Below are positions 1-64,000 of a stretch of DNA of 64,000 nt, piece after piece. Made by a program: the position numbers and the translations under genes. Position 1 is the stretch's first letter. Each line of letters opens with the position of its first letter. Below the pieces are notes generated by a model. The model searched no databases and was not told the DNA's origin. It saw nothing but the letters and a program-made list of their open reading frames with translations. Source of the DNA: Micromonospora cathayae (GTDB lineage Bacteria > Actinomycetota > Actinomycetes > Mycobacteriales > Micromonosporaceae); assembly GCF_028993575.1 (NCBI RefSeq), contig NZ_CP118615.1:7035001-7099000 (forward strand). Reading direction: 5' to 3'.

Positions 1-812
<812 letters not shown>

Positions 813-999
813 AGGTCGGGCGCGCGGCCCTGCGCCACCTGCTCTCACTCTCGGCGCCGGCCTGAGCTGGCACGGCGTACGGATGTTGCTCCCATCGTAT
901 CGGGTCGACCCCTTCGACACCCGGGGCATTTCGGCCCGACGTACCGGGCTGTCCGGAGCGGGAGATCGTCGACAAGCCATGATCACGACAATCATTCGG

Positions 1000-1005
1000 A
1001 TTATA
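1000..1005 (-). promoter_or_regulatory. Consensus -10 hexamer upstream of phoH
   Basis: The minus strand reads TATAAT here, a perfect -10 hexamer in otherwise GC-rich DNA, inside the AT-rich patch 979-1020. No good -35 lies 16-18 bases upstream. It could drive phoH through a leader of about 180 bases. This is inference from one hexamer. Confidence 0.3.
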
Positions 1006-1030
1006 CCTGATCAACACCAAAACGGGCATC

Positions 1031-1060
1031 TTGAGATAGACGGACGTCCATATCTAGGAT
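1031..1060 (+). promoter_or_regulatory. Promoter of the snapalysin gene with operator-like palindrome
   Basis: TTGAGA (1031-1036) and TAGGAT (1055-1060) are 18 bases apart, a plausible housekeeping promoter ending about 45 bases before the GTG of the protease gene. The spacer contains the 8-bp palindrome GGACGTCC (1042-1049), extended by alternating symmetric bases over 1036-1055. This layout suits a repressor that blocks polymerase. The rest of 813-1104 shows nothing else convincing. Confidence 0.45.
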
Positions 1061-1104
1061 TCGGTTCACCGTCGTCCCTCATCCCCCGGAACGGAGCGTG
1101 ACCC

Positions 1105-1665
1105 GTGTCCCCACGAAGGATCGGCCGCCGCCTCACCACCCTCGTCGCCGGCGTCGCCGTCACCCTGGGCCTCGGCCTGGCCCAACCCTCGACCGCCTCG
1201 GCCGACGTGGTCGCCACCGCCACGGTCTGCTACAACACCAGCCAGGCCGGCCCGTACGCGGGCGTCGCCGACCAGGCCGCCGGGATCTGGAACGCGTACA
1301 CCAACAACGTCGACATGTCGAAGTGCGGCTCGAACCTGATGATCTACTACACCACCGGCGGTGGCTCCTACGCCGTCCGGCGCAGCCTCGGCAACGGCTA
1401 CGTGGTCATCGACACCCAGCAGGCCGCGCAGTACAGCGTGCTGCGGATCATGACCCACGAGATCGGCCACATCCTCGGCCTGCCGGACAACTACAACGGC
1501 CAGTGCTACCTGCTCATGTCCGGCGGCAGCGCCGGCACCGGCTGCACCAACCCGTACCCGTACACCACCGAGGCCCAGCAGGTGGACCGGAACTTCGGTG
1601 GCTTCGCCGCCACCGGCAGCCAGGTCTTCCGGAACAGCTGGCCGGCGCCGGCCGCCATCGGCTGA
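1105..1665 (+). CDS. snpA: Snapalysin-like secreted small neutral protease (M7)
   Basis: A 186-residue secreted zinc endopeptidase. Residues 1-33 form a Sec signal peptide (Arg-rich start, hydrophobic LVAGVAVTLGLGLA, ASA cleavage site). The mature part carries HEIGHILGLPD (118-128), the HExxHxxGxxD zinc motif of family M7. Four cysteines are likely to form disulfides. Streptomyces snapalysins have a longer propeptide, so this protein seems to have little or no pro-region. The GTG at 1105 is chosen because GGAG lies just upstream and the signal peptide starts there. No LysR-type activator is next to it, unlike snpA of Streptomyces. The upstream palindrome may provide the control. Confidence 0.88.
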   Translation: MSPRRIGRRLTTLVAGVAVTLGLGLAQPSTASADVVATATVCYNTSQAGPYAGVADQAAGIWNAYTNNVDMSKCGSNLMIYYTTGGGSYAVRRSLGNGYVVIDTQQAAQYSVLRIMTHEIGHILGLPDNYNGQCYLLMSGGSAGTGCTNPYPYTTEAQQVDRNFGGFAATGSQVFRNSWPAPAAIG

Positions 1666-1680
1666 CCGACGCGACACCCC

Positions 1681-1705
1681 GGGGGCCGGTCCCGCGCCGG
1701 CCCCC
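1681..1705. terminator. Hairpin between snapalysin and serine hydrolase genes
   Basis: GGGGGCCGG (1681-1689) pairs perfectly with CCGGCCCCC (1697-1705) around a 7-base loop, just after the protease stop codon. The next gene converges on it, so it may serve both. There is no U-tract. Confidence 0.6.
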
Positions 1706-1732
1706 GCAGGGGCGTCCCGCACCCGGCCCCGG

Positions 1733-1806
1733 GGCGGTCGCCGCACCTGCACCCGGGAGCTGTCGCGGACCTGCCCCCGGGACGGTCGCCGCACCTGCTC
1801 CGGCCC
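1733..1806. repeat. Degenerate tandem repeat, about 25 bp, three copies
   Basis: Three imperfect copies of a unit like ggtcgccgcacctgcacccgg lie between the snapalysin and serine hydrolase 3' ends, just before the stop codon of the latter. It belongs to the set of 3'-end repeats seen throughout the window. Confidence 0.5.
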
Positions 1807-1820
1807 GTCGGCCGGCCCGG

Positions 1821-3203
1821 TCAGCCCCGGGTCGGCCAGCGTACGTCGTACCCGTCGAAGGTCTGCTGGTCGCGGGTGAACCGGTAGGTCGCCCAGTGCA
1901 TCCGGCGCACCGCGCCCCGCTCGTCCCGGGTCAGCCGCAGCAGCTCGCCGACCTCCCGCCCGGAGACCGTCCGCAACACGTCCGGCCGGTCCGGCAGCGG
2001 CGCGAACACCGCCGCCGGCTTGCCCGGCGGATCCTCCGCCCGCCGCGCCCGCAGCGCGCCGTCGCGCCAGAAGAAGACGTACTCGAACCCCTCGCCCCAC
2101 CAGCGCCCCAGCAGGTCCCGGTACGCCTCGGGCGCGGGCTCGCCCGGCGACCACGGCTCGATCTCGGCCGGATCGTGCTCCACCGACGCGGTGAGCAGCC
2201 GGTGCGGCAGGTCGAAGATCGCCGCGGCGGTACCCGCCGACCCGAGCACCGCGCAGCCCATCGCCCCCGGTGTCCCGTCGCCGCCGCGCCGGCCGTACAC
2301 CGAGGCGAGGAAGCCCGGCATCGCCCCGTCGTGCCCGACGTGCACCACCCGGTGCGGCTGCGGCACCAGGATCAGGCCCAGCCCGAAGCCGTCCCCCCAG
2401 GTGGCCTCGTCGGTGAGGGTGAGCGGCCAGCGCATCTCGTCCAGGGTGGCCGGGGCCAGCACCGCCGCCCTCGGGTCCAACGCCGCCGGGTCCGCCAGGA
2501 AGGCCGCCCACCGGGCCATGTCGGCGGCGGTACTCCACAGCTGCGCCGCCGGACCGACCGCGCCGAAATCCGTCGGCGGCTCCGGCCGGACGTGGTCGGA
2601 GTAGGCGTCCACCAGGAACCCGGTGGCCGCGTACGGACCGGGCCGGGTGGTGGTGGCGGCCAACCCCAGCGGGGTGAGGATCCGGTCGGCGAGCACCTCC
2701 ACCCAGGTCCCGCCGCGCAGCCGCCCGACCAGCTCCCCGAGCAGCGCCATGCCCAGGTTCGAGTAGTGGAACCGGCGGGCCGGCGGCAACACCCGCTCGG
2801 CGCGGTCCAGATCGGCCAGGAGCTGGGCCGTACCGGGAGCGCGCAGCGTGTCCCAGATGTCGCCGTACGGCTCCCGTTGCAGGCCGGAGGTGTGCGACAG
2901 CAGCCGGCGCACGGTCAGCTCACCGTGCGCCGGCAGGTCGAGATGCCGTCCCACCGGGTCGTCGAGGTCGAGCAGCCCGTCGTCCCGGCACTGGAGCACC
3001 AGTACGGCGGTGAAGGTCTTGGTGACCGACCCGATCCGGAACGGGGTCTGCGGGGTCAGCGGGGCGTCGTTGCCGGTGCCGCCGACCGTGAGCTGCCAGA
3101 GTGGCCGGTCCGCCCGGTGCAACGCCACCGACAGCGCCGGCACCCGGGCCCCGGCCTGCACCTGCCGCACCATCCGGCCCAGCCGCGCGTTGATCTCCAC
3201 CAC
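1821..3203 (-). CDS. Serine hydrolase of the class C beta-lactamase / DD-peptidase fold
   Basis: A 460-residue member of the serine beta-lactamase-like family. The catalytic Ser-Lys pair is in SVTK (59-62), the Tyr-Asn element is YSN (147-149), and HVGHDG near residue 290 takes the place of the KTG/HxG motif. No signal peptide is visible, so it is probably cytoplasmic. The last 150 residues form an extra C-terminal domain, as in many actinobacterial esterase/peptidase homologues. The substrate cannot be predicted: an esterase, a D-amino-acid peptidase or an amidase are all possible. It converges with the snapalysin gene and is followed on the same strand by the HIT gene upstream of it, 31 bases away. 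Confidence 0.85.
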   Translation of the reverse strand: MVEINARLGRMVRQVQAGARVPALSVALHRADRPLWQLTVGGTGNDAPLTPQTPFRIGSVTKTFTAVLVLQCRDDGLLDLDDPVGRHLDLPAHGELTVRRLLSHTSGLQREPYGDIWDTLRAPGTAQLLADLDRAERVLPPARRFHYSNLGMALLGELVGRLRGGTWVEVLADRILTPLGLAATTTRPGPYAATGFLVDAYSDHVRPEPPTDFGAVGPAAQLWSTAADMARWAAFLADPAALDPRAAVLAPATLDEMRWPLTLTDEATWGDGFGLGLILVPQPHRVVHVGHDGAMPGFLASVYGRRGGDGTPGAMGCAVLGSAGTAAAIFDLPHRLLTASVEHDPAEIEPWSPGEPAPEAYRDLLGRWWGEGFEYVFFWRDGALRARRAEDPPGKPAAVFAPLPDRPDVLRTVSGREVGELLRLTRDERGAVRRMHWATYRFTRDQQTFDGYDVRWPTRG

Positions 3204-3234
3204 GCCGCCAGTCTAGGGAGGAACCCCGGCGACG

Positions 3235-3585
3235 TCAGCGGGCGAGCATCGGGCCGAGCGGGGCGCCACCGAGCAGGTGCGCGTGCACGTGGAAGACCTC
3301 CTGGCCGCCGTACCCGCCGGTGTTGAACATCAACCGGAAGCCGTCCGCGAGCAGCCCCTCGGCCTCGGCCACCTCGGCGGCCGTGGCGAGCACCTGCCCG
3401 GCCAGCTCCGGGTCGCCCTGACCCAGGGTGGCCACGTCGGCGTAGTGCACCTTCGGGATCACCAACACGTGCACCGGGGCCTTCGGGTCGATGTCCCGGA
3501 AGGCCAGGGTGGTGTCGGTCTCCCGGACGATGGTGGCCGGGATCTCCCCGGCGACGATGCGGCAGAAGAGGCAGTCGTTGGTCAC
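3235..3585 (-). CDS. HIT family nucleotide hydrolase/transferase
   Basis: A 116-residue HIT-domain protein. It begins DCLFCRIVAGEIPA, and its C-terminal active site is HVHAHLLGG, the histidine triad that attacks the alpha-phosphate of nucleotide conjugates. The family is HINT-like and acts on AMP-lysine or dinucleoside polyphosphates. The GTG at 3585 is chosen because it gives the usual family length. The in-frame ATG at 3624 would overlap the divergent SDR gene. Neither start has a strong ribosome binding site. Confidence 0.85.
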   Translation of the reverse strand: MTNDCLFCRIVAGEIPATIVRETDTTLAFRDIDPKAPVHVLVIPKVHYADVATLGQGDPELAGQVLATAAEVAEAEGLLADGFRLMFNTGGYGGQEVFHVHAHLLGGAPLGPMLAR

Positions 3586-3622
3586 CGGGGCATGGTAGGC
3601 CGTCCCGGCAGCACTGTCCGGC

Positions 3623-4396
3623 ATGATGTGGCGCGTGACTTCACGGGCGGTACTGGTGACGGGGGCCTCGCGCGGGATCGGCCGCGCGGTGGCGCGGGTG
3701 TTCGCGGCCGGCGGGGACCGGGTGGCGATCCACCACCGGGACTCGGCGGAGCTGGCCGACCAGCTCCGCGCCGAACTCCCCGGCGACGGGCACCTGGTGG
3801 TGCGGGCCGACCTGGCCGACCCGGACGCGGTCCGGGCGATGGTGGACCAGGCGGCCGACCGGCTCGGCGGGCTGGACGTCCTGGTCAACAACGCCGGGGT
3901 GTTCGGGCCGGCGGACCCGCCGCACCCGGTCTTCGAGACCAGCTACGAGCAGTGGCGGCAGCGGTGGCGGGAGGTCGTCGACACCAACCTGCTCGGCGCG
4001 GCCAACGCCTCCTGGTGTGCCGCCCAGCACATGCGTGCCCGGGGCGGGCGGATCGTCAACGTCTCGTCCCGGGGCGCGTTCCGCGGCGAACCGGGCAACC
4101 CGGCGTACGGGGCGAGCAAGGCGGGACTGAACGCGCTGGGTCAGTCCCTGGCGGTGGCGCTGGCCCCGTACGGCATCGCGGTGGCGACGGTGGCCCCCGG
4201 CTTCGTCGAGACCGACATGACCAACGAGCACCTCAAGTCGCCCCGGGGCGACGCGGTACGCGCGCAGAGCCCGTTCGGACGGGTGGCCCGGCCCGAGGAG
4301 ATCGCCGCCGCCGTGCACTGGTTGGCGTCCCCGGCCGCGGAGTGGGCCTCGGGCACGATCGTGGACCTCAACGGCGCGTCCTACCTGCGGACCTGA
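3623..4396 (+). CDS. SDR family NAD(P)-dependent oxidoreductase
   Basis: A classical short-chain dehydrogenase of about 255 residues. It has the cofactor motif TGASRGIG near the N-terminus, NNAG in the middle, and the catalytic set Ser (NVSSRG) and Tyr-x-x-x-Lys (YGASK). The VAPGFVETDM segment after the active site is typical of FabG-like 3-oxoacyl-ACP or sugar-alcohol reductases. The substrate is unknown. ATG at 3623 and GTG at 3635 are both possible; the GTG gives a typical SDR start (TSRAVLVTG). It is divergent from the HIT gene with almost no space between them. Confidence 0.88.
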   Translation: MMWRVTSRAVLVTGASRGIGRAVARVFAAGGDRVAIHHRDSAELADQLRAELPGDGHLVVRADLADPDAVRAMVDQAADRLGGLDVLVNNAGVFGPADPPHPVFETSYEQWRQRWREVVDTNLLGAANASWCAAQHMRARGGRIVNVSSRGAFRGEPGNPAYGASKAGLNALGQSLAVALAPYGIAVATVAPGFVETDMTNEHLKSPRGDAVRAQSPFGRVARPEEIAAAVHWLASPAAEWASGTIVDLNGASYLRT

Positions 4397-4483
4397 CCGG
4401 TTGCCGGCCAGCCGTGCGGTGCGCGTCGTTTTCCCCGTTCCGGGGACGGCTGACCGGGGTCGTCACGGGGTAAGGACTCCGCC

Positions 4484-5395
4484 ATGAGCGACCCTGCCCT
4501 GCTGGACCTCACCGCCGACTACCAGGTGGTCGACGGTCACGACGACGATCCGGTCCTGCTCCGCCCGGACGGTGGCCCGGTGGACACCTGGCGGGAGGAC
4601 TACCCGTACGACGAGCGGATGGCGCGCGACGACTACGACCAGCAGAAGCGCCTCCTCCAGATCGAACTCCTCAAGCTCCAGGACTGGATCAAGGAGAGCG
4701 GTGAGCGGCTGCTGATCCTCTTCGAGGGACGGGACGCGGCCGGCAAGGGCGGCACCATCAAACGCTTCATGGAGCACCTGAACCCGCGCGGGGCCAAGGT
4801 GGTGGCGCTGGTCAAGCCGAACGACCGGGAGTCCACCCAGTGGTACTTCCAGCGGTGGATCGCGCACCTGCCGGCGGCCGGCGAGATCGTGCTGTTCGAC
4901 CGGTCCTGGTACAACCGGGCCGGGGTGGAGCGGGTGATGGGCTTCTGCACCCGCAAGGAGTACCTGGAGTTCCTCCGGCAGGTCCCCGAGCTGGAGCGGA
5001 TGCTGGCCCGCTCCGGCATCCGGCTGGTCAAGTTCTGGTTCTCGGTCTCCCAGAACGAGCAGCGCACCCGGTTCGCCATCCGTCAGGTCGACCCGGTACG
5101 CCAGTGGAAGCTCTCCCCGATGGACCTGGCCTCGCTCGACAAGTGGGACGAGTACACCGAGGCGAAGGAGGCGATGTTCTTCTACACCGACACCGCCGAC
5201 GCGCCGTGGACCGTGGTGAAGAGCAACGACAAGAAGCGCGCCCGGCTGGAGGCGATGCGGCACGTGCTGCACCGCTTCGACTACACCGGCAAGGACCCGG
5301 AGGTGGTGGGGGTGCCCGACCCGCTCATCGTCGGCCCGGCCGGTCTGGACCTGCGCCCCGACGAGGAGGTTGTGCAGATCTTCCCCCGGCTGTGA
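4484..5395 (+). CDS. ppk2: Polyphosphate kinase 2 (PPK2)
   Basis: A 303-residue PPK2 enzyme of the single-domain type, which transfers phosphate between polyphosphate and nucleotides. Visible motifs are the Walker A loop FEGRDAAGKGG (about 81-91), the lid-associated DRSWYNRAGVERVMGF (about 142-157) and WYFQRWIAHLP between them. The sequence is complete and most like class I enzymes, which usually favour nucleoside diphosphate phosphorylation, although class cannot be proved by eye. An AAGGA ribosome binding site lies 7 bases before the ATG. The gene stands alone and converges with rsmE. Confidence 0.92.
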   Translation: MSDPALLDLTADYQVVDGHDDDPVLLRPDGGPVDTWREDYPYDERMARDDYDQQKRLLQIELLKLQDWIKESGERLLILFEGRDAAGKGGTIKRFMEHLNPRGAKVVALVKPNDRESTQWYFQRWIAHLPAAGEIVLFDRSWYNRAGVERVMGFCTRKEYLEFLRQVPELERMLARSGIRLVKFWFSVSQNEQRTRFAIRQVDPVRQWKLSPMDLASLDKWDEYTEAKEAMFFYTDTADAPWTVVKSNDKKRARLEAMRHVLHRFDYTGKDPEVVGVPDPLIVGPAGLDLRPDEEVVQIFPRL

Positions 5396-5400
5396 CCCGT

Positions 5401-5429
5401 ACGCCCCGCCCGGCCCGCCGGGTGGGCGT
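5401..5429. terminator. Hairpin between ppk2 and rsmE
   Basis: ACGCCC (5401-5406) pairs with GGGCGT (5424-5429), with a short inner CCGG/CCGG stem, right after the ppk2 stop and touching the rsmE stop. It could serve both convergent genes. The stem is modest. Confidence 0.4.
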
Positions 5430-6163
5430 CACCAGTGGGCGAGGCGGGTGGCGAGCACGCTGAGGGCGGCCACCCCGGCGGTCGAGGTGCGCAGCACCGT
5501 CGGGCCGAGCCGTACCGGCCGGGCACCGGCGGCGGTGAACGCGTCCCGTTCGGCCGGCGCGATGCCGCCCTCCGGGCCCACCACCAGCACGATCTCACCG
5601 GTCGGGGGCAGGTCGACGGTGGTCAGCCGGTCCTCGGCCTCTTCGTGCAGCACGAACCCGGCGGTGGCCCCGGAGATCCGCCGGGCCACCGTGGCGGTGG
5701 ACTCGTCCGGGGCCCCGGCCACCACCGGCAGCCAGGCCCGGCGGGCCTGCTTGGCCGCCTCCCGGGCGGTCGCGGCCCACTTCTCCCGGGCCCGTACGCC
5801 CCGCTCGCCGCGCCACTGCGACACCGAACGGGACGCCGCCCAGGGCACGATCTCGTCCACGCCGACCTCGGTCATCGCCTGCACGGCCAGCTCGCCCCGG
5901 TCGCCCTTGGCGATGCCCTGCACCACCACCAGCCGGGGCACGGACGCGTCGACGTACCCCCGGGAGGTGATCCTGACGTCCAGGGTGCCCCGGCCGACGG
6001 CGGTGACCACGGCGGCGGCGGTGCCGCCCCGGCCGTCACCGAGCAGCAGTTCCTCGCCGACCCGTAGCCGCTGCACGGTGGCCGCGTGGTGGCCCTCCGG
6101 GCCGTCCAGGGTGAGCGTGTCGGCGGTGGGCAGCGCCTCGACCAGGAACAGCGGCGCCGACAC
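5429..6163 (-). CDS. rsmE: 16S rRNA (uracil-1498-N3)-methyltransferase
   Basis: A 244-residue SPOUT-class methyltransferase that modifies U1498 of 16S rRNA with SAM. The N-terminal PUA-like RNA-binding part (about 1-75) contains EGHHAATVQRLRVGE. The C-terminal knot carries VVGPEGGIAPAE and LGPTVLRTSTAGVAAL, both diagnostic of RsmE. It begins immediately after the dnaJ stop codon, so it is almost certainly translated from the same heat-shock transcript. This hrcA-dnaJ-rsmE arrangement is common in actinobacteria. Confidence 0.95.
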   Translation of the reverse strand: MSAPLFLVEALPTADTLTLDGPEGHHAATVQRLRVGEELLLGDGRGGTAAAVVTAVGRGTLDVRITSRGYVDASVPRLVVVQGIAKGDRGELAVQAMTEVGVDEIVPWAASRSVSQWRGERGVRAREKWAATAREAAKQARRAWLPVVAGAPDESTATVARRISGATAGFVLHEEAEDRLTTVDLPPTGEIVLVVGPEGGIAPAERDAFTAAGARPVRLGPTVLRTSTAGVAALSVLATRLAHW

Positions 6164-7303
6164 TCAGGCGTGCCCGTTGAACGCGTCGCGCATCCGGGAG
6201 AAGAAGCCGCCCTGCTTGCTCAGCTCGGCGACCTCCTCACCGCGGGTCTTGGCGAACTCGCGCAGCATCCGCTCCTGCTCGGCGTCGAGCTTGGTCGGGG
6301 TCCGCACGTCCAGGTGGACGTAGAGGTCGCCCCGGCCGGTGCCGCGCAGGTGCGGTACGCCCCGGGCGCGCAGCCGCAGCGTGCTGCCCGGCTGGGTGCC
6401 CGGTTTGACGTCGACGGGCTCCTCGCTGTCCAGCGTCTTGATGGTCAGCCGGGTGCCGAGCGCCGCCGCCGTCATCGGCACGGTGACCCGGCAGTGCAGG
6501 TCGTCGCCCTTGCGGGAGTACACGTCGTGCGGGCGCTCGTGGATCTCGACGTACAGGTCGCCGGCGGTGCCGCCACCGGGGCCCACCTCGCCCTGCTGGG
6601 CCAGCCGGATCCGCATGCCGTCCTCCACCCCGGCGGGGATCTTGACGGTGAGCGAGCGGCGGGTACGCACCCGGCCGTCCCCGGCACAGGTCGGGCAGGG
6701 GTGCGGGATGGTGGTGCCGTACCCCTGGCAGACCGTGCACGGCCGGGCCGAGACGACCTGGCCGAGGAAGGTGCGCTGCACCGACTGCACCTCGCCCCGC
6801 CCGCCGCACGCCTCGCAGGTGGCGAGGTGGGTGCCGGCGGCGGTGCCGGCCCCGGAGCAGGTGGTGCAGAGCACGGCGGTGTCGACGGTGATCGGCGCTT
6901 CGACGCCGAACGCGGTCTCGTGCAGGTCCAGTTCCAGCCGGAGGATCGCGTCGGCTCCCGGTCGGGTACGCGGACGTGGCCCGCGCGACCCGGCGGCCCC
7001 GCCGAAGAAGGCGTCCATGATGTCCTGGAAGCCGACGAACGGCCCGGCCCCGCCGGGGCCGCCCGCGCCGGCCCCGCCGCCGCCCGGGGCGAGCGGGTCC
7101 CCACCCAGGTCGACGATCTGCCGCTTCCGGTCGTCCGAGAGGACCTCGTACGCGGCGTTGATGTCCTTGAACTTCTCCTGGGCCTCCGGGTCCGGATTCA
7201 CGTCCGGGTGGAACTGCCGCGCCAACTTGCGGTAGGCGCGCTTGATCTCGTCGTCGGAGGCGTCCCGGCTGACACCGAGAATGCCGTAGTAGTCCCTGGC
7301 CAC
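6164..7303 (-). CDS. dnaJ: Molecular chaperone DnaJ
   Basis: A 379-residue type I DnaJ co-chaperone that stimulates DnaK ATPase. It has a J domain with HPD (about 31-33), a Gly/Phe linker ending in DIMDAFFGG, four zinc-binding repeats CxxCxGxG ([32 protein letters not shown]), and a C-terminal substrate-binding part. Next to hrcA it corresponds to the actinobacterial dnaJ2 copy; dnaK and grpE are not here. The GTG at 7303 gives the usual [11 protein letters not shown] start, with ATG at 7321 as an alternative six codons upstream. Likely control is HrcA/CIRCE through the hrcA transcript. Confidence 0.95.
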
Positions 7304-7376
7304 TGCGTTCCGTGTCCTCATGTTCGTCTCGCGTTGCGCCGGTCGTCGGCCGGGTCGGCCGTCGGCCCCTGACTGG

Positions 7377-8399
7377 TCAGTTCTGGGCCAGCAGCTCGCC
7401 CACGTAGCGTGCCACGGCGCGTACCGTGGCGATGGTGCCGGGGTAGTCCATCCGGGTCGGCCCGAGCACGCCCAGCCCACCGACGATGGTGGCACCCGGA
7501 CCGTAGCCCGTGCTCACCACCGAGGCACCCCGAAGGTTGTCGATCTCGTTCTCGTCGCCGATGCGGATCCGCGTCGCGCTCGGCTCGACCTCGCCGATCA
7601 GCTTGAGCAGGACCACCTCCTCCTCGAGCGCCTCCAGGATCGGCCGCAGCGAACCCTGGAAGTCCAGCAGGCCGCCCCGGGTGAGGTTGGCCGTGCCGGC
7701 CAGCGCGATCCGCTCCTCGTGCCGCTCGACCAGCGTCTCCAGCAGCACCGTGGAGAGCGTGGTCATCGCCGGCCGCAAGCCGGGCCGGATCTCCTCGACC
7801 AGCGCCTGTACCAGCGGCGGGGTGTCCGAGAGCCGGGTGCCGACGAGCTTCTCGTTGACCAGCCGACGCAGGTCGGTGACGTCCTCGACGGGGACCGGGG
7901 CGGGCAGTTCGACCAGCCGCTGCTCGACCCGGCCGGTGTCGGCGATCATGACCAGCATCAACCGGGTGGTGGAGATCGGCACCAGCTCCAGGTGCCGCAC
8001 CGAGGAGCGGGCCAGCGACGGGTACTGCACCACCGCGACCTGGCGGGTGAGCTGCGCGAGCAGCCGGACCGTACGGTGCACGACGTCGTCCAGGTCGACC
8101 GCGCCGACCAGGAAGCGCTCGATGGCCCGCCGCTCGGCCGGGCTGAGTGGCTTGACCCGGGAGAGCCGGTCGACGAAGAGCCGGTAGCCCCGGTCGGTGG
8201 GCACCCGGCCGGCGCTGGTGTGCGGCTGGCGGATGTAGCCCTCCTCCTCCAGCACGGCCATGTCGTTGCGGACGGTGGCCGGGGACACGCCGAGCTGGTG
8301 CCGCTCGACCAGCGCCTTGCTGCCGACCGGCTCCTGGGTCGCGACGTAGTCCTCGACGATCGCGCGCAGCACGGCGAGCTTGCGGTCGTCGAGACCCAC
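7377..8399 (-). CDS. hrcA: Heat-inducible transcription repressor HrcA
   Basis: A 340-residue repressor of chaperone genes that binds CIRCE. The winged-helix N-terminus ([16 protein letters not shown], then [19 protein letters not shown]) and the C-terminal GAF-like region are intact. The open frame continues far upstream, but the GTG at 8399 is preceded by GGAGG at ideal spacing and gives the family start. A perfect CIRCE element lies about 80 bases upstream, so the gene represses itself together with dnaJ and rsmE. Confidence 0.96.
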
Positions 8400-8478
8400 T
8401 CTCCCCACCTCCCACGCGTGCCGGTCCACGCCCGGTCCGGCTCCGCCACGCACGGCGGACCTGACCTGGACCGTGGCC

Positions 8479-8505
8479 CTGGCACTCGACTGTAGCGAGT
8501 GCCAG
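8479..8505. promoter_or_regulatory. CIRCE operator (HrcA binding site)
   Basis: CTGGCACTC, nine spacer bases and GAGTGCCAG form a perfect inverted repeat with the 9-9-9 geometry of CIRCE (consensus TTAGCACTC-N9-GAGTGCTAA). It sits in the hrcA leader/promoter region. The outer bases differ from the low-GC consensus, as is usual in GC-rich actinobacteria. Confidence 0.93.
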
Positions 8506-8645
8506 TCTACGTCGGTGCCCCCCGGGAACGCGATGATCGGTGTCGACCTGTGCCGCGCACCGCGCCGCCGTGGTGGCCGATCGGCCGGTGGACCCGACCG
8601 GTGTCCCGCTGGTACGACTTGCCGGATGCCCCTACCGTGACCTGC

Positions 8646-9596
8646 ATGACTGAACCGCCTCGCCCGCCCGGAGCGGGCGACTCCGGCGGCTACCCGCCGG
8701 AGCCGACCGTCCCGCTCGCGCCCGGGTCCCCGTCGACGCCCGCGGAACCCACCGCACCACTGTCCGGCGCGCCAGGGGCGTCCGGGTATCCCCCGCCCGG
8801 CGGCTCCCCGCCGTCCGACGGCTGGCCGGCGCCCTCCTACGAGCCGCCCACCCGGCCCCACGAGGCCCCGTCCTACGAGCCGCCGACGCAGAGCTACGGC
8901 GCGCCGGGCCAGGAACCGCCGACCCAGAACTACGGCGCGCCGAGCTACGAGCCGCCGACCCAGAACTACGGGGCACCCTCCTACGAGCCGCCGACCCAGA
9001 GCTACGGGGCACCCTCCTACGAGCCGCCCGCCCCGGGCTACGGCACGGAACCGCCCGCGCCGGGGTACGGCGTGCCGGCCGACCACCCGACGTCCGGTGG
9101 GCACTTCGCCGCCGGGCAGCCGCCCACCGGCGACCCGGGCTACCCGCCGCCGGGCACCGCGCCCGGGGGTTACCCGCCGCCCGGGGGCCAGCCGCCGCCC
9201 GGTGCCGGGTACCCGCCCGCCGGCGGGCCGGCCGCGAGTGGCGCGACCAGCGGCGACGACCGGCTGTGGGCGACCCTCGCCCACGTCGGCGGGCCGATCG
9301 GCGTGGTGGTCGGCGGCAGCCTCTTCGGCTGGGTCGGCCCGCTGATCGTGCTGATGGTCCGGGGTCAGCAGTCCCCGGCGGTACGGGCGCACGCGGTGGC
9401 CGCGCTGAACTTCCAGATCACCTGGGCGATCGCCATCCTGGTCGGCTGGCTGCTCACCGCGATCACCTGCGGTCTGCTCTTCTTCATCCCGCTGCTGCTC
9501 GCCCTGGTGCCGATCGTGCTGGGCATCGTGGCCGCCCTCAAGGCGAACCAGGACCTGCTCTACCGCTACCCGGCGAGCCGGACCTTCGTACGGTGA
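8646..9596 (+). CDS. DUF4870 membrane protein with proline-rich repeat N-terminus
   Basis: A 316-residue membrane protein. Residues 1-200 are a Pro/Gly/Tyr-rich tail with repeats of the type [12 protein letters not shown] followed by GYPPPG stretches. The last 110 residues form the DUF4870 domain with three hydrophobic segments, including a Gly/Val-rich first helix, [16 protein letters not shown] and a long [22 protein letters not shown] helix. No enzymatic function is known for DUF4870. The tail is probably cytoplasmic and flexible. The ATG at 8646 is chosen because the repeat tail starts there; the open frame goes further up without a ribosome binding site. Confidence 0.8.
8836..9060 (+). 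repeat. In-frame tandem repeat in the DUF4870 gene
   Basis: Units of about 36 bases coding for SYEPPT(Q/R)xYGAP are repeated five or six times, partly identical at DNA level (for example around 8941-9020). It encodes the flexible tail and copy number may vary between strains. Confidence 0.7.
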
Positions 9597-9604
9597 GCGC
9601 CTCC

Positions 9605-9636
9605 CGGTCGGGTCCGGCACGTCCGGCACCCGACCG
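9605..9636. terminator. Hairpin between the DUF4870 gene and hemW
   Basis: CGGTCGGGT (9605-9613) pairs perfectly with ACCCGACCG (9628-9636), with a smaller CCGG pairing in the loop. It lies between two convergent genes and may stop both. There is no U-tract. Confidence 0.55.
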
Positions 9637-9654
9637 GGGGCGGCCGGTCCGCCG

Positions 9655-10878
9655 TCACGGCAGCAGGTCGCGGACCACGGCGTCGGCGAGCAGCCGGCCG
9701 CGCAGGGTCAGCACGGCCCGGCCCTGCGCGTACGCCGCCCCGTCGAGCAGGCCGGCGGCCCGCGCCCGGTCCGCGCCGGCCCGCCCGGCCGGGTCCAGCA
9801 CGGTCAACGGCAGCCCGCTGGCGAGCCGCAGCCGCAGCATCACGTCCTCCATGTGCGCCTCGTCGGCGGTGAGGACCTCCCGGGCCAGGCCGGGTGACTC
9901 CCCCGCGGCCAGCCTCGCCGCGTACCCGCCGGGGTGCTTGACGTTCCACCAGCGTACCCCGCCGACGTGGCTGTGCGCCCCCGGGCCGAGGCCCCACCAG
10001 TCGCCGCCGGCCCAGTAGAGCAGGTTGTGCCGGCAGCGCGCCTGCGGCGTCCGGGCCCAGTTGGAGACCTCGTACCAGGAGAAACCGGCCGCGTCGAGGG
10101 CGGCCTCGGCGGCCAGGTAGCGGTCCGCCGCCACGTCGTCCGAGGGGTACGGCAGCTCGCCCCGCCGCATCCGGGCGGCCAGCCGGGTGCCCTCCTCCAC
10201 GATCAGGGCGTACGCGCTGACGTGGTCCGCCCCGGCGGCGACCACCTGGTCGAGCGAGGCGGCGAAGTCCTCGGCCCGCTCCCCCGGCGTACCGTAGATC
10301 AGATCGAGGTTGACGTGGTCGAAACCGGCGTCGCGGGCCTCGACCGCGGCGGCGGTGGCCCGGCCGGCGGAGTGGGTGCGGTCCAGCACGGCGAGCACGC
10401 CCGGCGCGGCGGACTGCATGCCCAGCGAGATACGGGTGTAGCCGGCGGCCCGCAGCGTCTTGAGCGAGGCCGGGGTGACCGACTCCGGGTTGGCCTCGGT
10501 GGTCACCTCGGCGTCGGCGGCCAGCCCCCAGGTGCGGTCGACGGCGTCCAGGATGCGGGCCAGGTCGTCGGCGGGCAGCAGGGTGGGCGTGCCGCCGCCG
10601 ACGAAGACGGTGTCGACGCGCGGTGGCGGGGTGTCGCCGAGGACCCGGGCGGCCAGCCGCAGCTCGGCCAGCACGGTGTCCGCGTACGTCTCCCGGCTGG
10701 CCCCGCCGCCGAGTTCGCTGGCGGTGTACGTGTTGAAGTCGCAGTAGCCGCAGCGGCTGGCGCAGAAGGGCACGTGGACGTACACCCCGAACCCACGGGC
10801 GCCGACCGCGCGTCGGGCGGTCGGCGGCAGCGAGCCGTCGGTCGGGACGGGTTCGCCTTCTGGAAGGACTCCGGGCAT
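9655..10878 (-). CDS. hemW: Radical SAM heme chaperone HemW
   Basis: A 407-residue HemN-like radical SAM protein. The cluster motif [10 protein letters not shown] gives CxxxCxxC, followed by [10 protein letters not shown] and EANPESVTP, typical of the HemN/HemW family. HemW proteins bind heme and an Fe-S cluster and do not act as coproporphyrinogen dehydrogenases. The length and the absence of an extra N-terminal domain favour HemW. The start is uncertain: ATG 10878 overlaps the start of the divergent echA gene by two bases and lacks a ribosome binding site. It usually lies near hrcA/lepA in actinobacteria, as here. Confidence 0.9.
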
Positions 10879-11689
10879 GGCCACTAGTCTGCCCGGCATG
10901 ACCTCTCCCGACGCGCTGGTGCGGGTGTCGACGGACCGTGGGGTGACCACGCTCACCCTGGACAGCCCGCACAACCGCAACGCGCTCTCCACGCCCCTGA
11001 TGACCGAGCTGCTCGACGGCCTCGCGGCGGCGGTGGCCGACGACACGGTGCGGGTGGTGGTGCTCGACCACACCGGCCCGGTCTTCTGCTCCGGGGCGGA
11101 CCTGAAGGAGACCGCCGCCGCGTACGCCAGCGGGAGCGTGCCGGCCGGGAAGCTCGGCGACGTGCTGGCGGCGGTCTGGGAGTGCCCGAAGCCGGTGGTG
11201 GCGCGGGTGGCCGGGCCGGCGCGGGCCGGTGGGCTGGGCCTGATCGCGGCGGCCGACCTGGCGGTCTGCGCGCAGGAGGCGACGTTCGCGTTCACCGAGG
11301 TGCGGATCGGGGTGATCCCGGCGGTGATCTCGGCGACCGTGCTGCCCCGGCTGGCCCCCCGCGCGGCGGCCGAGCTGTACCTGACCGGGGCGACCTTCGA
11401 CGGTCGGCGGGCCGCCGAGGTGGGCCTGGTGACGGCGGCGGTGCCCGCCGCCGAGCTGGACGACGCGGTGGCCGGCTACTGCGCGGCGCTGGTCCAGGGC
11501 GCTCCGGGTGCGCTGGCCGGGGCGAAGGAGCTGCTGCGCCGGCCGGCCGGGGCGGACCTGCGCGGGGAGGTGGCGGCGCTGGCCGACCTGTCGACCGGGT
11601 ACTTCCTCTCCGCGGAGGGACGCGAGGGCGTGCTCGCCTTCCGCGAGAAGCGGCCGGCCCGATGGGTGAGCGCGCTCGACGCGGGGTAG
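10877..11689 (+). CDS. echA: Enoyl-CoA hydratase/isomerase family protein
   Basis: A 270-residue crotonase-fold protein. The oxyanion-hole segments are VFCSGADLKE and ARAGGLGLIAAADLAV. In the place of the second catalytic acid lies EVRIGVIPAVISATVLPRL. It is therefore likely to hydrate or isomerise acyl-CoA, but the exact substrate is unknown. ATG 10877 is chosen because GGAAGGA stands 8 bases before it; ATG 10898 would avoid overlap with hemW. It may take part in fatty acid or leucine degradation. Confidence 0.85.
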   Translation: MATSLPGMTSPDALVRVSTDRGVTTLTLDSPHNRNALSTPLMTELLDGLAAAVADDTVRVVVLDHTGPVFCSGADLKETAAAYASGSVPAGKLGDVLAAVWECPKPVVARVAGPARAGGLGLIAAADLAVCAQEATFAFTEVRIGVIPAVISATVLPRLAPRAAAELYLTGATFDGRRAAEVGLVTAAVPAAELDDAVAGYCAALVQGAPGALAGAKELLRRPAGADLRGEVAALADLSTGYFLSAEGREGVLAFREKRPARWVSALDAG

Positions 11690-11818
11690 ACAGGGACCAT
11701 CCTGTCGACATTCCCGGCAAAAGCCCAGACACGGCACCTAGTTGGTGTAAGCGGTCAGCGGCCCGGAGTGCTGGCAGCGGGGACGTACGCTTGGCTGACT
11801 GCTGTTCAGGGGGTGTGG

Positions 11819-12676
11819 GTGCGAACTCGGGCAATCGTGGCAACCGGCCTCGTTCTGGCCGTCGTCGCCAGTCTCGGGATCTATCTCGTCGTCCGGAACC
11901 TCGGCGGCCAGCTCCGGCTGCCGATGGCGAGCCGGAGCTGCACCGTCCAGGCCGACGGGCAGGTACGCCTCAACGCCGAGCAGATGGCGCACGCCGCCAC
12001 CATCGCGGCCATCGGCATCCAGCGGAACATGCCCGAGCGGGCCGTGGTCGTCGCCCTCGCCACCGCGTTCCAGGAGTCCGGGCTGGAGAACCTGCCCGAC
12101 GGCGACCGGGACTCGATCGGGCTGTTCCAACAGCGCCCCAGCCAGGGCTGGGGCACCCCGGAGCAGATCAGCGACCCGCGCTACGCCGCCAACAAGTTCT
12201 ACGCCGGGCTGAAGAAGGTGCGCGGCTGGGAGAAGATGCGGGTCACCGACGCCGCCCAGGCCGTCCAGCGGTCGGCCTTCCCCGAGGCGTACCAGAAGTG
12301 GGCCGACGAGTCCGAGGTGCTCACCCGGGCGCTGCTCGGCGACGCCACCGCCGCGGTCGCCTGCTCGGTCGGGCGTACCCCGGCCATGCGCGGCGACGCC
12401 GCCGCCGCGGCGCTGACTGAGGGCCTCGCCCTCGACTGGGGCCTGCCCGCCGCCGGCGGTCTGGCCGAGCTGACCGGGCTCTCCGTCCCGGCCGCCGACC
12501 CCCGCGACGGCTGGCGGTACGCGCACTGGCTGGTGTCGCACGCCCAGGACCACGGGGTCAAGCGGGTCCGGTTCGCCGACCTGGAGTGGACCGCCGACGC
12601 GGGAACCTGGTCGAAGGTCTCCGACAAGGGACGGCACGACACGAAGGTGGTCGCCGAGGTCTTCGCCGAGGCGTGA
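11819..12676 (+). CDS. Membrane-anchored lysozyme-like (transglycosylase-type) protein
   Basis: About 285 residues with one N-terminal membrane segment (AIVATGLVLAVVASLGIYLVV) and an extracytoplasmic domain. Residues about 75-140 contain ATAFQESGLENL, then DSIGLFQQRPSQGWGT and YAANKFY, a pattern seen in lysozyme-like and transglycosylase SLT domains where the Glu of QESGL is the catalytic acid. It probably binds or cleaves peptidoglycan. The C-terminal half is not recognised. GTG 11819 is chosen because AGGGGG lies just upstream and the membrane segment follows; an ATG at 11768 in frame is less likely. Confidence 0.65.
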   Translation: MRTRAIVATGLVLAVVASLGIYLVVRNLGGQLRLPMASRSCTVQADGQVRLNAEQMAHAATIAAIGIQRNMPERAVVVALATAFQESGLENLPDGDRDSIGLFQQRPSQGWGTPEQISDPRYAANKFYAGLKKVRGWEKMRVTDAAQAVQRSAFPEAYQKWADESEVLTRALLGDATAAVACSVGRTPAMRGDAAAAALTEGLALDWGLPAAGGLAELTGLSVPAADPRDGWRYAHWLVSHAQDHGVKRVRFADLEWTADAGTWSKVSDKGRHDTKVVAEVFAEA

Positions 12677-12740
12677 GCCGGAGCTGCCGGCGCGGCGCTG
12701 GGTCGAGGCGTGAGCCGGAGCCGCCGGCGCGGCATGGGCC
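12667..12740. repeat. 37-bp tandem duplication carrying a stop codon
   Basis: Two copies of a 37-base unit (period from 12667 to 12704) begin inside the last codons of the lysozyme-like gene. The unit cgaggcgtgagccggag includes the TGA stop, so the duplication has copied the gene end downstream. Confidence 0.75.
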
Positions 12741-12935
12741 GGGGCTTCGTCCCTGGTGAATCTCCGCTGACCTGCGGTTCTTCCGTCGTGCCGGACCGCC
12801 GGCCAGCCGGGGTGCCGTCCACCGTCGGGCCAGGGTCCGGTGGGTCGGGTGTCGGACGCACCGCCTCGCGGCACCGCGTTACCATCGGCCGTCTGTGCCA
12901 GAAATGACGGGTTCCTCATGGGGAGGGTGGACGGC

Positions 12936-13838
12936 GTGTTCGACTACGGAGGCCGTACCGGCTACGAGCCGATCAGCGATGTCGATCGCAAGGAGTTCCA
13001 CGAGCAGGGCTTCCTGCTGCTGCGCAACGTACTGACCGAGGACCACCGGGCCGCGCTCGAGGAGGCGGTCGACCGGGTCTACGCCGAGGAGAAGGCCAAG
13101 GGCAACACCACCAAGGACGGAACCCTGCACCTGCTGGGCTTCCTCGAGCGGGACGAACTCTTCGGCGACCTGCTCACCCACCCGATCGCCTTCCCGTACA
13201 TGTGGGGGCTGGCCGGCTGGAACATCTACACCCACCACAACCACCTCGACGTCACCCCGCCGGCGGCGGAGCCGGAGAAGCCGTACTGGGGTTGGCACCA
13301 GGACGGGTACCGGCAGAACTCCGACCCGGAGACGATGGACCCGAACCTGCCCCGGCCGATGTTCTCGCTCAAGGTCGCCTACGTGCTCTCCGACCTGTCC
13401 GAGCACGGTCGCGGCGCGACCAAGGTCATCCCGGGCAGCCACCTGTGGAACTCACTGCCCCGCCCGGACGACCTGACCGTGCACAACCCGGACCCGGAGG
13501 GCACGGTGGAGATCACCGCCAACCCGGGTGACGCCTTCATCTTCGACCGCCGCCAGTGGCACTCCCGGTCGACGAACCTGTCGACCATCACCCGGAAGAT
13601 GCTCTTCGTCGGCTACACCTACCGGTGGATCCGTCCGCTGGACGAGCTGCACATCGACAAGGACGGCGAGTGGTGGGCCAACCGCACGCCGGTACAGCGC
13701 CAGCTCTGCGGTGAGGGCACCCACACCGCGAACTACTGGGGCATCAACTGGAACGGGTACATCGACGACGAGATCCCGCTCCGCAAGGAACTCAAGGAGC
13801 GCGGCCTGCTCAACCGCAACATCCCCTGGCTCCGCTGA
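12936..13838 (+). CDS. Phytanoyl-CoA dioxygenase (PhyH) family oxygenase
   Basis: A 300-residue Fe(II)/2-oxoglutarate-dependent oxygenase. The iron ligands are His and Asp in WGWHQDGY and the distal His in RRQWHSRS, followed by an Arg-containing segment for 2-oxoglutarate. The N-terminus DRKEFHEQGFLLLRNVL is typical of PhyH proteins. GTG 12936 is preferred because GGGGAGG lies 9 bases upstream; ATG 12918 has no ribosome binding site. The substrate is unknown: PhyH proteins hydroxylate lipids or natural products such as ectoine. No biosynthetic partners lie next to it. Confidence 0.82.
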   Translation: MFDYGGRTGYEPISDVDRKEFHEQGFLLLRNVLTEDHRAALEEAVDRVYAEEKAKGNTTKDGTLHLLGFLERDELFGDLLTHPIAFPYMWGLAGWNIYTHHNHLDVTPPAAEPEKPYWGWHQDGYRQNSDPETMDPNLPRPMFSLKVAYVLSDLSEHGRGATKVIPGSHLWNSLPRPDDLTVHNPDPEGTVEITANPGDAFIFDRRQWHSRSTNLSTITRKMLFVGYTYRWIRPLDELHIDKDGEWWANRTPVQRQLCGEGTHTANYWGINWNGYIDDEIPLRKELKERGLLNRNIPWLR

Positions 13839-13854
13839 GCCGTCCGTCGCAGGC

Positions 13855-13886
13855 CACCCTGTCGCCGCGTGCCGGGCGACAGGGTG
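13855..13886. terminator. Hairpin between the PhyH and MOSC genes
   Basis: CACCCTGTCGCC (13855-13866) pairs perfectly with GGCGACAGGGTG (13875-13886) around 8 bases, between convergent genes. It is a good rho-independent-like hairpin without U-tract. Confidence 0.7.
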
Positions 13887-13935
13887 CCCCGGCGGACCCC
13901 GGCCCGACGCCCGCGTCGCGCGGCCGGTGCCGTGG

Positions 13936-14586
13936 TCAGGCCGGCCCGACTCCGGCGACCAGTCGGCGACGGGCCTTGTCCCGGACGGGTTCGGGCAGGT
14001 CGGGTACGTCGAGCAGGCGGGGCAGCAGCTCCGGTTCCCGGTTCAGGGCCCGGAACACCTCACCGACGGTGACCCCGTGCGCGGGCCGGCTCACCACCTC
14101 GACCGGGTCCCCCACGCCGACCTCACCCGCCCGGAGCACCCGCAGGTACGCCCCGGGCAGCGCCCGCTCGGTGAACCGCTTGATCAGGTCCGGTACGCCC
14201 CAGAAACCGGCGAACGTCCGGCAGGGCGTACGCGGCTTGGTGACCTGGAGCAGCGCGGACCCGACCGCCCACTCCTCGCCGATGACCGCGCCGGTCACGT
14301 CCACGCCGAACGTGCTGAGGTTCTCGCCGAAGCTCCCCGGCGGCACGGCCCGGCCGAGTTCGGCCGCCCACCGGTCGGCGTCCTCCCGCGCGTAGGCGTA
14401 CACCGCCTGGTCGGGGCCGCCGTGGTGGGCCCGTTCCGCGATGAAGTCACCGGTCACCCCGGTCGCCCGGACCGGCACCCGGCCGGCCACCGGCCGCTTG
14501 TCGATCCCGCTGCGTCCACTCGCGTCGCCGGCCCACTCCGCCTCGGTCACCACACCGACGTTCACCGACACCAACCTGCCCGTCAT
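13936..14586 (-). CDS. MOSC domain-containing protein
   Basis: A 216-residue stand-alone MOSC protein of the YiiM type. Visible are ERAHHGGPDQAVYAYAREDADRW, FGENLSTFGVDV and QVTKPRTPCRTFAGFWG, whose Cys is the conserved MOSC cysteine. MOSC domains bind molybdenum cofactor or carry sulfur for it; YiiM-like proteins reduce N-hydroxylated compounds. ATG 14586 fits the family start TGRLVSVNVG. It has no molybdenum genes nearby. Confidence 0.87.
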   Translation of the reverse strand: MTGRLVSVNVGVVTEAEWAGDASGRSGIDKRPVAGRVPVRATGVTGDFIAERAHHGGPDQAVYAYAREDADRWAAELGRAVPPGSFGENLSTFGVDVTGAVIGEEWAVGSALLQVTKPRTPCRTFAGFWGVPDLIKRFTERALPGAYLRVLRAGEVGVGDPVEVVSRPAHGVTVGEVFRALNREPELLPRLLDVPDLPEPVRDKARRRLVAGVGPA

Positions 14587-14665
14587 GCGCGCCAGCCTAC
14601 GGGCGGGCGTCCGCCGGTCGGCGAGTCGTCCCCGAGGTCCACTCCGGGGAGTCGACAATGCCGGG

Positions 14666-15451
14666 GTGACCACCTCCCGTACCGGTCCCGGGCCGGTGCC
14701 CGTCCGACGGCCCCGGCCGACGCCACGGCCCGCCGCCGGGCCGGTGCCAGAGCTGGACTACTACCTGGTGTGTCCCCGGCAGCCGGACGCCGGGTGGAAC
14801 GGGTACGGCGGTCCGGTCGAGGGGATCGTGGTCGAGGAGTTCCGGTTCGACGCGGACCACACGGTCCGCCGGATCGACAGCGCCGCCTGGACGCCGGGTG
14901 AGGTGGGCTGGTGGACGGCACCGGACCTGAGCCGCCGGCTACGGACCGACCCGGCGCTACGCGGCCGGGTGGTCGGCGCGGCCCGCCCCGACGTCGCGGC
15001 CGTCTACCACCGGCTCGGCGGGGGCACGTTGCCGGACGAGGACACCCTGCGCGGCCGGCTGGCCGAGGGCGAGCCCCGGAGGGTGGCCCCGCCGCTGGTG
15101 CTGAACCCGACCCCGGTCGCCCCCGGCGGTCAGGCCACCCGGACGTACCGGGTGCTGTTCGCCCACGAGTTGACCCCGGACGGCCTGGCCCGGCTGGCGG
15201 ACGAGTGGCGGATGGTCCGGCCGGCCGCCACCCGGTCGACGGGGGTGCTCGGCACCGCCCACCGGCGGGTCGGGGCCGACACGTTCCGGTGGGAGCTGCG
15301 CCGGATCGGCTCGGTCGGGGCGTACTGCCTGGACGTGACCGTGGACCTGGCGACCGGCCGGGACGGGACGGTACGACCGGTGCTGCGTGAGCTGACCACG
15401 TCGTTGCGCCGGCAGGGCCTGGTCCCGGTCACGGTCGAGCGGTTCTGCTGA
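14666..15451 (+). CDS. Hypothetical protein, orphan at the island edge
   Basis: About 261 residues that I do not recognise. The N-terminus (1-30) is Pro/Arg-rich. A core from ELDYYLVCPRQPDAGWNGYGG onward looks globular and soluble, without signal peptide or membrane segment. GTG 14666 is the only good start before the core and has a weak ribosome binding site. Its end overlaps the convergent MFS gene by 23 bases. It is transcribed towards the phosphoramidate operon and marks the boundary between core genes and the island. Confidence 0.6.
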   Translation: MTTSRTGPGPVPVRRPRPTPRPAAGPVPELDYYLVCPRQPDAGWNGYGGPVEGIVVEEFRFDADHTVRRIDSAAWTPGEVGWWTAPDLSRRLRTDPALRGRVVGAARPDVAAVYHRLGGGTLPDEDTLRGRLAEGEPRRVAPPLVLNPTPVAPGGQATRTYRVLFAHELTPDGLARLADEWRMVRPAATRSTGVLGTAHRRVGADTFRWELRRIGSVGAYCLDVTVDLATGRDGTVRPVLRELTTSLRRQGLVPVTVERFC

Positions 15452-16907
15452 CCCTCGTCGGCCCGCCCGGCCCACCCGGCCTGACCGGATCGCCCGACCC
15501 GCCCGGGTCGACGGCCGCCGACCGCTCCGGCTCGGTGTCCCGGCGTGGGACCAGGAGGAAGGTGAGGAGGCCACCGAGCGCCACCACCGCCGCGCCGACC
15601 AGTTCGGTGGCGCGGAAGCCGACACCCGCGCCGAGCATCGTCAGGTAGCCGGCGATCGCCACCGCCCCGCCGAGGTGGCTCATCGACTCGAACAGCGCCG
15701 AGGCGGTGCCCCGGTCGTCCGCCGGGGCCTCGCTGATGCACTCCCGGGTGAGCCCGACGTAGACCGGCCCGGAGCACAGACCCCACAGCACCAGCCACGG
15801 GAGGAACCCGGCGACGCTGTCCCGGGTGGCGATCATCGCCAGCGACAGGGCGCACAGCGCCATCGCGGTGACCACCAGGGTCCGCGAGCTGAACCGGCGC
15901 AGCAACGCCGGCCCCAGCAGGGAGCTGACCACGCCGCCGACGAGGACCGGCGACAGGGTCAGCCCGGCCGCCTCGGCGGACAGGCCGTGCCGCTGTTGCA
16001 GGGCCAGGCTGCCGATCACGATCACCGCGTTGTAACCGGCGCAGTAGGTGGCGAAGGCGAGGTAGCTGCCGGCCCGGCGCCGGGACCGGAGCAGACGGGG
16101 CTTCACCAGCGGGTCCGCCGACCGGCGTTCGACCAGCACCAGCACGGCCAGCAGGACCAGGCCGGTCCCGCCGAACAGCACGGGACGGAGCAGCCCGGCC
16201 CGCTCGCCGGTCTCCTGGAGGCCCAGCAGCAGCAGGACGAGTCCGGCGCTGACCAGCAGGGCGCCGGCCACGTCGAGCCGTTCGCCCCGCGCGGCGCGCG
16301 GCCGGTCGTCGGGCAGCAGGACCAGTGTCGCGGCGACCGCCGCCACCCCGACCGGCACGGCGCCCAGGAACACCCACCGCCAGCCGAACTGGGTGGTGAC
16401 GAAACCACCGAGCATCGCGCCGGTGAGGCCCGCCGACCAGGCCGCGAAGGCGATCACCGAGAAGACCCGGCTGCGCCACGGCTCCGTCTCGAACCGGCTG
16501 GCCGCGATGGACAGCGCGGCGGGAATGGCGAACGCGGCGGCGACGCCCTGCAGGGCCCGACCGGCCAGCAGCAACGGCAGGGTCGGGGCGAGTCCGGCCA
16601 GCAGGGTGGCCCCGGTGCACAGCACCAGGCTCGCCACCAGGAATCGGCGACGGCCGTACAGGTCGCAGACCCGCCCACCGAGCAGCAGGAACGCGCCGAT
16701 GGCCAGCGAGTAGAGGCTCACCACCCACTGCAGGACGCCGGGACGCAACCCGAACTCGGCACCGATCGCCGGCAGTGCCGTGGCGACGGCCAGGCTGTCG
16801 AACAGCACCAGGAACGAGGCGCTCGCCAGCAGCAGGGCCACCGCCCAGGACCGGCCGGCCGGAGGCCCGGTGGCCTCCGGCGCGACCGGCCGCAGGGTCT
16901 CGGTCAC
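15429..16907 (-). CDS. MFS exporter (DHA2-like) of the phosphoramidate operon
   Basis: A 492-residue major facilitator permease with an estimated 12-14 hydrophobic segments. The loop GGRVCDLYGRRRF after the second helix is the MFS motif A, and the motif GAMLGGFV in the fifth helix is the antiporter motif C typical of drug-H+ exporters (DHA2, EmrB/QacA type). The last 35 residues are a hydrophilic Pro/Gly/Arg tail. It is the ninth and last gene of the minus-strand operon and overlaps the sulfotransferase stop by four bases. The likely job is export of the operon product or self-protection. Substrate is inferred from context only. Confidence 0.85.
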   Translation of the reverse strand: MTETLRPVAPEATGPPAGRSWAVALLLASASFLVLFDSLAVATALPAIGAEFGLRPGVLQWVVSLYSLAIGAFLLLGGRVCDLYGRRRFLVASLVLCTGATLLAGLAPTLPLLLAGRALQGVAAAFAIPAALSIAASRFETEPWRSRVFSVIAFAAWSAGLTGAMLGGFVTTQFGWRWVFLGAVPVGVAAVAATLVLLPDDRPRAARGERLDVAGALLVSAGLVLLLLGLQETGERAGLLRPVLFGGTGLVLLAVLVLVERRSADPLVKPRLLRSRRRAGSYLAFATYCAGYNAVIVIGSLALQQRHGLSAEAAGLTLSPVLVGGVVSSLLGPALLRRFSSRTLVVTAMALCALSLAMIATRDSVAGFLPWLVLWGLCSGPVYVGLTRECISEAPADDRGTASALFESMSHLGGAVAIAGYLTMLGAGVGFRATELVGAAVVALGGLLTFLLVPRRDTEPERSAAVDPGGSGDPVRPGGPGGPTRVSRTARP

Positions 16908-17785
16908 GGCGCCCCCGGCAACTGGTAGCCGTACTCGGCGGCCACCAGCCGCAGGTCCGGGCCGGTGAACAGGGTCGCCAGCTCGGGCGTCATCCAGCGC
17001 TTCCAGCCCTGGGTACGCCCCTCCCGGACGACCCGGCGGGTGGCGGTCGCCGGGTCACCGTCGCCGGCCGCCACCCGGTCCTCGTGGGCCCGCATCCGGT
17101 CGAACGAGCTGGCCTCGACGGCGGCGGCGACGGCGTCCCGGTCGACGGCGACGCCGAGCCGGCCCAGCGCCGTGGCGACCACCTCGACCGGGCGGGTCTT
17201 CAGGTCCTCGAAGCGCAGCACGTCGACGTGTGCGCAGCTGTCCGCCCGGCGGGCCCACGCCGTGTAGAAGGCGGGCCAGTCGTCGACCGGGCTCGGGCTG
17301 AAGTCCCCCGGACCCCGCAGCCAGTCGGGGAAGCTGGCCGGCACCCGGTCCCACTCCTCCTCGGCGAACCCGACCCGCCACTGGTGGCTGGCGTAGATGG
17401 CGTCCCGGGGGTCGCGCACCAGGATCCAGACGCCACCGACGGGTGCGTCGCCGAAGACCGCCGGCGGGTGGTGGGTCTTGACGAACCGCGGCCAGCGCCG
17501 GACCGGTTCGGCCCCGCCGACGTCCTTGTCGTGCTGGGAGGCGAGATGCCGGCGGTACGGGGTGTGCGCCGCCGCGACGACCGCCCGTCCGTCGCGGTGC
17601 AGTTCCTCGGTGTACGCGTCGACGTAGTTCAGGCGCAGTTCGGCCAGGATGTTGCCGATCAACGACTGGCCCGAGCCGCCGTGGCTGGCGACGACGATGT
17701 CGTCGGGGCCGAGTCGGCTCACGTTCCGGCGGTACAGGTCACTGACCCGGGCGTCGGCGCGCCGGCTGTCCGGCAGCGTGGTCAC
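16904..17785 (-). CDS. Sulfotransferase-fold protein, proposed phosphoramidyl transferase
   Basis: A 293-residue protein with all main sulfotransferase motifs: the 5'-phosphosulfate-binding loop SHGGSGQSLIGN (34-45), the catalytic-base segment FVKTHHP (101-107), the 3'-phosphate-binding segment VRDPRDAIYASH (123-134) and the REGRTQGWK region (about 258-266). Sulfotransferases normally use PAPS. Here the operon lacks ATP sulfurylase and instead seems to make 3'-phospho-CDP-phosphoramidate, which shares the 3'-phosphonucleotide shape of PAPS. I infer that it moves phosphoramidate to an acceptor hydroxyl or amine. Ordinary sulfation with PAPS from elsewhere in the cell remains the alternative. 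Starts and stops overlap both neighbours by four bases. Confidence 0.8.
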   Translation of the reverse strand: MTTLPDSRRADARVSDLYRRNVSRLGPDDIVVASHGGSGQSLIGNILAELRLNYVDAYTEELHRDGRAVVAAAHTPYRRHLASQHDKDVGGAEPVRRWPRFVKTHHPPAVFGDAPVGGVWILVRDPRDAIYASHQWRVGFAEEEWDRVPASFPDWLRGPGDFSPSPVDDWPAFYTAWARRADSCAHVDVLRFEDLKTRPVEVVATALGRLGVAVDRDAVAAAVEASSFDRMRAHEDRVAAGDGDPATATRRVVREGRTQGWKRWMTPELATLFTGPDLRLVAAEYGYQLPGAP

Positions 17786-18564
17786 GGGCGGTCCACCGCT
17801 GCCCGGGACCGGGCCCGCGCCAGCCAGCCGACCGTCTCGTACGGGATGTCCAGCTCGTCCACCCGCAGCGACCGGACGTAGTCGTCGATGTCGGCGAGGA
17901 TCGCCTCGAACTGGTCGCCGGCCTGGCTCTCCAGGATCCCGTGGGACCGCCAGGCGGCCAACCAGTCCGGCACCGACACCCGGTGCCGCACCGGCTCCCG
18001 CAGCACCTCGGGCTCCTCGAACAGGCCGCTGGCCCGGATCACCGGGGCCTGGTCCTCGCGGCGGACCCCGTACCCGTAGCCGGGGATGCGCCGGCGGATG
18101 ATGTCCTCGACGGCGGCCTGGGTCGGGTCGGTCAGGTCACGGTGGTTCCAGATGCAGGCGAACCAGCCCCCCTCGCGCAGGATCCGGACGGTCTCCCGCA
18201 GCGCCAACGGCCGGTCCGTGGTGGCGAACGACGACCCGAACGTCACCAGGTCGTACGTGTCGGAGGGCAGGCCGGTCTCCTCACCGACGGCGACGTGCCA
18301 GGTGACCGTGCCGCCGCTGGTGCGTTCGATGCCGATGGCGCGCATGGCGTCGTTGGGTTCGACGGCGTCCACCAGGCAGCCGCGGGCCAGCAGGTCGACC
18401 GTCAGGTGGGCGTTGCCCGCCCCGACGTCGGCGACCCGGGGGGTGGGGCGGCCGGTGGTGGCGACGATCCGGTCGATCGCCCTGGGCGCGTAGGCGGGCC
18501 GCTGGGTGTAGGTGGCGGCGAGGTGGGTGTAGTCCCACTTGACGTACTGCTGGGTCGAGGTCAT
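17782..18564 (-). CDS. Class I SAM-dependent methyltransferase
   Basis: A 260-residue methyltransferase of the type-11 group. The SAM-binding motif I is VADVGAGNAHLT (44-55), the acidic residue ending strand 2 is in VDAVEPN (66-71), and LALRETVRILREGGWFACIWN forms the typical later motif. ATG 18564 is chosen because AAAGGA lies upstream and the preceding residues are low-complexity. It overlaps the sulfotransferase start by four bases. C. jejuni methylates its capsule phosphoramidate, so O-methylation of the phosphoramidate or of the acceptor is plausible here. The target cannot be read from sequence. Confidence 0.85.
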   Translation of the reverse strand: MTSTQQYVKWDYTHLAATYTQRPAYAPRAIDRIVATTGRPTPRVADVGAGNAHLTVDLLARGCLVDAVEPNDAMRAIGIERTSGGTVTWHVAVGEETGLPSDTYDLVTFGSSFATTDRPLALRETVRILREGGWFACIWNHRDLTDPTQAAVEDIIRRRIPGYGYGVRREDQAPVIRASGLFEEPEVLREPVRHRVSVPDWLAAWRSHGILESQAGDQFEAILADIDDYVRSLRVDELDIPYETVGWLARARSRAAVDRP

Positions 18565-18605
18565 CTCAGGGGTGTCCTTTCGGGGTGTCGGGTGGGCTGG
18601 GCGGT

Positions 18606-19481
18606 TCACTCCTTCCGGCTGGGCGGGACGGGTGGGTAGTCGAGGAAGCCGCGGATCACGTCGATGAAGGCCGGGTACTCGTCGTCGGCGACGTTGTGGC
18701 CGCTGTTCTCGAACATGCGCAGTTGCGCGCCGGGGATGGCCGCCGCGATCTCCTCGGAGAACTCGGGGGCGCAGATCCAGTCGTGTCGGGCCCCGATCAC
18801 CTGGGTGGGTACGGTGATGTCGGCGAGCTGCCCGGTGACGTCGTAGGTGTGCAGGTCACGGCCGTACGCCGCGTTGATCGCCTCCGGCGAGAAGATCGGC
18901 TGGCGGGAGCGTTCGCGGCTCAGGTCGAACCGCCGGGAGTACAGCGGCCCCATCGTCTCGAAGTACTCCCGCATCTCGTCGGCACTGGCGAAGGCCCCGG
19001 CGAACAGTCGCGCGGCCACCTCCTGCTGGGCGGGCGTGCCGCGCTCGGCGACCGTCTCCTGGGCGCGCTTGAGGAACCGGTGGTCCGGTGCGGTCACCAC
19101 CAGGATCAGGTGGCTGAGCCGGTGCGGGTAGCGGACCGCGTAGGACAGCGAGACCATGCCGCCGTACGAGATGCCGAGCAGGCCGATCCGGTCGAGGCCG
19201 AGGTGCTGGCGCAGCGCCTCCAGGTCCGCCACGTGGTCGTCCATGGTGTACGTCTCCGGCGGCGCGGGGTCGGACCGGCCGCTGCCGCGATGGTCGAAGT
19301 AGACCAGCTGCGCCTTCTCGCTCAGCGGGGAGTAGGCCGGTTTGAAGCCGCTGTGGTCGCCGCCCGGTCCGCCGGGGACCACGAAGAGGACGGGTTTCTG
19401 CCGCATCCCGGCTCCGTCGGGCACCAGTCCGGCGCCCTCGATGTCGAAGAAGATCCGGGTGCCCCGGATGTCCGCGTACAT
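18606..19481 (-). CDS. Alpha/beta hydrolase, proline iminopeptidase-like (S33)
   Basis: A 291-residue hydrolase. Motifs are VVPGGPGG (oxyanion side, about 34-41), DHRGSGRSDP (63-72), the nucleophile elbow GISYGG with Ser105, the acid in ARHDWICAPE and the His in NSGHNV near residue 266. HGGPGG plus DQRGxGxS is the pattern of proline iminopeptidases and related amino-acid amidases. GAGGAG precedes the ATG. Within the operon it might trim an amino-acyl or peptide part of the product or release a masked form. This role is inference; the catalytic set looks intact. Confidence 0.83.
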   Translation of the reverse strand: MYADIRGTRIFFDIEGAGLVPDGAGMRQKPVLFVVPGGPGGDHSGFKPAYSPLSEKAQLVYFDHRGSGRSDPAPPETYTMDDHVADLEALRQHLGLDRIGLLGISYGGMVSLSYAVRYPHRLSHLILVVTAPDHRFLKRAQETVAERGTPAQQEVAARLFAGAFASADEMREYFETMGPLYSRRFDLSRERSRQPIFSPEAINAAYGRDLHTYDVTGQLADITVPTQVIGARHDWICAPEFSEEIAAAIPGAQLRMFENSGHNVADDEYPAFIDVIRGFLDYPPVPPSRKE

Positions 19482-19502
19482 GCGTGGTGCTCCTCTCGCG
19501 GG

Positions 19503-20735
19503 TTATCGGTGGCTCGCGGCCGGCGGCCGGAGCAGGTCCCGGACCACCGGTCCGAGGGCGTCGGCGACCAGGGCGTTGCCGTGCGGGCCGCAGTGCGGCC
19601 CCAGCCGGCCGTGCGTGTAGAGCGCGGTGCGGTCCGGTTCCCGCCGGAACCGGGTGGTGAGGTCCACCACCGGCAGCACCGTGCCCAGCTCGGCGAAGGT
19701 CCGCTGGTGGGCGGTGCCGCCGTCGGCCCGGTCCAGGTCGGCCAGTTGCGGGACGACCACCAGGACCGGGTGTTTGCCGGCGGTGCGGCAGACCGTGGCG
19801 AACCGTTCGACCAGCGCGGCCAGCAGGCGGCGGGCCGCCGGGTCGGCGTAGAGCCGCCGGGTCCACCGGGCGTTGTCCCGCAGGACCACGCCGAACGCGG
19901 CCCGCCGGGCCCGCTCCCGCCGCTGCGGGCCACGGCCCAGGCCGGTGAGCAGGTGTCCGAGCACCGGCAGGTGCCGCTGGCCCCGCCGGACGAGCTTGGG
20001 CAGGTACGGGAAGCCGAGCACGTCGCGGCGGAACTTCGCGGCGTGGAACGGGTCCAGCGCGGTGATCTCCGGCAGCCGGGCGTGGTAGGTGGCGTAGTCA
20101 CCGGGCGCGCGGATCGGGCTGGGGTGCAGGGTCAGCCCGCCCGGGTCCAGGGTGAACCGGGGCTTGAAGGCGAGCACGTTGCCGTACTCGAAGAAGTGCT
20201 TCCAGTACGAGTGCACCCGGGCGATGGTCTCCGGCACCACGCCCATGATCACCACCTGGGACTCCAGCGTCGGCAGTTCCCGTTCCAGTCGCAGCAGGGC
20301 CTGGTCGAGCCCGTAGTTGCCGACGCCGTAGTTCGCCACCCCGACGTCGAGGAGCCGGCCGAGCTGGTGCGGCCAGGTCTGGTCGTCGTCGACCAGCCGG
20401 CAGAACGTGAACGAGTCCCCGAACGCCGCGACCGGCGCGGGCCCGTCCGCCAGCCGGGGATCGTGCCGGCGGGCCCGCCCGTCCAGCCGGTAGCCGGTGG
20501 TGCCCCGGTCGGTGGGCTCGGTGCCCCGCTCCCCCGGGCGGCGGCACCAGCCCAGCTCCGGGTCGAACGAGCGGGCCACGTGCCGGTCGACCAGGGCCGG
20601 CGCGATGGCGGGCGCGGTGTCCCGCGCGGTGACCAGCCAGGGGAAGTCCGGACGCAGCCGGTGCACCAGCGCGGCGACGCCGGCCTCCACGGCGAGATAC
20701 CCGGCCGGCACGGCGAGAAGCCTGGAAAGTCTCAT
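19503..20735 (-). CDS. SGNH/GDSL hydrolase-like protein with N-terminal anchor
   Basis: A 410-residue protein. Residues about 3-25 are hydrophobic (signal anchor or signal peptide). The SGNH block I is AFGDSFTF with the nucleophilic Ser, a later ANYGVGNYGLDQALLRLERE segment holds the conserved Gly/Asn region, and GPHCGPHGNALVA near the C-terminus gives the catalytic His. Similar proteins often occur in polysaccharide or lipid O-acylation loci. Its start overlaps the stop of the APS-kinase-like gene by four bases. It could act on the operon product as an esterase or acyl/phosphoramidyl transferase, probably outside or at the membrane. The function is not established. Confidence 0.75.
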   Translation of the reverse strand: MRLSRLLAVPAGYLAVEAGVAALVHRLRPDFPWLVTARDTAPAIAPALVDRHVARSFDPELGWCRRPGERGTEPTDRGTTGYRLDGRARRHDPRLADGPAPVAAFGDSFTFCRLVDDDQTWPHQLGRLLDVGVANYGVGNYGLDQALLRLERELPTLESQVVIMGVVPETIARVHSYWKHFFEYGNVLAFKPRFTLDPGGLTLHPSPIRAPGDYATYHARLPEITALDPFHAAKFRRDVLGFPYLPKLVRRGQRHLPVLGHLLTGLGRGPQRRERARRAAFGVVLRDNARWTRRLYADPAARRLLAALVERFATVCRTAGKHPVLVVVPQLADLDRADGGTAHQRTFAELGTVLPVVDLTTRFRREPDRTALYTHGRLGPHCGPHGNALVADALGPVVRDLLRPPAASHR

Positions 20736-21247
20736 CCGACCCGCACCGCCAGCGCGTCCAGGATCCGCTCGACCAGGTCCTCCGGCGTACCGTCCCGGCC
20801 GGAGCTGTCCAGCACCAGGTCCGGTTCGGCCGGCCGGGGGAACGGGATGTCCACGCCGACGACGTCGCTCGCCGCGCCGGCCAGCGCCGCCCGGTAGAGG
20901 CCCTTGGTGTCCCGCTCGACCACCACCTCCATCGGCACGTCCAGCAGCACCTCGAAGTAGCCGTCGAGATGTTCCCGGTTCCACCGCTGCCACTCCGGGA
21001 AGATGGACAGCACCGCCGCGACCACGTGGATGTCCTGCTGGTCGAGCATCCGGCACAGCCGGCTCAGCCGCTCGGCGTTCACCCGCCGGCCGGCCACGTC
21101 GTGCGACAGCGTGCCGCCCCAGACCTCCCGCAGCAGGTCACCGTCCAGGTAGACCAGGTTGGGGTGGTCGGCGCGCAGCCGGGCGGCGAGGCGCAGCCCC
21201 ACCGTGGTCTTGCCCGCCCCGGACAGCCCGATCAACCAGACGATCAT
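20732..21247 (-). CDS. APS-kinase-like protein, proposed CDP-phosphoramidate 3'-kinase
   Basis: A 171-residue CysC-family kinase. P-loop GLSGAGKT (7-14), the DGD acidic motif (35-37), RDTKGLY (112-118) and GVDIPFP (131-137) are all present. CysC normally phosphorylates APS at the 3'-hydroxyl. No ATP sulfurylase, PAPS reductase or other sulfate gene is near. Its neighbours instead match the C. jejuni phosphoramidate set, in which the CysC homologue Cj1415 phosphorylates cytidine diphosphoramidate at the 3'-OH. I therefore call it a CDP-amidate kinase homologue. True APS kinase activity is the alternative. The ATG overlaps the previous gene's stop. Confidence 0.82.
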   Translation of the reverse strand: MIVWLIGLSGAGKTTVGLRLAARLRADHPNLVYLDGDLLREVWGGTLSHDVAGRRVNAERLSRLCRMLDQQDIHVVAAVLSIFPEWQRWNREHLDGYFEVLLDVPMEVVVERDTKGLYRAALAGAASDVVGVDIPFPRPAEPDLVLDSSGRDGTPEDLVERILDALAVRVG

Positions 21248-22008
21248 CTCCGCGCCTCCTGTCCTCCGGCGAACGCCAGCCGTCCCCGCCGGACCAGGTC
21301 CGTGGCGACCGCGAGGTCGTCGGCGTCGTCCACCTCGGCCCAGGCGTCCGGGCACGGCACGGTGCCGATCCGTTCCCCGGCGTCGACCAGGGCCTGGAGC
21401 AGGCTGGTCAGGTCCAGGGCGTCCACCTGCCGGGGCGGCAGCCCGGCCAGCAGCCGTTCCACCGCCGCCCAGGCCGGTGGGGTGAACCGCAGCAGGCCCA
21501 GGTACTGGCCGGTCACCTCGTCCACCGAGTGCGGGGTGCCACCGATCTCGGAAAGCGTGCCGTCCGGCCGCCGCCGGAACGTCTCCGCGTCGTCCAGCGG
21601 GTCGGCGAACCGCAGCCGCCACAGCCGCAACCAGTCCGGGTCGTAACTGATGGCGAGGTCCCCGTCGGCGGCGAGGAGGTTCCGCACGGTGGCCGCCGAG
21701 TAGACGATGTCGCCGTACGAGACGACGCACGGCCCGGACCGCAGCCACGGCGCGGCGGCGAGCAGCGAGCCGACCATGTTGGTCCGCTCCCACCGGGGGG
21801 CCGGGAACACCGGCAGCCCCTGCGCGGCCACCAGGTCGGCGCGGTAGCCGGCCACCACCGCCAGCTCGGTGACGCCGCCGGCGGTCAGCGCCGCGCGCTG
21901 CCAGTCCAGCAGCGGTCGCCCGGCCAGCGGCACCAGGCACTTGGGTCGCCGCGCGGTCAGTTCACCCAGCCGGCTGCCCCGTCCGGCGGCCAGCACGACG
22001 CCCCTCAC
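21244..22008 (-). CDS. Nucleotidyltransferase, proposed CTP:phosphoglutamine cytidylyltransferase
   Basis: A 254-residue sugar-nucleotidyltransferase-fold protein. It shows LAAGRGSRL (6-14) with the downstream RPKCLVPLAG (21-30) that holds the catalytic Lys, RTNMVGSL (75-82), SYGDIVYS (97-104) with the metal-binding Asp, WRLRFADPLDDAE (130-142) and GQYLGLL (167-173). This pattern is that of the LicC/Cj1416-like group rather than ordinary NDP-sugar enzymes. Cj1416 joins CTP and L-glutamine phosphate to give CDP-L-glutamine. The order in the operon supports the same reaction. GTG 22008 overlaps the amidotransferase stop (GTGA). Choline-phosphate cytidylyltransferase activity is the main alternative. 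Confidence 0.82.
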   Translation of the reverse strand: MRGVVLAAGRGSRLGELTARRPKCLVPLAGRPLLDWQRAALTAGGVTELAVVAGYRADLVAAQGLPVFPAPRWERTNMVGSLLAAAPWLRSGPCVVSYGDIVYSAATVRNLLAADGDLAISYDPDWLRLWRLRFADPLDDAETFRRRPDGTLSEIGGTPHSVDEVTGQYLGLLRFTPPAWAAVERLLAGLPPRQVDALDLTSLLQALVDAGERIGTVPCPDAWAEVDDADDLAVATDLVRRGRLAFAGGQEARR

Positions 22009-22613
22009 CGGAGGGCCCCGAAGTGCGACCGGAACAGCGCGACGTCCTCCCGGGCCAGGTGGTGCGGGAGTCGTTCCGGGTGCCACATCAGGCCCACCAC
22101 CGGTGCCGTCTCGTGCCGTACCCCCTTCACCACCCCGTCGGCGGTACGGGCCCAGGCCCGCAGCGGCGTCCGGGTGGTGTGCGCGGCCCAGTGGTGGTAG
22201 CTGTTGACCACCCGCTGCCGGCCGTCGACCAGTACGGTCTGCCGGGCGGTCACGTGCCCGGCCACCCGGGACAGCGGCACCCCGAACCGGCGCAGCAGCA
22301 GTTGCATGCCCCGGCACACCGCCACCACCGGCAGGTTCGCGCCCAGTGCCGCGTCGAGCAGCGCCGCCTCGGTGGCGTCCCGTTCCGGGGCGTCCCCGCC
22401 GAGTTCGGCCAGGTCGTTGCCGCCGGTCAGCAGGACACCGTCGGGGCGTACCCGGCGCAGCAGCCGGTCCGCCGTCTCCGGATGGTTCGGTACCGGCACC
22501 CCGCACAGGCCGCCGGCCGCCAGCAGCGGCCACCAGCGCTGGTCGACCGCGTCGCTGCGGGTGCCGTGGGTGGCGTCGACCAGCACCCGCGAGGAGACCG
22601 CCACGCACCTCAT
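22005..22613 (-). CDS. Class I glutamine amidotransferase, proposed gamma-glutamyl-CDP-amidate hydrolase
   Basis: A 202-residue PuuD/GATase1-like hydrolase. The nucleophile Cys100 lies in VAVCRGMQ, and His178 and Glu180 in MWHPE complete the triad. TGGNDL (63-68) and NSYHHWA (137-143) are further family features. In C. jejuni Cj1417 cleaves the glutamyl group from CDP-L-glutamine to leave cytidine diphosphoramidate. No synthetase partner needing ammonia is present, which fits a stand-alone hydrolase. ATGA overlap with the upstream kinase gene and GTGA overlap with the downstream gene point to coupled translation. Confidence 0.83.
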   Translation of the reverse strand: MRCVAVSSRVLVDATHGTRSDAVDQRWWPLLAAGGLCGVPVPNHPETADRLLRRVRPDGVLLTGGNDLAELGGDAPERDATEAALLDAALGANLPVVAVCRGMQLLLRRFGVPLSRVAGHVTARQTVLVDGRQRVVNSYHHWAAHTTRTPLRAWARTADGVVKGVRHETAPVVGLMWHPERLPHHLAREDVALFRSHFGALR

Positions 22614-25021
22614 CGCAGCAGCTCCACCCGGCGGTTCAGGCAGTCGATGGTCAGCCGGTTCGCCGACGACCACCGGTCGTACAGGGTCTCGCCGACGCCG
22701 ATCACCGCCGGCACCCCGAACTGGTGGGCCCGGATCGCCATGTGCGAGTTCGCGCCGCCGTAGCGGGTGACGAAGCCGGCCACCCCCTCGGAGAAGATCC
22801 AGTCGTACCCGGGGTCGCCGCTGGGCAGCATGAGGATCCGACCGCGCAGGTCGGTGGGGTGCGTCGACACCTGCGCCACCGGGCCGGTCGCGCGACACTG
22901 GGTCACGTAGTTCGGTTCGGTACCGGGCACGTGGAAGGCGGTCACGTCGGCGGGCCCGGTGATGATCGGCGGCAGCACCAGCCGGCGGGTCAACCCGTAC
23001 TGCTGCCGGCCGTCGGCGGCGCACCGGGCCAGCACCTCCGCCGGGCTGGACGCGCTGCGGTAGAGGGTGTCCACGCAGTCCACGCCCACGTACGACATGT
23101 CGTCCGGGGACAGGCCCACGCCGCCGCCGAGCTGCCGCAGCAGCGACAGCGCCTCGCTGAGGTGCCGGGAGAACTCGAACTTGGCGTTCTCCCGGTGCTC
23201 GATGCTGGTGACGATGAACGCCAACAGCCCGTACGCGTCCTGGTCGAGGCGGTGCTGGCGAAGCAGGTCGTCGATGGCCCGCATGGTGTCCGCCGGCAGC
23301 TCGAACGGCTGTCGCGGGTCGCCGGGCGGCCGCCGGCCGGGCCAGTCGAAGTAGCCGTCGGGGTCCTCGTCGTAGCGTGGGCAGCGGATGTCGTACGTGC
23401 CCGGACGCAGGAAGCCGTACCGGTCCAGGAAGTCCTCCCGGCTCAGCAGCGCGCGGTCGTGCAGCATCCGGTTGGTCACCGTGTCCAGGGAGGCCATCAG
23501 CCGGGCCACGTCCGCCTCGGTGAGCACCCCCACCGCCACCAGCGAGCGCAGGATCTCGGTGGCGACGAAGCCCAGCCGCGCGAAGCCGGCGAAGGCCAGC
23601 GTGCCGAACCGCCGGCAGTCCTCCAGCAGCCAGTAGATCTGGGCCGGCAGGTCCAGCTCCGACCGGCGTACCTGGTCGAGTTTCGCGCCGAGCGAGGTGA
23701 TGTTGGCCAGGTCCTCGCGGCGGGCCGGATGGTCGGGGTCCATCAGGTCGTTGGTGAGGGTCCGCAGGGCGGCGACCAGGTCGTCGCGTTCCCGCGCGCT
23801 GAACAGGTCACCGGTCTGGTCCGCCAGCCGCTGCCGCAGGGTGAACGAGTAGCAGGAGAAGACCACCTCGAACTCGACCTTGTCGTGCAGCTCGGGGCGA
23901 CGGGTGAGCCGGTCGACGCAGTGGTCGACCAGGCGGGCCGCCAGGTGGTCGTCGACGCTGGCGGGGATCAGCGAGTTGCAGCTCTCCCGCACGTCGACGT
24001 AGGGCAGCCCGAAGAAGTCGAGCATCAGCGGGAAGCCCCGCACGTCCCGGTACCCGTACCGGGCCCGCTGGTCGGCCCACTGGGCGTCGGTGATGAGCCG
24101 GCGGTACAGCGACAGGGCGAGCGGCCGGGGCCGGGTGCCGACGATCTCGGCGGGGTTCCAGTCCGGCATCACCCCGAAGACGGTCCGCTCGCCCAGCAGC
24201 CGGGGGTGCGGCTGGCCGGCGGTACGCACCTTCTCCGCCACCGCGTCCAGGCCCCGCTGGTGCGCCTCGTTGTCGCCGTCCGCCGGCACCACCAGCGGAC
24301 GCACCTGGAGCAGGTACAGCTCGTCGGCCCGGTCGTAGGCGAACTCGATGTCGAGGTTGGCCTGGCCGAACAGGTCCTCCAGTTCGGCCGCGAGCGCCGT
24401 CAGCCGGCGCAGCCGGGGGTCGACCCCGGGTCGGATCGCGCCCCGCCAGGCGTAGTAGGTGTGCAGCCGGGCCCGGTGCCCGTTGGTGACCGCCGACGGG
24501 TCACCGCCCTGCTCGTAGTTGACCACCAGGTACGGGGCGCCGGTGTTCGGGTCGCAGGTGAACACCACCCCGGTCATGGTGGCGTCGCAGACGTACGGCT
24601 GGACCAGCACCAACTGCTCGTCGAGCGACCAGGCGGCCGGGTCGCCGGGGCGTTCCCGGTAGGACGCGATGACGTCCTCGACAGCGTCCCGCAGCGCGGC
24701 GCGTCCCTCGACCCCGCCCACCGAGCGGTAGCCGCCGGGCATCATCGTGGCCGGGTCGTCCTCCTGGCGGGTGCTGCTGCGCACGATCAGTGGCCGGTGC
24801 CCCCAGTCGAGGGCGGCCACGTCGTCGAGGACGCGGTCCCGGTCGGCGTGCCAGCGTCCGACCGGGAAGTGGTGCAGCGGCAGGATCCGGGCGGTACGGA
24901 TCAGCGGCGTGAGCTGTTCCAGCGTCTCGGCCTTGGAGCCGAACAACGCGGCCGGCCGGTCCGGGCCGTGCCCCGGTGGTGGGCCGGAGGACGGGGCCGC
25001 GGCAATCAGATCGGACGTCAT
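22610..25021 (-). CDS. PEP-synthase-like kinase, proposed L-glutamine kinase
   Basis: An 803-residue three-part enzyme. Residues about 75-245 form the ATP-grasp domain of PPDK/PEP synthase (IVRSSTRQEDD, TGVVFTCDPNTG, then LYLLQVRPL). A central domain starts with DWNPAEIVG (287-295). The C-terminal swivelling domain carries GGANSHMAIRAHQFGVPAVIG with the phospho-carrier His760. There is no PEP/pyruvate TIM barrel, so it cannot be PEP synthase. The C. jejuni homologue Cj1418 makes L-glutamine phosphate with release of AMP and Pi. Rifampicin phosphotransferase shares the domain types but lacks this context. AAGGA lies before the ATG. It is the first gene of the operon. Confidence 0.83.
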   Translation of the reverse strand: MTSDLIAAAPSSGPPPGHGPDRPAALFGSKAETLEQLTPLIRTARILPLHHFPVGRWHADRDRVLDDVAALDWGHRPLIVRSSTRQEDDPATMMPGGYRSVGGVEGRAALRDAVEDVIASYRERPGDPAAWSLDEQLVLVQPYVCDATMTGVVFTCDPNTGAPYLVVNYEQGGDPSAVTNGHRARLHTYYAWRGAIRPGVDPRLRRLTALAAELEDLFGQANLDIEFAYDRADELYLLQVRPLVVPADGDNEAHQRGLDAVAEKVRTAGQPHPRLLGERTVFGVMPDWNPAEIVGTRPRPLALSLYRRLITDAQWADQRARYGYRDVRGFPLMLDFFGLPYVDVRESCNSLIPASVDDHLAARLVDHCVDRLTRRPELHDKVEFEVVFSCYSFTLRQRLADQTGDLFSARERDDLVAALRTLTNDLMDPDHPARREDLANITSLGAKLDQVRRSELDLPAQIYWLLEDCRRFGTLAFAGFARLGFVATEILRSLVAVGVLTEADVARLMASLDTVTNRMLHDRALLSREDFLDRYGFLRPGTYDIRCPRYDEDPDGYFDWPGRRPPGDPRQPFELPADTMRAIDDLLRQHRLDQDAYGLLAFIVTSIEHRENAKFEFSRHLSEALSLLRQLGGGVGLSPDDMSYVGVDCVDTLYRSASSPAEVLARCAADGRQQYGLTRRLVLPPIITGPADVTAFHVPGTEPNYVTQCRATGPVAQVSTHPTDLRGRILMLPSGDPGYDWIFSEGVAGFVTRYGGANSHMAIRAHQFGVPAVIGVGETLYDRWSSANRLTIDCLNRRVELLR

Positions 25022-25040
25022 CGTTATCCTTCGCTTTCCG

Positions 25041-25068
25041 GGCCGAAGCGGGGAAACGCTTCCGGGCC
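25041..25068 (-). promoter_or_regulatory. Leader hairpin before the phosphoramidate operon
   Basis: GGCCGAAGCG (25041-25050) and CGCTTC..GGCC (25057-25068, two-base bulge) can fold about 20 bases upstream of the first start codon. It might affect translation of the kinase gene. Only the pairing is seen. Confidence 0.35.
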
Positions 25069-25378
25069 GAGGCTGGGGATGTGCGCATGTCCTGGTCGAC
25101 GGTGTGCCGTCGACGGTTCAGCGATTCACGCCGGGAGCGGCCGCTTGCCCGGTGTAACCGCATGAGAAATACGTCCCCGCACCCACTGTGGATAAACCAG
25201 ACGGTATTCCGTCATCTGAATACGACGCGGATTCACCTGTCGTCGCTGGTCAATGAGGTAAGAGAGAAAGGGGATTGACCGGCGCGTGGCCGTCGCCGGG
25301 ATGCCCCTGTGCTAAGGTGCGCGGCCCGGTCGATCTCCGGGGCCTGTCGGGCGACCCGGTCCCGCACCCGACGACGAC
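25069..25378. other. Intergenic region with relatively AT-rich patch, probable operon promoter area
   Basis: No gene is credible here. The stretch 25160-25260 is clearly richer in A/T than its surroundings and is the likely promoter area of the nine-gene minus-strand operon. It contains an inverted repeat GACGG-TATT-CCGTC (25200-25213) and a single TTATCCACA-type DnaA box on the minus strand (25187-25195). I could not find a convincing -35/-10 pair. Confidence 0.4.
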
Positions 25379-25411
25379 GGGCCCCGGCCGGCGGGTCGCC
25401 GGCCGGGGCCC
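25379..25411 (-). terminator. Terminator of the sugar ABC operon
   Basis: A perfect 14-bp stem, GGGCCCCGGCCGGC (25379-25392) with GCCGGCCGGGGCCC (25398-25411), and a 5-base loop, 14 bases after the last permease stop codon. No U-tract follows, as is common in actinobacteria. Confidence 0.8.
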
Positions 25412-25424
25412 GTACCACCGGACG

Positions 25425-26300
25425 TCAGCCCTTGACGGCCCCCGCCACCAGGCCGGACACCATCCGGCGCTGGACCAGCAGGAAGAACACGATCACCGGC
25501 AGGGTGAAGATGGTGGAGGCGGCCATCACCGGCCCCCACGCGGTGTCGTCGCGACCGAAGAAGAACGTCATCGCGACCGGGAGGGTGTACCGGTCCTGGT
25601 CGTTGATGAAGGTCAACGCGAAGATCAGTTCGTTCCAGGCGGTGATGAACGAGAAGATGCTCGTCGCCACCAGGCCGGGCGCGACCAGCGGGAAGAGGAC
25701 CTTCCGGAAGATCTGCGCCCGGCTGGCGCCGTCGATCGCCGCCGCCTCCTCCAGTTCCTTCGGTACGGCGGCCACGAAGCCGCGCAGCATCCACACCGCG
25801 AACGGCAGCGAGAAGCCCAGATAGGTGAGGATCAGGCTGGGCAGGGTGTTGTAGAGCCCGAGTCGCTGGATCATCAGGAACAGCGGAATGACCAGCGCCT
25901 CCAGCGGAATCATCTGCACGATCAGCAGCATGATCAGGAAACTGGTCCGGAGTTTGAACCGGAACCGGGCCACCGCGGTCGCGGCGAGCAACGCGACCAG
26001 CCCGCTGAGCAGCACCGTCGCCCCGGCGACCAGGACGCTGTTGAGGAAGAAGTCCGCGAAGCTGACGCCCGGGATGAGGTTGCCGGTGAGGATGTCCCGG
26101 TAGTGCTGGAGGGTCGGTTCGGCCGGCACCGGGCGGGGCGTCGACGAGAAGATCTCCTGGTTGGGCTTCAGCGACGTGGCGATCATCCAGTAGACCGGGA
26201 AGGCCGCGAAGGCCGCCACCAGCAGCCCGGCCGTGTTGAGGGCGATCCGTCCGGCGGGCCGCCGCCGGCGGGACGCACGCGGCGCCGTCGTGCCGGCCAT
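25425..26300 (-). CDS. Carbohydrate ABC transporter permease (MalG type)
   Basis: A 291-residue inner-membrane permease with six predicted membrane segments. The EAA loop EEAAAIDGASRAQIFRKVLFPL, which docks with the ATPase, is in the usual place about 100 residues from the end. The family imports oligosaccharides from the binding protein. The ATG at 26300 overlaps the stop of the partner permease (ATGA). No ATP-binding subunit is encoded here; in actinobacteria one shared ATPase (MsiK) often serves several such importers. Confidence 0.93.
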   Translation of the reverse strand: MAGTTAPRASRRRRPAGRIALNTAGLLVAAFAAFPVYWMIATSLKPNQEIFSSTPRPVPAEPTLQHYRDILTGNLIPGVSFADFFLNSVLVAGATVLLSGLVALLAATAVARFRFKLRTSFLIMLLIVQMIPLEALVIPLFLMIQRLGLYNTLPSLILTYLGFSLPFAVWMLRGFVAAVPKELEEAAAIDGASRAQIFRKVLFPLVAPGLVATSIFSFITAWNELIFALTFINDQDRYTLPVAMTFFFGRDDTAWGPVMAASTIFTLPVIVFFLLVQRRMVSGLVAGAVKG

Positions 26301-27286
26301 CACTCCTCCTCCTGCTTGAGCACCATGCGGACGTAGAGGCCGGTGACCACGAGCAGGATCAGGGTCAGGATCACCGCGATGGCCGCGCCGAGACCGTACT
26401 TCGGCGGCGGCGAGAACGCCTCCGCGTACGAGTAGATGGAGAGCATGAAGGTCGGCCGGTCCTGGGTGCCGCCGGCCAGCACGAACTGCTGGGTGAAGAC
26501 CTTGAAGTCCCAGATGGTGGAGAGCACGATCAGGATGCCGAACACCGGTCGGAGCAGCGGGAAGGTGACCTTCCAGAAGACCCGCCACGGTCCGGCCCCG
26601 TCCACCCGGGCCGCCTCGTGCAGTTCGCTCGGTACGCTCTTCAGCCCGGCGAGCACGCTGACCGCGATGAACGGGAACGAGTGCCAGACCACCACCAGGG
26701 TGAGGATGGTGAAGAAGAGCAGCGGCGAGTTGAACCAGCCGTAGCCGGTCCAGTCGGTGCGGCCGAACAGCGCCTGGGACAGCCCGTCGGGCAGGGCGTT
26801 GAACAGCCAGGTGACCAGCCCACTGGTGTCGTCGAAGATCCACTTCCAGACGATGGTGCCGGTCAGCGCCGGGGTCGCCCAGGCGAGCATCACGCAACTG
26901 GCGACGAAGGTCGCCATCCGCTTGCTCAGCCGGTTGAGCAGCAGCCCGACCAGGGTGCCGAGGATCATGGTGAGGACCACGTTGGCCGCGGCGAAGAGCA
27001 CGGTGTTGCGCAGCACCGTCCGGAAGAACGGGTCACTGAGGATCTGGACGTAGTTGTCCAGCCCGACCCACGGCCACGCGCGGTCACCGCGGAGTTGGCG
27101 GACGTTGTTGAGCCGGTGGAACGACATCCACACGACCTGGCCGAGCGGCCAGAGCAGCAGCACGCCGATGATCGCCAGGCAGGGCAGGAGCAGCAGGTAC
27201 GGCAGGCGGTCCACCCGGGGCCGCCGCCGCGCGGGGGTCTCCCCCGCGTCGGCGGCGGCCTTCGGTGTGTCGGTCAGGGTGCTCAC
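26300..27286 (-). CDS. Carbohydrate ABC transporter permease (MalF type)
   Basis: A 328-residue permease partner. The N-terminal 35 residues are cytoplasmic and Arg/Pro-rich, followed by six membrane segments. The EAA motif is LHEAARVDGAGPWRVFWKVTFPLL. GTG 27286 is chosen because it overlaps the binding-protein stop (GTGA) and starts the STLTDTPK tail. It forms the channel with the MalG-type subunit. Substrate class is sugar, probably di- or oligosaccharide. Confidence 0.93.
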   Translation of the reverse strand: MSTLTDTPKAAADAGETPARRRPRVDRLPYLLLLPCLAIIGVLLLWPLGQVVWMSFHRLNNVRQLRGDRAWPWVGLDNYVQILSDPFFRTVLRNTVLFAAANVVLTMILGTLVGLLLNRLSKRMATFVASCVMLAWATPALTGTIVWKWIFDDTSGLVTWLFNALPDGLSQALFGRTDWTGYGWFNSPLLFFTILTLVVVWHSFPFIAVSVLAGLKSVPSELHEAARVDGAGPWRVFWKVTFPLLRPVFGILIVLSTIWDFKVFTQQFVLAGGTQDRPTFMLSIYSYAEAFSPPPKYGLGAAIAVILTLILLVVTGLYVRMVLKQEEE

Positions 27287-28572
27287 TTGGCGTTGAGGAT
27301 GCTTTCCATCTCGGCGGCCGCGTCGGCGGTGGCCTGCTCCACCGTCTTCTGGCCCTTGATCACCGAGCTGTTCATCGCCTGGGTGGTGGTCTTGGTCCGG
27401 CTGACCTCCACCCACTTCGGGGTGAGCGGGGTGAGCTTCGTGTTCTGCAACGTGGTGGCGAACGCGGCCATCACCTTGTCGTCGGCGTACCCACCGCCCT
27501 GCACCAGGTCGGAGTAGACCGGGAAGAAGCCGAGGCTGTCGGCGAACGTCTTGGCGTTCTTCTTGTTCAGCAGCACGGTGAGGTAGTCCCAGGCGAGGTC
27601 CTTGCGCTCGCTGTCCTGCCAGAGCGCAAGGTCGGAGCCACCGGCGAAGGCGGGGGCGGGCTTGCCGTCCGGGCCGGGGATCGGGAACGTGCCCCAGACC
27701 TTCTCGATCTCGGGGTTGTCCTTCTTGATCGCGCCCTGCTGCCAGCTACCGGCGAAGGCCATCGCCGCCTTGCCGGTGGCGAACTGCGTCCGGGCGTCGA
27801 TCTCGTTCCAGCCGGCGGCGGCCGGCGGGGCGACCTTGTGCACGGTCACCAGGTCGGTCCAGAACTTGACCGCCTGCTGGGCCTGCGGCGTGTTGTAGCC
27901 GGACTTCCAGGTGTCGCCCTCCTTGGTGGCGATCTCCGCGCCGGTGCTCCACAGGAAGGAGTAGAACGGCAGCTCGGAGTTGCCGGGCAGGGCGAGGCCG
28001 TAGGTGCCCGGCTTCTTGGCCTGGACCGCCTTGGCGGCGGCGACCAACTCGTCCCAGTTCGTCGGCGGCTTGACGCCGGCCTCGGCGAACCAGTCGGTGC
28101 GGTAGTAGATGGCCCGCACGCCCGCGTACCAGGGGACGCCGTACTGCTTGCCGTCGAGCTGGGCGTTGCGTACCAGGTCGGGCAGGATGTCCTTGCCGTC
28201 GGCCCAGCCGTCCATCCGGCCGCTGATGTCGGCCAGCGCCTCCTGCGCCGCCCAGCCCTGGGTCTCGGTGTTGCCCAGCTCGGTGATGTCCGGGCCCTCA
28301 CCGCCGGCGAGGGCGGCCTGGAACTTCTTCGGCGCCTCGAGCCACGGGATGTACTGGACCACCACGTCGGTCTCGGGGTGCTTCTTCTTGAACTCGGCCT
28401 CGACGCCGTCGAGGAAGGCGGTCTGCGCCTCGCTTCCCTCGCCCATCATCCAGACCGTCAGCTTGCTGTTGTCGGCAGCCTCGGTGTCGTCGGAGCCGCC
28501 ACAACCGGCGATCAGCATCGCGGCCGAGGCCACGACGGCGGTGACCGGAGCCAGCCGCTTCCACCTGTTCAC
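27283..28572 (-). CDS. Sugar-binding lipoprotein of an ABC transporter
   Basis: A 429-residue family 1 extracellular solute-binding protein. The signal peptide ends in the lipobox LIAGC, so the mature protein is lipid-anchored at Cys24. The following SKLTVWMMGEGSE, WNEIDARTQFATGKAAMAFAGSW and GGSDLALWQDS segments are typical of maltose/trehalose/cellobiose binding proteins. GAGGGAG stands upstream of the GTG start. It is the first gene of a three-gene importer. The inverted repeat in its promoter suggests control by a LacI-type sugar repressor. The exact sugar cannot be read from sequence. Confidence 0.92.
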   Translation of the reverse strand: MNRWKRLAPVTAVVASAAMLIAGCGGSDDTEAADNSKLTVWMMGEGSEAQTAFLDGVEAEFKKKHPETDVVVQYIPWLEAPKKFQAALAGGEGPDITELGNTETQGWAAQEALADISGRMDGWADGKDILPDLVRNAQLDGKQYGVPWYAGVRAIYYRTDWFAEAGVKPPTNWDELVAAAKAVQAKKPGTYGLALPGNSELPFYSFLWSTGAEIATKEGDTWKSGYNTPQAQQAVKFWTDLVTVHKVAPPAAAGWNEIDARTQFATGKAAMAFAGSWQQGAIKKDNPEIEKVWGTFPIPGPDGKPAPAFAGGSDLALWQDSERKDLAWDYLTVLLNKKNAKTFADSLGFFPVYSDLVQGGGYADDKVMAAFATTLQNTKLTPLTPKWVEVSRTKTTTQAMNSSVIKGQKTVEQATADAAAEMESILNAK

Positions 28573-28626
28573 GCCATATCTCCCTCGCGCCGTCTGGCAG
28601 TAACCTTCTCCGCCGCACCTTAGCCG

Positions 28627-28641
28627 GTAAAATTCTTTTAC
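28627..28641. promoter_or_regulatory. Operator-like palindrome in the sugar importer promoter
   Basis: GTAAAA-TTC-TTTTAC is a perfect inverted repeat of AT-rich bases in very GC-rich DNA. On the minus strand it lies just upstream of TAAGGT (28618-28623), a likely -10 hexamer about 50 bases before the GTG of the binding-protein gene. A repressor bound here would cover the promoter spacer. Confidence 0.55.
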
Positions 28642-28712
28642 GACAGGGGTGGTGCCCGAGAGGTCCGGCCTGGCGGAGCACGCCCGCTGCGAGGCGACCG
28701 TACAACAGCCGG

Positions 28713-28746
28713 AAGGGGTCCCCGGCCGATCGGCCGGGGACCCCTT
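28713..28746 (-). terminator. Terminator after the GlsB-like gene
   Basis: AAGGGGTCCCCGGCC (28713-28727) pairs perfectly with GGCCGGGGACCCCTT (28732-28746) around GATC, 19 bases after the stop codon. The 15-bp stem is very stable and works in both directions. Confidence 0.8.
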
Positions 28747-28765
28747 CACGGGTGATGCGAGGCTG

Positions 28766-29050
28766 TTACCGGTGGGTGACGTGGCGGCGACGTCCGACAC
28801 CGGCGACCAGCGCCACGGCGATGGCGGCGAAGGCGACCTGGAGCAGCAGCTCCCGCCAGTCGATGCCGGCGGTGGTGGCGAACCCGGCGGCGCGGGCCAC
28901 GATCGTGCCCAGCAGCGCGGCACCGACACCGATCAGCATGTGCAGCCAGATCGGCATGTTCTGCCGGCCCGGGACGACCAGACGGCCGAGCGCGCCGACG
29001 ATGAGACCAACGATGAGCGCAGTGATGATTCCCCAGACGGTGAGCTCCAC
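28766..29050 (-). CDS. GlsB/YeaQ/YmgE family stress-response membrane protein
   Basis: A 94-residue small membrane protein with three hydrophobic segments. The start ELTVWGIITALIVGLIVGALGRLVVPG and the following MPIWLHMLIGVGAALLG are characteristic of the transglycosylase-associated/GlsB family. These proteins are induced by envelope and acid stress; the mechanism is unknown. GTG 29050 follows GGAGGAGGG. A possible SigB-type promoter lies about 60 bases upstream. Confidence 0.88.
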   Translation of the reverse strand: MELTVWGIITALIVGLIVGALGRLVVPGRQNMPIWLHMLIGVGAALLGTIVARAAGFATTAGIDWRELLLQVAFAAIAVALVAGVGRRRHVTHR

Positions 29051-29108
29051 GGTCGCCCTCCTCCTCAAAGTGTGTCACTAGGTGTGTCGTTCCTGTGGTG
29101 ACCGCTAA

Positions 29109-29134
29109 GTTCCCGAGGGGGCGAAATCTCAAAC
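29109..29134 (-). promoter_or_regulatory. Possible SigB-type stress promoter
   Basis: The minus strand reads GTTT, 16 bases, then GGGAAC, close to the actinobacterial SigB pattern GnnT-N14-16-GGGTAC/T with one mismatch. It faces the GlsB-like gene. The rest of 29051-29365 shows no gene. Confidence 0.35.
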
Positions 29135-29365
29135 CGACGCAACCGGACATCCGGCCCCACAGGGTGCCGACCGGAAGGCTGAGAACCGGCTGAGAGAGAT
29201 TCGAAACCGCAGGTCAGAGCAGCAAAGGGCCGCCCGGCCGGGCACTGGCCGCGTCCGGAAAAATTCTTCGGTACGCGGGGCGCCGGACCAGACGGCCCGT
29301 GGGAGCGCTCCGACCGAGCCGCACCGGGCTCGATCTTTCGACACGGAGGGTGACCGCCGCCGGGG

Positions 29366-31243
29366 CTACTTCTTCCCGGCGGCCTTGCCGTCGCCGGAGT
29401 CGGAGGAGAGCGCGGCGATGAAGGCCTCCTGGGGTACCTCCACCCGGCCGACCATCTTCATCCGCTTCTTGCCCTCCTTCTGCTTCTCCAGCAGCTTGCG
29501 CTTCCGGCTGATGTCACCGCCGTAGCACTTGGCGAGCACGTCCTTACGGATCGCCCGGATCGTCTCCCGGGCGATCACCCGGCTACCGATGGCCGCCTGG
29601 ATCGGCACCTCGAACTGCTGGCGCGGGATCAGGTTGCGCAGCTTCGCCGCGATGGTGACCCCGTAGTTGTACGCCTTGTCCTTGTGCACGATCGCGCTGA
29701 ACGCGTCGACCGGCTCGCCGTGCAGGAGGATGTCCACCTTCACCAGTTCGGACGCCTGCTCGCCGGAGGGCTCGTAGTCCAGCGAGGCGTACCCCTTGGT
29801 CCGGCTCTTGAGCTGGTCGAAGAAGTCGAAGATGATCTCCGCCAGGGGCAGCGTGTAGCGCAGCTCCACCCGGTCGGCGGAGAGGTAGTCCATGCCGAGC
29901 AGGTTGCCCCGGCGGCCCTGGCACAGCTCCATCACCGCGCCGACGTAGTCGTTCGGGGTGAGCACGGTGGCCCGCACCGTCGGCTCGTACACCTCGGCGA
30001 TCTTGCCGGTGGGGTACTCGCTCGGGTTGGTGACCACCACCTCCACGCCGTCCTCCTGGATGGCGCGGTACACCACGTTCGGCGCGGTGGAGATCAGGTC
30101 GAGGTTGAACTCGCGCTCCAGCCGCTCCCGGATGATCTCCAGGTGGAGCAGGCCCAGGAAGCCGCAGCGGAAGCCGAAGCCGAGCGCGCCCGAGGTCTCC
30201 GGCTCGTACGTCAGCGCGGCGTCGTTGAGCTTGAGCTTGTCCAGCGCGTCCCGCAGGTTCGGGTAGTCCGAGCCGTCGATCGGATAGAGGCCCGAGTAGA
30301 CCATCGGCTTCGGGTCCTTGTACCCGCCGAGCGCCTCGGTCGCCGGCCGCGAGTTGATGGTGACCGTGTCACCCACCCGGGACTGCCGGACGTCCTTCAC
30401 CCCGGTGATCAGATACCCCACCTCACCGACCCCGAGCGCGTCGGCCTTCTGCATCTCCGGAGAGATCACCCCGATCTCCAGCAGCTCGTGCACCGCGCCG
30501 GTGGACATCATCTTGATCCGGTCCCGGGCGCTGATCCGGCCGTCGATCACCCGGACGTAGGTGACCACGCCCCGGTACACGTCGTACACCGAGTCGAAGA
30601 TCATCGCGCGGGCCGGCGCGTCGGCCACGCCGACCGGCGGCTTGAACTGCCGGACGATCTCGTCGAGCAGGTACGGCACCCCGTCACCGGTCTTGCCGGA
30701 GACCCGGATGCAGTCCTCCGGCTGGCAGCCGATCAGGTGGGCCAGTTCCTCGGCGTACTTCTCCGGCTGGGCGGCCGGCAGGTCGATCTTGTTGAGCACC
30801 GGGATGACGTGCAGGTCGTTCTCGAGCGCCAGGTAGAGGTTCGCCAGGGTCTGCGCCTCGATGCCCTGCGCGGCGTCGACCAGCAGCACGGCACCCTCGC
30901 AGGCGGCCAGCGACCGGGACACCTCGTACGTGAAGTCGACGTGCCCCGGGGTGTCGATCATGTTGAGCACGGCGTGCTCGCCGGCCTGGTCGCCCTCCCG
31001 GATCGTCCACGGCATCCGGACGGCCTGGCTCTTGATCGTGATGCCCCGCTCACGCTCGATGTCCATCCGGTCGAGGTACTGGGCACGCATCTGCCGTGGA
31101 TCGACCACCCCGGTGAGCTGCAACATCCGGTCGGCCAGGGTCGACTTGCCGTGGTCGATGTGGGCGATGATGCAGAAGTTCCTGATCCGCCCCGGGTCGG
31201 TGGCACCAGGAGCGTTCGCGCCGGAATCGAGCGTCGGTGGCAC
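29366..31243 (-). CDS. lepA: Elongation factor 4 (LepA)
   Basis: A 625-residue translational GTPase. The G domain has AHIDHGKST (G1), the RGITIKSQ segment (G2), DTPGHVDF (G3) and NKIDLP (G4). The C-terminal LepA-specific part ends in [22 protein letters not shown] followed by a short variable tail. EF4 back-translocates or assists assembly of the ribosome. GTG 31243 is chosen because it gives the actinobacterial N-terminus [21 protein letters not shown]; the ribosome binding site is weak. The gene lies near hemW and rpsT, a conserved actinobacterial neighbourhood. Confidence 0.96.
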
Positions 31244-31275
31244 AGCGGTCCGTTCTGGTCGGCGTGACGTGGGCA

Positions 31276-31295
31276 GGCCGGCGGTACCGCCGGCC
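31276..31295. promoter_or_regulatory. 20-bp perfect palindrome upstream of lepA
   Basis: GGCCGGCGGTACCGCCGGCC is fully self-complementary and stands about 33 bases before the lepA start. It may be an operator or a leader hairpin; the surrounding promoter is unclear. Confidence 0.4.
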
Positions 31296-31374
31296 CCCTC
31301 TATGCTCCCACGTCCCCCCGGACCCGATCGGAGCGCTCTCCACGCCACGGGCGAGGACACCCGGCGGCAGGGCC

Positions 31375-31468
31375 GCGGACCGGCGGCGGACGGCGGACCG
31401 GAGAGCCGGCGGCGGACGGGCGACGGGTCCGGAGAGGGCCGGAGCAGACCGGCGGCGGACGGGTCGGG
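31375..31468. repeat. Degenerate tandem repeat at the 3' end of a DUF4240 gene
   Basis: Three copies of ccggcggcggacgg with variable ccggagag-type linkers run up to the DUF4240 stop codon (31469-31471). It lies in the lepA upstream region and holds no gene. Confidence 0.6.
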
Positions 31469-32005
31469 TCACTCGACGGGCGGCTCCACGAAGAGGGCGG
31501 CCAGTCGGGGCAGCCGACGGCGGGCCTCCTCCTCGTCGTCGAAGTCCCAGAAGTCGTTCAGGTCCGGCGGGCGGACCGGGTCACGCTCCGCCGGCAGGTC
31601 CGTCGCGGTCGCCTTCCGGTACGCGTCCCACGGCACCGCCAGCATGTCCTCGCACTCGAACTCCTCGCCGCTGAGCGCGGCGGACCGGACCCGCGGCAGC
31701 TCGGCCAGCGAGTCCGGGTCGGCGACCGCCCCGGCGAACACCGCCCGGCCCTGGGTCATCAACCAACCCCGGAAGTACTCGAAGCCGTCGTCCGAGGCAC
31801 CCCCGTTGATCAGGTACGCCGCGCCCCACAGGTCGACCCGGTAGGAGGCGGCGAGCACCCGCTGCTGGTGACGGGCGTACCCGACGATGTCCGCCGGATC
31901 CCGGTCGGCGAGCAGCTCGACCGCGCGGGCGGCGACCGCGTCGGCGTCCCCCGGCGCGCCCGCCCGCGCCTGGTCGATCAACTGCCAGAAGTCGTCGGTC
32001 CTCAT
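31469..32005 (-). CDS. DUF4240 domain-containing protein (copy 2)
   Basis: A 178-residue cytoplasmic protein. The start TDDFWQLIDQAR, the middle INGGASDDGFEYFRGWLMTQGR and the CEDMLAVPWDAY segment are typical of DUF4240. The domain has no known function and is related to WGR/HEPN-like regulatory proteins only loosely. It overlaps the stop of the preceding DUF4240 gene by four bases (ATGA), so the two are co-translated. ATG 32005 is clear. Confidence 0.82.
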   Translation of the reverse strand: MRTDDFWQLIDQARAGAPGDADAVAARAVELLADRDPADIVGYARHQQRVLAASYRVDLWGAAYLINGGASDDGFEYFRGWLMTQGRAVFAGAVADPDSLAELPRVRSAALSGEEFECEDMLAVPWDAYRKATATDLPAERDPVRPPDLNDFWDFDDEEEARRRLPRLAALFVEPPVE

Positions 32006-32616
32006 GGGGTGGCAGTCTGACAGAACGGGCCGGTCACCGACCGGTTGACGGGGAACAGCTCGGCGAGCCGCGGGAACCGGCGGGCGAACGCGGCCGGGTC
32101 CCGCAGGTCCTCCGCCTCGCCCGGCGGGTCGGGCGAGAAACTCCGCTCGACACCGCGCGCGTCGACCGCCCCGTCCAGCCCGTCCGGCTCCCGGGTGAGC
32201 CGCTCGTACGCGGTACGGGCCACGTAGTCCAGGCACTCCCAGTCCGGCCACTCCTCGTCGGCCCAGTCGGCGGTGCGCCGGCCGGCGAGTCGGCGTACCT
32301 GCGGCACGTCGGCGAGCGCGTCCGGGTCGGCGACCACCCGCTCGAAGGTCTGCCGACCGAGCCCCACCAGCCACGCCTGGAAGTAGTGGAATCCGTCGTC
32401 GGAGCAGAGGCCGCCGCAGATCCGCAGGGCGGCGTCCCAGAGCGCCCAGGTGTCGGCCCGGCGGCGCACCTCGTCCAGCCGGACGGCGAAGTCGACCACC
32501 TCCGGGGCCGGCCGGGCGGCGAGCTGGTCGGTCAGCCAGGCCAACCGCCCGTCCGGGTGGTCGGTGGCCGCCGCGGAGCCCTCCACCAGGGACCAGAAGT
32601 CGTCAAGAGCTAGCAC
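32002..32616 (-). CDS. DUF4240 domain-containing protein (copy 1)
   Basis: A 204-residue paralogue of the next gene. It shares DDFWSLVEGS at the start and GGLCSDDGFHYFQAWLVGLGRQTFERVVADPDALADVPQVRRL in the middle with clear but partial identity to its neighbour. It is longer at the C-terminus (RRFPRLAELFPVNRS). GTG 32616 is inferred from the domain start. The pair arose by tandem duplication and diverged. Confidence 0.78.
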   Translation of the reverse strand: MLALDDFWSLVEGSAAATDHPDGRLAWLTDQLAARPAPEVVDFAVRLDEVRRRADTWALWDAALRICGGLCSDDGFHYFQAWLVGLGRQTFERVVADPDALADVPQVRRLAGRRTADWADEEWPDWECLDYVARTAYERLTREPDGLDGAVDARGVERSFSPDPPGEAEDLRDPAAFARRFPRLAELFPVNRSVTGPFCQTATP

Positions 32617-32670
32617 GGGCCGGAGTATGCCGGCGCGGTACGACAACCCCACCGGCGGCATGATGGACCG

Positions 32671-33672
32671 GTGCCCGCCGTCTCGTTGCCCCCGGTGCCG
32701 TACCACGCCACCGCCGACCGGCCGGCCTGGGAGACGCTGCCGGCCGGACTGCGTACCGCGGTCGAGGAGCGGCTCGGCGGGCCGGTCCGGTCGGCCCGGG
32801 TCGCCCCGGCCGGTTTCACCAGGGGTTTCGCCGGGGTGCTCGGCACCGCCGAGGGCGGCACGGTGTTCGTCAAGGCGGCCCCGGTGGACCGGCAGCCCCA
32901 ACTGGTCGACTGGTACGCCCGGGAAGCCGCGATCCTGGACCGGCTGCCCGCCGGACTGCCCGCGCCCCGGCCCCGCTGGACCCTGTACGCGGCCGGCTGG
33001 TTCGCGCTCGGCCTGGACGCCGTCGACGGGCGGATCCCCCGGCTGCCCTGGCCCCCCGACGACCTGGCCGCCACCCTCACCGCGTACGCCGAGGTCGTCA
33101 CCGCCCTGGCCACGCCCCCGGCCGCGCTGGTCGAGCTGGGCCTGCCCCGGCTGACCGACCTGGCCCGCGACGACCTGTCCTGGTGGCGGGAGGTGGCCGC
33201 CGGCCGGGAGCCCCGTCCGGACCTGCCGCCCGCCGTCGCGGCGCGGCTGCCGGACCTGGTCGCGCTGGAGGCACTGCTGCCCGGGTACGCGGAGACGACC
33301 GGACTCACCCACGGTGACCTGCGGTTGGACAACGTCCTGATCGACCGTTCGGGCCACGCGTGGCTGTGCGACTGGACCTGGCTCTGCCACGGGCCGGCCT
33401 GGTTCGACCTGGCCGGCCTGCTGCTCACCGGGTACGCCAGCGGCCTGGCCGTCGACGCCCTCTTCGCGGACCATCCGGCGGCGGCCGGCGCGCCCCCGGA
33501 CGCCCTGGACGCCGCCCTGGCCGCGCTGTCCGGGTACTTCCTCACCTCCGCCGACGCGCTCTCCGCCACCGACGCGCCGCCGCGCACCGCCTCCCGGCAC
33601 CTGCGGGCGCACCAGCGCTACAGCGGTGAGCTGGCCCTCGGCTGGCTCGCCGACCGGCAGGGCTGGCACTGA
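32671..33672 (+). CDS. Aminoglycoside phosphotransferase (APH) family kinase
   Basis: A 333-residue kinase-like protein. The Brenner-type catalytic loop is THGDLRLDNVLID (about 212-224) and the metal-binding DFG equivalent is CDWTW. The N-terminal lobe FTRGFAGVLGTAEGGTVFVKAAP carries the ATP-binding Lys. Family members phosphorylate small molecules: antibiotics, homoserine, choline or fructosamine. The substrate here is unknown. It starts at GTG 32671 and is divergent from the DUF4240 pair. A tandem repeat follows directly after its stop. Confidence 0.82.
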   Translation: MPAVSLPPVPYHATADRPAWETLPAGLRTAVEERLGGPVRSARVAPAGFTRGFAGVLGTAEGGTVFVKAAPVDRQPQLVDWYAREAAILDRLPAGLPAPRPRWTLYAAGWFALGLDAVDGRIPRLPWPPDDLAATLTAYAEVVTALATPPAALVELGLPRLTDLARDDLSWWREVAAGREPRPDLPPAVAARLPDLVALEALLPGYAETTGLTHGDLRLDNVLIDRSGHAWLCDWTWLCHGPAWFDLAGLLLTGYASGLAVDALFADHPAAAGAPPDALDAALAALSGYFLTSADALSATDAPPRTASRHLRAHQRYSGELALGWLADRQGWH

Positions 33673-33679
33673 GTCGCCG

Positions 33680-33786
33680 GCCGGGGTCGCTGCTTCTCCT
33701 GCCGGGGTCACTGCTTCCCGGCCGGGGTCACCGCTTCTTCCGCCGGGGTCGCTGCTTTCCCGGACGGGGGTCGCCGGGCTGCTTTT
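33680..33786. repeat. Tandem repeat, about 20-21 bp, five copies
   Basis: Five copies of gccggggtc(a/g)ctgcttcyc follow the stop of the APH gene and end at the rpsT promoter. They show small changes and small length differences, as expected from repeated slippage. Confidence 0.75.
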
Positions 33787-33813
33787 GGCCCGTCCGGGTG
33801 GACCTGGTAACCT
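33785..33813 (+). promoter_or_regulatory. rpsT promoter
   Basis: TTGGCC (33785-33790), exactly 17 spacer bases and TAACCT (33808-33813) form a good housekeeping promoter. Transcription would start near 33820, leaving a leader of about 70 bases before the rpsT GTG. Confidence 0.6.
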
Positions 33814-33893
33814 GGCTCTTCGCGCAGCGATGACGCATGCTCGTCGCGCGCCGAAGCAGACCGAAATCCGAGCTATCAAGACGAGGCTGTCGC

Positions 33894-34160
33894 GTGGCGA
33901 ACATCAAGTCCCAGATCAAGCGCAACCGGCAGAACGAAAAGCGCCGGCTGCGTAACAAGTCGGTCAAGTCGTCGCTGAAGACCGCCATCCGCAAGTTCCA
34001 CGAGGCCGTCGAGGCCGGTGACACCGAGAAGGCCACCACGCTCATGCGTGACGCCTCGCGCAAGCTGGACAAGGCCGCCAGCAAGGGCGTCATCCACGCC
34101 AACCAGGCCGCCAACCGCAAGTCCTCGATCGCCAAGCGCGTCAGCTCCCTCGCAGCCTGA
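33894..34160 (+). CDS. rpsT: 30S ribosomal protein S20
   Basis: An 88-residue S20 protein that binds 16S rRNA. It starts [21 protein letters not shown] and is rich in Lys/Arg/Ala throughout, ending in [16 protein letters not shown]. The length is typical. GTG 33894 follows a GAGG ribosome binding site; the frame is open further up but without family similarity. It has its own promoter and terminator and lies divergent from holA's operon, a conserved actinobacterial layout. Confidence 0.97.
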
Positions 34161-34192
34161 CCCGCCTGACACCGCGATCGTCGAGCCTGACC

Positions 34193-34225
34193 GGAACCCC
34201 CTGGGCCCACGGCCCCGGGGGTTCC
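34193..34225 (+). terminator. rpsT terminator
   Basis: GGAACCCCC (34193-34201) pairs with GGGGGTTCC (34217-34225), with an inner GGG/CCC pairing, 30 bases after the rpsT stop. AGCCT and AGGCT just outside extend the stem with a bulge. Confidence 0.8.
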
Positions 34226-34317
34226 AGGCTTTCCCCGGCCGCCCGGGGTCGGCAGCGGGACCCGGCTTGTGGGCGGGACGGCCAGGGGGCGCTCGCCGCG
34301 CTGCCCGAGGTGCCGTA

Positions 34318-34376
34318 GCTGCCGGCCTCCTGCTCGTCCCAGCGTCCTGCTCGTTCCGCCGTCCTGCTCGTCACCG
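34318..34376. repeat. Short tandem repeat of about 16-17 bp
   Basis: Three to four copies of cgtcctgctcgt(t/c)cc end at the stop codon of the minus-strand membrane gene (34371-34373). It is another case of repeats reaching a gene end. Confidence 0.55.
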
Positions 34377-34916
34377 GTGGGCCGGGCCGGACGGGCGGTA
34401 CCCCGCCACCGGGTCCTGGCCCCCTGGTCCGGGCCGACCACGGTCGGAATGGCGGCGGTCGTTGCGCGCCGGCGCCGGGGCCGGGGAGCGGTCGGTACGG
34501 GGCGGCAGCGAGGAGCGGCGGGTGCCACCCGGGTGTCCGGGACGGCCAGGCAGCTCACCGGTCGCGGTACGGGACGGGACGGTGGCCCGCCCGACGGCCG
34601 GCTCCAGTTGTCGCCGGAACCGGTCCCGCTCCTGCTCGGGGACGAGCGCGGCGGAACGGACCACCGACGCGGCGACCATGTCGTTGAGCTTCACCATCAG
34701 CGCGACCGTGGCCGGTAACACCAGCACCGCCCACCAGCTGACCAGCTCGGCGAGGGCGAGAAGTGCGGCGAGGGCGATCACGCCCTCGAAGTAGAGGAAA
34801 CAGAGCACCCCGCCCGGGTTGACGAACCGCAACCCGAGAACCCGCGCGTACAGCGGACGGTAGCGTTCCTCGTCGGCCGCGAGGGTCGCCCAGCCGGTGC
34901 GCGGCGGATCGGTCAC
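34371..34916 (-). CDS. Hypothetical membrane protein next to holA
   Basis: A 181-residue protein with two adjacent hydrophobic segments (about 30-50 and 58-80: GGVLCFLYFEGVIALAALLALAEL and WWAVLVLPATVALMVKLNDM). The C-terminal 90 residues are Arg/Pro-rich and low in complexity, and probably cytoplasmic. I do not recognise a family. GTG 34916 overlaps the holA stop (GTGA), so it is co-translated with holA. Confidence 0.65.
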   Translation of the reverse strand: MTDPPRTGWATLAADEERYRPLYARVLGLRFVNPGGVLCFLYFEGVIALAALLALAELVSWWAVLVLPATVALMVKLNDMVAASVVRSAALVPEQERDRFRRQLEPAVGRATVPSRTATGELPGRPGHPGGTRRSSLPPRTDRSPAPAPARNDRRHSDRGRPGPGGQDPVAGYRPSGPAHR

Positions 34917-35893
34917 CGGGCGCTGCCCTGCCGGGCCGCGGCGACCGAGAAGACCGCCCGTTCCAGCGCGTACGCCCGGTCGTCCGCGCCGCCCTTGACC
35001 GCCGCGTTGCAGTCGGCCGCCACCCGCATGGCCTGTACCAGCCCTTCCGGGGTCCACCCCCGGGCCTGGCGCTGGGCCCGTTCGATCTTCCAGCCGGGCA
35101 TGCCGAGGCTGCTGGCGAGCTGGTAGGGGCTGCCCCGCCCGGCGGAGGCGACCCGGGCCACGGTCCGTACGCCGTCGGCGAGCGCGTCCGCGATGGGGAC
35201 CGGATCCACGCCCACGTGCAGGGCCCAGCGCAGCGCCTCCAGCGCGGCGGGCACGTCGCCGACCATGACGGCGTCGGCGACGGTGAATCCGCTGACCTCG
35301 GCCCGTCCCCGGTAGTAACGGGCCACGGTGTCCGGGGTGATCCGGCCGTCGGTGTCGGCCATCAGCTGGGAGCAGGCGGCGGCCAACTCCCGCAGGTCGT
35401 TGCCGACGGCGGCGAGCAGCGCGTGGGCGGCGTCGTCGGTGCACCGTCCACCGGCCCGGCGGATCTCCTCCCGGACGAAGGCCACCCGTTCCCGGTCCCC
35501 CTTGAGTTTGGCCGCCGGGATCACGGTCGCGCCGGCGGCCCGCAGCCCGTCGGCGAACGCCTTGCCCTTGGCCCCGCCGGCGTGCAGGACGAGCAGCCGG
35601 ACCTCCGGGTCCGGGTCCTTCGCGTACGCCAGCAGCGCGGCCACCAGGTCCTTGCGGGCGTCCTGCCCGGCCCGCAGCACCAGCACCCGTCGCCCGCCGA
35701 AGAGAGAGGGACTGAGCATCTCGGCGATCTCGCCGACGGTCAGGCTGCCCGCCTGGTACTCCCGGACGTCCACGTCGGGGTCGACGTTCCGGGTCTCGGT
35801 GACGGCTTCGGTAACGGCGCGCGTGGCGAGCAGCTCCTCGTCGCCGAGGACGAGCAGAATGGGAGCGAGACTGGCGGGGGTCACGTCGCCCAT
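34913..35893 (-). CDS. holA: DNA polymerase III subunit delta
   Basis: A 326-residue clamp-loader delta subunit. PILLVLGDEELLATRAV starts the AAA+-like fold, and RRVLVLRAGQD, KAFADGLRAAGATVIP and LLAAVGNDLRELAAACSQL are typical of actinobacterial HolA, which lacks functional Walker motifs. The C-terminal collar region follows. ATG 35893 gives the usual start GDVTPASLAPILLV; the frame is open 36 codons further up. It lies next to rpsT and comEC, as in other actinobacteria. Confidence 0.92.
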   Translation of the reverse strand: MGDVTPASLAPILLVLGDEELLATRAVTEAVTETRNVDPDVDVREYQAGSLTVGEIAEMLSPSLFGGRRVLVLRAGQDARKDLVAALLAYAKDPDPEVRLLVLHAGGAKGKAFADGLRAAGATVIPAAKLKGDRERVAFVREEIRRAGGRCTDDAAHALLAAVGNDLRELAAACSQLMADTDGRITPDTVARYYRGRAEVSGFTVADAVMVGDVPAALEALRWALHVGVDPVPIADALADGVRTVARVASAGRGSPYQLASSLGMPGWKIERAQRQARGWTPEGLVQAMRVAADCNAAVKGGADDRAYALERAVFSVAAARQGSAR

Positions 35894-36069
35894 ACTCGCA
35901 CGCTGCGGAAGCGGATCGTGCCTGCTCATCGTCACCGCGACGGCACGGCCCGCACTCTGCGCAATACAGACATAACACTTCTGGCGGTAGCTATCTGACA
36001 TTTCTCGCCGGAGTCGCGGGTGCCGTCCGTCGACCCCGCACCGGACCCCGACCGCCCTATCATCGACGA

Positions 36070-36885
36070 ATGACGATCACGGACGGGGAACTGGCGATCG
36101 CCGCCGCAGAGGCGGGGGCCGCCGTCGTGCGGTCCCGGTACGGGACGGCGGTCACCCGCTTCCAGAAGTCCCCGCTCGACTTCGCCACCGCCGCCGATCT
36201 CGAGGCCGAGCAGGTGATCGTCGATCTGCTGCGGGCGGCCCGGCCGGCCGATGCCGTCATCGGCGAGGAGAACGGACGCACCGGCACCGAGACGGCCGAC
36301 CGGACCTGGTTGGTCGATCCGCTGTGCGGCACCCTGAACTTCGCCGCCCGCACCCCTCTGGTCGCGGTGAACGTGGCGCTGCGTACCGGCTCCGACGTCA
36401 CGGCGGCCGCCTCGGTCGCCCCCTTCAGCGGCGAGGTGTTCTGGACCGACGGCGGCCAGGCTCACCTTCGCCGCGCCGGTGTGGACGAGGTGCTGTCCCC
36501 GTCGGCCGACTCGTTGCTGGTGGACGCCAATCTTGATCCGCCCTTTCCGAACAGCTCCGCCTTCCGGGCCGTCCAGCTACTGGCGGACCCGGAGTTCACG
36601 GCTCGGTTCCGACCCCGGGTGGTCTCCACCACCCTGGCGGTGGCCTGGGTCGCCGCCGGACGACGAGCGGCCTACCTGACCGACGGGCAGCTCCACGACA
36701 GCGTGCACTTCGCCAGCGGCATCGCCCTGTGTCAGGCGGCCGGGTGTGTGGTGACCGGCCTCCGGGGGCAGCCACTGCACACCGGTGTGGGCGGGCTGCT
36801 CGTGGCCGCTGACCAGGACACGCACCGGACCCTGCTGGCCGCCGTGGAGCGACAGTTCGCATCAGGCACCACCACCCACCCCTGA
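36070..36885 (+). CDS. Inositol monophosphatase family protein with altered metal site
   Basis: A 271-residue FIG-superfamily protein. GEENG (65-69) holds the first metal ligand. The next motif reads DPLCGTLNF (83-91) where the family has D-P-(I/L)-D-G-T-x-N-F, so the second Asp is Cys86. The third motif is LHDSVHFASG in place of W-D-x-A-A. The Asp of HD is kept. Activity as a phosphatase may be reduced or changed, or Cys may be a subfamily feature. Its 3' end overlaps comEC by 24 bases on the opposite strand. Confidence 0.8.
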   Translation: MTITDGELAIAAAEAGAAVVRSRYGTAVTRFQKSPLDFATAADLEAEQVIVDLLRAARPADAVIGEENGRTGTETADRTWLVDPLCGTLNFAARTPLVAVNVALRTGSDVTAAASVAPFSGEVFWTDGGQAHLRRAGVDEVLSPSADSLLVDANLDPPFPNSSAFRAVQLLADPEFTARFRPRVVSTTLAVAWVAAGRRAAYLTDGQLHDSVHFASGIALCQAAGCVVTGLRGQPLHTGVGGLLVAADQDTHRTLLAAVERQFASGTTTHP

Positions 36886-39375
36886 CCGTCCCCCGCGCGC
36901 CACCACCGCCAGGCGACCGCCGACGACCACCACCGCCAGGTCCCCCTCGGTGTCGGTACGCAGCACCCGCGCCCCGCCCCGGGCGAGCCGGGCCAGCACG
37001 GCCGGGTTCGGGTGCCCGTAGTCGTTGCCCGCCCCCACCGGCACCAGGGCCACCGCCGGGCGTACCGCGTCGAGGAAGGCCGGCTCCTGGTAGGCGGAGC
37101 CGTGATGGGCGACCTTCAGCACGTCCACGTCGAGCACGCCGGCCGGTGTCCGGTCGAGCACCGCCCGCTGTTCCTCGGTCTCGGCGTCCCCGGCGAGCAG
37201 GATCCGCACCCCGGCCACCCGGGCGATCAGCACCAGGGAGTTGTTGTTCGGGTCGGAGCGGGTGCCCCGCATCGGGTACGGCGGACCCAGCAGCGCCAAC
37301 TCCACCCCGCCGGACCGGTACGTCCAACCGGCGGCGACCGGCAGCAGCGGCACCCCGGCCAACACCGCCGCCGCGCGGACCAGGTCCCGCCCGGCGGCCG
37401 GCTCCGGCCACTGAGGAACGACGACGGATCCCACCCGTCGCCCCCGGAACACCCCGGCGACCCCACCGGTGTGATCGACGTGGAAGTGGCTCACCACCAG
37501 CAACGACACCTGCCGGACGCCGAGCCGGCGCAGGCAGCCGTCCGCCGCCCCGGGATCCGGACCGGTGTCCACCACCACCGCCCGCCCCGGTGCCACCGGC
37601 AGCACCACCAGGTCGCCCTGGCCGACCGCGCACACCGCCACCACCCAGCCCTGCGGCGGCCAGCCGCTCGCCACCAGCCGAACCGGAAGCGCGCCCAGCA
37701 CCGCAGCGAGCGCCGTCACCGTCACCAGCCGACGCACCACCGGTCGACGGACGGCGACCAGCAACGCCACGGTCAGCGCCGCCAGCAGCAGCGCCCCGGA
37801 CACCCCACCCGGCCAGGGCAGATTCCCGGCCGGCAGCCGGGCACCGTACCGGGCGACGGTGACCAGCCACCACGCCGGCCAGCTCGCCAGCCAGGCGGTG
37901 AACTCGGCCGCCGCCGGCCAGACCGGGGAGAGCACCGCCGCCACCACGCCCAGCACCGTGGCCGGCGCGACCGCCGGCACCACGAGCAGGTTCGCCGGCA
38001 CGGCCACCAGGCTCACCGTGCCGGACAGCCCGGCCACCACCGGCGCGCAGGCGAGTTGGGCGGCGGCCGGCACCGCCAGGGCCTCGGCCAGCCCGACCGG
38101 CACCCCGCGCCGCCGTAGCCCGTCCCGCCACCGGGGCGCGAGCAGCAGCAGCCCGCCGGTGGCCAGCACGGAGAGCGCGAACCCCGGGTCACCGGCCAGT
38201 TCCGGGTCGACCAGCACCAGCACGGTGACGGCGGCCGCCAGGGCAGGCAGCGCGGCCCGGGGCCGGCCGGCGGCGAGCGCGGCCAGCCCGATCGCGCCCA
38301 TGGTTGCCGCCCGCACCACGCTCGGCGACGGGCGTACCAGGATGACGAAGCCGACCAGGGCCACCCCACACAGCGCGACCGCCAGCCAGGGGCCGGCACG
38401 CGCCCAGCGGGCGAGCAACAGCACCGCGCCCACCACGATCGCCACGTTGGAGCCGGAGACCGCGTTGAGGTGGGTCATGCCGGTGGCCCGGAAATCCTCC
38501 TCGACCTCCGGAAGCAACCGGCTGGTGTCGCCGACCACCAGACCGGGCAGCAGCCCGCCCTGGGCGTCCGGCAGCGGGACGCAGGCACGTTGCAGCCCGG
38601 CGCGGAGCGTGCCCGCGGCCCGCTGCGCCCAACCGGGGTCGCCGCCCGGCAGCGGCGGCCCGGTGGCGGTGAGGACCGCGCCGGTCAGGTCACCGCCCCG
38701 GGGCTCGGCGAGCCGCCCCTCGGCGGTGAGTCGCTGGCCGGGCAGCAGCCGCCGCCACGCCGGGTCGGTGGCCAGCACCAGCGTGCGGACCGACGCGTCG
38801 ACCCGCCGCCCGTCCGGCCCGGTCAGGGCGACCAGCTCGGTGCCGACCAGCAGCATGGCCGGACGACCGACGACACCCTTGACCGGTCGCGGGTCGTCGC
38901 GGACGACCAGTTCGGCGGTGACCGCCGCGCGCTCCGAGGTCAGGGCACGAATCACGGCCGCGTCGCGGGCGGTCAGCCGCGCGGCGGTCACCGCGCCGCC
39001 GCAGACCACGCCGAGCAGCACCGCGACGGCGATCCAGCCGTACCGCCGGACGGGCTCCCGGGGCCGCCCGAGCCGGCCGAGCAGGTGGACGGCGAGCAGA
39101 CCGGCGAACAGACCCGCCGCCCCGGCCGACAGCAGGCTCGCCGGGGCGGAGAGGCGCAGCCCGGCGAGGGCGGTCAGCCAGGTCGCCACCGCGAGCCCGG
39201 CCAACCGCAGATCGGGCGGTCGCACGTCGGACGACTGCCCATCGGAGAGTTGCCCGCCGGACCGCTGCCCGCCGGACGACTTGCTGTCGGACGACTGCCC
39301 GCCGGACGACTTGCTGTCGGAGGGCTGCCCGCCGGACGGCCGGTCCTGAGCCGGGGCGGGGATGCGGTCGTTCAC
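36862..39375 (-). CDS. comEC: ComEC/Rec2 family DNA uptake membrane protein
   Basis: An 837-residue polytopic protein. A hydrophilic Ser/Gly/Gln/Asp repeat tail (10-50) precedes the N-terminal DUF4131-type domain (about 60-240), the competence domain with many membrane helices (around TGMTHLNAVSGSNVAIVVG), and a C-terminal metallo-beta-lactamase domain with SHFHVDHTGG and KVAHHGSAY. It would form the channel for incoming single-stranded DNA together with ComEA. The start overlaps the comEA stop (ATGA). Natural competence has not been commonly shown in this group, so another role is possible. Confidence 0.92.
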   Translation of the reverse strand: MNDRIPAPAQDRPSGGQPSDSKSSGGQSSDSKSSGGQRSGGQLSDGQSSDVRPPDLRLAGLAVATWLTALAGLRLSAPASLLSAGAAGLFAGLLAVHLLGRLGRPREPVRRYGWIAVAVLLGVVCGGAVTAARLTARDAAVIRALTSERAAVTAELVVRDDPRPVKGVVGRPAMLLVGTELVALTGPDGRRVDASVRTLVLATDPAWRRLLPGQRLTAEGRLAEPRGGDLTGAVLTATGPPLPGGDPGWAQRAAGTLRAGLQRACVPLPDAQGGLLPGLVVGDTSRLLPEVEEDFRATGMTHLNAVSGSNVAIVVGAVLLLARWARAGPWLAVALCGVALVGFVILVRPSPSVVRAATMGAIGLAALAAGRPRAALPALAAAVTVLVLVDPELAGDPGFALSVLATGGLLLLAPRWRDGLRRRGVPVGLAEALAVPAAAQLACAPVVAGLSGTVSLVAVPANLLVVPAVAPATVLGVVAAVLSPVWPAAAEFTAWLASWPAWWLVTVARYGARLPAGNLPWPGGVSGALLLAALTVALLVAVRRPVVRRLVTVTALAAVLGALPVRLVASGWPPQGWVVAVCAVGQGDLVVLPVAPGRAVVVDTGPDPGAADGCLRRLGVRQVSLLVVSHFHVDHTGGVAGVFRGRRVGSVVVPQWPEPAAGRDLVRAAAVLAGVPLLPVAAGWTYRSGGVELALLGPPYPMRGTRSDPNNNSLVLIARVAGVRILLAGDAETEEQRAVLDRTPAGVLDVDVLKVAHHGSAYQEPAFLDAVRPAVALVPVGAGNDYGHPNPAVLARLARGGARVLRTDTEGDLAVVVVGGRLAVVARGGRSGVGGGA
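39241..39350 (-). repeat. In-frame repeat at the ComEC N-terminus
   Basis: A 30-base unit ctgcccgccggacgacttgc.. is present in two near-perfect and several partial copies, coding for SDSKSSGGQS-type decapeptides. Confidence 0.6.
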
Positions 39376-40430
39376 ACCGTCACCAGGTCCTTGAGCTGCT
39401 CGTAGCGGGCGTCCCCGATGCCCTCGACCTGGCGCAGGTCGCCCACCGACCGGAAGCCGCCCTGCTGGTCACGGTGGGCGATGATCCGTTCGGCGAGCAC
39501 CGGGCCCACGCCGGGCAGGGTGTCGAGTTGCGCCACGGTGGCGGTGTTCAGGTTGACCTTTCCGCCCGGTACCGCGCCGGGCGCACCGGGACCGCCGGCA
39601 CCAGGACCACCCGCACCGGGACCGCCGGGGGCCGCCGCAGCCGGACCGGGGGTGACGCCGACCGCGATCAGCTCACCGTCGACGACCCTGCGGGCCGGGT
39701 TGAGCAACGCGACGTCCACGCCGGGCTGCGCGCCGCCGGCCGCCTCGATCGCGTCGGCCACCCGGGCACCGGCCGGCAGCCGGACCAACCCGGGACGGCG
39801 CACCTTACCGGCGACCGCCACCACCAGCTCGGCCGTACCGCTGGTCGCCGGCTGGCCGGTGGCCACGTCGGCCAGCGGCCCCACCGCCGACAGAGACGGT
39901 GTGGGCACCGGTTCGACCCGGGGCCGGGACCGCCAGGCCCAGAAGCCGGCTCCGAGCACCACCAGCACCGCCACCACGGCGAGCGCCTTGACGCCCCGCC
40001 GCCCGGGATCGAACGGCCCGGGGCCGGGCAGCCGGGACCGGTTGACCCCGGCTGCCGGAGTCGGACCGGCGACGACCGACGACGGCTCGGACCCGTCAGG
40101 GTCGTCGGCCCCGTCACCCCGGAACCCGACGGGGCCGGCCCCGTCACCCCGGAACCCGACCGGGCCGGCCCCGTCACCCCGGAACCCGACCGGGCCGGCC
40201 CCGTCACCCCGGAACCCGACCGGGCCGGCCCCGTCACCCCGGAACCCGACCGGGCCGGCCCCGTCACCCCGGGTCCCGGCGAGGCCGGCACCGCCGCCCC
40301 GGGATCGGGCGGGATCAGCGCCGTCGTCCCAAAGCCCGACAGGCGTCGAGCGGAGCCGTGGCACCGCATCGCGTACGGGAAGCAGCCGCCACAGCCGTTG
40401 GCGTACCTCGGTCTCCTGGTCGTCGGACAC
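39372..40430 (-). CDS. comEA: ComEA family DNA-binding protein
   Basis: A 352-residue competence protein. Residues 1-145 are cytoplasmic and include five copies of FRGDGAGPVG. One membrane helix (ALAVVAVLVVLGAGFWAW) follows. Outside are a SLBB domain (VAVAGKVRRPGLVRLPAG), a Gly/Pro/Ala linker, and a helix-hairpin-helix pair (VNLNTATVAQLDTLPGVGPVLAERII, then VEGIGDARYEQL) that binds double-stranded DNA. All parts are intact. It is followed directly by comEC. The first 145 residues are much longer than in most ComEA proteins. Confidence 0.92.
   Translation of the reverse strand: MSDDQETEVRQRLWRLLPVRDAVPRLRSTPVGLWDDGADPARSRGGGAGLAGTRGDGAGPVGFRGDGAGPVGFRGDGAGPVGFRGDGAGPVGFRGDGAGPVGFRGDGADDPDGSEPSSVVAGPTPAAGVNRSRLPGPGPFDPGRRGVKALAVVAVLVVLGAGFWAWRSRPRVEPVPTPSLSAVGPLADVATGQPATSGTAELVVAVAGKVRRPGLVRLPAGARVADAIEAAGGAQPGVDVALLNPARRVVDGELIAVGVTPGPAAAAPGGPGAGGPGAGGPGAPGAVPGGKVNLNTATVAQLDTLPGVGPVLAERIIAHRDQQGGFRSVGDLRQVEGIGDARYEQLKDLVTV
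40111..40270 (-). repeat. 30-bp tandem repeat inside comEA
   Basis: Five units of ccgtcaccccggaacccgac plus ten more bases start at 40111, 40141, 40171, 40201 and 40231; four are identical and the first has one change. A degraded copy follows at 40261. It encodes FRGDGAGPVG and stays in frame. Confidence 0.9.
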
Positions 40431-40471
40431 GCCGCGACGCTAGGCGGACGGCGGCTGCCCGGGTGGTCACC

Positions 40472-40499
40472 TGTGGACAACCAGGCCCGCTGTGGACAA
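40472..40499. promoter_or_regulatory. Two DnaA boxes upstream of comEA
   Basis: TGTGGACAA occurs at 40472-40480 and at 40491-40499, both in the same orientation and 19 bases apart. The reverse complement TTGTCCACA is the actinobacterial DnaA box. The comEA start is about 40 bases away. The rest of 40431-40826 has no gene that I can support; a less exact TGATCCACA lies near 40580. Confidence 0.5.
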
Positions 40500-40826
40500 C
40501 GCCCTGATCATGCTCTGATGTGGTACGACGACGCTGCGGTGATCCCGTCGAACGAGTCGACGCCTGGTCAGGGGTGATCCACCGTTGATCCACACGATGT
40601 CGGCGACACTGCGGCCTTCCGGCGCGCGACAGCACACCTTTGCCGATCTCGTGTACATCAAGGATGGCCCGATGGGACCGGACGCGCCCGGATCCGGCCC
40701 GGGGCCGCCCGAGGACGGATGCCGGCCGCCGCCACGGGTACGGAGCCGAAAACGGCTGGACGGGCCGAGCGAGCCGGGTCAGCATCGCCCCGCAGGGAGC
40801 ACATCCATCCACCGGAAGGATCAACG

Positions 40827-41225
40827 ATGGCGCAGCGCACGGTAGTACCCGGTCTCTTCCCGCCGCCGGACTACGCGCACCTCGCGGTGGTCGAGGCCGG
40901 GACGCGACTGGTCTTCGCCGCCGGGGCGGTGCCGCTCGACGCGGACGGCAACCTGGTCGGGCCGGACGACCCGGTCGTCCAGGCCGGCCAGGTGATCGCC
41001 AACCTGGCGGAGGCCCTGGCGGCCGCCGGCTGCGGACTGTCGGACGTGATCGCCAGCACGGTGTACGTGGTGGCCTCCGACCCGGAGCCGTTGGGGCAGG
41101 TCTGGCAGGTGGTCCGGGAGTCCGAGCTGGCCGCAGGGCCGCACACCTCCACCCTGCTCGGCGTGTCCTGCCTCGGCTATCCGGGCCAACTGGTCGAGAT
41201 CACCGCCACGGCCGCCGCCTCCTGA
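40827..41225 (+). CDS. RidA family protein
   Basis: A 132-residue RidA/YjgF-like protein, which hydrolyses reactive enamine/imine intermediates from PLP enzymes. VVEAGTRLVFAAGAVPLDADGNLVGPDDPVVQAGQVIANLAEAL is the family core, and VSCLGYPGQLVEITATA is the C-terminal strand. The usual active-site Arg (near RVTV in RidA) is not obvious; HTSTLLGVSCLGYPG occupies that region, so it may belong to a different Rid subgroup. AAGGA precedes ATG 40827 at good spacing. A degenerate repeat follows the stop. Confidence 0.85.
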   Translation: MAQRTVVPGLFPPPDYAHLAVVEAGTRLVFAAGAVPLDADGNLVGPDDPVVQAGQVIANLAEALAAAGCGLSDVIASTVYVVASDPEPLGQVWQVVRESELAAGPHTSTLLGVSCLGYPGQLVEITATAAAS

Positions 41226-41336
41226 GGAACGGCTCACGCCGGCCAGCGAAACGGCTCCCCCGCTCCCGTCGGCCAGCGGAACGGCTTCCTTGCTCACGTC
41301 AGCCGGTGGAACGGGTCCCCGCTCACGTCGGCCGGC
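41226..41336. repeat. Tandem repeat, about 30 bp, four copies
   Basis: Four imperfect copies of ggaacggctcmcgctcacgtcggccagc fill the space between the convergent RidA and DegV genes and run into the last codons of DegV (stop at 41323-41325). Confidence 0.65.
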
Positions 41337-42177
41337 GGTGCACCACCACAGACGCCAGCCCCGGCCCGGCGTGCGCCGCCACCACCGCGCCCGCCTCGGT
41401 CAGGTACGTGTCCCGGACCCGGTCACCGAGCCGGCCGCGCAGGGCGTCGAGGAGCTGCTCGGCCCGGTGCGGGGCGGCCAGGTGGTGCACCGCGAGGTCC
41501 ACCTCACCGTCACCGGCCGCCGCCACCGCGAGGTCGGTCAGCCGGGCCACCCCCCGGCTGGCGGTACGGACCTTGTCCCGCACCGCGATCGCGCCGTCCA
41601 CCATGTGCATGATCGGCTTGACCGAGAGGGCCGTGCCCAGCAGGGCCTCGGCGGCGTTGATCCGGCCGCCCCGCCGCAGGAACTCCAGCGTGTCGACGTA
41701 GAAGAAGATCGTCGTCCGGTGCACGGCGGCCAGTGCGGCGTCGCGTACCTCAGGCAGGTGCGCGCCCCTCTCGGCGGCTGCGGCGGCGGCGAGGGCCGGG
41801 AACCCGATGCCCATCCCGGCGGACCGGCTGTCCACCACGGCGACCCGGTCGTCACCCAGCTCGGCGGCGGCGGCGCGGGCGCCCTCGACAGTGCCGGAGA
41901 GTTCCGCCGACAGGTGCACCGACAGCACGGCGTCGGCCCCCTCGGCCAGCAACCGACGGTACGTCTGCCCGAACTGCTCGGGGGCGGGTCGGGAGGTGCT
42001 CACCGACACCCGTCGCGCGCCGAGCGCGCGGGCGGCGTCGTCCGGTCGGGTCTCGACCCCCTCCAACCCCTCCGCGCCGTTGAGCACGACGGTCAGCGGC
42101 ACCACGGTCAGCCGGTGGGCACGCACCAGCTCGGGCGGCAGGTAGGCGGTGGAGTCGGTGACGACCGCGACGGGCAT
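41323..42177 (-). CDS. DegV family fatty-acid-binding protein
   Basis: A 284-residue DegV protein. The N-terminus VAVVTDSTAYLPPELV and the segment SVSTSRPAPEQFGQTYRRLLAEGADAVLSVHLSAELSGT form the two sides of the lipid-binding cleft, with Thr/Ser residues that hold the fatty-acid carboxylate. VDTLEFLRRGGRINAAEALLG is another family hallmark. In Firmicutes such proteins (FakB) present fatty acids to the kinase FakA; no fakA is near. ATG 42177 is chosen from family length. Confidence 0.9.
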   Translation of the reverse strand: MPVAVVTDSTAYLPPELVRAHRLTVVPLTVVLNGAEGLEGVETRPDDAARALGARRVSVSTSRPAPEQFGQTYRRLLAEGADAVLSVHLSAELSGTVEGARAAAAELGDDRVAVVDSRSAGMGIGFPALAAAAAAERGAHLPEVRDAALAAVHRTTIFFYVDTLEFLRRGGRINAAEALLGTALSVKPIMHMVDGAIAVRDKVRTASRGVARLTDLAVAAAGDGEVDLAVHHLAAPHRAEQLLDALRGRLGDRVRDTYLTEAGAVVAAHAGPGLASVVVHRRPT

Positions 42178-42235
42178 GACCGGCACGCTAGCCGATACCC
42201 GGCCGGGCCGCCGAGCCCAGCCAGAACGCCGAGGG

Positions 42236-42256
42236 CCCGCCCGCCGGACGGGCGGG
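42236..42256 (-). terminator. Hairpin after the phosphatase gene
   Basis: CCCGCCCG (42236-42243) pairs with CGGGCGGG (42249-42256) eight bases after the phosphatase stop. It is short and GC-only. Confidence 0.55.
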
Positions 42257-42263
42257 GTACGGG

Positions 42264-42929
42264 TCAGACCGCCTCGCCGGGGGCAGCCGCGAAGGCGATC
42301 CCCTGCCCGGCCGCCGGCACCGGGGCGGTGAGCACGCCGACGTTGTGGGCGCGCAACTGCCAGCCCCGGACGTCGTCGTGCCGCAGCTCCGTCCAGTGGC
42401 AGTTGGCGAGTGAGGTGACGGTGCGCAGCACGGTATGGTCCCAGCCGAGCAGGTGACCGCAGCCCTGCCGGGCCCCGCCGCCGTGGGTGGCGACCACGAC
42501 GGTGCCGCCCGGCACGGCGTCGGCCGCGGCCTGGAAGCCGGCTCCGACCCGTTTGCCCAGGTCGTCGAGGCTCTCCACCTCGGCGCCCGGGTCCGGGTCA
42601 CCGGCCCGCCAGCGGGCGTACTCGGCCGGGAAGCGCTCGGCCACCTCGGTGATGAGCAGCCCCTGCCACCGGCCGTAGTACCGCTCGCGTAGCCGCGGGT
42701 CGGTGCGTACCGGCAGCCCGGTGAGCGCGGCGAGCGCGGCGGCGGTGTCGGCGGCCCGGCTGAGGTCGCTGGCGACGATGGCGTCCGGGCGGAGCGCGGC
42801 GAGCAGCGGCGCGGCGGCGCGGGCCTGCTCCCGGCCCCGGTCGTTGAGGGGTACGTCGCTCTGCCCCTGCACCCGGCTGCCGGCGTTCCAGTCGGTGTTG
42901 CCGTGCCGCCAGACGATCAGCCGGGTCAT
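42264..42929 (-). CDS. Histidine phosphatase (phosphoglycerate mutase-like)
   Basis: A 221-residue member of the histidine phosphatase superfamily. RHGNTDWN gives the catalytic His near residue 9, RERYYGRWQG is the typical acid/Arg segment, and ATHGGGARQG holds the second His. Cofactor-dependent PGM activity is unlikely because it is short; a broad-specificity phosphatase is more likely. It overlaps the rsfS stop by four bases. In mycobacteria and relatives the gene after rsfS is often annotated gpgP (glucosyl-3-phosphoglycerate phosphatase), which is a candidate role here. Confidence 0.87.
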   Translation of the reverse strand: MTRLIVWRHGNTDWNAGSRVQGQSDVPLNDRGREQARAAAPLLAALRPDAIVASDLSRAADTAAALAALTGLPVRTDPRLRERYYGRWQGLLITEVAERFPAEYARWRAGDPDPGAEVESLDDLGKRVGAGFQAAADAVPGGTVVVATHGGGARQGCGHLLGWDHTVLRTVTSLANCHWTELRHDDVRGWQLRAHNVGVLTAPVPAAGQGIAFAAAPGEAV

Positions 42930-43339
42930 TCGGCCGGTGCCGCGGAACCGGCGGTGGCGTCGGCGTCGACCAGGTCCCGGTCGACGAACGGGATGGTCGG
43001 GCAGTCCTTCCACAGCCGGTCGAGGGCGTAGAACTCGCGTTCCTCGGTGTGCTGGACGTGCACCACGATGTCGACGTAGTCGAGCAGTACCCAGCGCCCG
43101 CCCCGCTCGCCCTCCCGCCGGACCGGCTTGGCCTTCTCCGGCAGCTCGAGCAGCCGCTCCTCGATCGCGTCCACGATGGCGAGCACCTGGCGCTCGTTGG
43201 GGGCCGAGGCGAGCAGGAAGGCGTCGGTGATGGCGAGCTGGTCGCCCACGTCGATGATGACGATGTCCTGCGCCTTCTTGTCGGCGGCGGCCTGGGCGGC
43301 CACGGTCGCCAGCTCGTGAGCGCGTTCGGAAACTGTCAC
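42926..43339 (-). CDS. rsfS: Ribosome silencing factor
   Basis: A 137-residue RsfS/Iojap protein, which binds L14 and blocks subunit joining in starvation. VIIDVGDQLAITDAFLLASAPNERQV and RRWVLLDYVDIVVHVQHTEEREFYALDRLWKDC-like segments are diagnostic. The C-terminal 20 residues are variable. GTG 43339 follows GAAGGAGAA. The nadD-rsfS-phosphatase order is conserved in actinobacteria. Confidence 0.96.
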   Translation of the reverse strand: MTVSERAHELATVAAQAAADKKAQDIVIIDVGDQLAITDAFLLASAPNERQVLAIVDAIEERLLELPEKAKPVRREGERGGRWVLLDYVDIVVHVQHTEEREFYALDRLWKDCPTIPFVDRDLVDADATAGSAAPAE

Positions 43340-43451
43340 CGTTCTCCTTCGATCAACCGTGCGATCCTCCTAGCGTCTCACACGCGGCGGGTGAGCGACT
43401 TGTCAGTTCTGGTCGACTTTCCGGCAACACGGGAGGAACAGGACGAGTTTC

Positions 43452-44045
43452 CTACTGGTACAGGCCGCGTTTGGCGATGTACTGCACCACACCGTCCGGC
43501 ACGAGATACCACACCGGCTCGCCCCGGCCGACCCGTGACCGGCAGTCGGTGGACGAGATCGCCATCGCCGGCACCTGCACCAGGCTGACCGAGTCGGCCG
43601 GCAGATGCTCGTCGGACAGTTCGAAGCCGGGCCGGGTGACCCCGATGAAGTGGGCCAGCTCCAGCACCTCGGCCAGGTCCTTCCAGGAGAGGATCCGCGC
43701 CAGCGCGTCCGCGCCGGTGATGAAGTACAGCTGCACCTTCGGGCCGTACTCGGCGTGCAGGTCACGCAGGGTGTCGACGGTGTAGGTGGGACCACCCCGG
43801 TCGATGTCGACCCGGCTGACCTGGAAACGCGGATTGGAGGCGGTGGCGATCACGGTCATCAGGTAGCGGTCCTCGGCCGGGCTGACCGGCTCGTCGGCCT
43901 TCTGCCACGGCTGCCCGGTGGGAACGAAGACCACCTCGTCCAGCCCGAACCGGTCGGCCACCTCGCTGGCCGCCACCAGGTGGCCGTGGTGGATCGGATC
44001 GAAGGTCCCGCCCATGATCCCGACCCGCCGGATGTCGTCCTCCAT
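43452..44045 (-). CDS. nadD: Nicotinate-nucleotide adenylyltransferase
   Basis: A 197-residue NadD that makes deamido-NAD from nicotinate mononucleotide and ATP. The nucleotidyltransferase motifs are [12 protein letters not shown] and the later [11 protein letters not shown] (ISSTxxR). [15 protein letters not shown] is the middle signature. ATG 44045 is clear. It lies about 110 bases upstream of rsfS in the same direction. Confidence 0.96.
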
Positions 44046-44089
44046 CCGGTGATCGTATGCCGGCCCGGCCGGGGCGCACCGGTCCCCGA

Positions 44090-44218
44090 GGTGCGGCAGC
44101 GGTCACACCGACCACCGCCGCTCGCTCCCAGGTGGCGGTCACACCGACCACCGCCGGTCACCCCCCAGGTGGCGGTCACACCGACCACCGCCGGTCACCC
44201 CCCAGGTGGCGGTCACCC
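44090..44218. repeat. 37-bp tandem repeat at the end of the PLP dehydratase gene
   Basis: Identical 37-base units start at 44131 and 44168, a partial unit at 44205 and a degraded one at 44090. Each unit contains ggcggtcac, and the last one contains the dehydratase stop codon (44213-44215). It fills the gap to nadD. Confidence 0.85.
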
Positions 44219-45169
44219 CAGGTCGGTGGGGTCGGTGTTCGCGCCGCAGAGCACCACGGCGACCCGCTCCCCCGGCTCCGGGCGGTACGCCCCGGCGAGC
44301 AGCCCGGCCAGCGCCGCCGCCGCGCCGTGCTCCACCACCAGCCGGTACCGGTCCCAGAGCCAGCGTCGGGCGGCTACCAGGTCGTCGTCGGTGACCAGCA
44401 CCGACGTCACGGCGCAGCGCACCGCCACGTCGTACGCGATCTGCCCGAGCCGGCGTGCCCCGAGCGAGTCGGCCGCCAACCCGGACACCGCGACGTCGGT
44501 CGGCCCACCGGCAGCCAGGGCGGCGTGCAGGCTGGGCGCGCCGACCGGTTCCACGCCGACCAGCCGGGCCCGTCCGGCCAGGGCGGCGGCCACCCCGGCC
44601 AGCAGCCCGCCGCCGCCCACCGCAACCAGGACGGTGTCCACCCCACCGGTCTGCTCCCACAGCTCCACCCCGAGCGTCCCGGCCCCGGCCACCATGGCCG
44701 GCTGGTCGTACGCGTGGCAGAAGGCCGCCCCGGTCGCGGCGGCCCGTTCCGTCGCCGCCTCGTACGCCTCGGCGTACTCCCGGCCGACCTGCACCACGTG
44801 CGCGCCGAGGGTGGACAGCCGGCGGACCTTGGCCGCCGAGGACGTGGTGGGCAGGTAGATCTCCGCCGGCACACCGAGCCGGGCAGCGGCCCAGGCCACC
44901 GCCAGGCCGGCGTTCCCGCCGGAGGCCGCCACCACCCCGACGTCGGTCAGCTCGCCGGCCTCCGCCGCCGAGCGGAGCCGGTTCATCGCGCCCCGGGCCT
45001 TGAACGTGCCGGTGTGCTGGGTCAGCTCCAGCTTGAACCACAGCGGACCGGTGACCCACGACGGGCCGTCGGCGACGGTCGACGCGTCGACGGCGAGGAC
45101 CGGCGTCCGGCGCACCTGACCGGCGAGCCGGGCCATGGCGGCGTCGACGTCGTCCCTGGTGACGGTCAC
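44213..45169 (-). CDS. Threonine/serine dehydratase-like PLP enzyme
   Basis: A 318-residue fold-type II PLP enzyme. The Schiff-base Lys is in HTGTFKARGAMNRL, SGGNAG (about 79-84) binds the cofactor, and VAVGGGGLLAG is the phosphate-binding glycine loop. It resembles threonine ammonia-lyases and serine racemases without the regulatory ACT domain. The start is uncertain: GTG 45169 gives a normal N-terminus, but the frame stays open through the upstream 18-bp repeat and could add a VTDGPA-repeat tail. It ends inside a 37-bp repeat. Confidence 0.85.
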   Translation of the reverse strand: MTVTRDDVDAAMARLAGQVRRTPVLAVDASTVADGPSWVTGPLWFKLELTQHTGTFKARGAMNRLRSAAEAGELTDVGVVAASGGNAGLAVAWAAARLGVPAEIYLPTTSSAAKVRRLSTLGAHVVQVGREYAEAYEAATERAAATGAAFCHAYDQPAMVAGAGTLGVELWEQTGGVDTVLVAVGGGGLLAGVAAALAGRARLVGVEPVGAPSLHAALAAGGPTDVAVSGLAADSLGARRLGQIAYDVAVRCAVTSVLVTDDDLVAARRWLWDRYRLVVEHGAAAALAGLLAGAYRPEPGERVAVVLCGANTDPTDLG

Positions 45170-45262
45170 CGCGCCAGCCCGGCGTCGCCGGACGCCGACG
45201 TCGTCCGGGCCGGCGGCGTCGTCCGGGCCGTCCCACCGTCGCCGGCCACCGGTCACGTCCGC

Positions 45263-45388
45263 GCCGTCGGTCACGGCCGGGCCGTCGGTCACGGCCGGGC
45301 CGTCGGTCACGGCCGGGCCGTCGGTCACGGCCGGGCCGTCGGTCACGGCCGGGCCGTCGGTCACGGCCGGGCCGTCGGTCACGGCCGG
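45263..45388. repeat. Seven perfect 18-bp tandem repeats
   Basis: Seven units of gccgtcggtcacggccgg follow each other without change. Each unit carries a TGA on the minus strand, and the last one holds the actual stop codon of pepN (45379-45381). Longer flanking copies of gtccgggccgtcccaccgtc lie on both sides. Confidence 0.92.
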
Positions 45389-47895
45389 GCCGTCCCACCG
45401 TCGCCGGCCGTCGATGTCGTCCGGGCCGTGAGCGCACGACGCAGGTCGTCGTCGGCGTCGGTGACCACCCGCCGCAACCCGGGCGTCAGGTCGTCCCGGG
45501 CCAGCAGCGCCGCGGCCAGCTCCCGGGTCCGCGCGGCCACCGCGTAGCGGGGGAAGGCCAGCTGGGCGACCTCGTCGGCCACCCAGGCGGTACGCCGCCG
45601 CGCGGCCGCCGGCATGTCGGCGAAGTACCGCTCGACGTACGGGGCGGTCAGCTCGGCCTGCTCCGGCTGCCAGAAACCGGCCACGGTCGCCTCGACGAGC
45701 CGGTTCGACAGCTCGGTGTCGTGGCTGACCACTTCCCACGCGGCCTGCTTGGCCGCCGGGTCGGGTCGGGCCGCCCGGCACCGGGCCGCCTCCTCCGCCC
45801 CCTTGGCGCTCGGGTCGGCGGTCGCCTCGGCGGCGATCTCCGCCTCGCCGGCCGCGCCGAGCACCACCAGTCGCCGCAGCAGCAGCCAGCGCAGGTCCGC
45901 GTCGACGGCCAGCCCGTCCGGCACGTCCCGCCCGGCCAGCCAACCGCCGAGCAGCCGGGTGTCGGTGCTCGCGGCGATCAGACCACGGGCCGCGGCGAGC
46001 TGGAGCGAGCCCCCGGCGGACGCGCCGACCAGCAGTTTCCCGCAGGCACCGGCCACCTCGGTCAGCGCCGCCGCCCTGGCGGCCGGGTCGAGGTACCGGT
46101 CGACCAGGGACCGGCTGAGGCTCAGCACGTCCTCGGCGATGACCACCTCGGTCTCGGCGGGCAGCACCGCCGCGATCAACGCGACCAGCTCGGTGACCGG
46201 TCGCTCCCCGTCGGTCGCGGCGTGCAGCGCCTCGCCCCACAGCAACGCGCGGGCCAGCGGGTCGGCCAGGCCGGGCAGCACCAGCGGTACGGCGGCCACC
46301 GAGGCCGGGTCGAGCCGGACCTTGGCGAAGGTCAGGTCACCGTCGTTGGGCAGCAGCAGGCGGGCCGCCGGCTCGCCGGTCAGCTCGGCCAGGACGCTCC
46401 GGTCGCCGTCGAGGTCCACCTCCCGGCGGCGCAGCGTGCCGTCGGTCGAGTACAGCCCCACCCCGATCCGGTGCGGCCGCAGTACCGGATGCGTCGCCGG
46501 GGCGGTCTGCACGATCGCCACCTCGGCGTACCGGCCGTCGGAGTCCACCGCCACCTCGGCCCGCAGGGTGTTCACCTGGGCCCGGCGCAGCCAGCGCTCC
46601 GCCCAGTCGGTCACGTCCCGGCCGCTGGCGGCGGAGAGACCGGACAGCAGGTCGGCGAGGGTGGCGTTGCCGAACCGGTGTGCGGCGAAGTGCGCGTTCA
46701 GCCCGGCGAGGAACGCCTCGTCGCCGAGCCAGGCGACCAGTTGCCGCAGCACGCTGGCGCCCTTGGCGTACGAGATGCCGTCGAAGTTCAGCAGGCCCTC
46801 GGCGGCGTCGGCGACCTCCTCCGGAGCCACCGGGTGGGTCGACGGGCGCTGGTCGGCGGCGTACCCCCAGGCCTTGCGTTTCATCGCGAACGTGGTCCAC
46901 GCCCGGTCGAAGCGGGTCGCCTCGGCGGTCACCCGGGTGCCGAGGTACTCGGCGAACGACTCGTTCAGCCACAGGTCGTCCCACCAGCGCATGGTGACCA
47001 GGTCGCCGAACCACATGTGTGCCATCTCGTGGGCGATCGTGGTGGCCCGCTGCTCGCGCTGGGTGTCGGTGACCGCCGAACGGAAGACGTAGTCGTCGCG
47101 CAGGGTCACCAGGCCCGGGTTCTCCATCGCGCCGGCGTTGAACTCCGGCACGAACGCCTGGTCGTACTTGCCGAACGGGTACCGCTCGGTGAACATCGCG
47201 TGGAACCGGTCGAAGCACTGCTTCGTGATCGCGAACAGCTCCTCGGCGTCGGCGTCCAGGTGCGCGGCGAGGGACCGCCGACAGTAGAGGCCGAGCGGGA
47301 TGCCGTCGTGCTCGTCGTGCCGGGCATGGTACGGCCCGGCGATCAGCGAGACCAGGTACGTGGACAGCGGCACGGTCGGCGCGAACTCCCAGCGCCCGGG
47401 GCGGGGGGTCGCGGCGAGCAGCCCGTTGGCGGCCACCGTCCACTCCGGTGGGGCGGTGACCGACAGGGTCACCGGGGCCTTCAGGTCGGGCTGGTCGAAG
47501 GCGGCGTAGAGCCGCTGCACGTCGTCGAGGAAGGACATCGCGTACAGGTACGTCTCGCCGTCGACCGGGTCGACGAACCGGTGCATTCCCTCACCGGTGT
47601 TCGAGTACGCCATCTCCGCCTCGACGGTCAGCGTGTTCGTGGCGGCCAGCCCGGCCAGCGGAAGCCGGTTGTCGGCCAGCAGGCCCGGGTCCAGATCGCG
47701 GTCGTTGAGGCGTACCCGGACCAGGTGGGCGGGCTTGACCTCGACGAAGGTGGCAGCTCCGGGGGTGGCCCGGAATTCGACGGTGGCGTGGGAGCGGAAG
47801 CGGTCACCGGCGGTCAGGTCCAGGTCGACCCGGTACGACTCGACGGTAATCAACGCGCCACGCGCAGTCGCCTCTACACGACTCAGGCTCGGCAT
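45379..47895 (-). CDS. pepN: Aminopeptidase N
   Basis: An 838-residue M1 metallo-aminopeptidase. The substrate-recognition motif GAMEN is near residue 255, and the zinc motif HEMAHMWFGDL with NESFAEY about 20 residues later begins near 290. The remaining C-terminal ERAP1-like domain is complete. ATG 47895 is chosen because AGGA stands 7 bases upstream; an in-frame ATG further up lacks support. It would trim N-terminal residues from peptides in the cytoplasm. Its last codons merge with the 18-bp repeats. Confidence 0.95.
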   Translation of the reverse strand: MPSLSRVEATARGALITVESYRVDLDLTAGDRFRSHATVEFRATPGAATFVEVKPAHLVRVRLNDRDLDPGLLADNRLPLAGLAATNTLTVEAEMAYSNTGEGMHRFVDPVDGETYLYAMSFLDDVQRLYAAFDQPDLKAPVTLSVTAPPEWTVAANGLLAATPRPGRWEFAPTVPLSTYLVSLIAGPYHARHDEHDGIPLGLYCRRSLAAHLDADAEELFAITKQCFDRFHAMFTERYPFGKYDQAFVPEFNAGAMENPGLVTLRDDYVFRSAVTDTQREQRATTIAHEMAHMWFGDLVTMRWWDDLWLNESFAEYLGTRVTAEATRFDRAWTTFAMKRKAWGYAADQRPSTHPVAPEEVADAAEGLLNFDGISYAKGASVLRQLVAWLGDEAFLAGLNAHFAAHRFGNATLADLLSGLSAASGRDVTDWAERWLRRAQVNTLRAEVAVDSDGRYAEVAIVQTAPATHPVLRPHRIGVGLYSTDGTLRRREVDLDGDRSVLAELTGEPAARLLLPNDGDLTFAKVRLDPASVAAVPLVLPGLADPLARALLWGEALHAATDGERPVTELVALIAAVLPAETEVVIAEDVLSLSRSLVDRYLDPAARAAALTEVAGACGKLLVGASAGGSLQLAAARGLIAASTDTRLLGGWLAGRDVPDGLAVDADLRWLLLRRLVVLGAAGEAEIAAEATADPSAKGAEEAARCRAARPDPAAKQAAWEVVSHDTELSNRLVEATVAGFWQPEQAELTAPYVERYFADMPAAARRRTAWVADEVAQLAFPRYAVAARTRELAAALLARDDLTPGLRRVVTDADDDLRRALTARTTSTAGDGGTARP

Positions 47896-47963
47896 CCGCT
47901 TATCCTGCCCGATGAGGGAACCGGACCGCGTTCCCAATACTCTCGGCAGTGGAGGAAGTAACA

Positions 47964-48182
47964 ATGGGTCAGCACCCCAAGGGCGATTTCGACCTGTCCC
48001 GGGCCGTCTGGCAGCGCGCCGAGGGAGACACCTCCGACAGTGCGGTCGAGGTCGCCTTCGTCGACGACCTGATCGGCATGCGGAACTCGGCCGAGCCGGA
48101 CGGCCCCGTCCTGGTCTTCACCCAGGCGGAGTGGGACGCCTTCGTCGCCGGTGCCCAGGACGGCGAGTTCGACCTCGACTAG
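47964..48182 (+). CDS. DUF397 domain protein
   Basis: A 72-residue protein. WQRAEGDTSDSAVEVAFVDDLIGMRNSAEPDGPVLVFTQAEWDAFVAGAQDGEFD is a DUF397 domain in order. Such proteins usually pair with an XRE regulator gene in actinobacteria and act as small toxin- or regulator-like partners, but no partner is next to it here. GGAGGA precedes ATG 47964. The gene is divergent from pepN. Confidence 0.88.
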   Translation: MGQHPKGDFDLSRAVWQRAEGDTSDSAVEVAFVDDLIGMRNSAEPDGPVLVFTQAEWDAFVAGAQDGEFDLD

Positions 48183-48192
48183 GCCCGGTGTC

Positions 48193-48229
48193 GACGCGTC
48201 CGTTCCCGGTCCTCGGGAACGGACGCGTC
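48193..48229 (+). terminator. Terminator after the DUF397 gene
   Basis: GACGCGTCCGTTCCCG (48193-48208) and CGGGAACGGACGCGTC (48214-48229) form a perfect 16-bp stem with a 5-base loop, 10 bases after the stop codon. Confidence 0.85.
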
Positions 48230-48344
48230 GCGTGTTCCTCGGTGGCCGGTGCCGGCTGTCCCGCACCCCCGCTACGAGCTGGTCGTGCCGCCACCGGTCG
48301 CGTCGCTGGTCGCCCGCGCCGAGCCGGTGACCGCAGGTGGTGCT

Positions 48345-48734
48345 TCACCGGTCGCCGTCGCCCCAGCCGAGGGCACCCGGCCCGGCGGCGTGGTGGAACC
48401 CCGGATGGCCGGACACGTCGGCACACCGTTCACCGTCCGGCCCGACCGCGCCGCAGAACAACGGCCCGGCCCGGTGCCAGGCCCCGGCCGGGGACAGGGC
48501 GGCGGCGCCGAGGAGAAGTTCCGGGCGGAGCGTGCCGAGCGCCTCGGCGTATCCGACCGCCCGTTCACGCGCCTCGGCCAGGTCGGCCGCCTCGAACGTG
48601 AGATGCGCGGTGAACCGTCGCCCCGACCTGCCCGCCGCCCCCGTCCCCAGCCCGCCGCCCTGAAGCCGGCCCGACCGGCGGGTGGCGGCGCTGCCCGGGT
48701 TCTCCGGCCAGCGTGGCGACCTGTTGTCCTTCAT
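48345..48734 (-). CDS. Hypothetical protein with Cys/His-containing C-terminus
   Basis: A 129-residue protein that I do not recognise. The C-terminal third reads FCGAVGPDGERCADVSGHPGFHHAAG, with spaced Cys and His residues that could bind a metal. An AEARERAVGYAEALG helix precedes it. GGGGAGA at good spacing before ATG 48734 and the structured sequence favour a real gene over an open-frame artefact. It is divergent from the P450 gene; 48735-49100 between them holds only short direct repeats (ccgtgacccgtccag type). Confidence 0.55.
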   Translation of the reverse strand: MKDNRSPRWPENPGSAATRRSGRLQGGGLGTGAAGRSGRRFTAHLTFEAADLAEARERAVGYAEALGTLRPELLLGAAALSPAGAWHRAGPLFCGAVGPDGERCADVSGHPGFHHAAGPGALGWGDGDR

Positions 48735-49100
48735 CCGGTTTTCTCCCCATGGTCGACTCTGGTGGTCGGCGACCGGTCCGCGACCGGTCGCCCGTGACCC
48801 GTCCAGCTCAGGAGTCCGGACCGGTCACCCGCGACCCGTCCAGCCAAGCAGGATCAGCCGCCACGGGGAGGAGCCAGCGGGGCCAGCCGATGCTGGCCCA
48901 CACCCCACAGCCCCACCCCCACGCCACCGCTTCCGCCCGCCCGCCGGCCGCTTCCAGCCGTCCCGGGCGACGGTCCCGGGCGGCCGGGCCGGGATTCATC
49001 GGGCCCGGCCCGGGTAGACGCAGCCCGGTCGGTCTTCCGCCGCACGTTGCTCGGGGCATCGTCGCCGGCCGCGTCCACCCCGTCCGCACCAGGAGGCGAG

Positions 49101-50348
49101 ATGTCCGGAATTCCCGCCGATCGCAGCCCGGACAGCACCCTCGCCCTGCTCCGGGACGGCTACCGGTTCGTCACGAACCGCTGCGAGCGGTACGGCGGGG
49201 ACGCCTTCCGGACCCGGCTGCTGCTCACCCCCACCATCTGCCTGCGCGGCCGGGCCGGTACGGAGTTGTTCTACGACGAGGAACTCCTCCAGCGGCACGG
49301 GGCGGCACCCACCCGCGTCCAGCGCACCCTGCTCGGACGGGGCGGGGTACAGGGCCTCGACGGCCCGGCCCACCGCAGGCGCAAGGCGATGCTGATGTCG
49401 GTGATGACCCCGGCCGGCATCCAGCGGCTCGTCCGGCTGTTCGCCGACGAGTGGCGGGCCCGGATCCCGGCCTGGGAACGGGCCGACCGGGTGGTGCTCT
49501 ACGACGAGGTGGGGCTGCTGCTCACCCGGGCGGTGTGCGCCTGGGCGGGGGTGCCGCTGGCCGAACCGGAGGTGGCCCGCAGGGCCGCCGACCTACACCA
49601 CATGATCGAGACACCGGTGACGGTCGGCCCCCGGTACTGGCGGGGGCGCTGGGCCCGGCTCCGGGCGGAACGCTGGCTCGGCGGGATCATCGAACGGGAA
49701 CGGATCGGGCTGCTGCCCGCACCCGACGGCAGCGCGCTGCGGATCGTCGCCGAACACCGCGACGCCGACGACGAACTGCTCCCCCGGCGGACCGCCGCGG
49801 TCGAACTGCTGAACCTGCTGCGCCCGACGGTGGCCGTCGACCGGTACGTGGTCTTCGCCGCGCTGGCCCTGCACGAGCATCCGGCGTGGCGGGAGCGGGT
49901 CCGGGCCGGAGAGGCCGAGACCGAGCAGTTCGTCCAGGAGGTACGCCGGTTCTACCCGTTCTTCCCGATGGCCGCCGCCCGGGTCCGGCGGCCCTTCGAG
50001 TGGCAGGGGCAGCACTTCCCGCGCGGTCGGCGGGTGCTGCTCGACCTGTACGCCACCAACCACCACCCGGACCTGTGGCCCGAGCCGGGACGGTTCCGGC
50101 CGGAACGGTTCGCCGACTGGTCCGGAGACCCGAACAGTTTCGTCCCGCAGGGCGGCGGGGAGCACTGGACCGGGCACCGCTGTGCCGGCGAGTGGCTCAC
50201 CATCGCCCTGATGAAGGAAGCCGTCACCCTGCTGACCTCGGCGATGCGCTACGACGTACCGCAGCAGGACCTGACGCTCAGCCTGCGCCGGATGCCGGCC
50301 CTGCCGGCGAGCCGGTTCGTGCTCGACGGGGTACGCCGGACCGCCTGA
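49101..50348 (+). CDS. Cytochrome P450, CYP152-like fatty acid peroxygenase
   Basis: A 415-residue P450. The heme-ligand region is PQGGGEHWTGHRCAGEWLTIA with Cys near residue 362, which matches the CYP152 pattern (GGG..H..GHRCxGE) rather than the usual FxxGxHxCxG. ELLNLLRPTVAV near residue 240 carries the Arg-Pro pair that in CYP152 enzymes binds the fatty-acid carboxylate and lets H2O2 be used in place of a reductase. AGGAGG precedes the ATG at ideal spacing. It may hydroxylate or decarboxylate fatty acids. No redox partner gene is near, which fits. Confidence 0.85.
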   Translation: MSGIPADRSPDSTLALLRDGYRFVTNRCERYGGDAFRTRLLLTPTICLRGRAGTELFYDEELLQRHGAAPTRVQRTLLGRGGVQGLDGPAHRRRKAMLMSVMTPAGIQRLVRLFADEWRARIPAWERADRVVLYDEVGLLLTRAVCAWAGVPLAEPEVARRAADLHHMIETPVTVGPRYWRGRWARLRAERWLGGIIERERIGLLPAPDGSALRIVAEHRDADDELLPRRTAAVELLNLLRPTVAVDRYVVFAALALHEHPAWRERVRAGEAETEQFVQEVRRFYPFFPMAAARVRRPFEWQGQHFPRGRRVLLDLYATNHHPDLWPEPGRFRPERFADWSGDPNSFVPQGGGEHWTGHRCAGEWLTIALMKEAVTLLTSAMRYDVPQQDLTLSLRRMPALPASRFVLDGVRRTA

Positions 50349-50370
50349 ACGAACCGCACCCGCCGGTCGG

Positions 50371-50479
50371 CCTCACACCTGCGGATGCGGCACACCGGCC
50401 CTCACGCCTGCGGATGCGGCACACCGGCCCTCACACCTGCGGATGCGGCACACCGGGCTCACGCCTGCGGGTGCAGCAC
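50371..50479. repeat. 29-bp tandem repeat at the end of a broken gene
   Basis: Units start at 50371, 50400 and 50429, with a diverged fourth at 50458. The fourth is the natural end of the alcohol dehydrogenase remnant, including its stop codon, so the others look like copies of that end. Confidence 0.85.
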
Positions 50480-50730
50480 GGTACGCAGGCAGCCGTCCTG
50501 CTTCTTCTCGAAGATCTCGTACCCGCGCGCGCCCTGCGTCAACGGCATCGGGTGGGTGGCCAGGTAGCCGGGGTCCATCTCGCCGGCGGCGATCCGGTCC
50601 AGCAGCATCGGGATGTAGCGCTGGGCGTGCATCTGGCCCATCCGCAGCACCAGGGCCTTGTTCATGGCCGCGCCGAGGGGGAACGCCGAAACGACCGTGC
50701 CGCCCGCCCGTCCATACAGCCGCCCGCCCG
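50459..50730 (-). pseudogene. C-terminal remnant of a zinc-dependent alcohol dehydrogenase
   Basis: About 85 residues match the C-terminus of formaldehyde/alcohol dehydrogenases of the FDH-like zinc type: FPLGAAMNKALVLRMGQMHAQRYIP, then LLDRIAAGEMDPGYLATHPMPL and GYEIFEKKQDGCLRTVLHP. A short GRAGGTVV before it looks like a shortened version of the glycine-rich strand. The cofactor and zinc domains upstream are missing, replaced by the start of the glycosyltransferase gene. I see no functional start codon. It is a deletion remnant. Confidence 0.8.
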
Positions 50731-50774
50731 TAAAGTCGTGTTTGACCGGGGCGATTACGGGCACGTGGAGCGGC

Positions 50775-51902
50775 GTGACCGCCCCGGCCCGCCCGTCGCC
50801 CGACGTACCCGCCTCCCCCGGGCCGCACCCCGGCCCGGTGGCGGCCGGACCCCACTCCGCCCCGGAGCGGGTCGGGCAGCATCCCGTCCCGGAGAAGGTC
50901 GGGCAGCATCCCGCACCGGCGACCGACGGCACGCTGCCCGTGTCGTACGTGCTGCCGCTGCGCTGGTCCGACGACCACGAGCTGGCCGACCTCACCGACT
51001 ACCTGCGCTGGCTCGCCGCCCGGGTCGAGGTGACCGTGGTCGACGCTTCCCCGCCCGGGGTGTTCGCCCGGCACGCCGCCGCCTGGCGTGGCCTGGTCCG
51101 GCACGTGCCTCCGGACCCGGCGCTACGCGGCACCAACGGGAAGGTGCTCGGCGTCCTCACCGGCGTCTGCCTGGCCAGGCACGAACACGTCGTCATCGCC
51201 GACGACGACGTCCGGTACGACGACGCGGGGCTGCACGCCGTGCACCGGCTGCTGGACCGGGTGGACCTGGTCCGGCCGCAGAACCACTTCGATCCGCTGC
51301 CGTGGCACGCGTACTGGGACACCGGGCGGATCCTGCTCAACCGGGCGTTCGGCGCGGACTACCCGGGCACCCTGGCGGTGCGCCGGAGCACCTTCCGCGC
51401 CATGGGCGGCTACGACCCGGACGTGCTCTTCGAGAACCTGGAACTGATCCGCACCGTGCGGGCGTACGGGGGAACCGAGGCGGCACCGCCCGGGCTCTAC
51501 GTACGCCGGCTGCCGCCGGTGGCCCGGCACTTCCGGGGCCAGCGGGTCCGGCAGGCGTACGACGACCTGGCCCAACCGGTACGACTGGCCGTCTTCCTCG
51601 CGGTGCTGCCGGCCCTCGGCGCGGCCGTCCGGGCCCGCCGGACCGGTCTGCTGTTCGGCGCGGTGGCCGCGACGGTGGCGCTGGCCGAGGCGGGCCGCCG
51701 GCGGGCCGGCGGCACCCGGGTCTTCCCCCCGGCGACCGCGCTGGCCGCCCCGTTCTGGGTGCTGGAGCGGGCCGCCTGTTCCTGGCTGGCCGTGGGGCAG
51801 CGGCTGCTGTGCGGCGGCGTCCGGTACGCCGGCACCCGGATCGCCCGCGCCGCCCACTCCGAACGCGCCCTCCGGCAGGCGCGGCTGAGAGCGCCCCGCT
51901 AG
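50775..51902 (+). CDS. Glycosyltransferase family 2-like protein
   Basis: A 375-residue protein. A Pro-rich N-terminal tail (1-45) is followed by a GT-A domain: SYVLPLRWSDDHELADLTDYL, the DDD motif in VVIADDDVRYDDAGLHAV, and FENLELIRTVRAYGG in the acceptor region. One or two hydrophobic segments near residue 285-330 (LAVFLAVLPALGAAV, LLFGAVAATVALAEA) suggest membrane association. GGAG lies 5 bases before GTG 50775; the frame is open further up inside the dehydrogenase remnant. Donor and acceptor sugars are unknown. Confidence 0.75.
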   Translation: MTAPARPSPDVPASPGPHPGPVAAGPHSAPERVGQHPVPEKVGQHPAPATDGTLPVSYVLPLRWSDDHELADLTDYLRWLAARVEVTVVDASPPGVFARHAAAWRGLVRHVPPDPALRGTNGKVLGVLTGVCLARHEHVVIADDDVRYDDAGLHAVHRLLDRVDLVRPQNHFDPLPWHAYWDTGRILLNRAFGADYPGTLAVRRSTFRAMGGYDPDVLFENLELIRTVRAYGGTEAAPPGLYVRRLPPVARHFRGQRVRQAYDDLAQPVRLAVFLAVLPALGAAVRARRTGLLFGAVAATVALAEAGRRRAGGTRVFPPATALAAPFWVLERAACSWLAVGQRLLCGGVRYAGTRIARAAHSERALRQARLRAPR

Positions 51903-52005
51903 CCGATCCCCGGACCGTACGAGGCTTCGACCGCTGACCGCGCGACCACCGCCGCGCCGTCATCCGGCGACCCGGCCGCTGACCGCTGACCGCTGACCCG
52001 GGACA

Positions 52006-52055
52006 GCGAATCGCGGCCACCGACCGGCGGGAAGCCGGGGATGGCCGCGATTCGC
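52006..52055. terminator. Terminator between glycosyltransferase and DUF3618 genes
   Basis: GCGAATCGCGGCCA (52006-52019) pairs perfectly with TGGCCGCGATTCGC (52042-52055); the loop of 22 bases has its own CCGGC/GCCGG pairing. It lies between convergent genes. Before it, ccgctga is repeated several times (51932-51998). Confidence 0.75.
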
Positions 52056-52081
52056 GGAGTGTGACGGCGCGGACCGCCGGA

Positions 52082-52738
52082 TCAGTACCGGACCTGTTCG
52101 CGCGACTGCTGCGCCTGGTCCCGTACGTCGTGCGCGGCCGACCGGGTGTCCTCCTTGACCGCCTGCACGGCCTCCTGGGCGGTCGACCGCACCGACTCGG
52201 TGGCCCGCTGCGCCGGCTCGCGGAGCTGCTCCTTCACCTCGCCGGCGACCTCGCCCAGCTTCTCGGTGACCACGTGGGAGTGCTCGCGGGCCTTCTCCTT
52301 GACCTGGGTGGCCGCCCGCTGCTCCCGGTCGGTGGCCGGCAGCAGGGACGAGGCCAGCCAGCCCACGCCGAACGCGATCAGACCGGCGGCGAGCGGGTTG
52401 CCCTGGGACTTCTGCCGGATCACCTGGGGCGTACGCTGCGCCGCGTCCTGCACCGACGAGGCGGCCGAGTGCGCGGCGTGGCCGACGCCGGACGCCGCCG
52501 ACGAGGCGCGGTCGGTGACCGAGTGGGCGGCGTGCCCGCCGGCGTGGCCGAGATCCGACGCGGTTCCCATGACCCTGTCCCTCACATTCTGCAGAGCGCT
52601 GCGCGCCCGCTGCTTGCGGTCATCGACGATGCGGCTCGGGCTGACCTTGTACGCCAGGGCGTCCACATCGGAGCTGAGGTTGTTGCGGGTGGCTTCGATC
52701 TCCCGGCGGATCTGCTCGGGGTCGGTGCTGGTGCTCAT
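52082..52738 (-). CDS. DUF3618 domain-containing protein
   Basis: A 218-residue protein. The N-terminus DPEQIRREIEATRNNLSSDVDALAYKVSPSRIVDDRK is the DUF3618 domain. Middle and C-terminal parts are long amphipathic, probably coiled-coil stretches rich in Ala/Gln/Glu (AAGVGHAAHSAASSVQDAAQ type), with one short hydrophobic segment (AAGLIAFGVGWLASSLL). It is the last of three same-strand genes that look like an envelope-stress set. ATG 52738 overlaps the stop of the preceding gene by four bases. Confidence 0.85.
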   Translation of the reverse strand: MSTSTDPEQIRREIEATRNNLSSDVDALAYKVSPSRIVDDRKQRARSALQNVRDRVMGTASDLGHAGGHAAHSVTDRASSAASGVGHAAHSAASSVQDAAQRTPQVIRQKSQGNPLAAGLIAFGVGWLASSLLPATDREQRAATQVKEKAREHSHVVTEKLGEVAGEVKEQLREPAQRATESVRSTAQEAVQAVKEDTRSAAHDVRDQAQQSREQVRY

Positions 52739-53253
52739 CGGGTGACTCCCTCCGGGTGGGGCTTGAGCGCGTCCGGGATCTGCTGCACGGTGTCGTTGGT
52801 GCGCCGCAGGCCGCGGACCCGCTCGGCGTTCTTCTTGCCCATCGAGTAGAGGACGGCGGCGAGGGCGCCCCAGATGACGGCGACGATCAGCGCCGCCCAG
52901 CCGGCGTCCATCACGTTGGACAGGCCGGCCCAGAGGGCGAGCGAGAGGAAGAGCGCCACCATGTAGCCACCGAAACCGGCCCCGCCGAAGAGTCCGGCGG
53001 CCTTGCCCGCCTTCTTTCCCTCCTGGCGGATCTCGGCCTTGGCCAGCTCCACCTCCTGACGCATCAGCGTCGACAGGTCGGTGGTGACCTGACGCATCAG
53101 GTCGCCGAGGGACCGCCCGGTCACCTCCTCGGCCGTGTGCGGATGCCCGTCAGCCGGGTACGGGGGCCCGTCAGCGGTGTACGGGTGCCCGTTGGCGTTG
53201 GTGGTCGGCTGGTATCCGGGGTCTGTTCCGTACCCCTGGGTCGGCAGGCTCAC
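52735..53253 (-). CDS. Phage holin family protein (actinobacterial holin-X)
   Basis: A 172-residue protein. After a Pro/Tyr-rich tail (1-45) comes SLGDLMRQVTTDLSTLMRQEVELAKAEIRQEGKKAGKAAGLFGG, then two membrane segments (GYMVALFLSLALWAGL and GWAALIVAVIWGALAAVLY). This is the holin-X/DUF1469-type family found in many actinobacteria; it is not evidence for a prophage. GTG 53253 begins the tail. It forms one operon with DUF3618. Confidence 0.87.
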   Translation of the reverse strand: MSLPTQGYGTDPGYQPTTNANGHPYTADGPPYPADGHPHTAEEVTGRSLGDLMRQVTTDLSTLMRQEVELAKAEIRQEGKKAGKAAGLFGGAGFGGYMVALFLSLALWAGLSNVMDAGWAALIVAVIWGALAAVLYSMGKKNAERVRGLRRTNDTVQQIPDALKPHPEGVTR

Positions 53254-53320
53254 GTCGCCGCCTCCTTTCCGTCAGCGCCGGCACGCCCCCGCTCGGCGGC
53301 GCACCGGATGGTCATCGGGT

Positions 53321-54145
53321 TCACGGGCGGGTGACGCCGCTCGACGGGACACCCGGCAGCGGGTCGGTCTGCTGCACCGGCGGCAGCGGCTGGCCGGTAC
53401 CGGTCGGCGGCAGCGGGTCGACGTAGCCACCCGGCGGCACCGGGTCGGCGTACCCACCGGGGCGGGGCGGCTGGGTGTGCCCGCCGGCCAGCGGGTCGGC
53501 GTAGCCGGGATCGGGGGTCGCGTACGTGGTCGGCGGGAGGACCGCGGTCCGGTCCGGGTCGGCGACCGGCTGGTACGCCGGCTGGTGGCCGTTGGCCGCG
53601 TGCTGCCCGTCACCGGTGGCGGCGATGTTCTTCGTCAGCCGGCCCGCGAGGACACCCAGCACGGCCGCCCCGACCAGGAAGGTGCCCGGGTTCCGGCGGG
53701 CGTAGTCGCGTACCTCGTGGAGGATGTCGCCGGGCTGGCGCTCCTCCAGCCAACCGGCGACGCCGTGCACCCGCTCGGCGGCCTGGTGGGCCAGTTCGGT
53801 CACCGGGCCGGACTGGCCGCCCTGCTGCGCCATCGAGCGCATCTCGTCGGCCAACGAGCGCAGTCCGGTCGCGGCCCGACGCTGCTGGTCACCGGCCTGG
53901 CTCTGGAGCTGGCTGCGGGCCTCGCCGTAGATGTTGCGGGCCTGGCGGGTGGCCTCACCGACCACCTCCCGGCCCTGCTCCTTGGCGGTCTGGGCGACCT
54001 CGCCGCCCGCGTGGGCGGCTTCCGCGCCGACCTGCCGGGCCTGGTCGCGTACACCGTTGTGGGACTCGTGCACCCCGTTGTGCGGCTGCTCGCCGTAGGT
54101 GGTGGTGCCGTAGGTCGAAGACGTGGTTGCCGGATCGTAGGACAT
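53321..54145 (-). CDS. Hypothetical protein with amphipathic repeat and membrane segment
   Basis: A 274-residue protein with three parts. A region from 30 to 130 is rich in Ala/Gln/Glu/Arg and looks coiled-coil or LEA-like (AAHAGGEVAQTAKEQGREVVGEATRQARN). One hydrophobic segment (FLVGAAVLGVLAGRL, about 180-195) follows, then a Pro/Gly/Asp-rich C-terminal tail with GGYADP-type repeats. It resembles proteins placed with DUF3618 and holin-X genes; the function is unknown. GGAAGGGAA precedes ATG 54145. Confidence 0.72.
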   Translation of the reverse strand: MSYDPATTSSTYGTTTYGEQPHNGVHESHNGVRDQARQVGAEAAHAGGEVAQTAKEQGREVVGEATRQARNIYGEARSQLQSQAGDQQRRAATGLRSLADEMRSMAQQGGQSGPVTELAHQAAERVHGVAGWLEERQPGDILHEVRDYARRNPGTFLVGAAVLGVLAGRLTKNIAATGDGQHAANGHQPAYQPVADPDRTAVLPPTTYATPDPGYADPLAGGHTQPPRPGGYADPVPPGGYVDPLPPTGTGQPLPPVQQTDPLPGVPSSGVTRP

Positions 54146-54226
54146 GGGTTCCCTTCCGCTGGAGAAACTCGTCGCGGTTTTTCACTGGGGGATTTCGCCG
54201 GCTTCGCTCGTCGGCTGTCTATTGAC

Positions 54227-54251
54227 CTACCCCCAGCTTTCGGGTCCATGC
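54227..54251 (-). promoter_or_regulatory. Possible SigB-type promoter of the three-gene stress operon
   Basis: The minus strand reads GCAT, 15 bases, then GGGTAG, near the SigB pattern GnnT-N14-16-GGGTAC/T. It is about 80 bases upstream of ATG 54145. Confidence 0.4.
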
Positions 54252-54369
54252 GCGCTTCTTCTCGGTTTCTGCCGCGCGCCCGGCCGCTCCGGACACAGTG
54301 CTTGGTCAGGGCAGTTGACCAGGGCGGACAGCGGGCGCGACCGGCCGCGCCGATGTGACCGACCACACC

Positions 54370-54540
54370 CGGCAGCCACGCCGGACAGCACCCGGCAGGC
54401 ACGACGGACGGCATGCGGCAGGCACGAAGAACTGCGCGTGACAGGCACGAAGAGAACTGCGCGCAGGCGGCGCGGCGACGCCACGCACAGGCGGCGCGGC
54501 ATCGCCACGCGGTGGGCGGCAGCAGCCAGCGCGGATGCTC
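54370..54540. repeat. Degenerate repeats in the gap before the GNAT gene
   Basis: Diverged copies of gcaggcacgaagaactgcgcg and of gcaggcggcgcggcgacgccacgc fill this stretch. I see no credible gene in 54252-54590; the reading frames are repeat translations. Confidence 0.5.
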
Positions 54541-54590
54541 GGCCGCCGCCGCGTTGAGCCGGGCCGCCAGCTCCAACGCGGTGGGGGACG

Positions 54591-55040
54591 CTACGCCGCC
54601 AGCGGGAGGCGCTTGGCGAAGCAGACGCTGTACGGGTTGTCGACGTACTCCCCGTAGACCGGGATCGGGGCGTACCCGCAGGAGGTGTACAGCCCGATCG
54701 CGGCCGGCAGGTAGGTGCCGGTCTCCAGGCACACCGTGTGGTGGCCGAGTTGGAAGGCCAGCTCCTCCAGGGCGGCCAGCAGGTCCCGGGCGATGCCCCG
54801 CCCCCGGTACGCCGGGCGGACGTACATCCGCTTGATCTCCCCGGTGTCCCGGTCCAGCGACTGCACGCCGCCGCAGGCCACCGCCCGGCCGTCGAGGACC
54901 ACCGCGAGGTACCGGATGTCGTGCCGGGTCTCGGTGGCCTGGCCGTCCAGTCCCCCGTCGGCCTCCCGCAGCTCCCGCTGCTGCGCGGTGACCAGCGCGG
55001 CGATCTCGGGATCAGTGGCGGGACGGGTCTCGATCAGCAT
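54591..55040 (-). CDS. GNAT family N-acetyltransferase
   Basis: A 149-residue acetyl-CoA-dependent transferase. IKRMYVRPAYRGRGIARDLLAALEELA contains the RGRGIA pyrophosphate-binding motif A, followed by HHTVCLETGTYLPAAIGLYTSCGY in the motif B region. It resembles PaiA/YjcF-type small GNATs; the substrate is unknown. It lies downstream of obgE on the same strand with a gap of 66 bases. Confidence 0.9.
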   Translation of the reverse strand: MLIETRPATDPEIAALVTAQQRELREADGGLDGQATETRHDIRYLAVVLDGRAVACGGVQSLDRDTGEIKRMYVRPAYRGRGIARDLLAALEELAFQLGHHTVCLETGTYLPAAIGLYTSCGYAPIPVYGEYVDNPYSVCFAKRLPLAA

Positions 55041-55106
55041 GACGTCACGCTAGGACCGGCAGATTTCCCGCAGGTTTCCAGCGGTGGGACCGGTCACGGA
55101 GCGCAG

Positions 55107-56672
55107 TCAGCTATTCGGCGTCGCCGCCCCCGACGGCTGTTCGGCGTCGTCGGCGGCGTACGCGGGGTCGTCGGCTGCCGCGTCGGTGTCTGCGGGGTCG
55201 TCGGCCGGGCCGGCCACCGCCCCGGCCACGGCGGCCCCGGCCACCCCGTCGACCTCGATCTCGTCCGCCGGACGCTGGCGGCGGGCCTTACGCGCGGCCA
55301 GCCGCTCGGCCGCCGAGGCCCGGTTCGACTTGTCCTCCAGCCGCACGTCGGTGCCCCGGTTGCCAGGGACGAAGTCGACGCCCGCGTACAGGGTGGGCTG
55401 CCAGTCGAACTCCCGGTCGCCGATCCGGACCAGGTCGCCCGCCTCCGCGCCGGCCTTGGCGAGTTTCTCCTCCACCCCGAGCCGGGCCAGCCGGTCGGCG
55501 AGATACCCGACCGCCTCGTCGTTGTCGAAGTTCGTCTGCTTGACCCAGCGCTCCGGGCGGGTGCCCCGGACCAGGTACGAGCCGTCGTCCTGCGGCTCGA
55601 TGGTGAAGCCGGCGTCGTCGACCGCGGTGGGCCGGATCACGATCCGGGTCGGTTCGGTCGGCGGGGCCGCCCGCCGGGCCTGCTCGACCCGCTCCGCCAT
55701 GGCGAAGATCAGCTCGCGCAGCCCCTCCCGGGTGGCCGCCGAGACCTCGAAGATCGGCCAGCCGCGCTCCTCCAGGTCCGGCCGGACGATCTCGGCGAGG
55801 TCCCGCCCGTCCGGCACGTCGACCTTGTTCAACGCCACCAACCGGGGCCGGTCGGCCAGGCCGCCGTACTCGGCCAGCTCCGCCTCGATGGTGTCGATGT
55901 CGGCGACCGGGTCGCGGCCCGGCTCCAGGGTGGCGGTGTCGACCACGTGCACCAGTACGGCGCAGCGCTCGACGTGCCGGAGGAACTCCAGCCCCAACCC
56001 CTTGCCGGTGGCCGCGCCGGGGATCAGCCCCGGCACGTCGGCCACGGTGAAGGTGTGCTCGCCGGCCTGGACCACGCCCAGGTTCGGCACCAGCGTGGTG
56101 AACGGGTAGTCGGCGATCTTCGGCTTGGCGGCGGAGATCACCGAGATCAGCGACGACTTGCCGGCCGACGGGAAGCCGACCAGGCCGACGTCGGCGACGC
56201 TCTTCAGCTCCAGTACCACGTCGAGCTGGTCGCCGGGCTCGCCCAGCTCGGCGAAGCCGGGGGCCTTGCGGCGGGCGTTGGCCAGCGAGGCGTTGCCCCG
56301 ACCGCCGCGACCGCCCCGGGCCACCTCGAAGGTGGTGCCGGCACCGACCATGTCGGCCAGCACGGTGCCGTCGAGGGTCTGCACCACGGTGCCGTTGGGC
56401 ACCTTGAGCACCAGGTCACGGCCGTTCGCGCCGTCCCGGTTGGAGCCCGCGCCGCCCTTGCCGTTGTCGGCCTTGACGTGCGGACGGAAGTGGAAGTCGA
56501 GCAGCGTGTGCACCTGCGGGTCGACGACCAGCGACACGCTGCCGCCGTGCCCGCCGTTGCCGCCGTCCGGGCCGCCGAAGGGCTTGAACTTCTCCCGGTG
56601 GATCGAGACACAGCCGTGCCCGCCGTCGCCGGCCTGCAAGTGCAGAACGACCCGGTCAACGAACGTCGTCAC
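55107..56672 (-). CDS. obgE: GTPase ObgE/CgtA
   Basis: A 521-residue Obg GTPase involved in 50S assembly and stress control. The Gly-rich Obg fold occupies 1-158 ([25 protein letters not shown]), the G domain has GFPSAGKSS, the switch [11 protein letters not shown] and NKVDVP, and a C-terminal OCT domain follows ([29 protein letters not shown]). The last 70 residues are Ala/Asp-rich and disordered. GTG 56672 follows GAGAGGA. The rplU-rpmA-obgE order is conserved. Confidence 0.96.
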
Positions 56673-56727
56673 GCCGCCAATTCCTCTCCGCGGGAGCCCC
56701 GCGACCACCTGTCGAAACCACGAAAAA

Positions 56728-56769
56728 GGCGAAGCGGGCCGGGACACCAGGTCCGCGGCCCGCTTCGCC
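56728..56769 (-). terminator. Intrinsic terminator between rpmA and obgE
   Basis: A 14-bp stem, GGCGAAGCGGGCCG (56728-56741) with CGGCCCGCTTCGCC (56756-56769), is followed on the minus strand by TTTTT (56727-56723). This is a textbook terminator after rpmA and one of few with a U-tract in the window. Confidence 0.88.
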
Positions 56770-56775
56770 GGAAGA

Positions 56776-57033
56776 CTACTGCCCCGCCGGTACGATGCTG
56801 ACGGTCTTGCGACCGCGCTTGGTACCGAACTGGACCGAGCCGGCGGCCAGCGCGAAGAGCGTGTCGTCTCCGCCGCGGCCGACCAGGTCACCGGGGTGGA
56901 ACTTGGTGCCCCGCTGCCGGACGATGATCTCGCCCGCGCTGACCACCTGACCACCGAAGCGCTTCACGCCGAGTCGCTGGGCCGCGGAGTCACGACCGTT
57001 ACGCGAGCTGGACGCACCCTTTTTGTGAGCCAT
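56776..57033 (-). CDS. rpmA: 50S ribosomal protein L27
   Basis: An 85-residue L27. It starts [28 protein letters not shown], and its flexible N-terminus reaches the peptidyl transferase centre. [15 protein letters not shown] is the typical middle. There is no Firmicutes-type cleavable N-terminal extension. It lies 11 bases after rplU in one operon. Confidence 0.98.
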
Positions 57034-57044
57034 TGGAGGACGAC

Positions 57045-57359
57045 CTACTTCCCGCTGGAGATGCCGGTCACCTTGACCTGGGTCAGCGGCTGGCGGTGAC
57101 CCTGGCGCTTGTGGTAGCCGGTCTTGTTCTTGAACTTGTGGATCCGGATCTTCGGGCCCTTGGTGTGTGCGGCGATCTCGCCGGACACCGCGACCTTGGC
57201 GAGCTTCGCCGCGTCGGTCACCAGGTCGTCACCGTCGACGAGGAGCACCGCGGTGAGCTGCACCGCGTCGCCGGGGGCACCGACGAGCTTCTCGACCTCG
57301 ATCACGTCGCCCTCGGCGACCTTGTACTGCTTGCCGCCGGTCTTGACGATCGCGTACAT
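57045..57359 (-). CDS. rplU: 50S ribosomal protein L21
   Basis: A 104-residue L21 that binds 23S r[27 protein letters not shown] and the C-terminal [21 protein letters not shown] are diagnostic. It is the first gene of the rplU-rpmA operon, with a leader of about 135 bases that could hold an autoregulatory structure, though I see no clear known motif. Confidence 0.98.
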
Positions 57360-57502
57360 CGGAGGCGCACTCCCTGTCGTTGAGGCTGCTAGCGTCGTTT
57401 CCCGCCGTCACCGGCAGGTCGTTCCCGCGGCGGCTCACCGGGCGACTGCGGCGCGGCGGCTCGGGCAGCGAGAACTCGGCGCACCAAAGTACGCCGCAGG
57501 CT

Positions 57503-57532
57503 AGCGTACGCCATGCCCGGTCGGAGCCCCAA
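57503..57532 (-). promoter_or_regulatory. rplU promoter
   Basis: On the minus strand TTGGGG (57532-57527), 18 bases and TACGCT (57508-57503) give a plausible housekeeping promoter about 140 bases before the rplU start. Confidence 0.5.
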
Positions 57533-57554
57533 ACCGGGGCCGGCCAGGTACGAC

Positions 57555-57594
57555 ACCGGGCCCCGACCACGATGACGTGTGGTCGGGGCCCGGT
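57555..57594 (-). terminator. Terminator of the RNase E/G gene
   Basis: ACCGGGCCCCGACCAC (57555-57570) pairs perfectly with GTGGTCGGGGCCCGGT (57579-57594) around 8 bases, 27 bases after the RNase stop. It separates the RNase gene from the rplU promoter. Confidence 0.85.
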
Positions 57595-57621
57595 GGCCGT
57601 CGGTGACTCCTCAGCGCCGCC

Positions 57622-60600
57622 TCACGGCCGGGTACGCCGCCGCGCGCCGCCGCGACGGGACCGGCGACGACCGCCACCCGCCTCGGCCAGCTCGTCGTCG
57701 GTCTCCCCGTCGACCAGCGCGTCCGGGTCGTCGGCGGCGGCGAGCCGGGCCGACTCGCCGCGCTGGGCGTCGGCCACCGCCGGGGCCGCCGCCGTGTCCG
57801 TCTCGTACCGGGACAGGTCGTAGCCCATGGTGTCGTGGTACTCGGTTTCGGTCGGCGTCTCGGCGACCTCGACCTCGACGGTGCTCCGTTCCGGCGCGGC
57901 GGACCGGCGCGCCCGCCGCCGCGAGGAGGTGCCGTTCTGCTCGGTCGGGGCCGGCGGAGCAGGGGCGGCCGCCGCGGCCACCACCTTGGTCTTCTCGCCC
58001 GCGCCACCGCGTGGCTTCTCCGGCACCGGCTCGGTGTGGATGATCAGGCCCCGGCCCTTGCAGCACTCGCAGGTCTCGCTGAACGCCTCCAGCAGGCCCG
58101 CGCCGATCCGCTTCCGGGTCATCTGCACCAGCCCCAGCGAGGTGATCTCGGTGACCTGGTGCTTGGTGCGGTCCCGGCCGAGGCACTCGGTCAGCCGGCG
58201 CAGCACCAGCTCCCGGTTCGACTCCAACACCATGTCGATGAAGTCGATCACCACGATGCCGCCGATGTCCCGCAGCCGGAGCTGCCGGACGATCTCCTCG
58301 GCCGCCTCGAGGTTGTTCCGGGTGACGGTCTCCTCCAGGTTGCCGCCGGCCCCGGTGTACTTGCCGGTGTTGACGTCGACCACGGTCATCGCCTCGGTGC
58401 GGTCGATGACCAGGTGCCCGCCGGAGGGCAGGAAGACCTTCCGGTCCAGCCCCTTGAGGATCTGCTCGTCGATCCGGTACTCGGCGAACACGTCCGAGGT
58501 GCCGACGTGCCGGCGCAGCCGCTCGACCAGGTCCGGCGAGACGTGCGACAGGTACGACTCGACCAGCCCGTACGCGCCCTCGCCCTCGATCACCAGCTCG
58601 CGGAAGTCCTCGTTGAACAGGTCCCGCACCACTCGGATGACCAGGTCCGGCTCCTCGTAGAGCAGCACCGGCGCGCCGCCCTCGGTGGCCTTGGCCTGGA
58701 TGTCCTCCCACTGCGCCTGGAGCCGCTTGACGTCGCGGGCCAGCTCGTCCTCGCTGGCCCCCTCGGCGGCGGTCCGGACGATCACGCCCGCGCCGTCCGG
58801 GACCAGCTTCTTCAGCACGTCCCGCAGCCGCTTGCGCTCGGTGTCCGGCAGCTTCCGGCTGATCCCGGAGGCGTTGCCGTTGGGCACGTAGACCAGGTGC
58901 CGCCCGGAGAGCGCGATGTGACTGGTCAGCCGGGCGCCCTTGTGCCCGATCGGGTCCTTGGTGACCTGCACCAGCACCGAGTCGCCGGACTTGAGCGCCT
59001 GCTCGATCGAGCGGGCCCGCCCCTCCAGGCCGGTGGTGTCCCAGTTCACCTCGCCCGCGTACAGCACGGCGTTGCGCCCGCGCCCCACGTCGACGAAGGC
59101 CGCCTCCATGCTGGGCAGGACGTTCTGCACCTTGCCCAGGTAGACGTTGCCGGCCATGGTGCCGGCGGAGTTGCGGGTGACGTAGTGCTCCACCAGCACA
59201 CCGTCCTCGAGGACGCCGATCTGGGTCCGGTCACCGCGCTGGCGGACCACCATCACCCGGTCGACCGCCTCCCGGCGGGCCAGGAACTCCGACTCGCTGA
59301 GGATCGGCGGGCGGGTCCGGCGCTGCTCCCGGCCGTCCCGGCGGCGCTGCCGCTTGGCCTCCAGCCGGGTCGAGCCGGAGACGCCCTGCACCTCGTCGAC
59401 GGTCTTGCGCGGCTCACGGATCTTGACCACGGTCGGTACGCCGTCGTCGGTGGTGGCCTCGACGTCACCCGAGCCCCGGCGGCGGCGACGACGGCGACGG
59501 CGGGTCAGCCCGTCGCCACCCTCGTCCTCCTCCTCGTCGGCCTCGGCTTCGGGCTCCTCCTCGGCCTGGGCCGTCTCCTCGGACTCCTCGTCGTCGGCCT
59601 CGTCGGCCCCGCCCTTGCCCCGGCCCCGGCCCCGGCGGCCACGGCGACGCCGCCGACGACCGGCGGCGGTGTCGTCGTCCTCGTCCTCGTGTTCGGCGGC
59701 CTCGTCCTCGGCCTCGGCTTCGGGCTCCTCCTCGGGCTCGGTCTCGACCTCGACCGGCTCCGGCTCGCGCCGGGCGCGCCGCCGACGCCGGGTGGTCTCG
59801 GCCGGCTCCTCGACGACGGGGGGCTCCTCGACGGCGGCCGGCTCCTCGGCCGGCGGGGTCACCCGGGCCGGCGGCAGCGCCTCCGGCACCGGGGCCATGA
59901 ACAGCACGGTCGGCGCGGTCAGCGCGGCCCGACGGCGGCGGCTGGCCGGCTTCTCCTCGGCCGGCGCGGCCACGTCCGCCTCGGCGGCCGGCGCGGCGGC
60001 CTGGTCGGTCGGGCCGGGTACGGCGACGCCCGGCGGGACCTCACCGGAGCGGTTCTCGGCCCCGCTCGCCGCCGGGGTCTGCCGTCGGGTCCGCCCGCGC
60101 GTCGCCCGTACCGGCGCGGCCTCGGCGGCCGGTCCGGCCGCCACCTGCGCTGATTCGCCGGCCGGCGCGGACTCCGCCGGCGGGGTCGGTCCGGCCGCGG
60201 TCGGGGTCGGCTGGTCCACCGGGACGGTCTCCTCGACCGCCACCACCTCGCCGGCACCCGGCGGGGTGACCTCCACGGTGGTGGTCTCGGTGGTCTCGAT
60301 CACCGGCGGGACGGGTTCGGCGGCCGGGGCGGTCGCCTCCGGAGCCGGCTCGGCGGCCGGGGCGGCGGCCTTCTTCCGGCGGGTCCGGGTCACCTTGACC
60401 GGCGGTACGACCTCGTCGGTGGTCGGTACCACCTCGGCCGCGACGACCGGTTCCTCGGTCGCCTTCGGGGCGGTCGCCTTGCGCCGGCGGCGGGTGGTCT
60501 TCGGGGCGGCCTCCAGGTCACCGGCTACCGGGGCGAGCACCTCCCCCTGGAGGGGCTCCGCGCTGGCTGACGCGGTGCCGACCGACGCGTCCACGGGCGC

Positions 60601-60753
60601 CTCGGTCTGTTCCGGTTGGTTGAGCGGCGCGGCCTTGCGCCGGGTGGTCCGCCGACGCGTCGGCGCGGCCACCGGGGTGTCAGTGGTCTCGGCGGTCTCA
60701 CCGGCCGGCTGTGTGCCGGTCCGTTCGCCGCCCTCGGGCTCGTTCTCGAGCAT
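57622..60753 (-). CDS. rne: Rne/Rng family ribonuclease E/G
   Basis: A 1043-residue endoribonuclease. Residues 1-500 are a disordered Ala/Pro/Glu/Val stretch with [16 protein letters not shown] and RRRRRRRRRRGSG basic patches between long acidic runs. The S1 domain begins near 510 (VMVVRQRGDRTQIGVLEDG). The DNase I-like catalytic domain holds the magnesium ligands in TVVDVNTGKYTG and GGIVVIDFIDM. The zinc-link is CECCKGRG. A second acidic/basic tail ends the protein. The disordered arms lie on both sides of the core, as known for actinobacterial RNase E. GGAG precedes ATG 60753. Confidence 0.95.
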   Translation of the reverse strand: MLENEPEGGERTGTQPAGETAETTDTPVAAPTRRRTTRRKAAPLNQPEQTEAPVDASVGTASASAEPLQGEVLAPVAGDLEAAPKTTRRRRKATAPKATEEPVVAAEVVPTTDEVVPPVKVTRTRRKKAAAPAAEPAPEATAPAAEPVPPVIETTETTTVEVTPPGAGEVVAVEETVPVDQPTPTAAGPTPPAESAPAGESAQVAAGPAAEAAPVRATRGRTRRQTPAASGAENRSGEVPPGVAVPGPTDQAAAPAAEADVAAPAEEKPASRRRRAALTAPTVLFMAPVPEALPPARVTPPAEEPAAVEEPPVVEEPAETTRRRRRARREPEPVEVETEPEEEPEAEAEDEAAEHEDEDDDTAAGRRRRRRGRRGRGRGKGGADEADDEESEETAQAEEEPEAEADEEEDEGGDGLTRRRRRRRRRGSGDVEATTDDGVPTVVKIREPRKTVDEVQGVSGSTRLEAKRQRRRDGREQRRTRPPILSESEFLARREAVDRVMVVRQRGDRTQIGVLEDGVLVEHYVTRNSAGTMAGNVYLGKVQNVLPSMEAAFVDVGRGRNAVLYAGEVNWDTTGLEGRARSIEQALKSGDSVLVQVTKDPIGHKGARLTSHIALSGRHLVYVPNGNASGISRKLPDTERKRLRDVLKKLVPDGAGVIVRTAAEGASEDELARDVKRLQAQWEDIQAKATEGGAPVLLYEEPDLVIRVVRDLFNEDFRELVIEGEGAYGLVESYLSHVSPDLVERLRRHVGTSDVFAEYRIDEQILKGLDRKVFLPSGGHLVIDRTEAMTVVDVNTGKYTGAGGNLEETVTRNNLEAAEEIVRQLRLRDIGGIVVIDFIDMVLESNRELVLRRLTECLGRDRTKHQVTEITSLGLVQMTRKRIGAGLLEAFSETCECCKGRGLIIHTEPVPEKPRGGAGEKTKVVAAAAAPAPPAPTEQNGTSSRRRARRSAAPERSTVEVEVAETPTETEYHDTMGYDLSRYETDTAAAPAVADAQRGESARLAAADDPDALVDGETDDELAEAGGGRRRSRRGGARRRTRP

Positions 60754-60873
60754 GGACGTTCTCCAGTTCTGGCTGCCCCGGGCGCGGGTGAGCGCTGCCA
60801 CGCAGGGTTGCCGCAAAGTTTTTCCGCCGGCGCACGAGGTGCACGCCCGCCGAAGTCTGCCTGCCTGAGCACC

Positions 60874-60889
60874 GACCGGATGTCCGGTC
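60874..60889 (-). terminator. Small hairpin at the end of the TIGR03936 gene
   Basis: GACCGGA (60874-60880) pairs with TCCGGTC (60883-60889) and overlaps the stop codon (60890-60888). It is a weak terminator candidate before the RNase E/G gene. The rest of 60754-60887 has no gene. Confidence 0.35.
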
Positions 60890-61664
60890 AGCGCTCACCG
60901 ATGATTACCCCGTCGCGGTCCGCATCCAACGGATCCGCGATCGCGCCCTGCGCGGTCAGCGTGCCCTGTGCCAGCCGGGTCGTTCTCGGCGAGACCGGCG
61001 GCTCCAGGTCGGCCACCACGCGGAGGCCGGAAAGGACGTCATCGGGTCGAACGGACGGGGTGACCTGCCGGACGACCAGTTCGAGTATCGCACACGGTAC
61101 GGCGGTGACCTCGGAAGGCGTCTCCGCCGGCTCCCGGACCTCGATCCGGGCCACCGCCGCACGGGCGTCGAAGGTCCGTCGCCCCTGCTTGGTCATCCGC
61201 TCGACCAGCACCTCGTCGGCGGCGGTGAAGGCGGCCACCGCCTGCCGCAGCGTCACCGGTTCGACACCGGGCAGCTCGATCCACCAGTGCGACGCCTGGA
61301 TCCGCTCGGCCAGGCTGCCGCCGTCGGCGACCACGGCGTCGAGCACGTCGAGGCCGGGCGAGAGCGCGGCGTCCAGCGCGGTGCGCAGCTCGTCCGGGTC
61401 GACCGGGGCGCGCAGGCCGATCTCGAGGTACTCCGCCTCGCTGGCCACCCCGGTCGGCGCGGCGCTGGCGTAGGAGATCTTGGGGTGTGGGGTGAAGCCC
61501 TGGGAGAAGGCGATCGGTACGCCGGCCCGCCGCAGCGCCCGTTCGAACGCCCGGGCGAAGTCCCGGTGCGAGGTGAACCGCAGGGGCCCCCGCTTGGCGT
61601 ACCGGATCCGGACGCGCTGGACGACCGGCGCCTGCCCACCCTCCGGCTGTGGTTTCTTGTTGAT
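60888..61664 (-). CDS. TIGR03936 family radical-SAM-associated protein with apparent AUC start
   Basis: About 258 residues of the TIGR03936/DUF2344 family, always found beside TIGR03960. The conserved N-terminus QRVRIRYAKRGPLRFTSHRDFARAFERAL and FSQGFTPHPKISYASA lies upstream of the first GTG (61448). In that frame there is no ATG, GTG or TTG between the in-frame TGA (61685-61683) and the core. The best start is ATC at 61664-61662, preceded by GAGGAG (61677-61672) seven bases away, giving INKKPQPEGGQAPVVQRV. A sequencing error or another rare codon (ACG just before) is the alternative. The protein may assist the radical SAM partner in RNA modification. Confidence 0.8.
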   Translation of the reverse strand: MNKKPQPEGGQAPVVQRVRIRYAKRGPLRFTSHRDFARAFERALRRAGVPIAFSQGFTPHPKISYASAAPTGVASEAEYLEIGLRAPVDPDELRTALDAALSPGLDVLDAVVADGGSLAERIQASHWWIELPGVEPVTLRQAVAAFTAADEVLVERMTKQGRRTFDARAAVARIEVREPAETPSEVTAVPCAILELVVRQVTPSVRPDDVLSGLRVVADLEPPVSPRTTRLAQGTLTAQGAIADPLDADRDGVIIGER

Positions 61665-61690
61665 CGTCGTGCTCCTCGGAAGTCAGGTTC

Positions 61691-61753
61691 GATTGATCAT
61701 GGGTTCATTGTCCGTGACACATCGTGTCGAGGACAACACATCCATGATCAATC
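61691..61753. repeat. Nested 63-bp symmetric inverted repeat upstream of the TIGR03936 gene
   Basis: Three pairs of arms are nested with equal distances on both sides: GATTGATCATGG/CCATGATCAATC (61691-61702, 61742-61753), TTGTCC/GGACAA (61708-61713, 61731-61736) and GACAC/GTGTC (61716-61720, 61724-61728), with a 3-base loop. The patch is clearly richer in A/T than its surroundings. It ends 13 bases before the GAGGAG ribosome binding site of the next gene. Confidence 0.85.
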
Positions 61754-61787
61754 AAGACCGGCCGCGCCGCGCGTCGGGCGCGACGGG

Positions 61788-63782
61788 TCACTGCGGGGCG
61801 GCCGGGGAGGGGACCTTCAGGCCGGCACCGCCCACCGGGGTCAACGGCAGCAGTTTCTTCCCGGTCGGGCCGATCTGGATCTCGGTGTCCATGGACGGAC
61901 AGACGCCGCAGTCGAAGCAGGGCGTCCACCGGCAGTCGTCCTGCTCGTACTCGGAAAGCGAGTCCTGCCAGTCCTGCCAGAGCCAGTCCTTGTCCAGCCC
62001 GGAGTCGAGATGGTCCCAGGGCAGGACCTCCAGCTCGTCCCGCTGGCGGGTGGTGTACCAGTCCAGGTCCACGCCGAACGTCGGCAGCACCTCGGCGGCG
62101 GCGTCCACCCAGCGCTGGTAGGAGAAGTGCTCGCTCCAGCCGTCGAACCGGCCGCCGCTCTCCCAGACCTTCCGGATCACCGCGCCGACCCGCCGGTCAC
62201 CCCGGCTGAGCAGGCCCTCGATCAGCGACGGCTCGCCGTCGTGGTAGCGGAAGCCGATCGCCCGGCCCAGCGAACGGTCCGCGTTGATCGCCTGCTTGAG
62301 CAGCTTGAGCCGGCCGTCGATGACCTCCGGCCGCTCCATCGCCGCCCACTGGAACGGGGTGTGCGGCTTCGGCACGAACCCGCCGATCGACACCGTGCAG
62401 CGGATGTCCTTGGAACCGGTCGCCGCCCGCCCGGCCCGGATCACCTCGTGCGCCATGTCCGCGATCTCCAGGACGTCGGCGTCGGTCTCGGTGGGCAGGC
62501 CGCACATGAAGTACAGCTTCACCTGCCGCCAGCCGTTGGAGTACGCGGTGACCACGGTCCGGATCAGGTCGTCCTTGGAGACCATCTTGTTGATCACCCG
62601 ACGGATCCGTTCCGACCCGCCCTCCGGGGCGAAGGTCAGGCCGGTCCGCCGACCGTTGCGGGACAGCTCCTGGGCCAGGTCGATGTTGAACGCGTCCACC
62701 CGGGTCGACGGCAGCGACAGCGACACGTTCGTGCCGGCGTACTGCTCGGCCAGGCCGGAGCACATGTCGCCGATCTCCGAGTGGTCGGCCGAGGAGAGCG
62801 ACAGCAGCCCGACCTCGTGGAAGCCGGAGAACTCCAGCCCCTCCTTCACCATCTGCCCGACGGTGGTGATCGACCGCTCCCGCACCGGACGGGTGATCAT
62901 GCCGGCCTGGCAGAACCGGCAGCCCCGGGTGCAGCCCCGGAAGATCTCCACCGCGTACCGCTCGTGCACCGTCTCGGCCAGCGGGACCAGCGGCTTCTTC
63001 GGGTACGGCCAGGCGTCCAGGTCCATCGTGGTGCGCTTGTGTACCCGGAACGGCACGTCCGCCCGGTTCGGCACCACCCGCTGGATCCGGCCGTCCGGCA
63101 GGTAGTCCACGTCGTAGAAGCGCGGCACGTAGACGCTCTCCGTACGGGCCAGCCGCAGCAGCAGCTCGTCCCGGCCGCCCGGCGAGCCCTCGGCCTTCCA
63201 CTCCCGGACGATCGCGGTGATCTCCAGCACCGCCTCCTCGCCGTCACCGAGCACGGCGGCGTCGACGAAGTCGGCGATCGGCTCCGGGTTGAACGCGGCG
63301 TGCCCACCGGCCACGATCACCGGATCGGCGTCGGTGCGGTCGGCGGCCAGCAGCGGAATGCCGGCCAGGTCGATCGCGGTGAGCAGGTTGGTGTAGCCCA
63401 GCTCGGTGGAGAACGAGACCCCGAACACGTCGAAGTCCCGCACCGAACGGTGCGCGTCGACGGTGAACTGCGGCACGCCGTGCGCGCGCATCAGCTTCTC
63501 CAGGTCCGGCCAGACCGCGTAGGTCCGCTCGGCCAGGGTGTCCGGCAGCTCGTTGAGCACCTCGTACAAGATCTGCACGCCCTGGTTGGGCAGCCCCACC
63601 TCGTACGCGTCGGGGTACATCAGCGCCCACCGGACGGTCGCCGCGTCCCAGTCCTTGACCACCGCGCCCAACTCGCCACCGACGTACTGGATGGGCTTGG
63701 TGACCTGGGGCAGCAACGGCTCCAGCCGGGGCCAGACGGAGTTCGCCGCAGCAGGACGCGACGTGGTCGACGGGACGCTCAT
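61788..63782 (-). CDS. TIGR03960 family B12-binding radical SAM protein
   Basis: A 664-residue radical SAM protein. The N-terminal B12-binding-like part (about 40-210) is followed by the cluster motif CTRGCRFCQAG (CxxxCxxC) near residue 283, and later GLTFAPEGGSERIRRVINK and FMCGLPTETDADV. A C-terminal Cys-containing tail (DCRWTPCFDCGVCPSMD) follows. The family lies next to TIGR03936 and its reaction is unknown. ATG 63782 is chosen for the family start. The downstream gene follows after 123 bases that hold the nested hairpin. Confidence 0.93.
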   Translation of the reverse strand: MSVPSTTSRPAAANSVWPRLEPLLPQVTKPIQYVGGELGAVVKDWDAATVRWALMYPDAYEVGLPNQGVQILYEVLNELPDTLAERTYAVWPDLEKLMRAHGVPQFTVDAHRSVRDFDVFGVSFSTELGYTNLLTAIDLAGIPLLAADRTDADPVIVAGGHAAFNPEPIADFVDAAVLGDGEEAVLEITAIVREWKAEGSPGGRDELLLRLARTESVYVPRFYDVDYLPDGRIQRVVPNRADVPFRVHKRTTMDLDAWPYPKKPLVPLAETVHERYAVEIFRGCTRGCRFCQAGMITRPVRERSITTVGQMVKEGLEFSGFHEVGLLSLSSADHSEIGDMCSGLAEQYAGTNVSLSLPSTRVDAFNIDLAQELSRNGRRTGLTFAPEGGSERIRRVINKMVSKDDLIRTVVTAYSNGWRQVKLYFMCGLPTETDADVLEIADMAHEVIRAGRAATGSKDIRCTVSIGGFVPKPHTPFQWAAMERPEVIDGRLKLLKQAINADRSLGRAIGFRYHDGEPSLIEGLLSRGDRRVGAVIRKVWESGGRFDGWSEHFSYQRWVDAAAEVLPTFGVDLDWYTTRQRDELEVLPWDHLDSGLDKDWLWQDWQDSLSEYEQDDCRWTPCFDCGVCPSMDTEIQIGPTGKKLLPLTPVGGAGLKVPSPAAPQ

Positions 63783-63883
63783 GACGCCCAAGGGTACGCG
63801 CCCACCCGACCGCGTCCGCCGGTCCGGGTGCGCCGAGCCGAACGGACGAGGCGGGACCGGCCGACCACCGGAACAATCCCCCG

Positions 63884-64000
63884 GTGATCACCAGCGTATC
63901 CCGTCGCCGGCTCGCCGCCGTCCTGCTCCCGTTCGCCGTGGCGCTGCCCGGGTCCGCCCTGACCGGCTGCGCCGGACCCGGCACCGACGACGGCGCACCC
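63884..64000 (+). CDS. Putative lipoprotein, cut by window end
   Basis: Only the first 39 codons are visible. SRRRLAAVLLPFAVALPGSALTGCAG is a lipoprotein signal peptide with the lipobox LTGC, so Cys27 would be lipidated. The GTG at 63884 starts it. The following residues are Gly/Asp/Pro-rich as in a linker. The body of the protein and its function are outside the window. It is divergent from the radical SAM gene. Confidence 0.6.
   Translation, partial: MITSVSRRRLAAVLLPFAVALPGSALTGCAGPGTDDGAP

Follow-up and report, generated by a model that had tools for sequence, protein, structure and literature searches.

A nine-gene insert in Micromonospora cathayae with a predicted CDP-phosphoramidate pathway and exporter

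Introduction

Bonds between phosphorus and nitrogen are rare in natural products. The O-methyl phosphoramidate capsule pathway of Campylobacter jejuni (Cj1415-Cj1418, Cj1421, Cj1422) installs one by way of CDP-phosphoramidate, with Cj1418 to Cj1415 being, in that order, a PEP-synthase-like kinase, an amidotransferase-like hydrolase, a cytidylyltransferase and an APS-kinase-like protein. Within the literature surveyed, which was available in part, the CDP-phosphoramidate route is described solely for Campylobacter capsules. A run of nine genes in the chromosome of Micromonospora cathayae, lying in the 64-kb stretch analysed here (the window), raises the question of whether an actinobacterium makes the same activated group, and for what product.

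Results

A compact operon in a chromosomal insert

The first-pass annotation described a nine-gene operon on one strand, and this was confirmed: all nine genes lie on the minus strand at 25021-15429, in the order kin-gat-ntp-aps-sgnh-abh-mt-st-mfs, with 4-base overlaps at six of the eight junctions (Table 1). Between 14500 and 26500 no sigma-70-like promoter was found and terminator-like sites were about as frequent as expected (2 observed, 1.6 expected); Rfam gave no match at gathering score anywhere in the 64-kb window.

Table 1. Features of the cluster and its surroundings (window positions)
Feature	Position	Strand	Assignment	Basis
kin	22610..25021	-	PEP-synthase-like N-kinase, predicted L-glutamine kinase	PRK05849, GGANSHMA His760, tree
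gat	22005..22613	-	class I glutamine-amidotransferase fold, predicted gamma-glutamyl-CDP-amidate hydrolase	NF045546 best model, motifs
ntp	21244..22008	-	LicC-like nucleotidyltransferase, predicted phosphoglutamine cytidylyltransferase	Pfam NTP_transf_3 3.5e-20
aps	20732..21247	-	APS-kinase paralogue, predicted CDP-phosphoramidate 3'-kinase	PRK05541, TIGR00455, tree
sgnh	19503..20735	-	SGNH-fold protein, N-terminal helix	
abh	18606..19481	-	alpha/beta hydrolase, proline-iminopeptidase type	Abhydrolase_1 6.7e-34
mt	17782..18564	-	SAM methyltransferase, predicted phosphoramidate O-methylation	Methyltransf_11
st	16904..17785	-	sulfotransferase-fold protein, predicted phosphoramidyl transferase	
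mfs	15429..16907	-	DHA2-type drug exporter family, predicted product exporter	MFS_1 1e-50
235-aa ORF	14744..15451	+	convergent with mfs, within insert	no Pfam match
inserted segment	14600..25424	.	lies between genes for a sugar ABC permease and a MOSC-type protein (the latter named from reading its sequence rather than by family search)	empty congener sites, blastn

Six congeners lack all nine genes at this site, so we regard the segment from about 14600 to 25424 as an insert. Its limits are clean: in the five congeners compared by blastn, flank homology ends at 14599-14622 and 25422-25425. We read the cluster as horizontally acquired. The GC content of the insert (0.738, against 0.732 in the flanks) carries no compositional mark, and no convincing repeat was found at the insert ends, each searched separately rather than one against the other. 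The 235-aa ORF also falls in the segment missing from the congeners; no relative of it was found at 1e-3 in L016, L017 or L026-L105. A PhyH gene at 12918-13838 was rejected as a cluster member, lying outside the insert and being retained in two of the six operon-less congeners.

Family placement of the first four proteins

The kin protein passed the full-length curated model PRK05849 (849.6 bits, cut-off 501), whereas no PEP synthase model gave more than 54.2 bits, where a score of 598 or higher would be needed (TIGR01418, 42 against 739.75; PRK06464, 45 against 598). PRK05849 is named "hypothetical protein", and its reading as a glutamine kinase is our own. The protein carries GGANSHMA at residues 755-762, including His760, within a GGxxSHM motif common to 88 of the 89 other loci; we take this histidine to be the catalytic residue. 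In the kinase tree, 90 module kinases stand apart from seven comparison rows, which were all that 23 comparison loci yielded and which include four evident PEP synthases; with so few comparison rows, and with L147 (branch of 10) and perhaps L011 likely to be wrong frames, this contrast rests mainly on L139-L142. Model scores and tree placement together rule out a true PEP synthase, as the first-pass annotation had anticipated, and kin is predicted from its sequence to be an L-glutamine kinase that phosphorylates the amide nitrogen at the expense of ATP.

The same annotation held that gat is not PuuD. This stood as far as model ranking goes: the best NCBIfam model is NF045546 (gamma-glutamyl-CDP-amidate hydrolase) at 83.5 bits, against 42.2 for the PuuD model, which rules out PuuD. 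The equivalog cut-off of 250 was missed, as it was by all ten relatives tested (87 to 125.8 bits), NF045546 being the top model in all 11 proteins. The motifs VCRGMQ (99-104) and WHPER (177-181) presumably supply the Cys and the His-Pro-Glu of class I amidotransferases. For ntp, all 25 NCBIfam models listed fell short of their own cut-offs, and relatives are annotated as phosphocholine cytidylyltransferase family.

That aps is not a true APS kinase was borne out in several ways. It passed PRK05541, a model named adenylyl-sulfate kinase (161.6 bits, cut-off 127), and missed the APS-kinase equivalog TIGR00455 (98.9 bits, cut-off 138.7), a pattern seen in 7/7 aps proteins tested; the genome has a separate true APS kinase elsewhere (182 bits). 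In the APS tree, a single clade (100/100) unites 20 of the 22 rows for true APS kinases and leaves the window's aps outside; the two outlying rows, true_L134 and true_L136, sit on branches over 8, are probably wrong frames and were distrusted. Module aps rows are not monophyletic, and the 11-row group holding the window's protein is the sister of the true APS kinases. Module proteins favour F83 (72/75), W89 (69/75) and N90 (71/75), where true APS kinases mostly have Y, A/T and A/V. On the missed equivalog cut-off and the placement outside the true clade, we reject an ordinary APS kinase identity, and aps is predicted, again from sequence, to be a CDP-phosphoramidate 3'-kinase.

A widespread module in a rare cluster

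The set kin-gat-ntp-aps occurs in 70 of the best-scoring 80 loci, across at least nine phyla, with a median span of 5.1 kb when complete; it is incomplete in the other 10, several of them on short contigs. The four-gene module is thus widespread, a point that the first-pass annotation had missed, and what is rare is the surrounding actinobacterial cluster. No relative of kin was found among viral_contigs (six single-protein patterns), and a phage collection gave one match, on an unverified faecal scaffold.

A survey for the block, as the first-pass annotation had proposed, recovered it in Actinoallomurus (L026), in a congener (G030) and in Streptacidiphilus. Actinoallomurus has 9/9 genes, arranged as two divergent operons. 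The congener has 8/9, mid-way along another contig; abh had no match across 35 kb of this locus, and its mt is only 35% identical to that of the window. Relatives of mt scoring over 200 bits occur in 35 of the 80 loci, and lower-scoring ones in 27 more. The gene mfs, whose best NCBIfam model is efflux_EmrB (171.4 bits, under the cut-off of 230.2), is present in 3/3 clusters carrying st. The fifth gene shared across actinobacterial loci is sgnh (4/4), not st: Streptacidiphilus has kin-gat-ntp-aps-sgnh, accompanied by amino-acid ligases and an aminotransferase, and no relative of st turned up in its genome at 0.001, so st is not required in every such pathway. Exclusivity of sgnh to phosphoramidate loci was refuted by a partial relative in Natrinema (45.7% identity over 37% of the query), with no phosphoramidate genes within 9 kb.

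A sulfotransferase fold with an altered loop

A predicted model of st, built on five sequences (mean pLDDT 71.3), has a SULT-like sulfotransferase fold. Aligned by profile to SULT, its 5'-phosphosulfate loop reads SHGGSGQS where PAPS-dependent sulfotransferases (SULT, StaL, Teg12) have TYPKSGTT, so that G replaces the basic K, as in 3/3 st-bearing clusters; the two other sulfotransferase-fold proteins of the genome above the Pfam cut-off retain K or R. The serine of the 3'-phosphate site varies, the residue at +8 after Arg being A, S and A in the three st proteins.

Among the fetched flanks of kin, and thus for kinase-bearing loci only, a seed profile found st-like proteins in 18/88 loci, six of which had supplied seeds, and an iterated profile in 39/88, with no reversed-sequence matches. 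The iterated profile may have drifted: of ten proteins picked for a Pfam check, eight were confirmed and two were not significant. A profile of two ordinary sulfotransferases alone found 5/88 (L026, L028, L041, L053, L084). Some sulfotransferase-like neighbours keep the basic loop residue (R in L029 and L032, K in L105), which refutes its loss as a strict mark of every phosphoramidate locus. No plasmid match to st was found at 1e-6. As the predicted donor mimics PAPS and the loop lacks the basic residue of solved sulfotransferases, st is likely a phosphoramidyl transferase.

Discussion

We consider it fairly probable that the nine-gene insert converts L-glutamine to 3'-phospho-CDP-phosphoramidate, which would be methylated, passed by st to an acceptor and exported. 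By homology with the C. jejuni enzymes, kin would phosphorylate the amide nitrogen of L-glutamine via His760, ntp would couple the product to CMP, gat would remove the glutamyl part to leave CDP-phosphoramidate, and aps would phosphorylate its 3'-OH, giving a PAPS look-alike. From the present analysis alone, we infer that mt likely methylates the phosphoramidate, that st, whose fold binds 3'-phospho-nucleotides, would use the look-alike as donor and move the phosphoramidate to an acceptor, and that mfs would export the acceptor-borne product. The MFS gene, together with a Pfam search of the nine proteins that gave no glycosyltransferase hit, suggests that this product is a small exported molecule. 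For abh (110.4 bits against TIGR01250, under its cut-off of 167.65) an accessory or self-protective role may be inferred; acceptor processing and self-protection are candidate roles for sgnh and abh alike. The SGNH protein CgnD of crocagin biosynthesis, 15% identical to sgnh, frees the core from the leader peptide (PMC10070186).

The cluster is best classed as a variant of the CDP-phosphoramidate pathway. Its gene order fits that from Cj1418 to Cj1415, in line with the first-pass annotation. The genes cj1415-cj1418 are given as a set in PMC3907429, which places cj1415 downstream of cj1416. The four enzymes are of the same kind by family and order, and the methyltransferase relatives in 62/80 module loci extend the likeness; the nine genes include no capsule genes, unlike the C. 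jejuni locus, and in their place are sgnh, abh, st and an MFS gene of the drug-exporter type.

It is unlikely, in our view, that aps and st form a real sulfation branch, making PAPS and then sulfonating a product with both P-N and sulfo groups, as in sulphostin or phaseolotoxin. The clear PAPS-sulfotransferase fold of st, the sister position of the window's aps group to true APS kinases, and the cysD and cysN genes beside kin-gat-ntp on a Vibrio plasmid would all suit it, as would natural phosphosulfamates, one from Streptomyces (PMC6429109, PMC9113183); against this, aps misses the APS-kinase cut-off and the true clade, the genome already owns an APS kinase, and the loop of st has lost its basic residue. 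Sulphostin, that Streptomyces phosphosulfamate, is likewise an actinobacterial P-N metabolite, but an ornithine precursor and an N-sulfo group are expected for it, with no operon link shown; as of a 2021 review (PMC9113183), nothing was known of its biosynthesis.

Decoration of an actinobacterial surface glycan or lipid, as in capsule loci and with the MFS gene unrelated, also seems improbable, given that Pfam found no glycosyltransferase among the operon's nine products or in the 235-aa ORF (sgnh and that ORF having no Pfam match of any kind), that mfs is kept in all three st-bearing clusters, and that Streptacidiphilus joins the module to amino-acid ligases and an aminotransferase. We think it very doubtful that the substrate of kin is a different amide or amine and that the four proteins form a related but distinct N-phosphorylation pathway. 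PRK05849 has no functional name, and PPDK-like N-kinases with other substrates are described or proposed, namely phtL for phaseolotoxin and its agrocin 84 relatives (PMC4530439) and one for aniline activation in Desulfatiglans (PMC7500099); yet a gat-like hydrolase and a nucleotidyltransferase are conserved with kin in 70 of the best 80 loci, which fits glutamine as a carrier. In the phaseolotoxin and agrocin 84 systems, the PPDK/PEP-synthase-like PhtL, AgnD1 and AgnD2 are proposed for the N-P bond of a small molecule, and the accessible part of PMC4530439 names no four-enzyme CDP route; ATP-grasp peptide ligases, proposed there for phaseolotoxin, are lacking from the window's cluster.

For the preferred reading, a CDP-phosphoramidate pathway with an exported product, no report of an actinobacterial cluster of this kind, or of a sulfotransferase-fold phosphoramidyl transferase, was found in the open literature, a weak negative with subscription papers mostly outside it. 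If it is true, a compact actinobacterial cluster would lead to a new phosphoramidate metabolite, one that ordinary annotation hides as PEP synthase, PuuD, sugar transferase and CysC. Such clusters can be searched for directly by their four-gene signature, and st is a testable candidate for group transfer onto the acceptor. More tentatively, many phyla may possess a second PAPS-like economy in which phosphoramidate replaces sulfate as the activated group: an APS-kinase paralogue would add the 3'-phosphate to CDP-phosphoramidate, and enzymes of the sulfotransferase fold, in many cases with the 5' loop remodelled, would deliver the P-N group to acceptors. The actinobacterial cluster may be the secreted-metabolite branch of this economy.

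Genomic setting of the nine-gene block

The nine ORFs lie in a row on a genome of one 7.2-Mb contig, encoding in transcription order a PEP-synthase-like kinase (kin), an amidotransferase-fold protein (gat), a nucleotidyltransferase (ntp), an APS-kinase-like protein (aps), an SGNH-fold protein (sgnh), an alpha/beta hydrolase (abh), a methyltransferase (mt), a sulfotransferase-fold protein (st) and an MFS exporter (mfs). Pfam named the folds of 8/9, and 6 of the 8 junctions are 4-base overlaps, in agreement with the operon described in the first-pass annotation.

We compared the site in six congeners (G002, G006, G008, G012, G018 and G019; 17.6-17.8 kb each), where none of the nine genes had a match at 1e-10. 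A MOSC gene follows the sugar-ABC genes after ~24-129 bases in five, and ~67 bases separate these genes from the next gene in the sixth. Given this empty site and the ends of blastn flank homology (five congeners compared), the nine genes and a 235-aa ORF convergent with mfs look like a single inserted piece. This ORF had no Pfam match and no relatives at 1e-3 in loci L016, L017 and L026-L105, and GC did not differ between insert and flanks. In congener G030, the block lies on contig C3 (~221-231 kb), and the ABC gene on C23 instead.

Coordinates of the insert and of related features
Feature	Sequence	Position	Strand
Nine-gene block	window	25021-15429	minus
235-aa ORF, inside insert	window	14744-15451	plus
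Ends of flank homology	window	14599-14622; 25422-25425	
Own APS kinase	genome	397179-397700	
True-type and module-type APS kinase domains	L105	3443-5164; 8603-9226	
kin-gat-ntp, divergent cysN and cysD	L021	6443-8848	
kin-gat-ntp, LysE exporter, CDP-alcohol phosphatidyltransferase	L023	12310-14997	
Sulfotransferase-like domain fused to AMP-binding enzyme	L062	2790-5567	
Kinase-family gene	L024 (MT837632.1)	652-3687	

Family placement of the module proteins

Ordinary annotation would name kin a PEP synthase, a reading disfavored by its scores: 849.6 bits against PRK05849 (cut-off 501), with no PEP synthase model giving more than 54.2 bits. In the kinase tree, a branch (SH-aLRT 94) parts 90 module rows from 7 comparison rows, 4 of them clear PEP synthases, and one clade (100) unites the four actinobacterial kinases. 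The SHM site is common to ten aligned relatives, and GGxxSHM occurs in 88/89 other loci, the sole exception (L102) having a split frame. Placement outside the PEP synthases is thus strongly supported.

Similarly strong support places aps outside the true APS kinases, as had been proposed. It passed PRK05541 and missed TIGR00455, as did six relatives, and a separate APS kinase (182 bits) is encoded in the genome. A single clade (100/100) holds 20/22 true APS-kinase rows; the remaining two are bad rows. In this tree, the window protein groups with those of G030, Actinoallomurus and Streptacidiphilus (100/97). They belong to a set of 11 module rows (100/95) whose sister is the true clade, so that module rows do not form one clade. 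Locus L105 carries both domain types, a natural pair for comparison. In eight loci (L029, L030, L032, L034, L035, L039, L046 and L064), a single open frame spans the kinase and APS-kinase-like domains, a natural fusion of the predicted first and fourth steps.

The gamma-glutamyl-CDP-amidate hydrolase model ranked top for gat and all ten relatives tried, none of which reached its cut-off, moderately supporting this placement. No model was decisive for ntp, whose placement, taken on its own, is weak.

Predicted chemistry and other gene contexts

The reactions we infer for the four proteins follow, by homology, those of Cj1415-Cj1418 of Campylobacter jejuni. The sulfotransferase-fold protein st is a candidate transferase. 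The literature searched yielded no account of all four genes together in a compact cluster from an actinobacterium, nor of the sulfotransferase-fold candidate. For phaseolotoxin and agrocin 84, PPDK-like enzymes were proposed to form the N-P bonds (PMC4530439), so the presence of a PPDK-fold N-kinase is not in itself a novelty for a small-molecule cluster.

Kinase matches at 1e-20 occurred in 14 plasmid records. The gene set on a Vibrio alfacsensis plasmid (L021), with no aps relative found in this locus, hints at a link with sulfate activation. That on an Agrobacterium vitis plasmid (L023), where neither aps nor mt relatives were found, raises a possible different use of CDP-phosphoramidate. 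The Paenibacillus kobensis fusion (L062) immediately precedes the kinase gene, and L024, a faecal record labelled Bacteriophage sp., may be bacterial DNA.

Distribution of the module

Three further actinobacterial genomes carry the block in whole or in part. Actinoallomurus (L026) has all nine genes, the first five divergent from abh-mt-st-mfs with a LuxR-type gene between, whereas the G030 cluster lacks abh, contains an aldo/keto reductase and has a diverged mt. Streptacidiphilus (L027) carries the first five genes, then others for an L-amino-acid ligase, class III aminotransferase and NUDIX protein. A second ligase-like gene lies nearby, and at 0.001 no st relative turned up in this genome; sgnh is thus common to all four clusters. 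The kinase family exceeded its cut-off in 2/61 relatives, 1/250 genomes of the taxonomic family and 1/396 of the phylum (own genome counted each time), and sgnh was found at 1e-15 in 1/396 of the phylum, the window's own.

A profile scan with one genome per species gave at least 529 confirmed candidate stretches, of which we analysed the best 80, a sample of closest relatives rather than a random one. The four genes were complete in 70, within 8.7 kb (median 5.1 kb), and a methyltransferase relative was present in 62 (>200 bits in 35). Labelled APS-tree rows span nine phyla, plus Melainabacteria and Sericytochromatia. The module is therefore widespread, whereas the actinobacterial cluster is rare.
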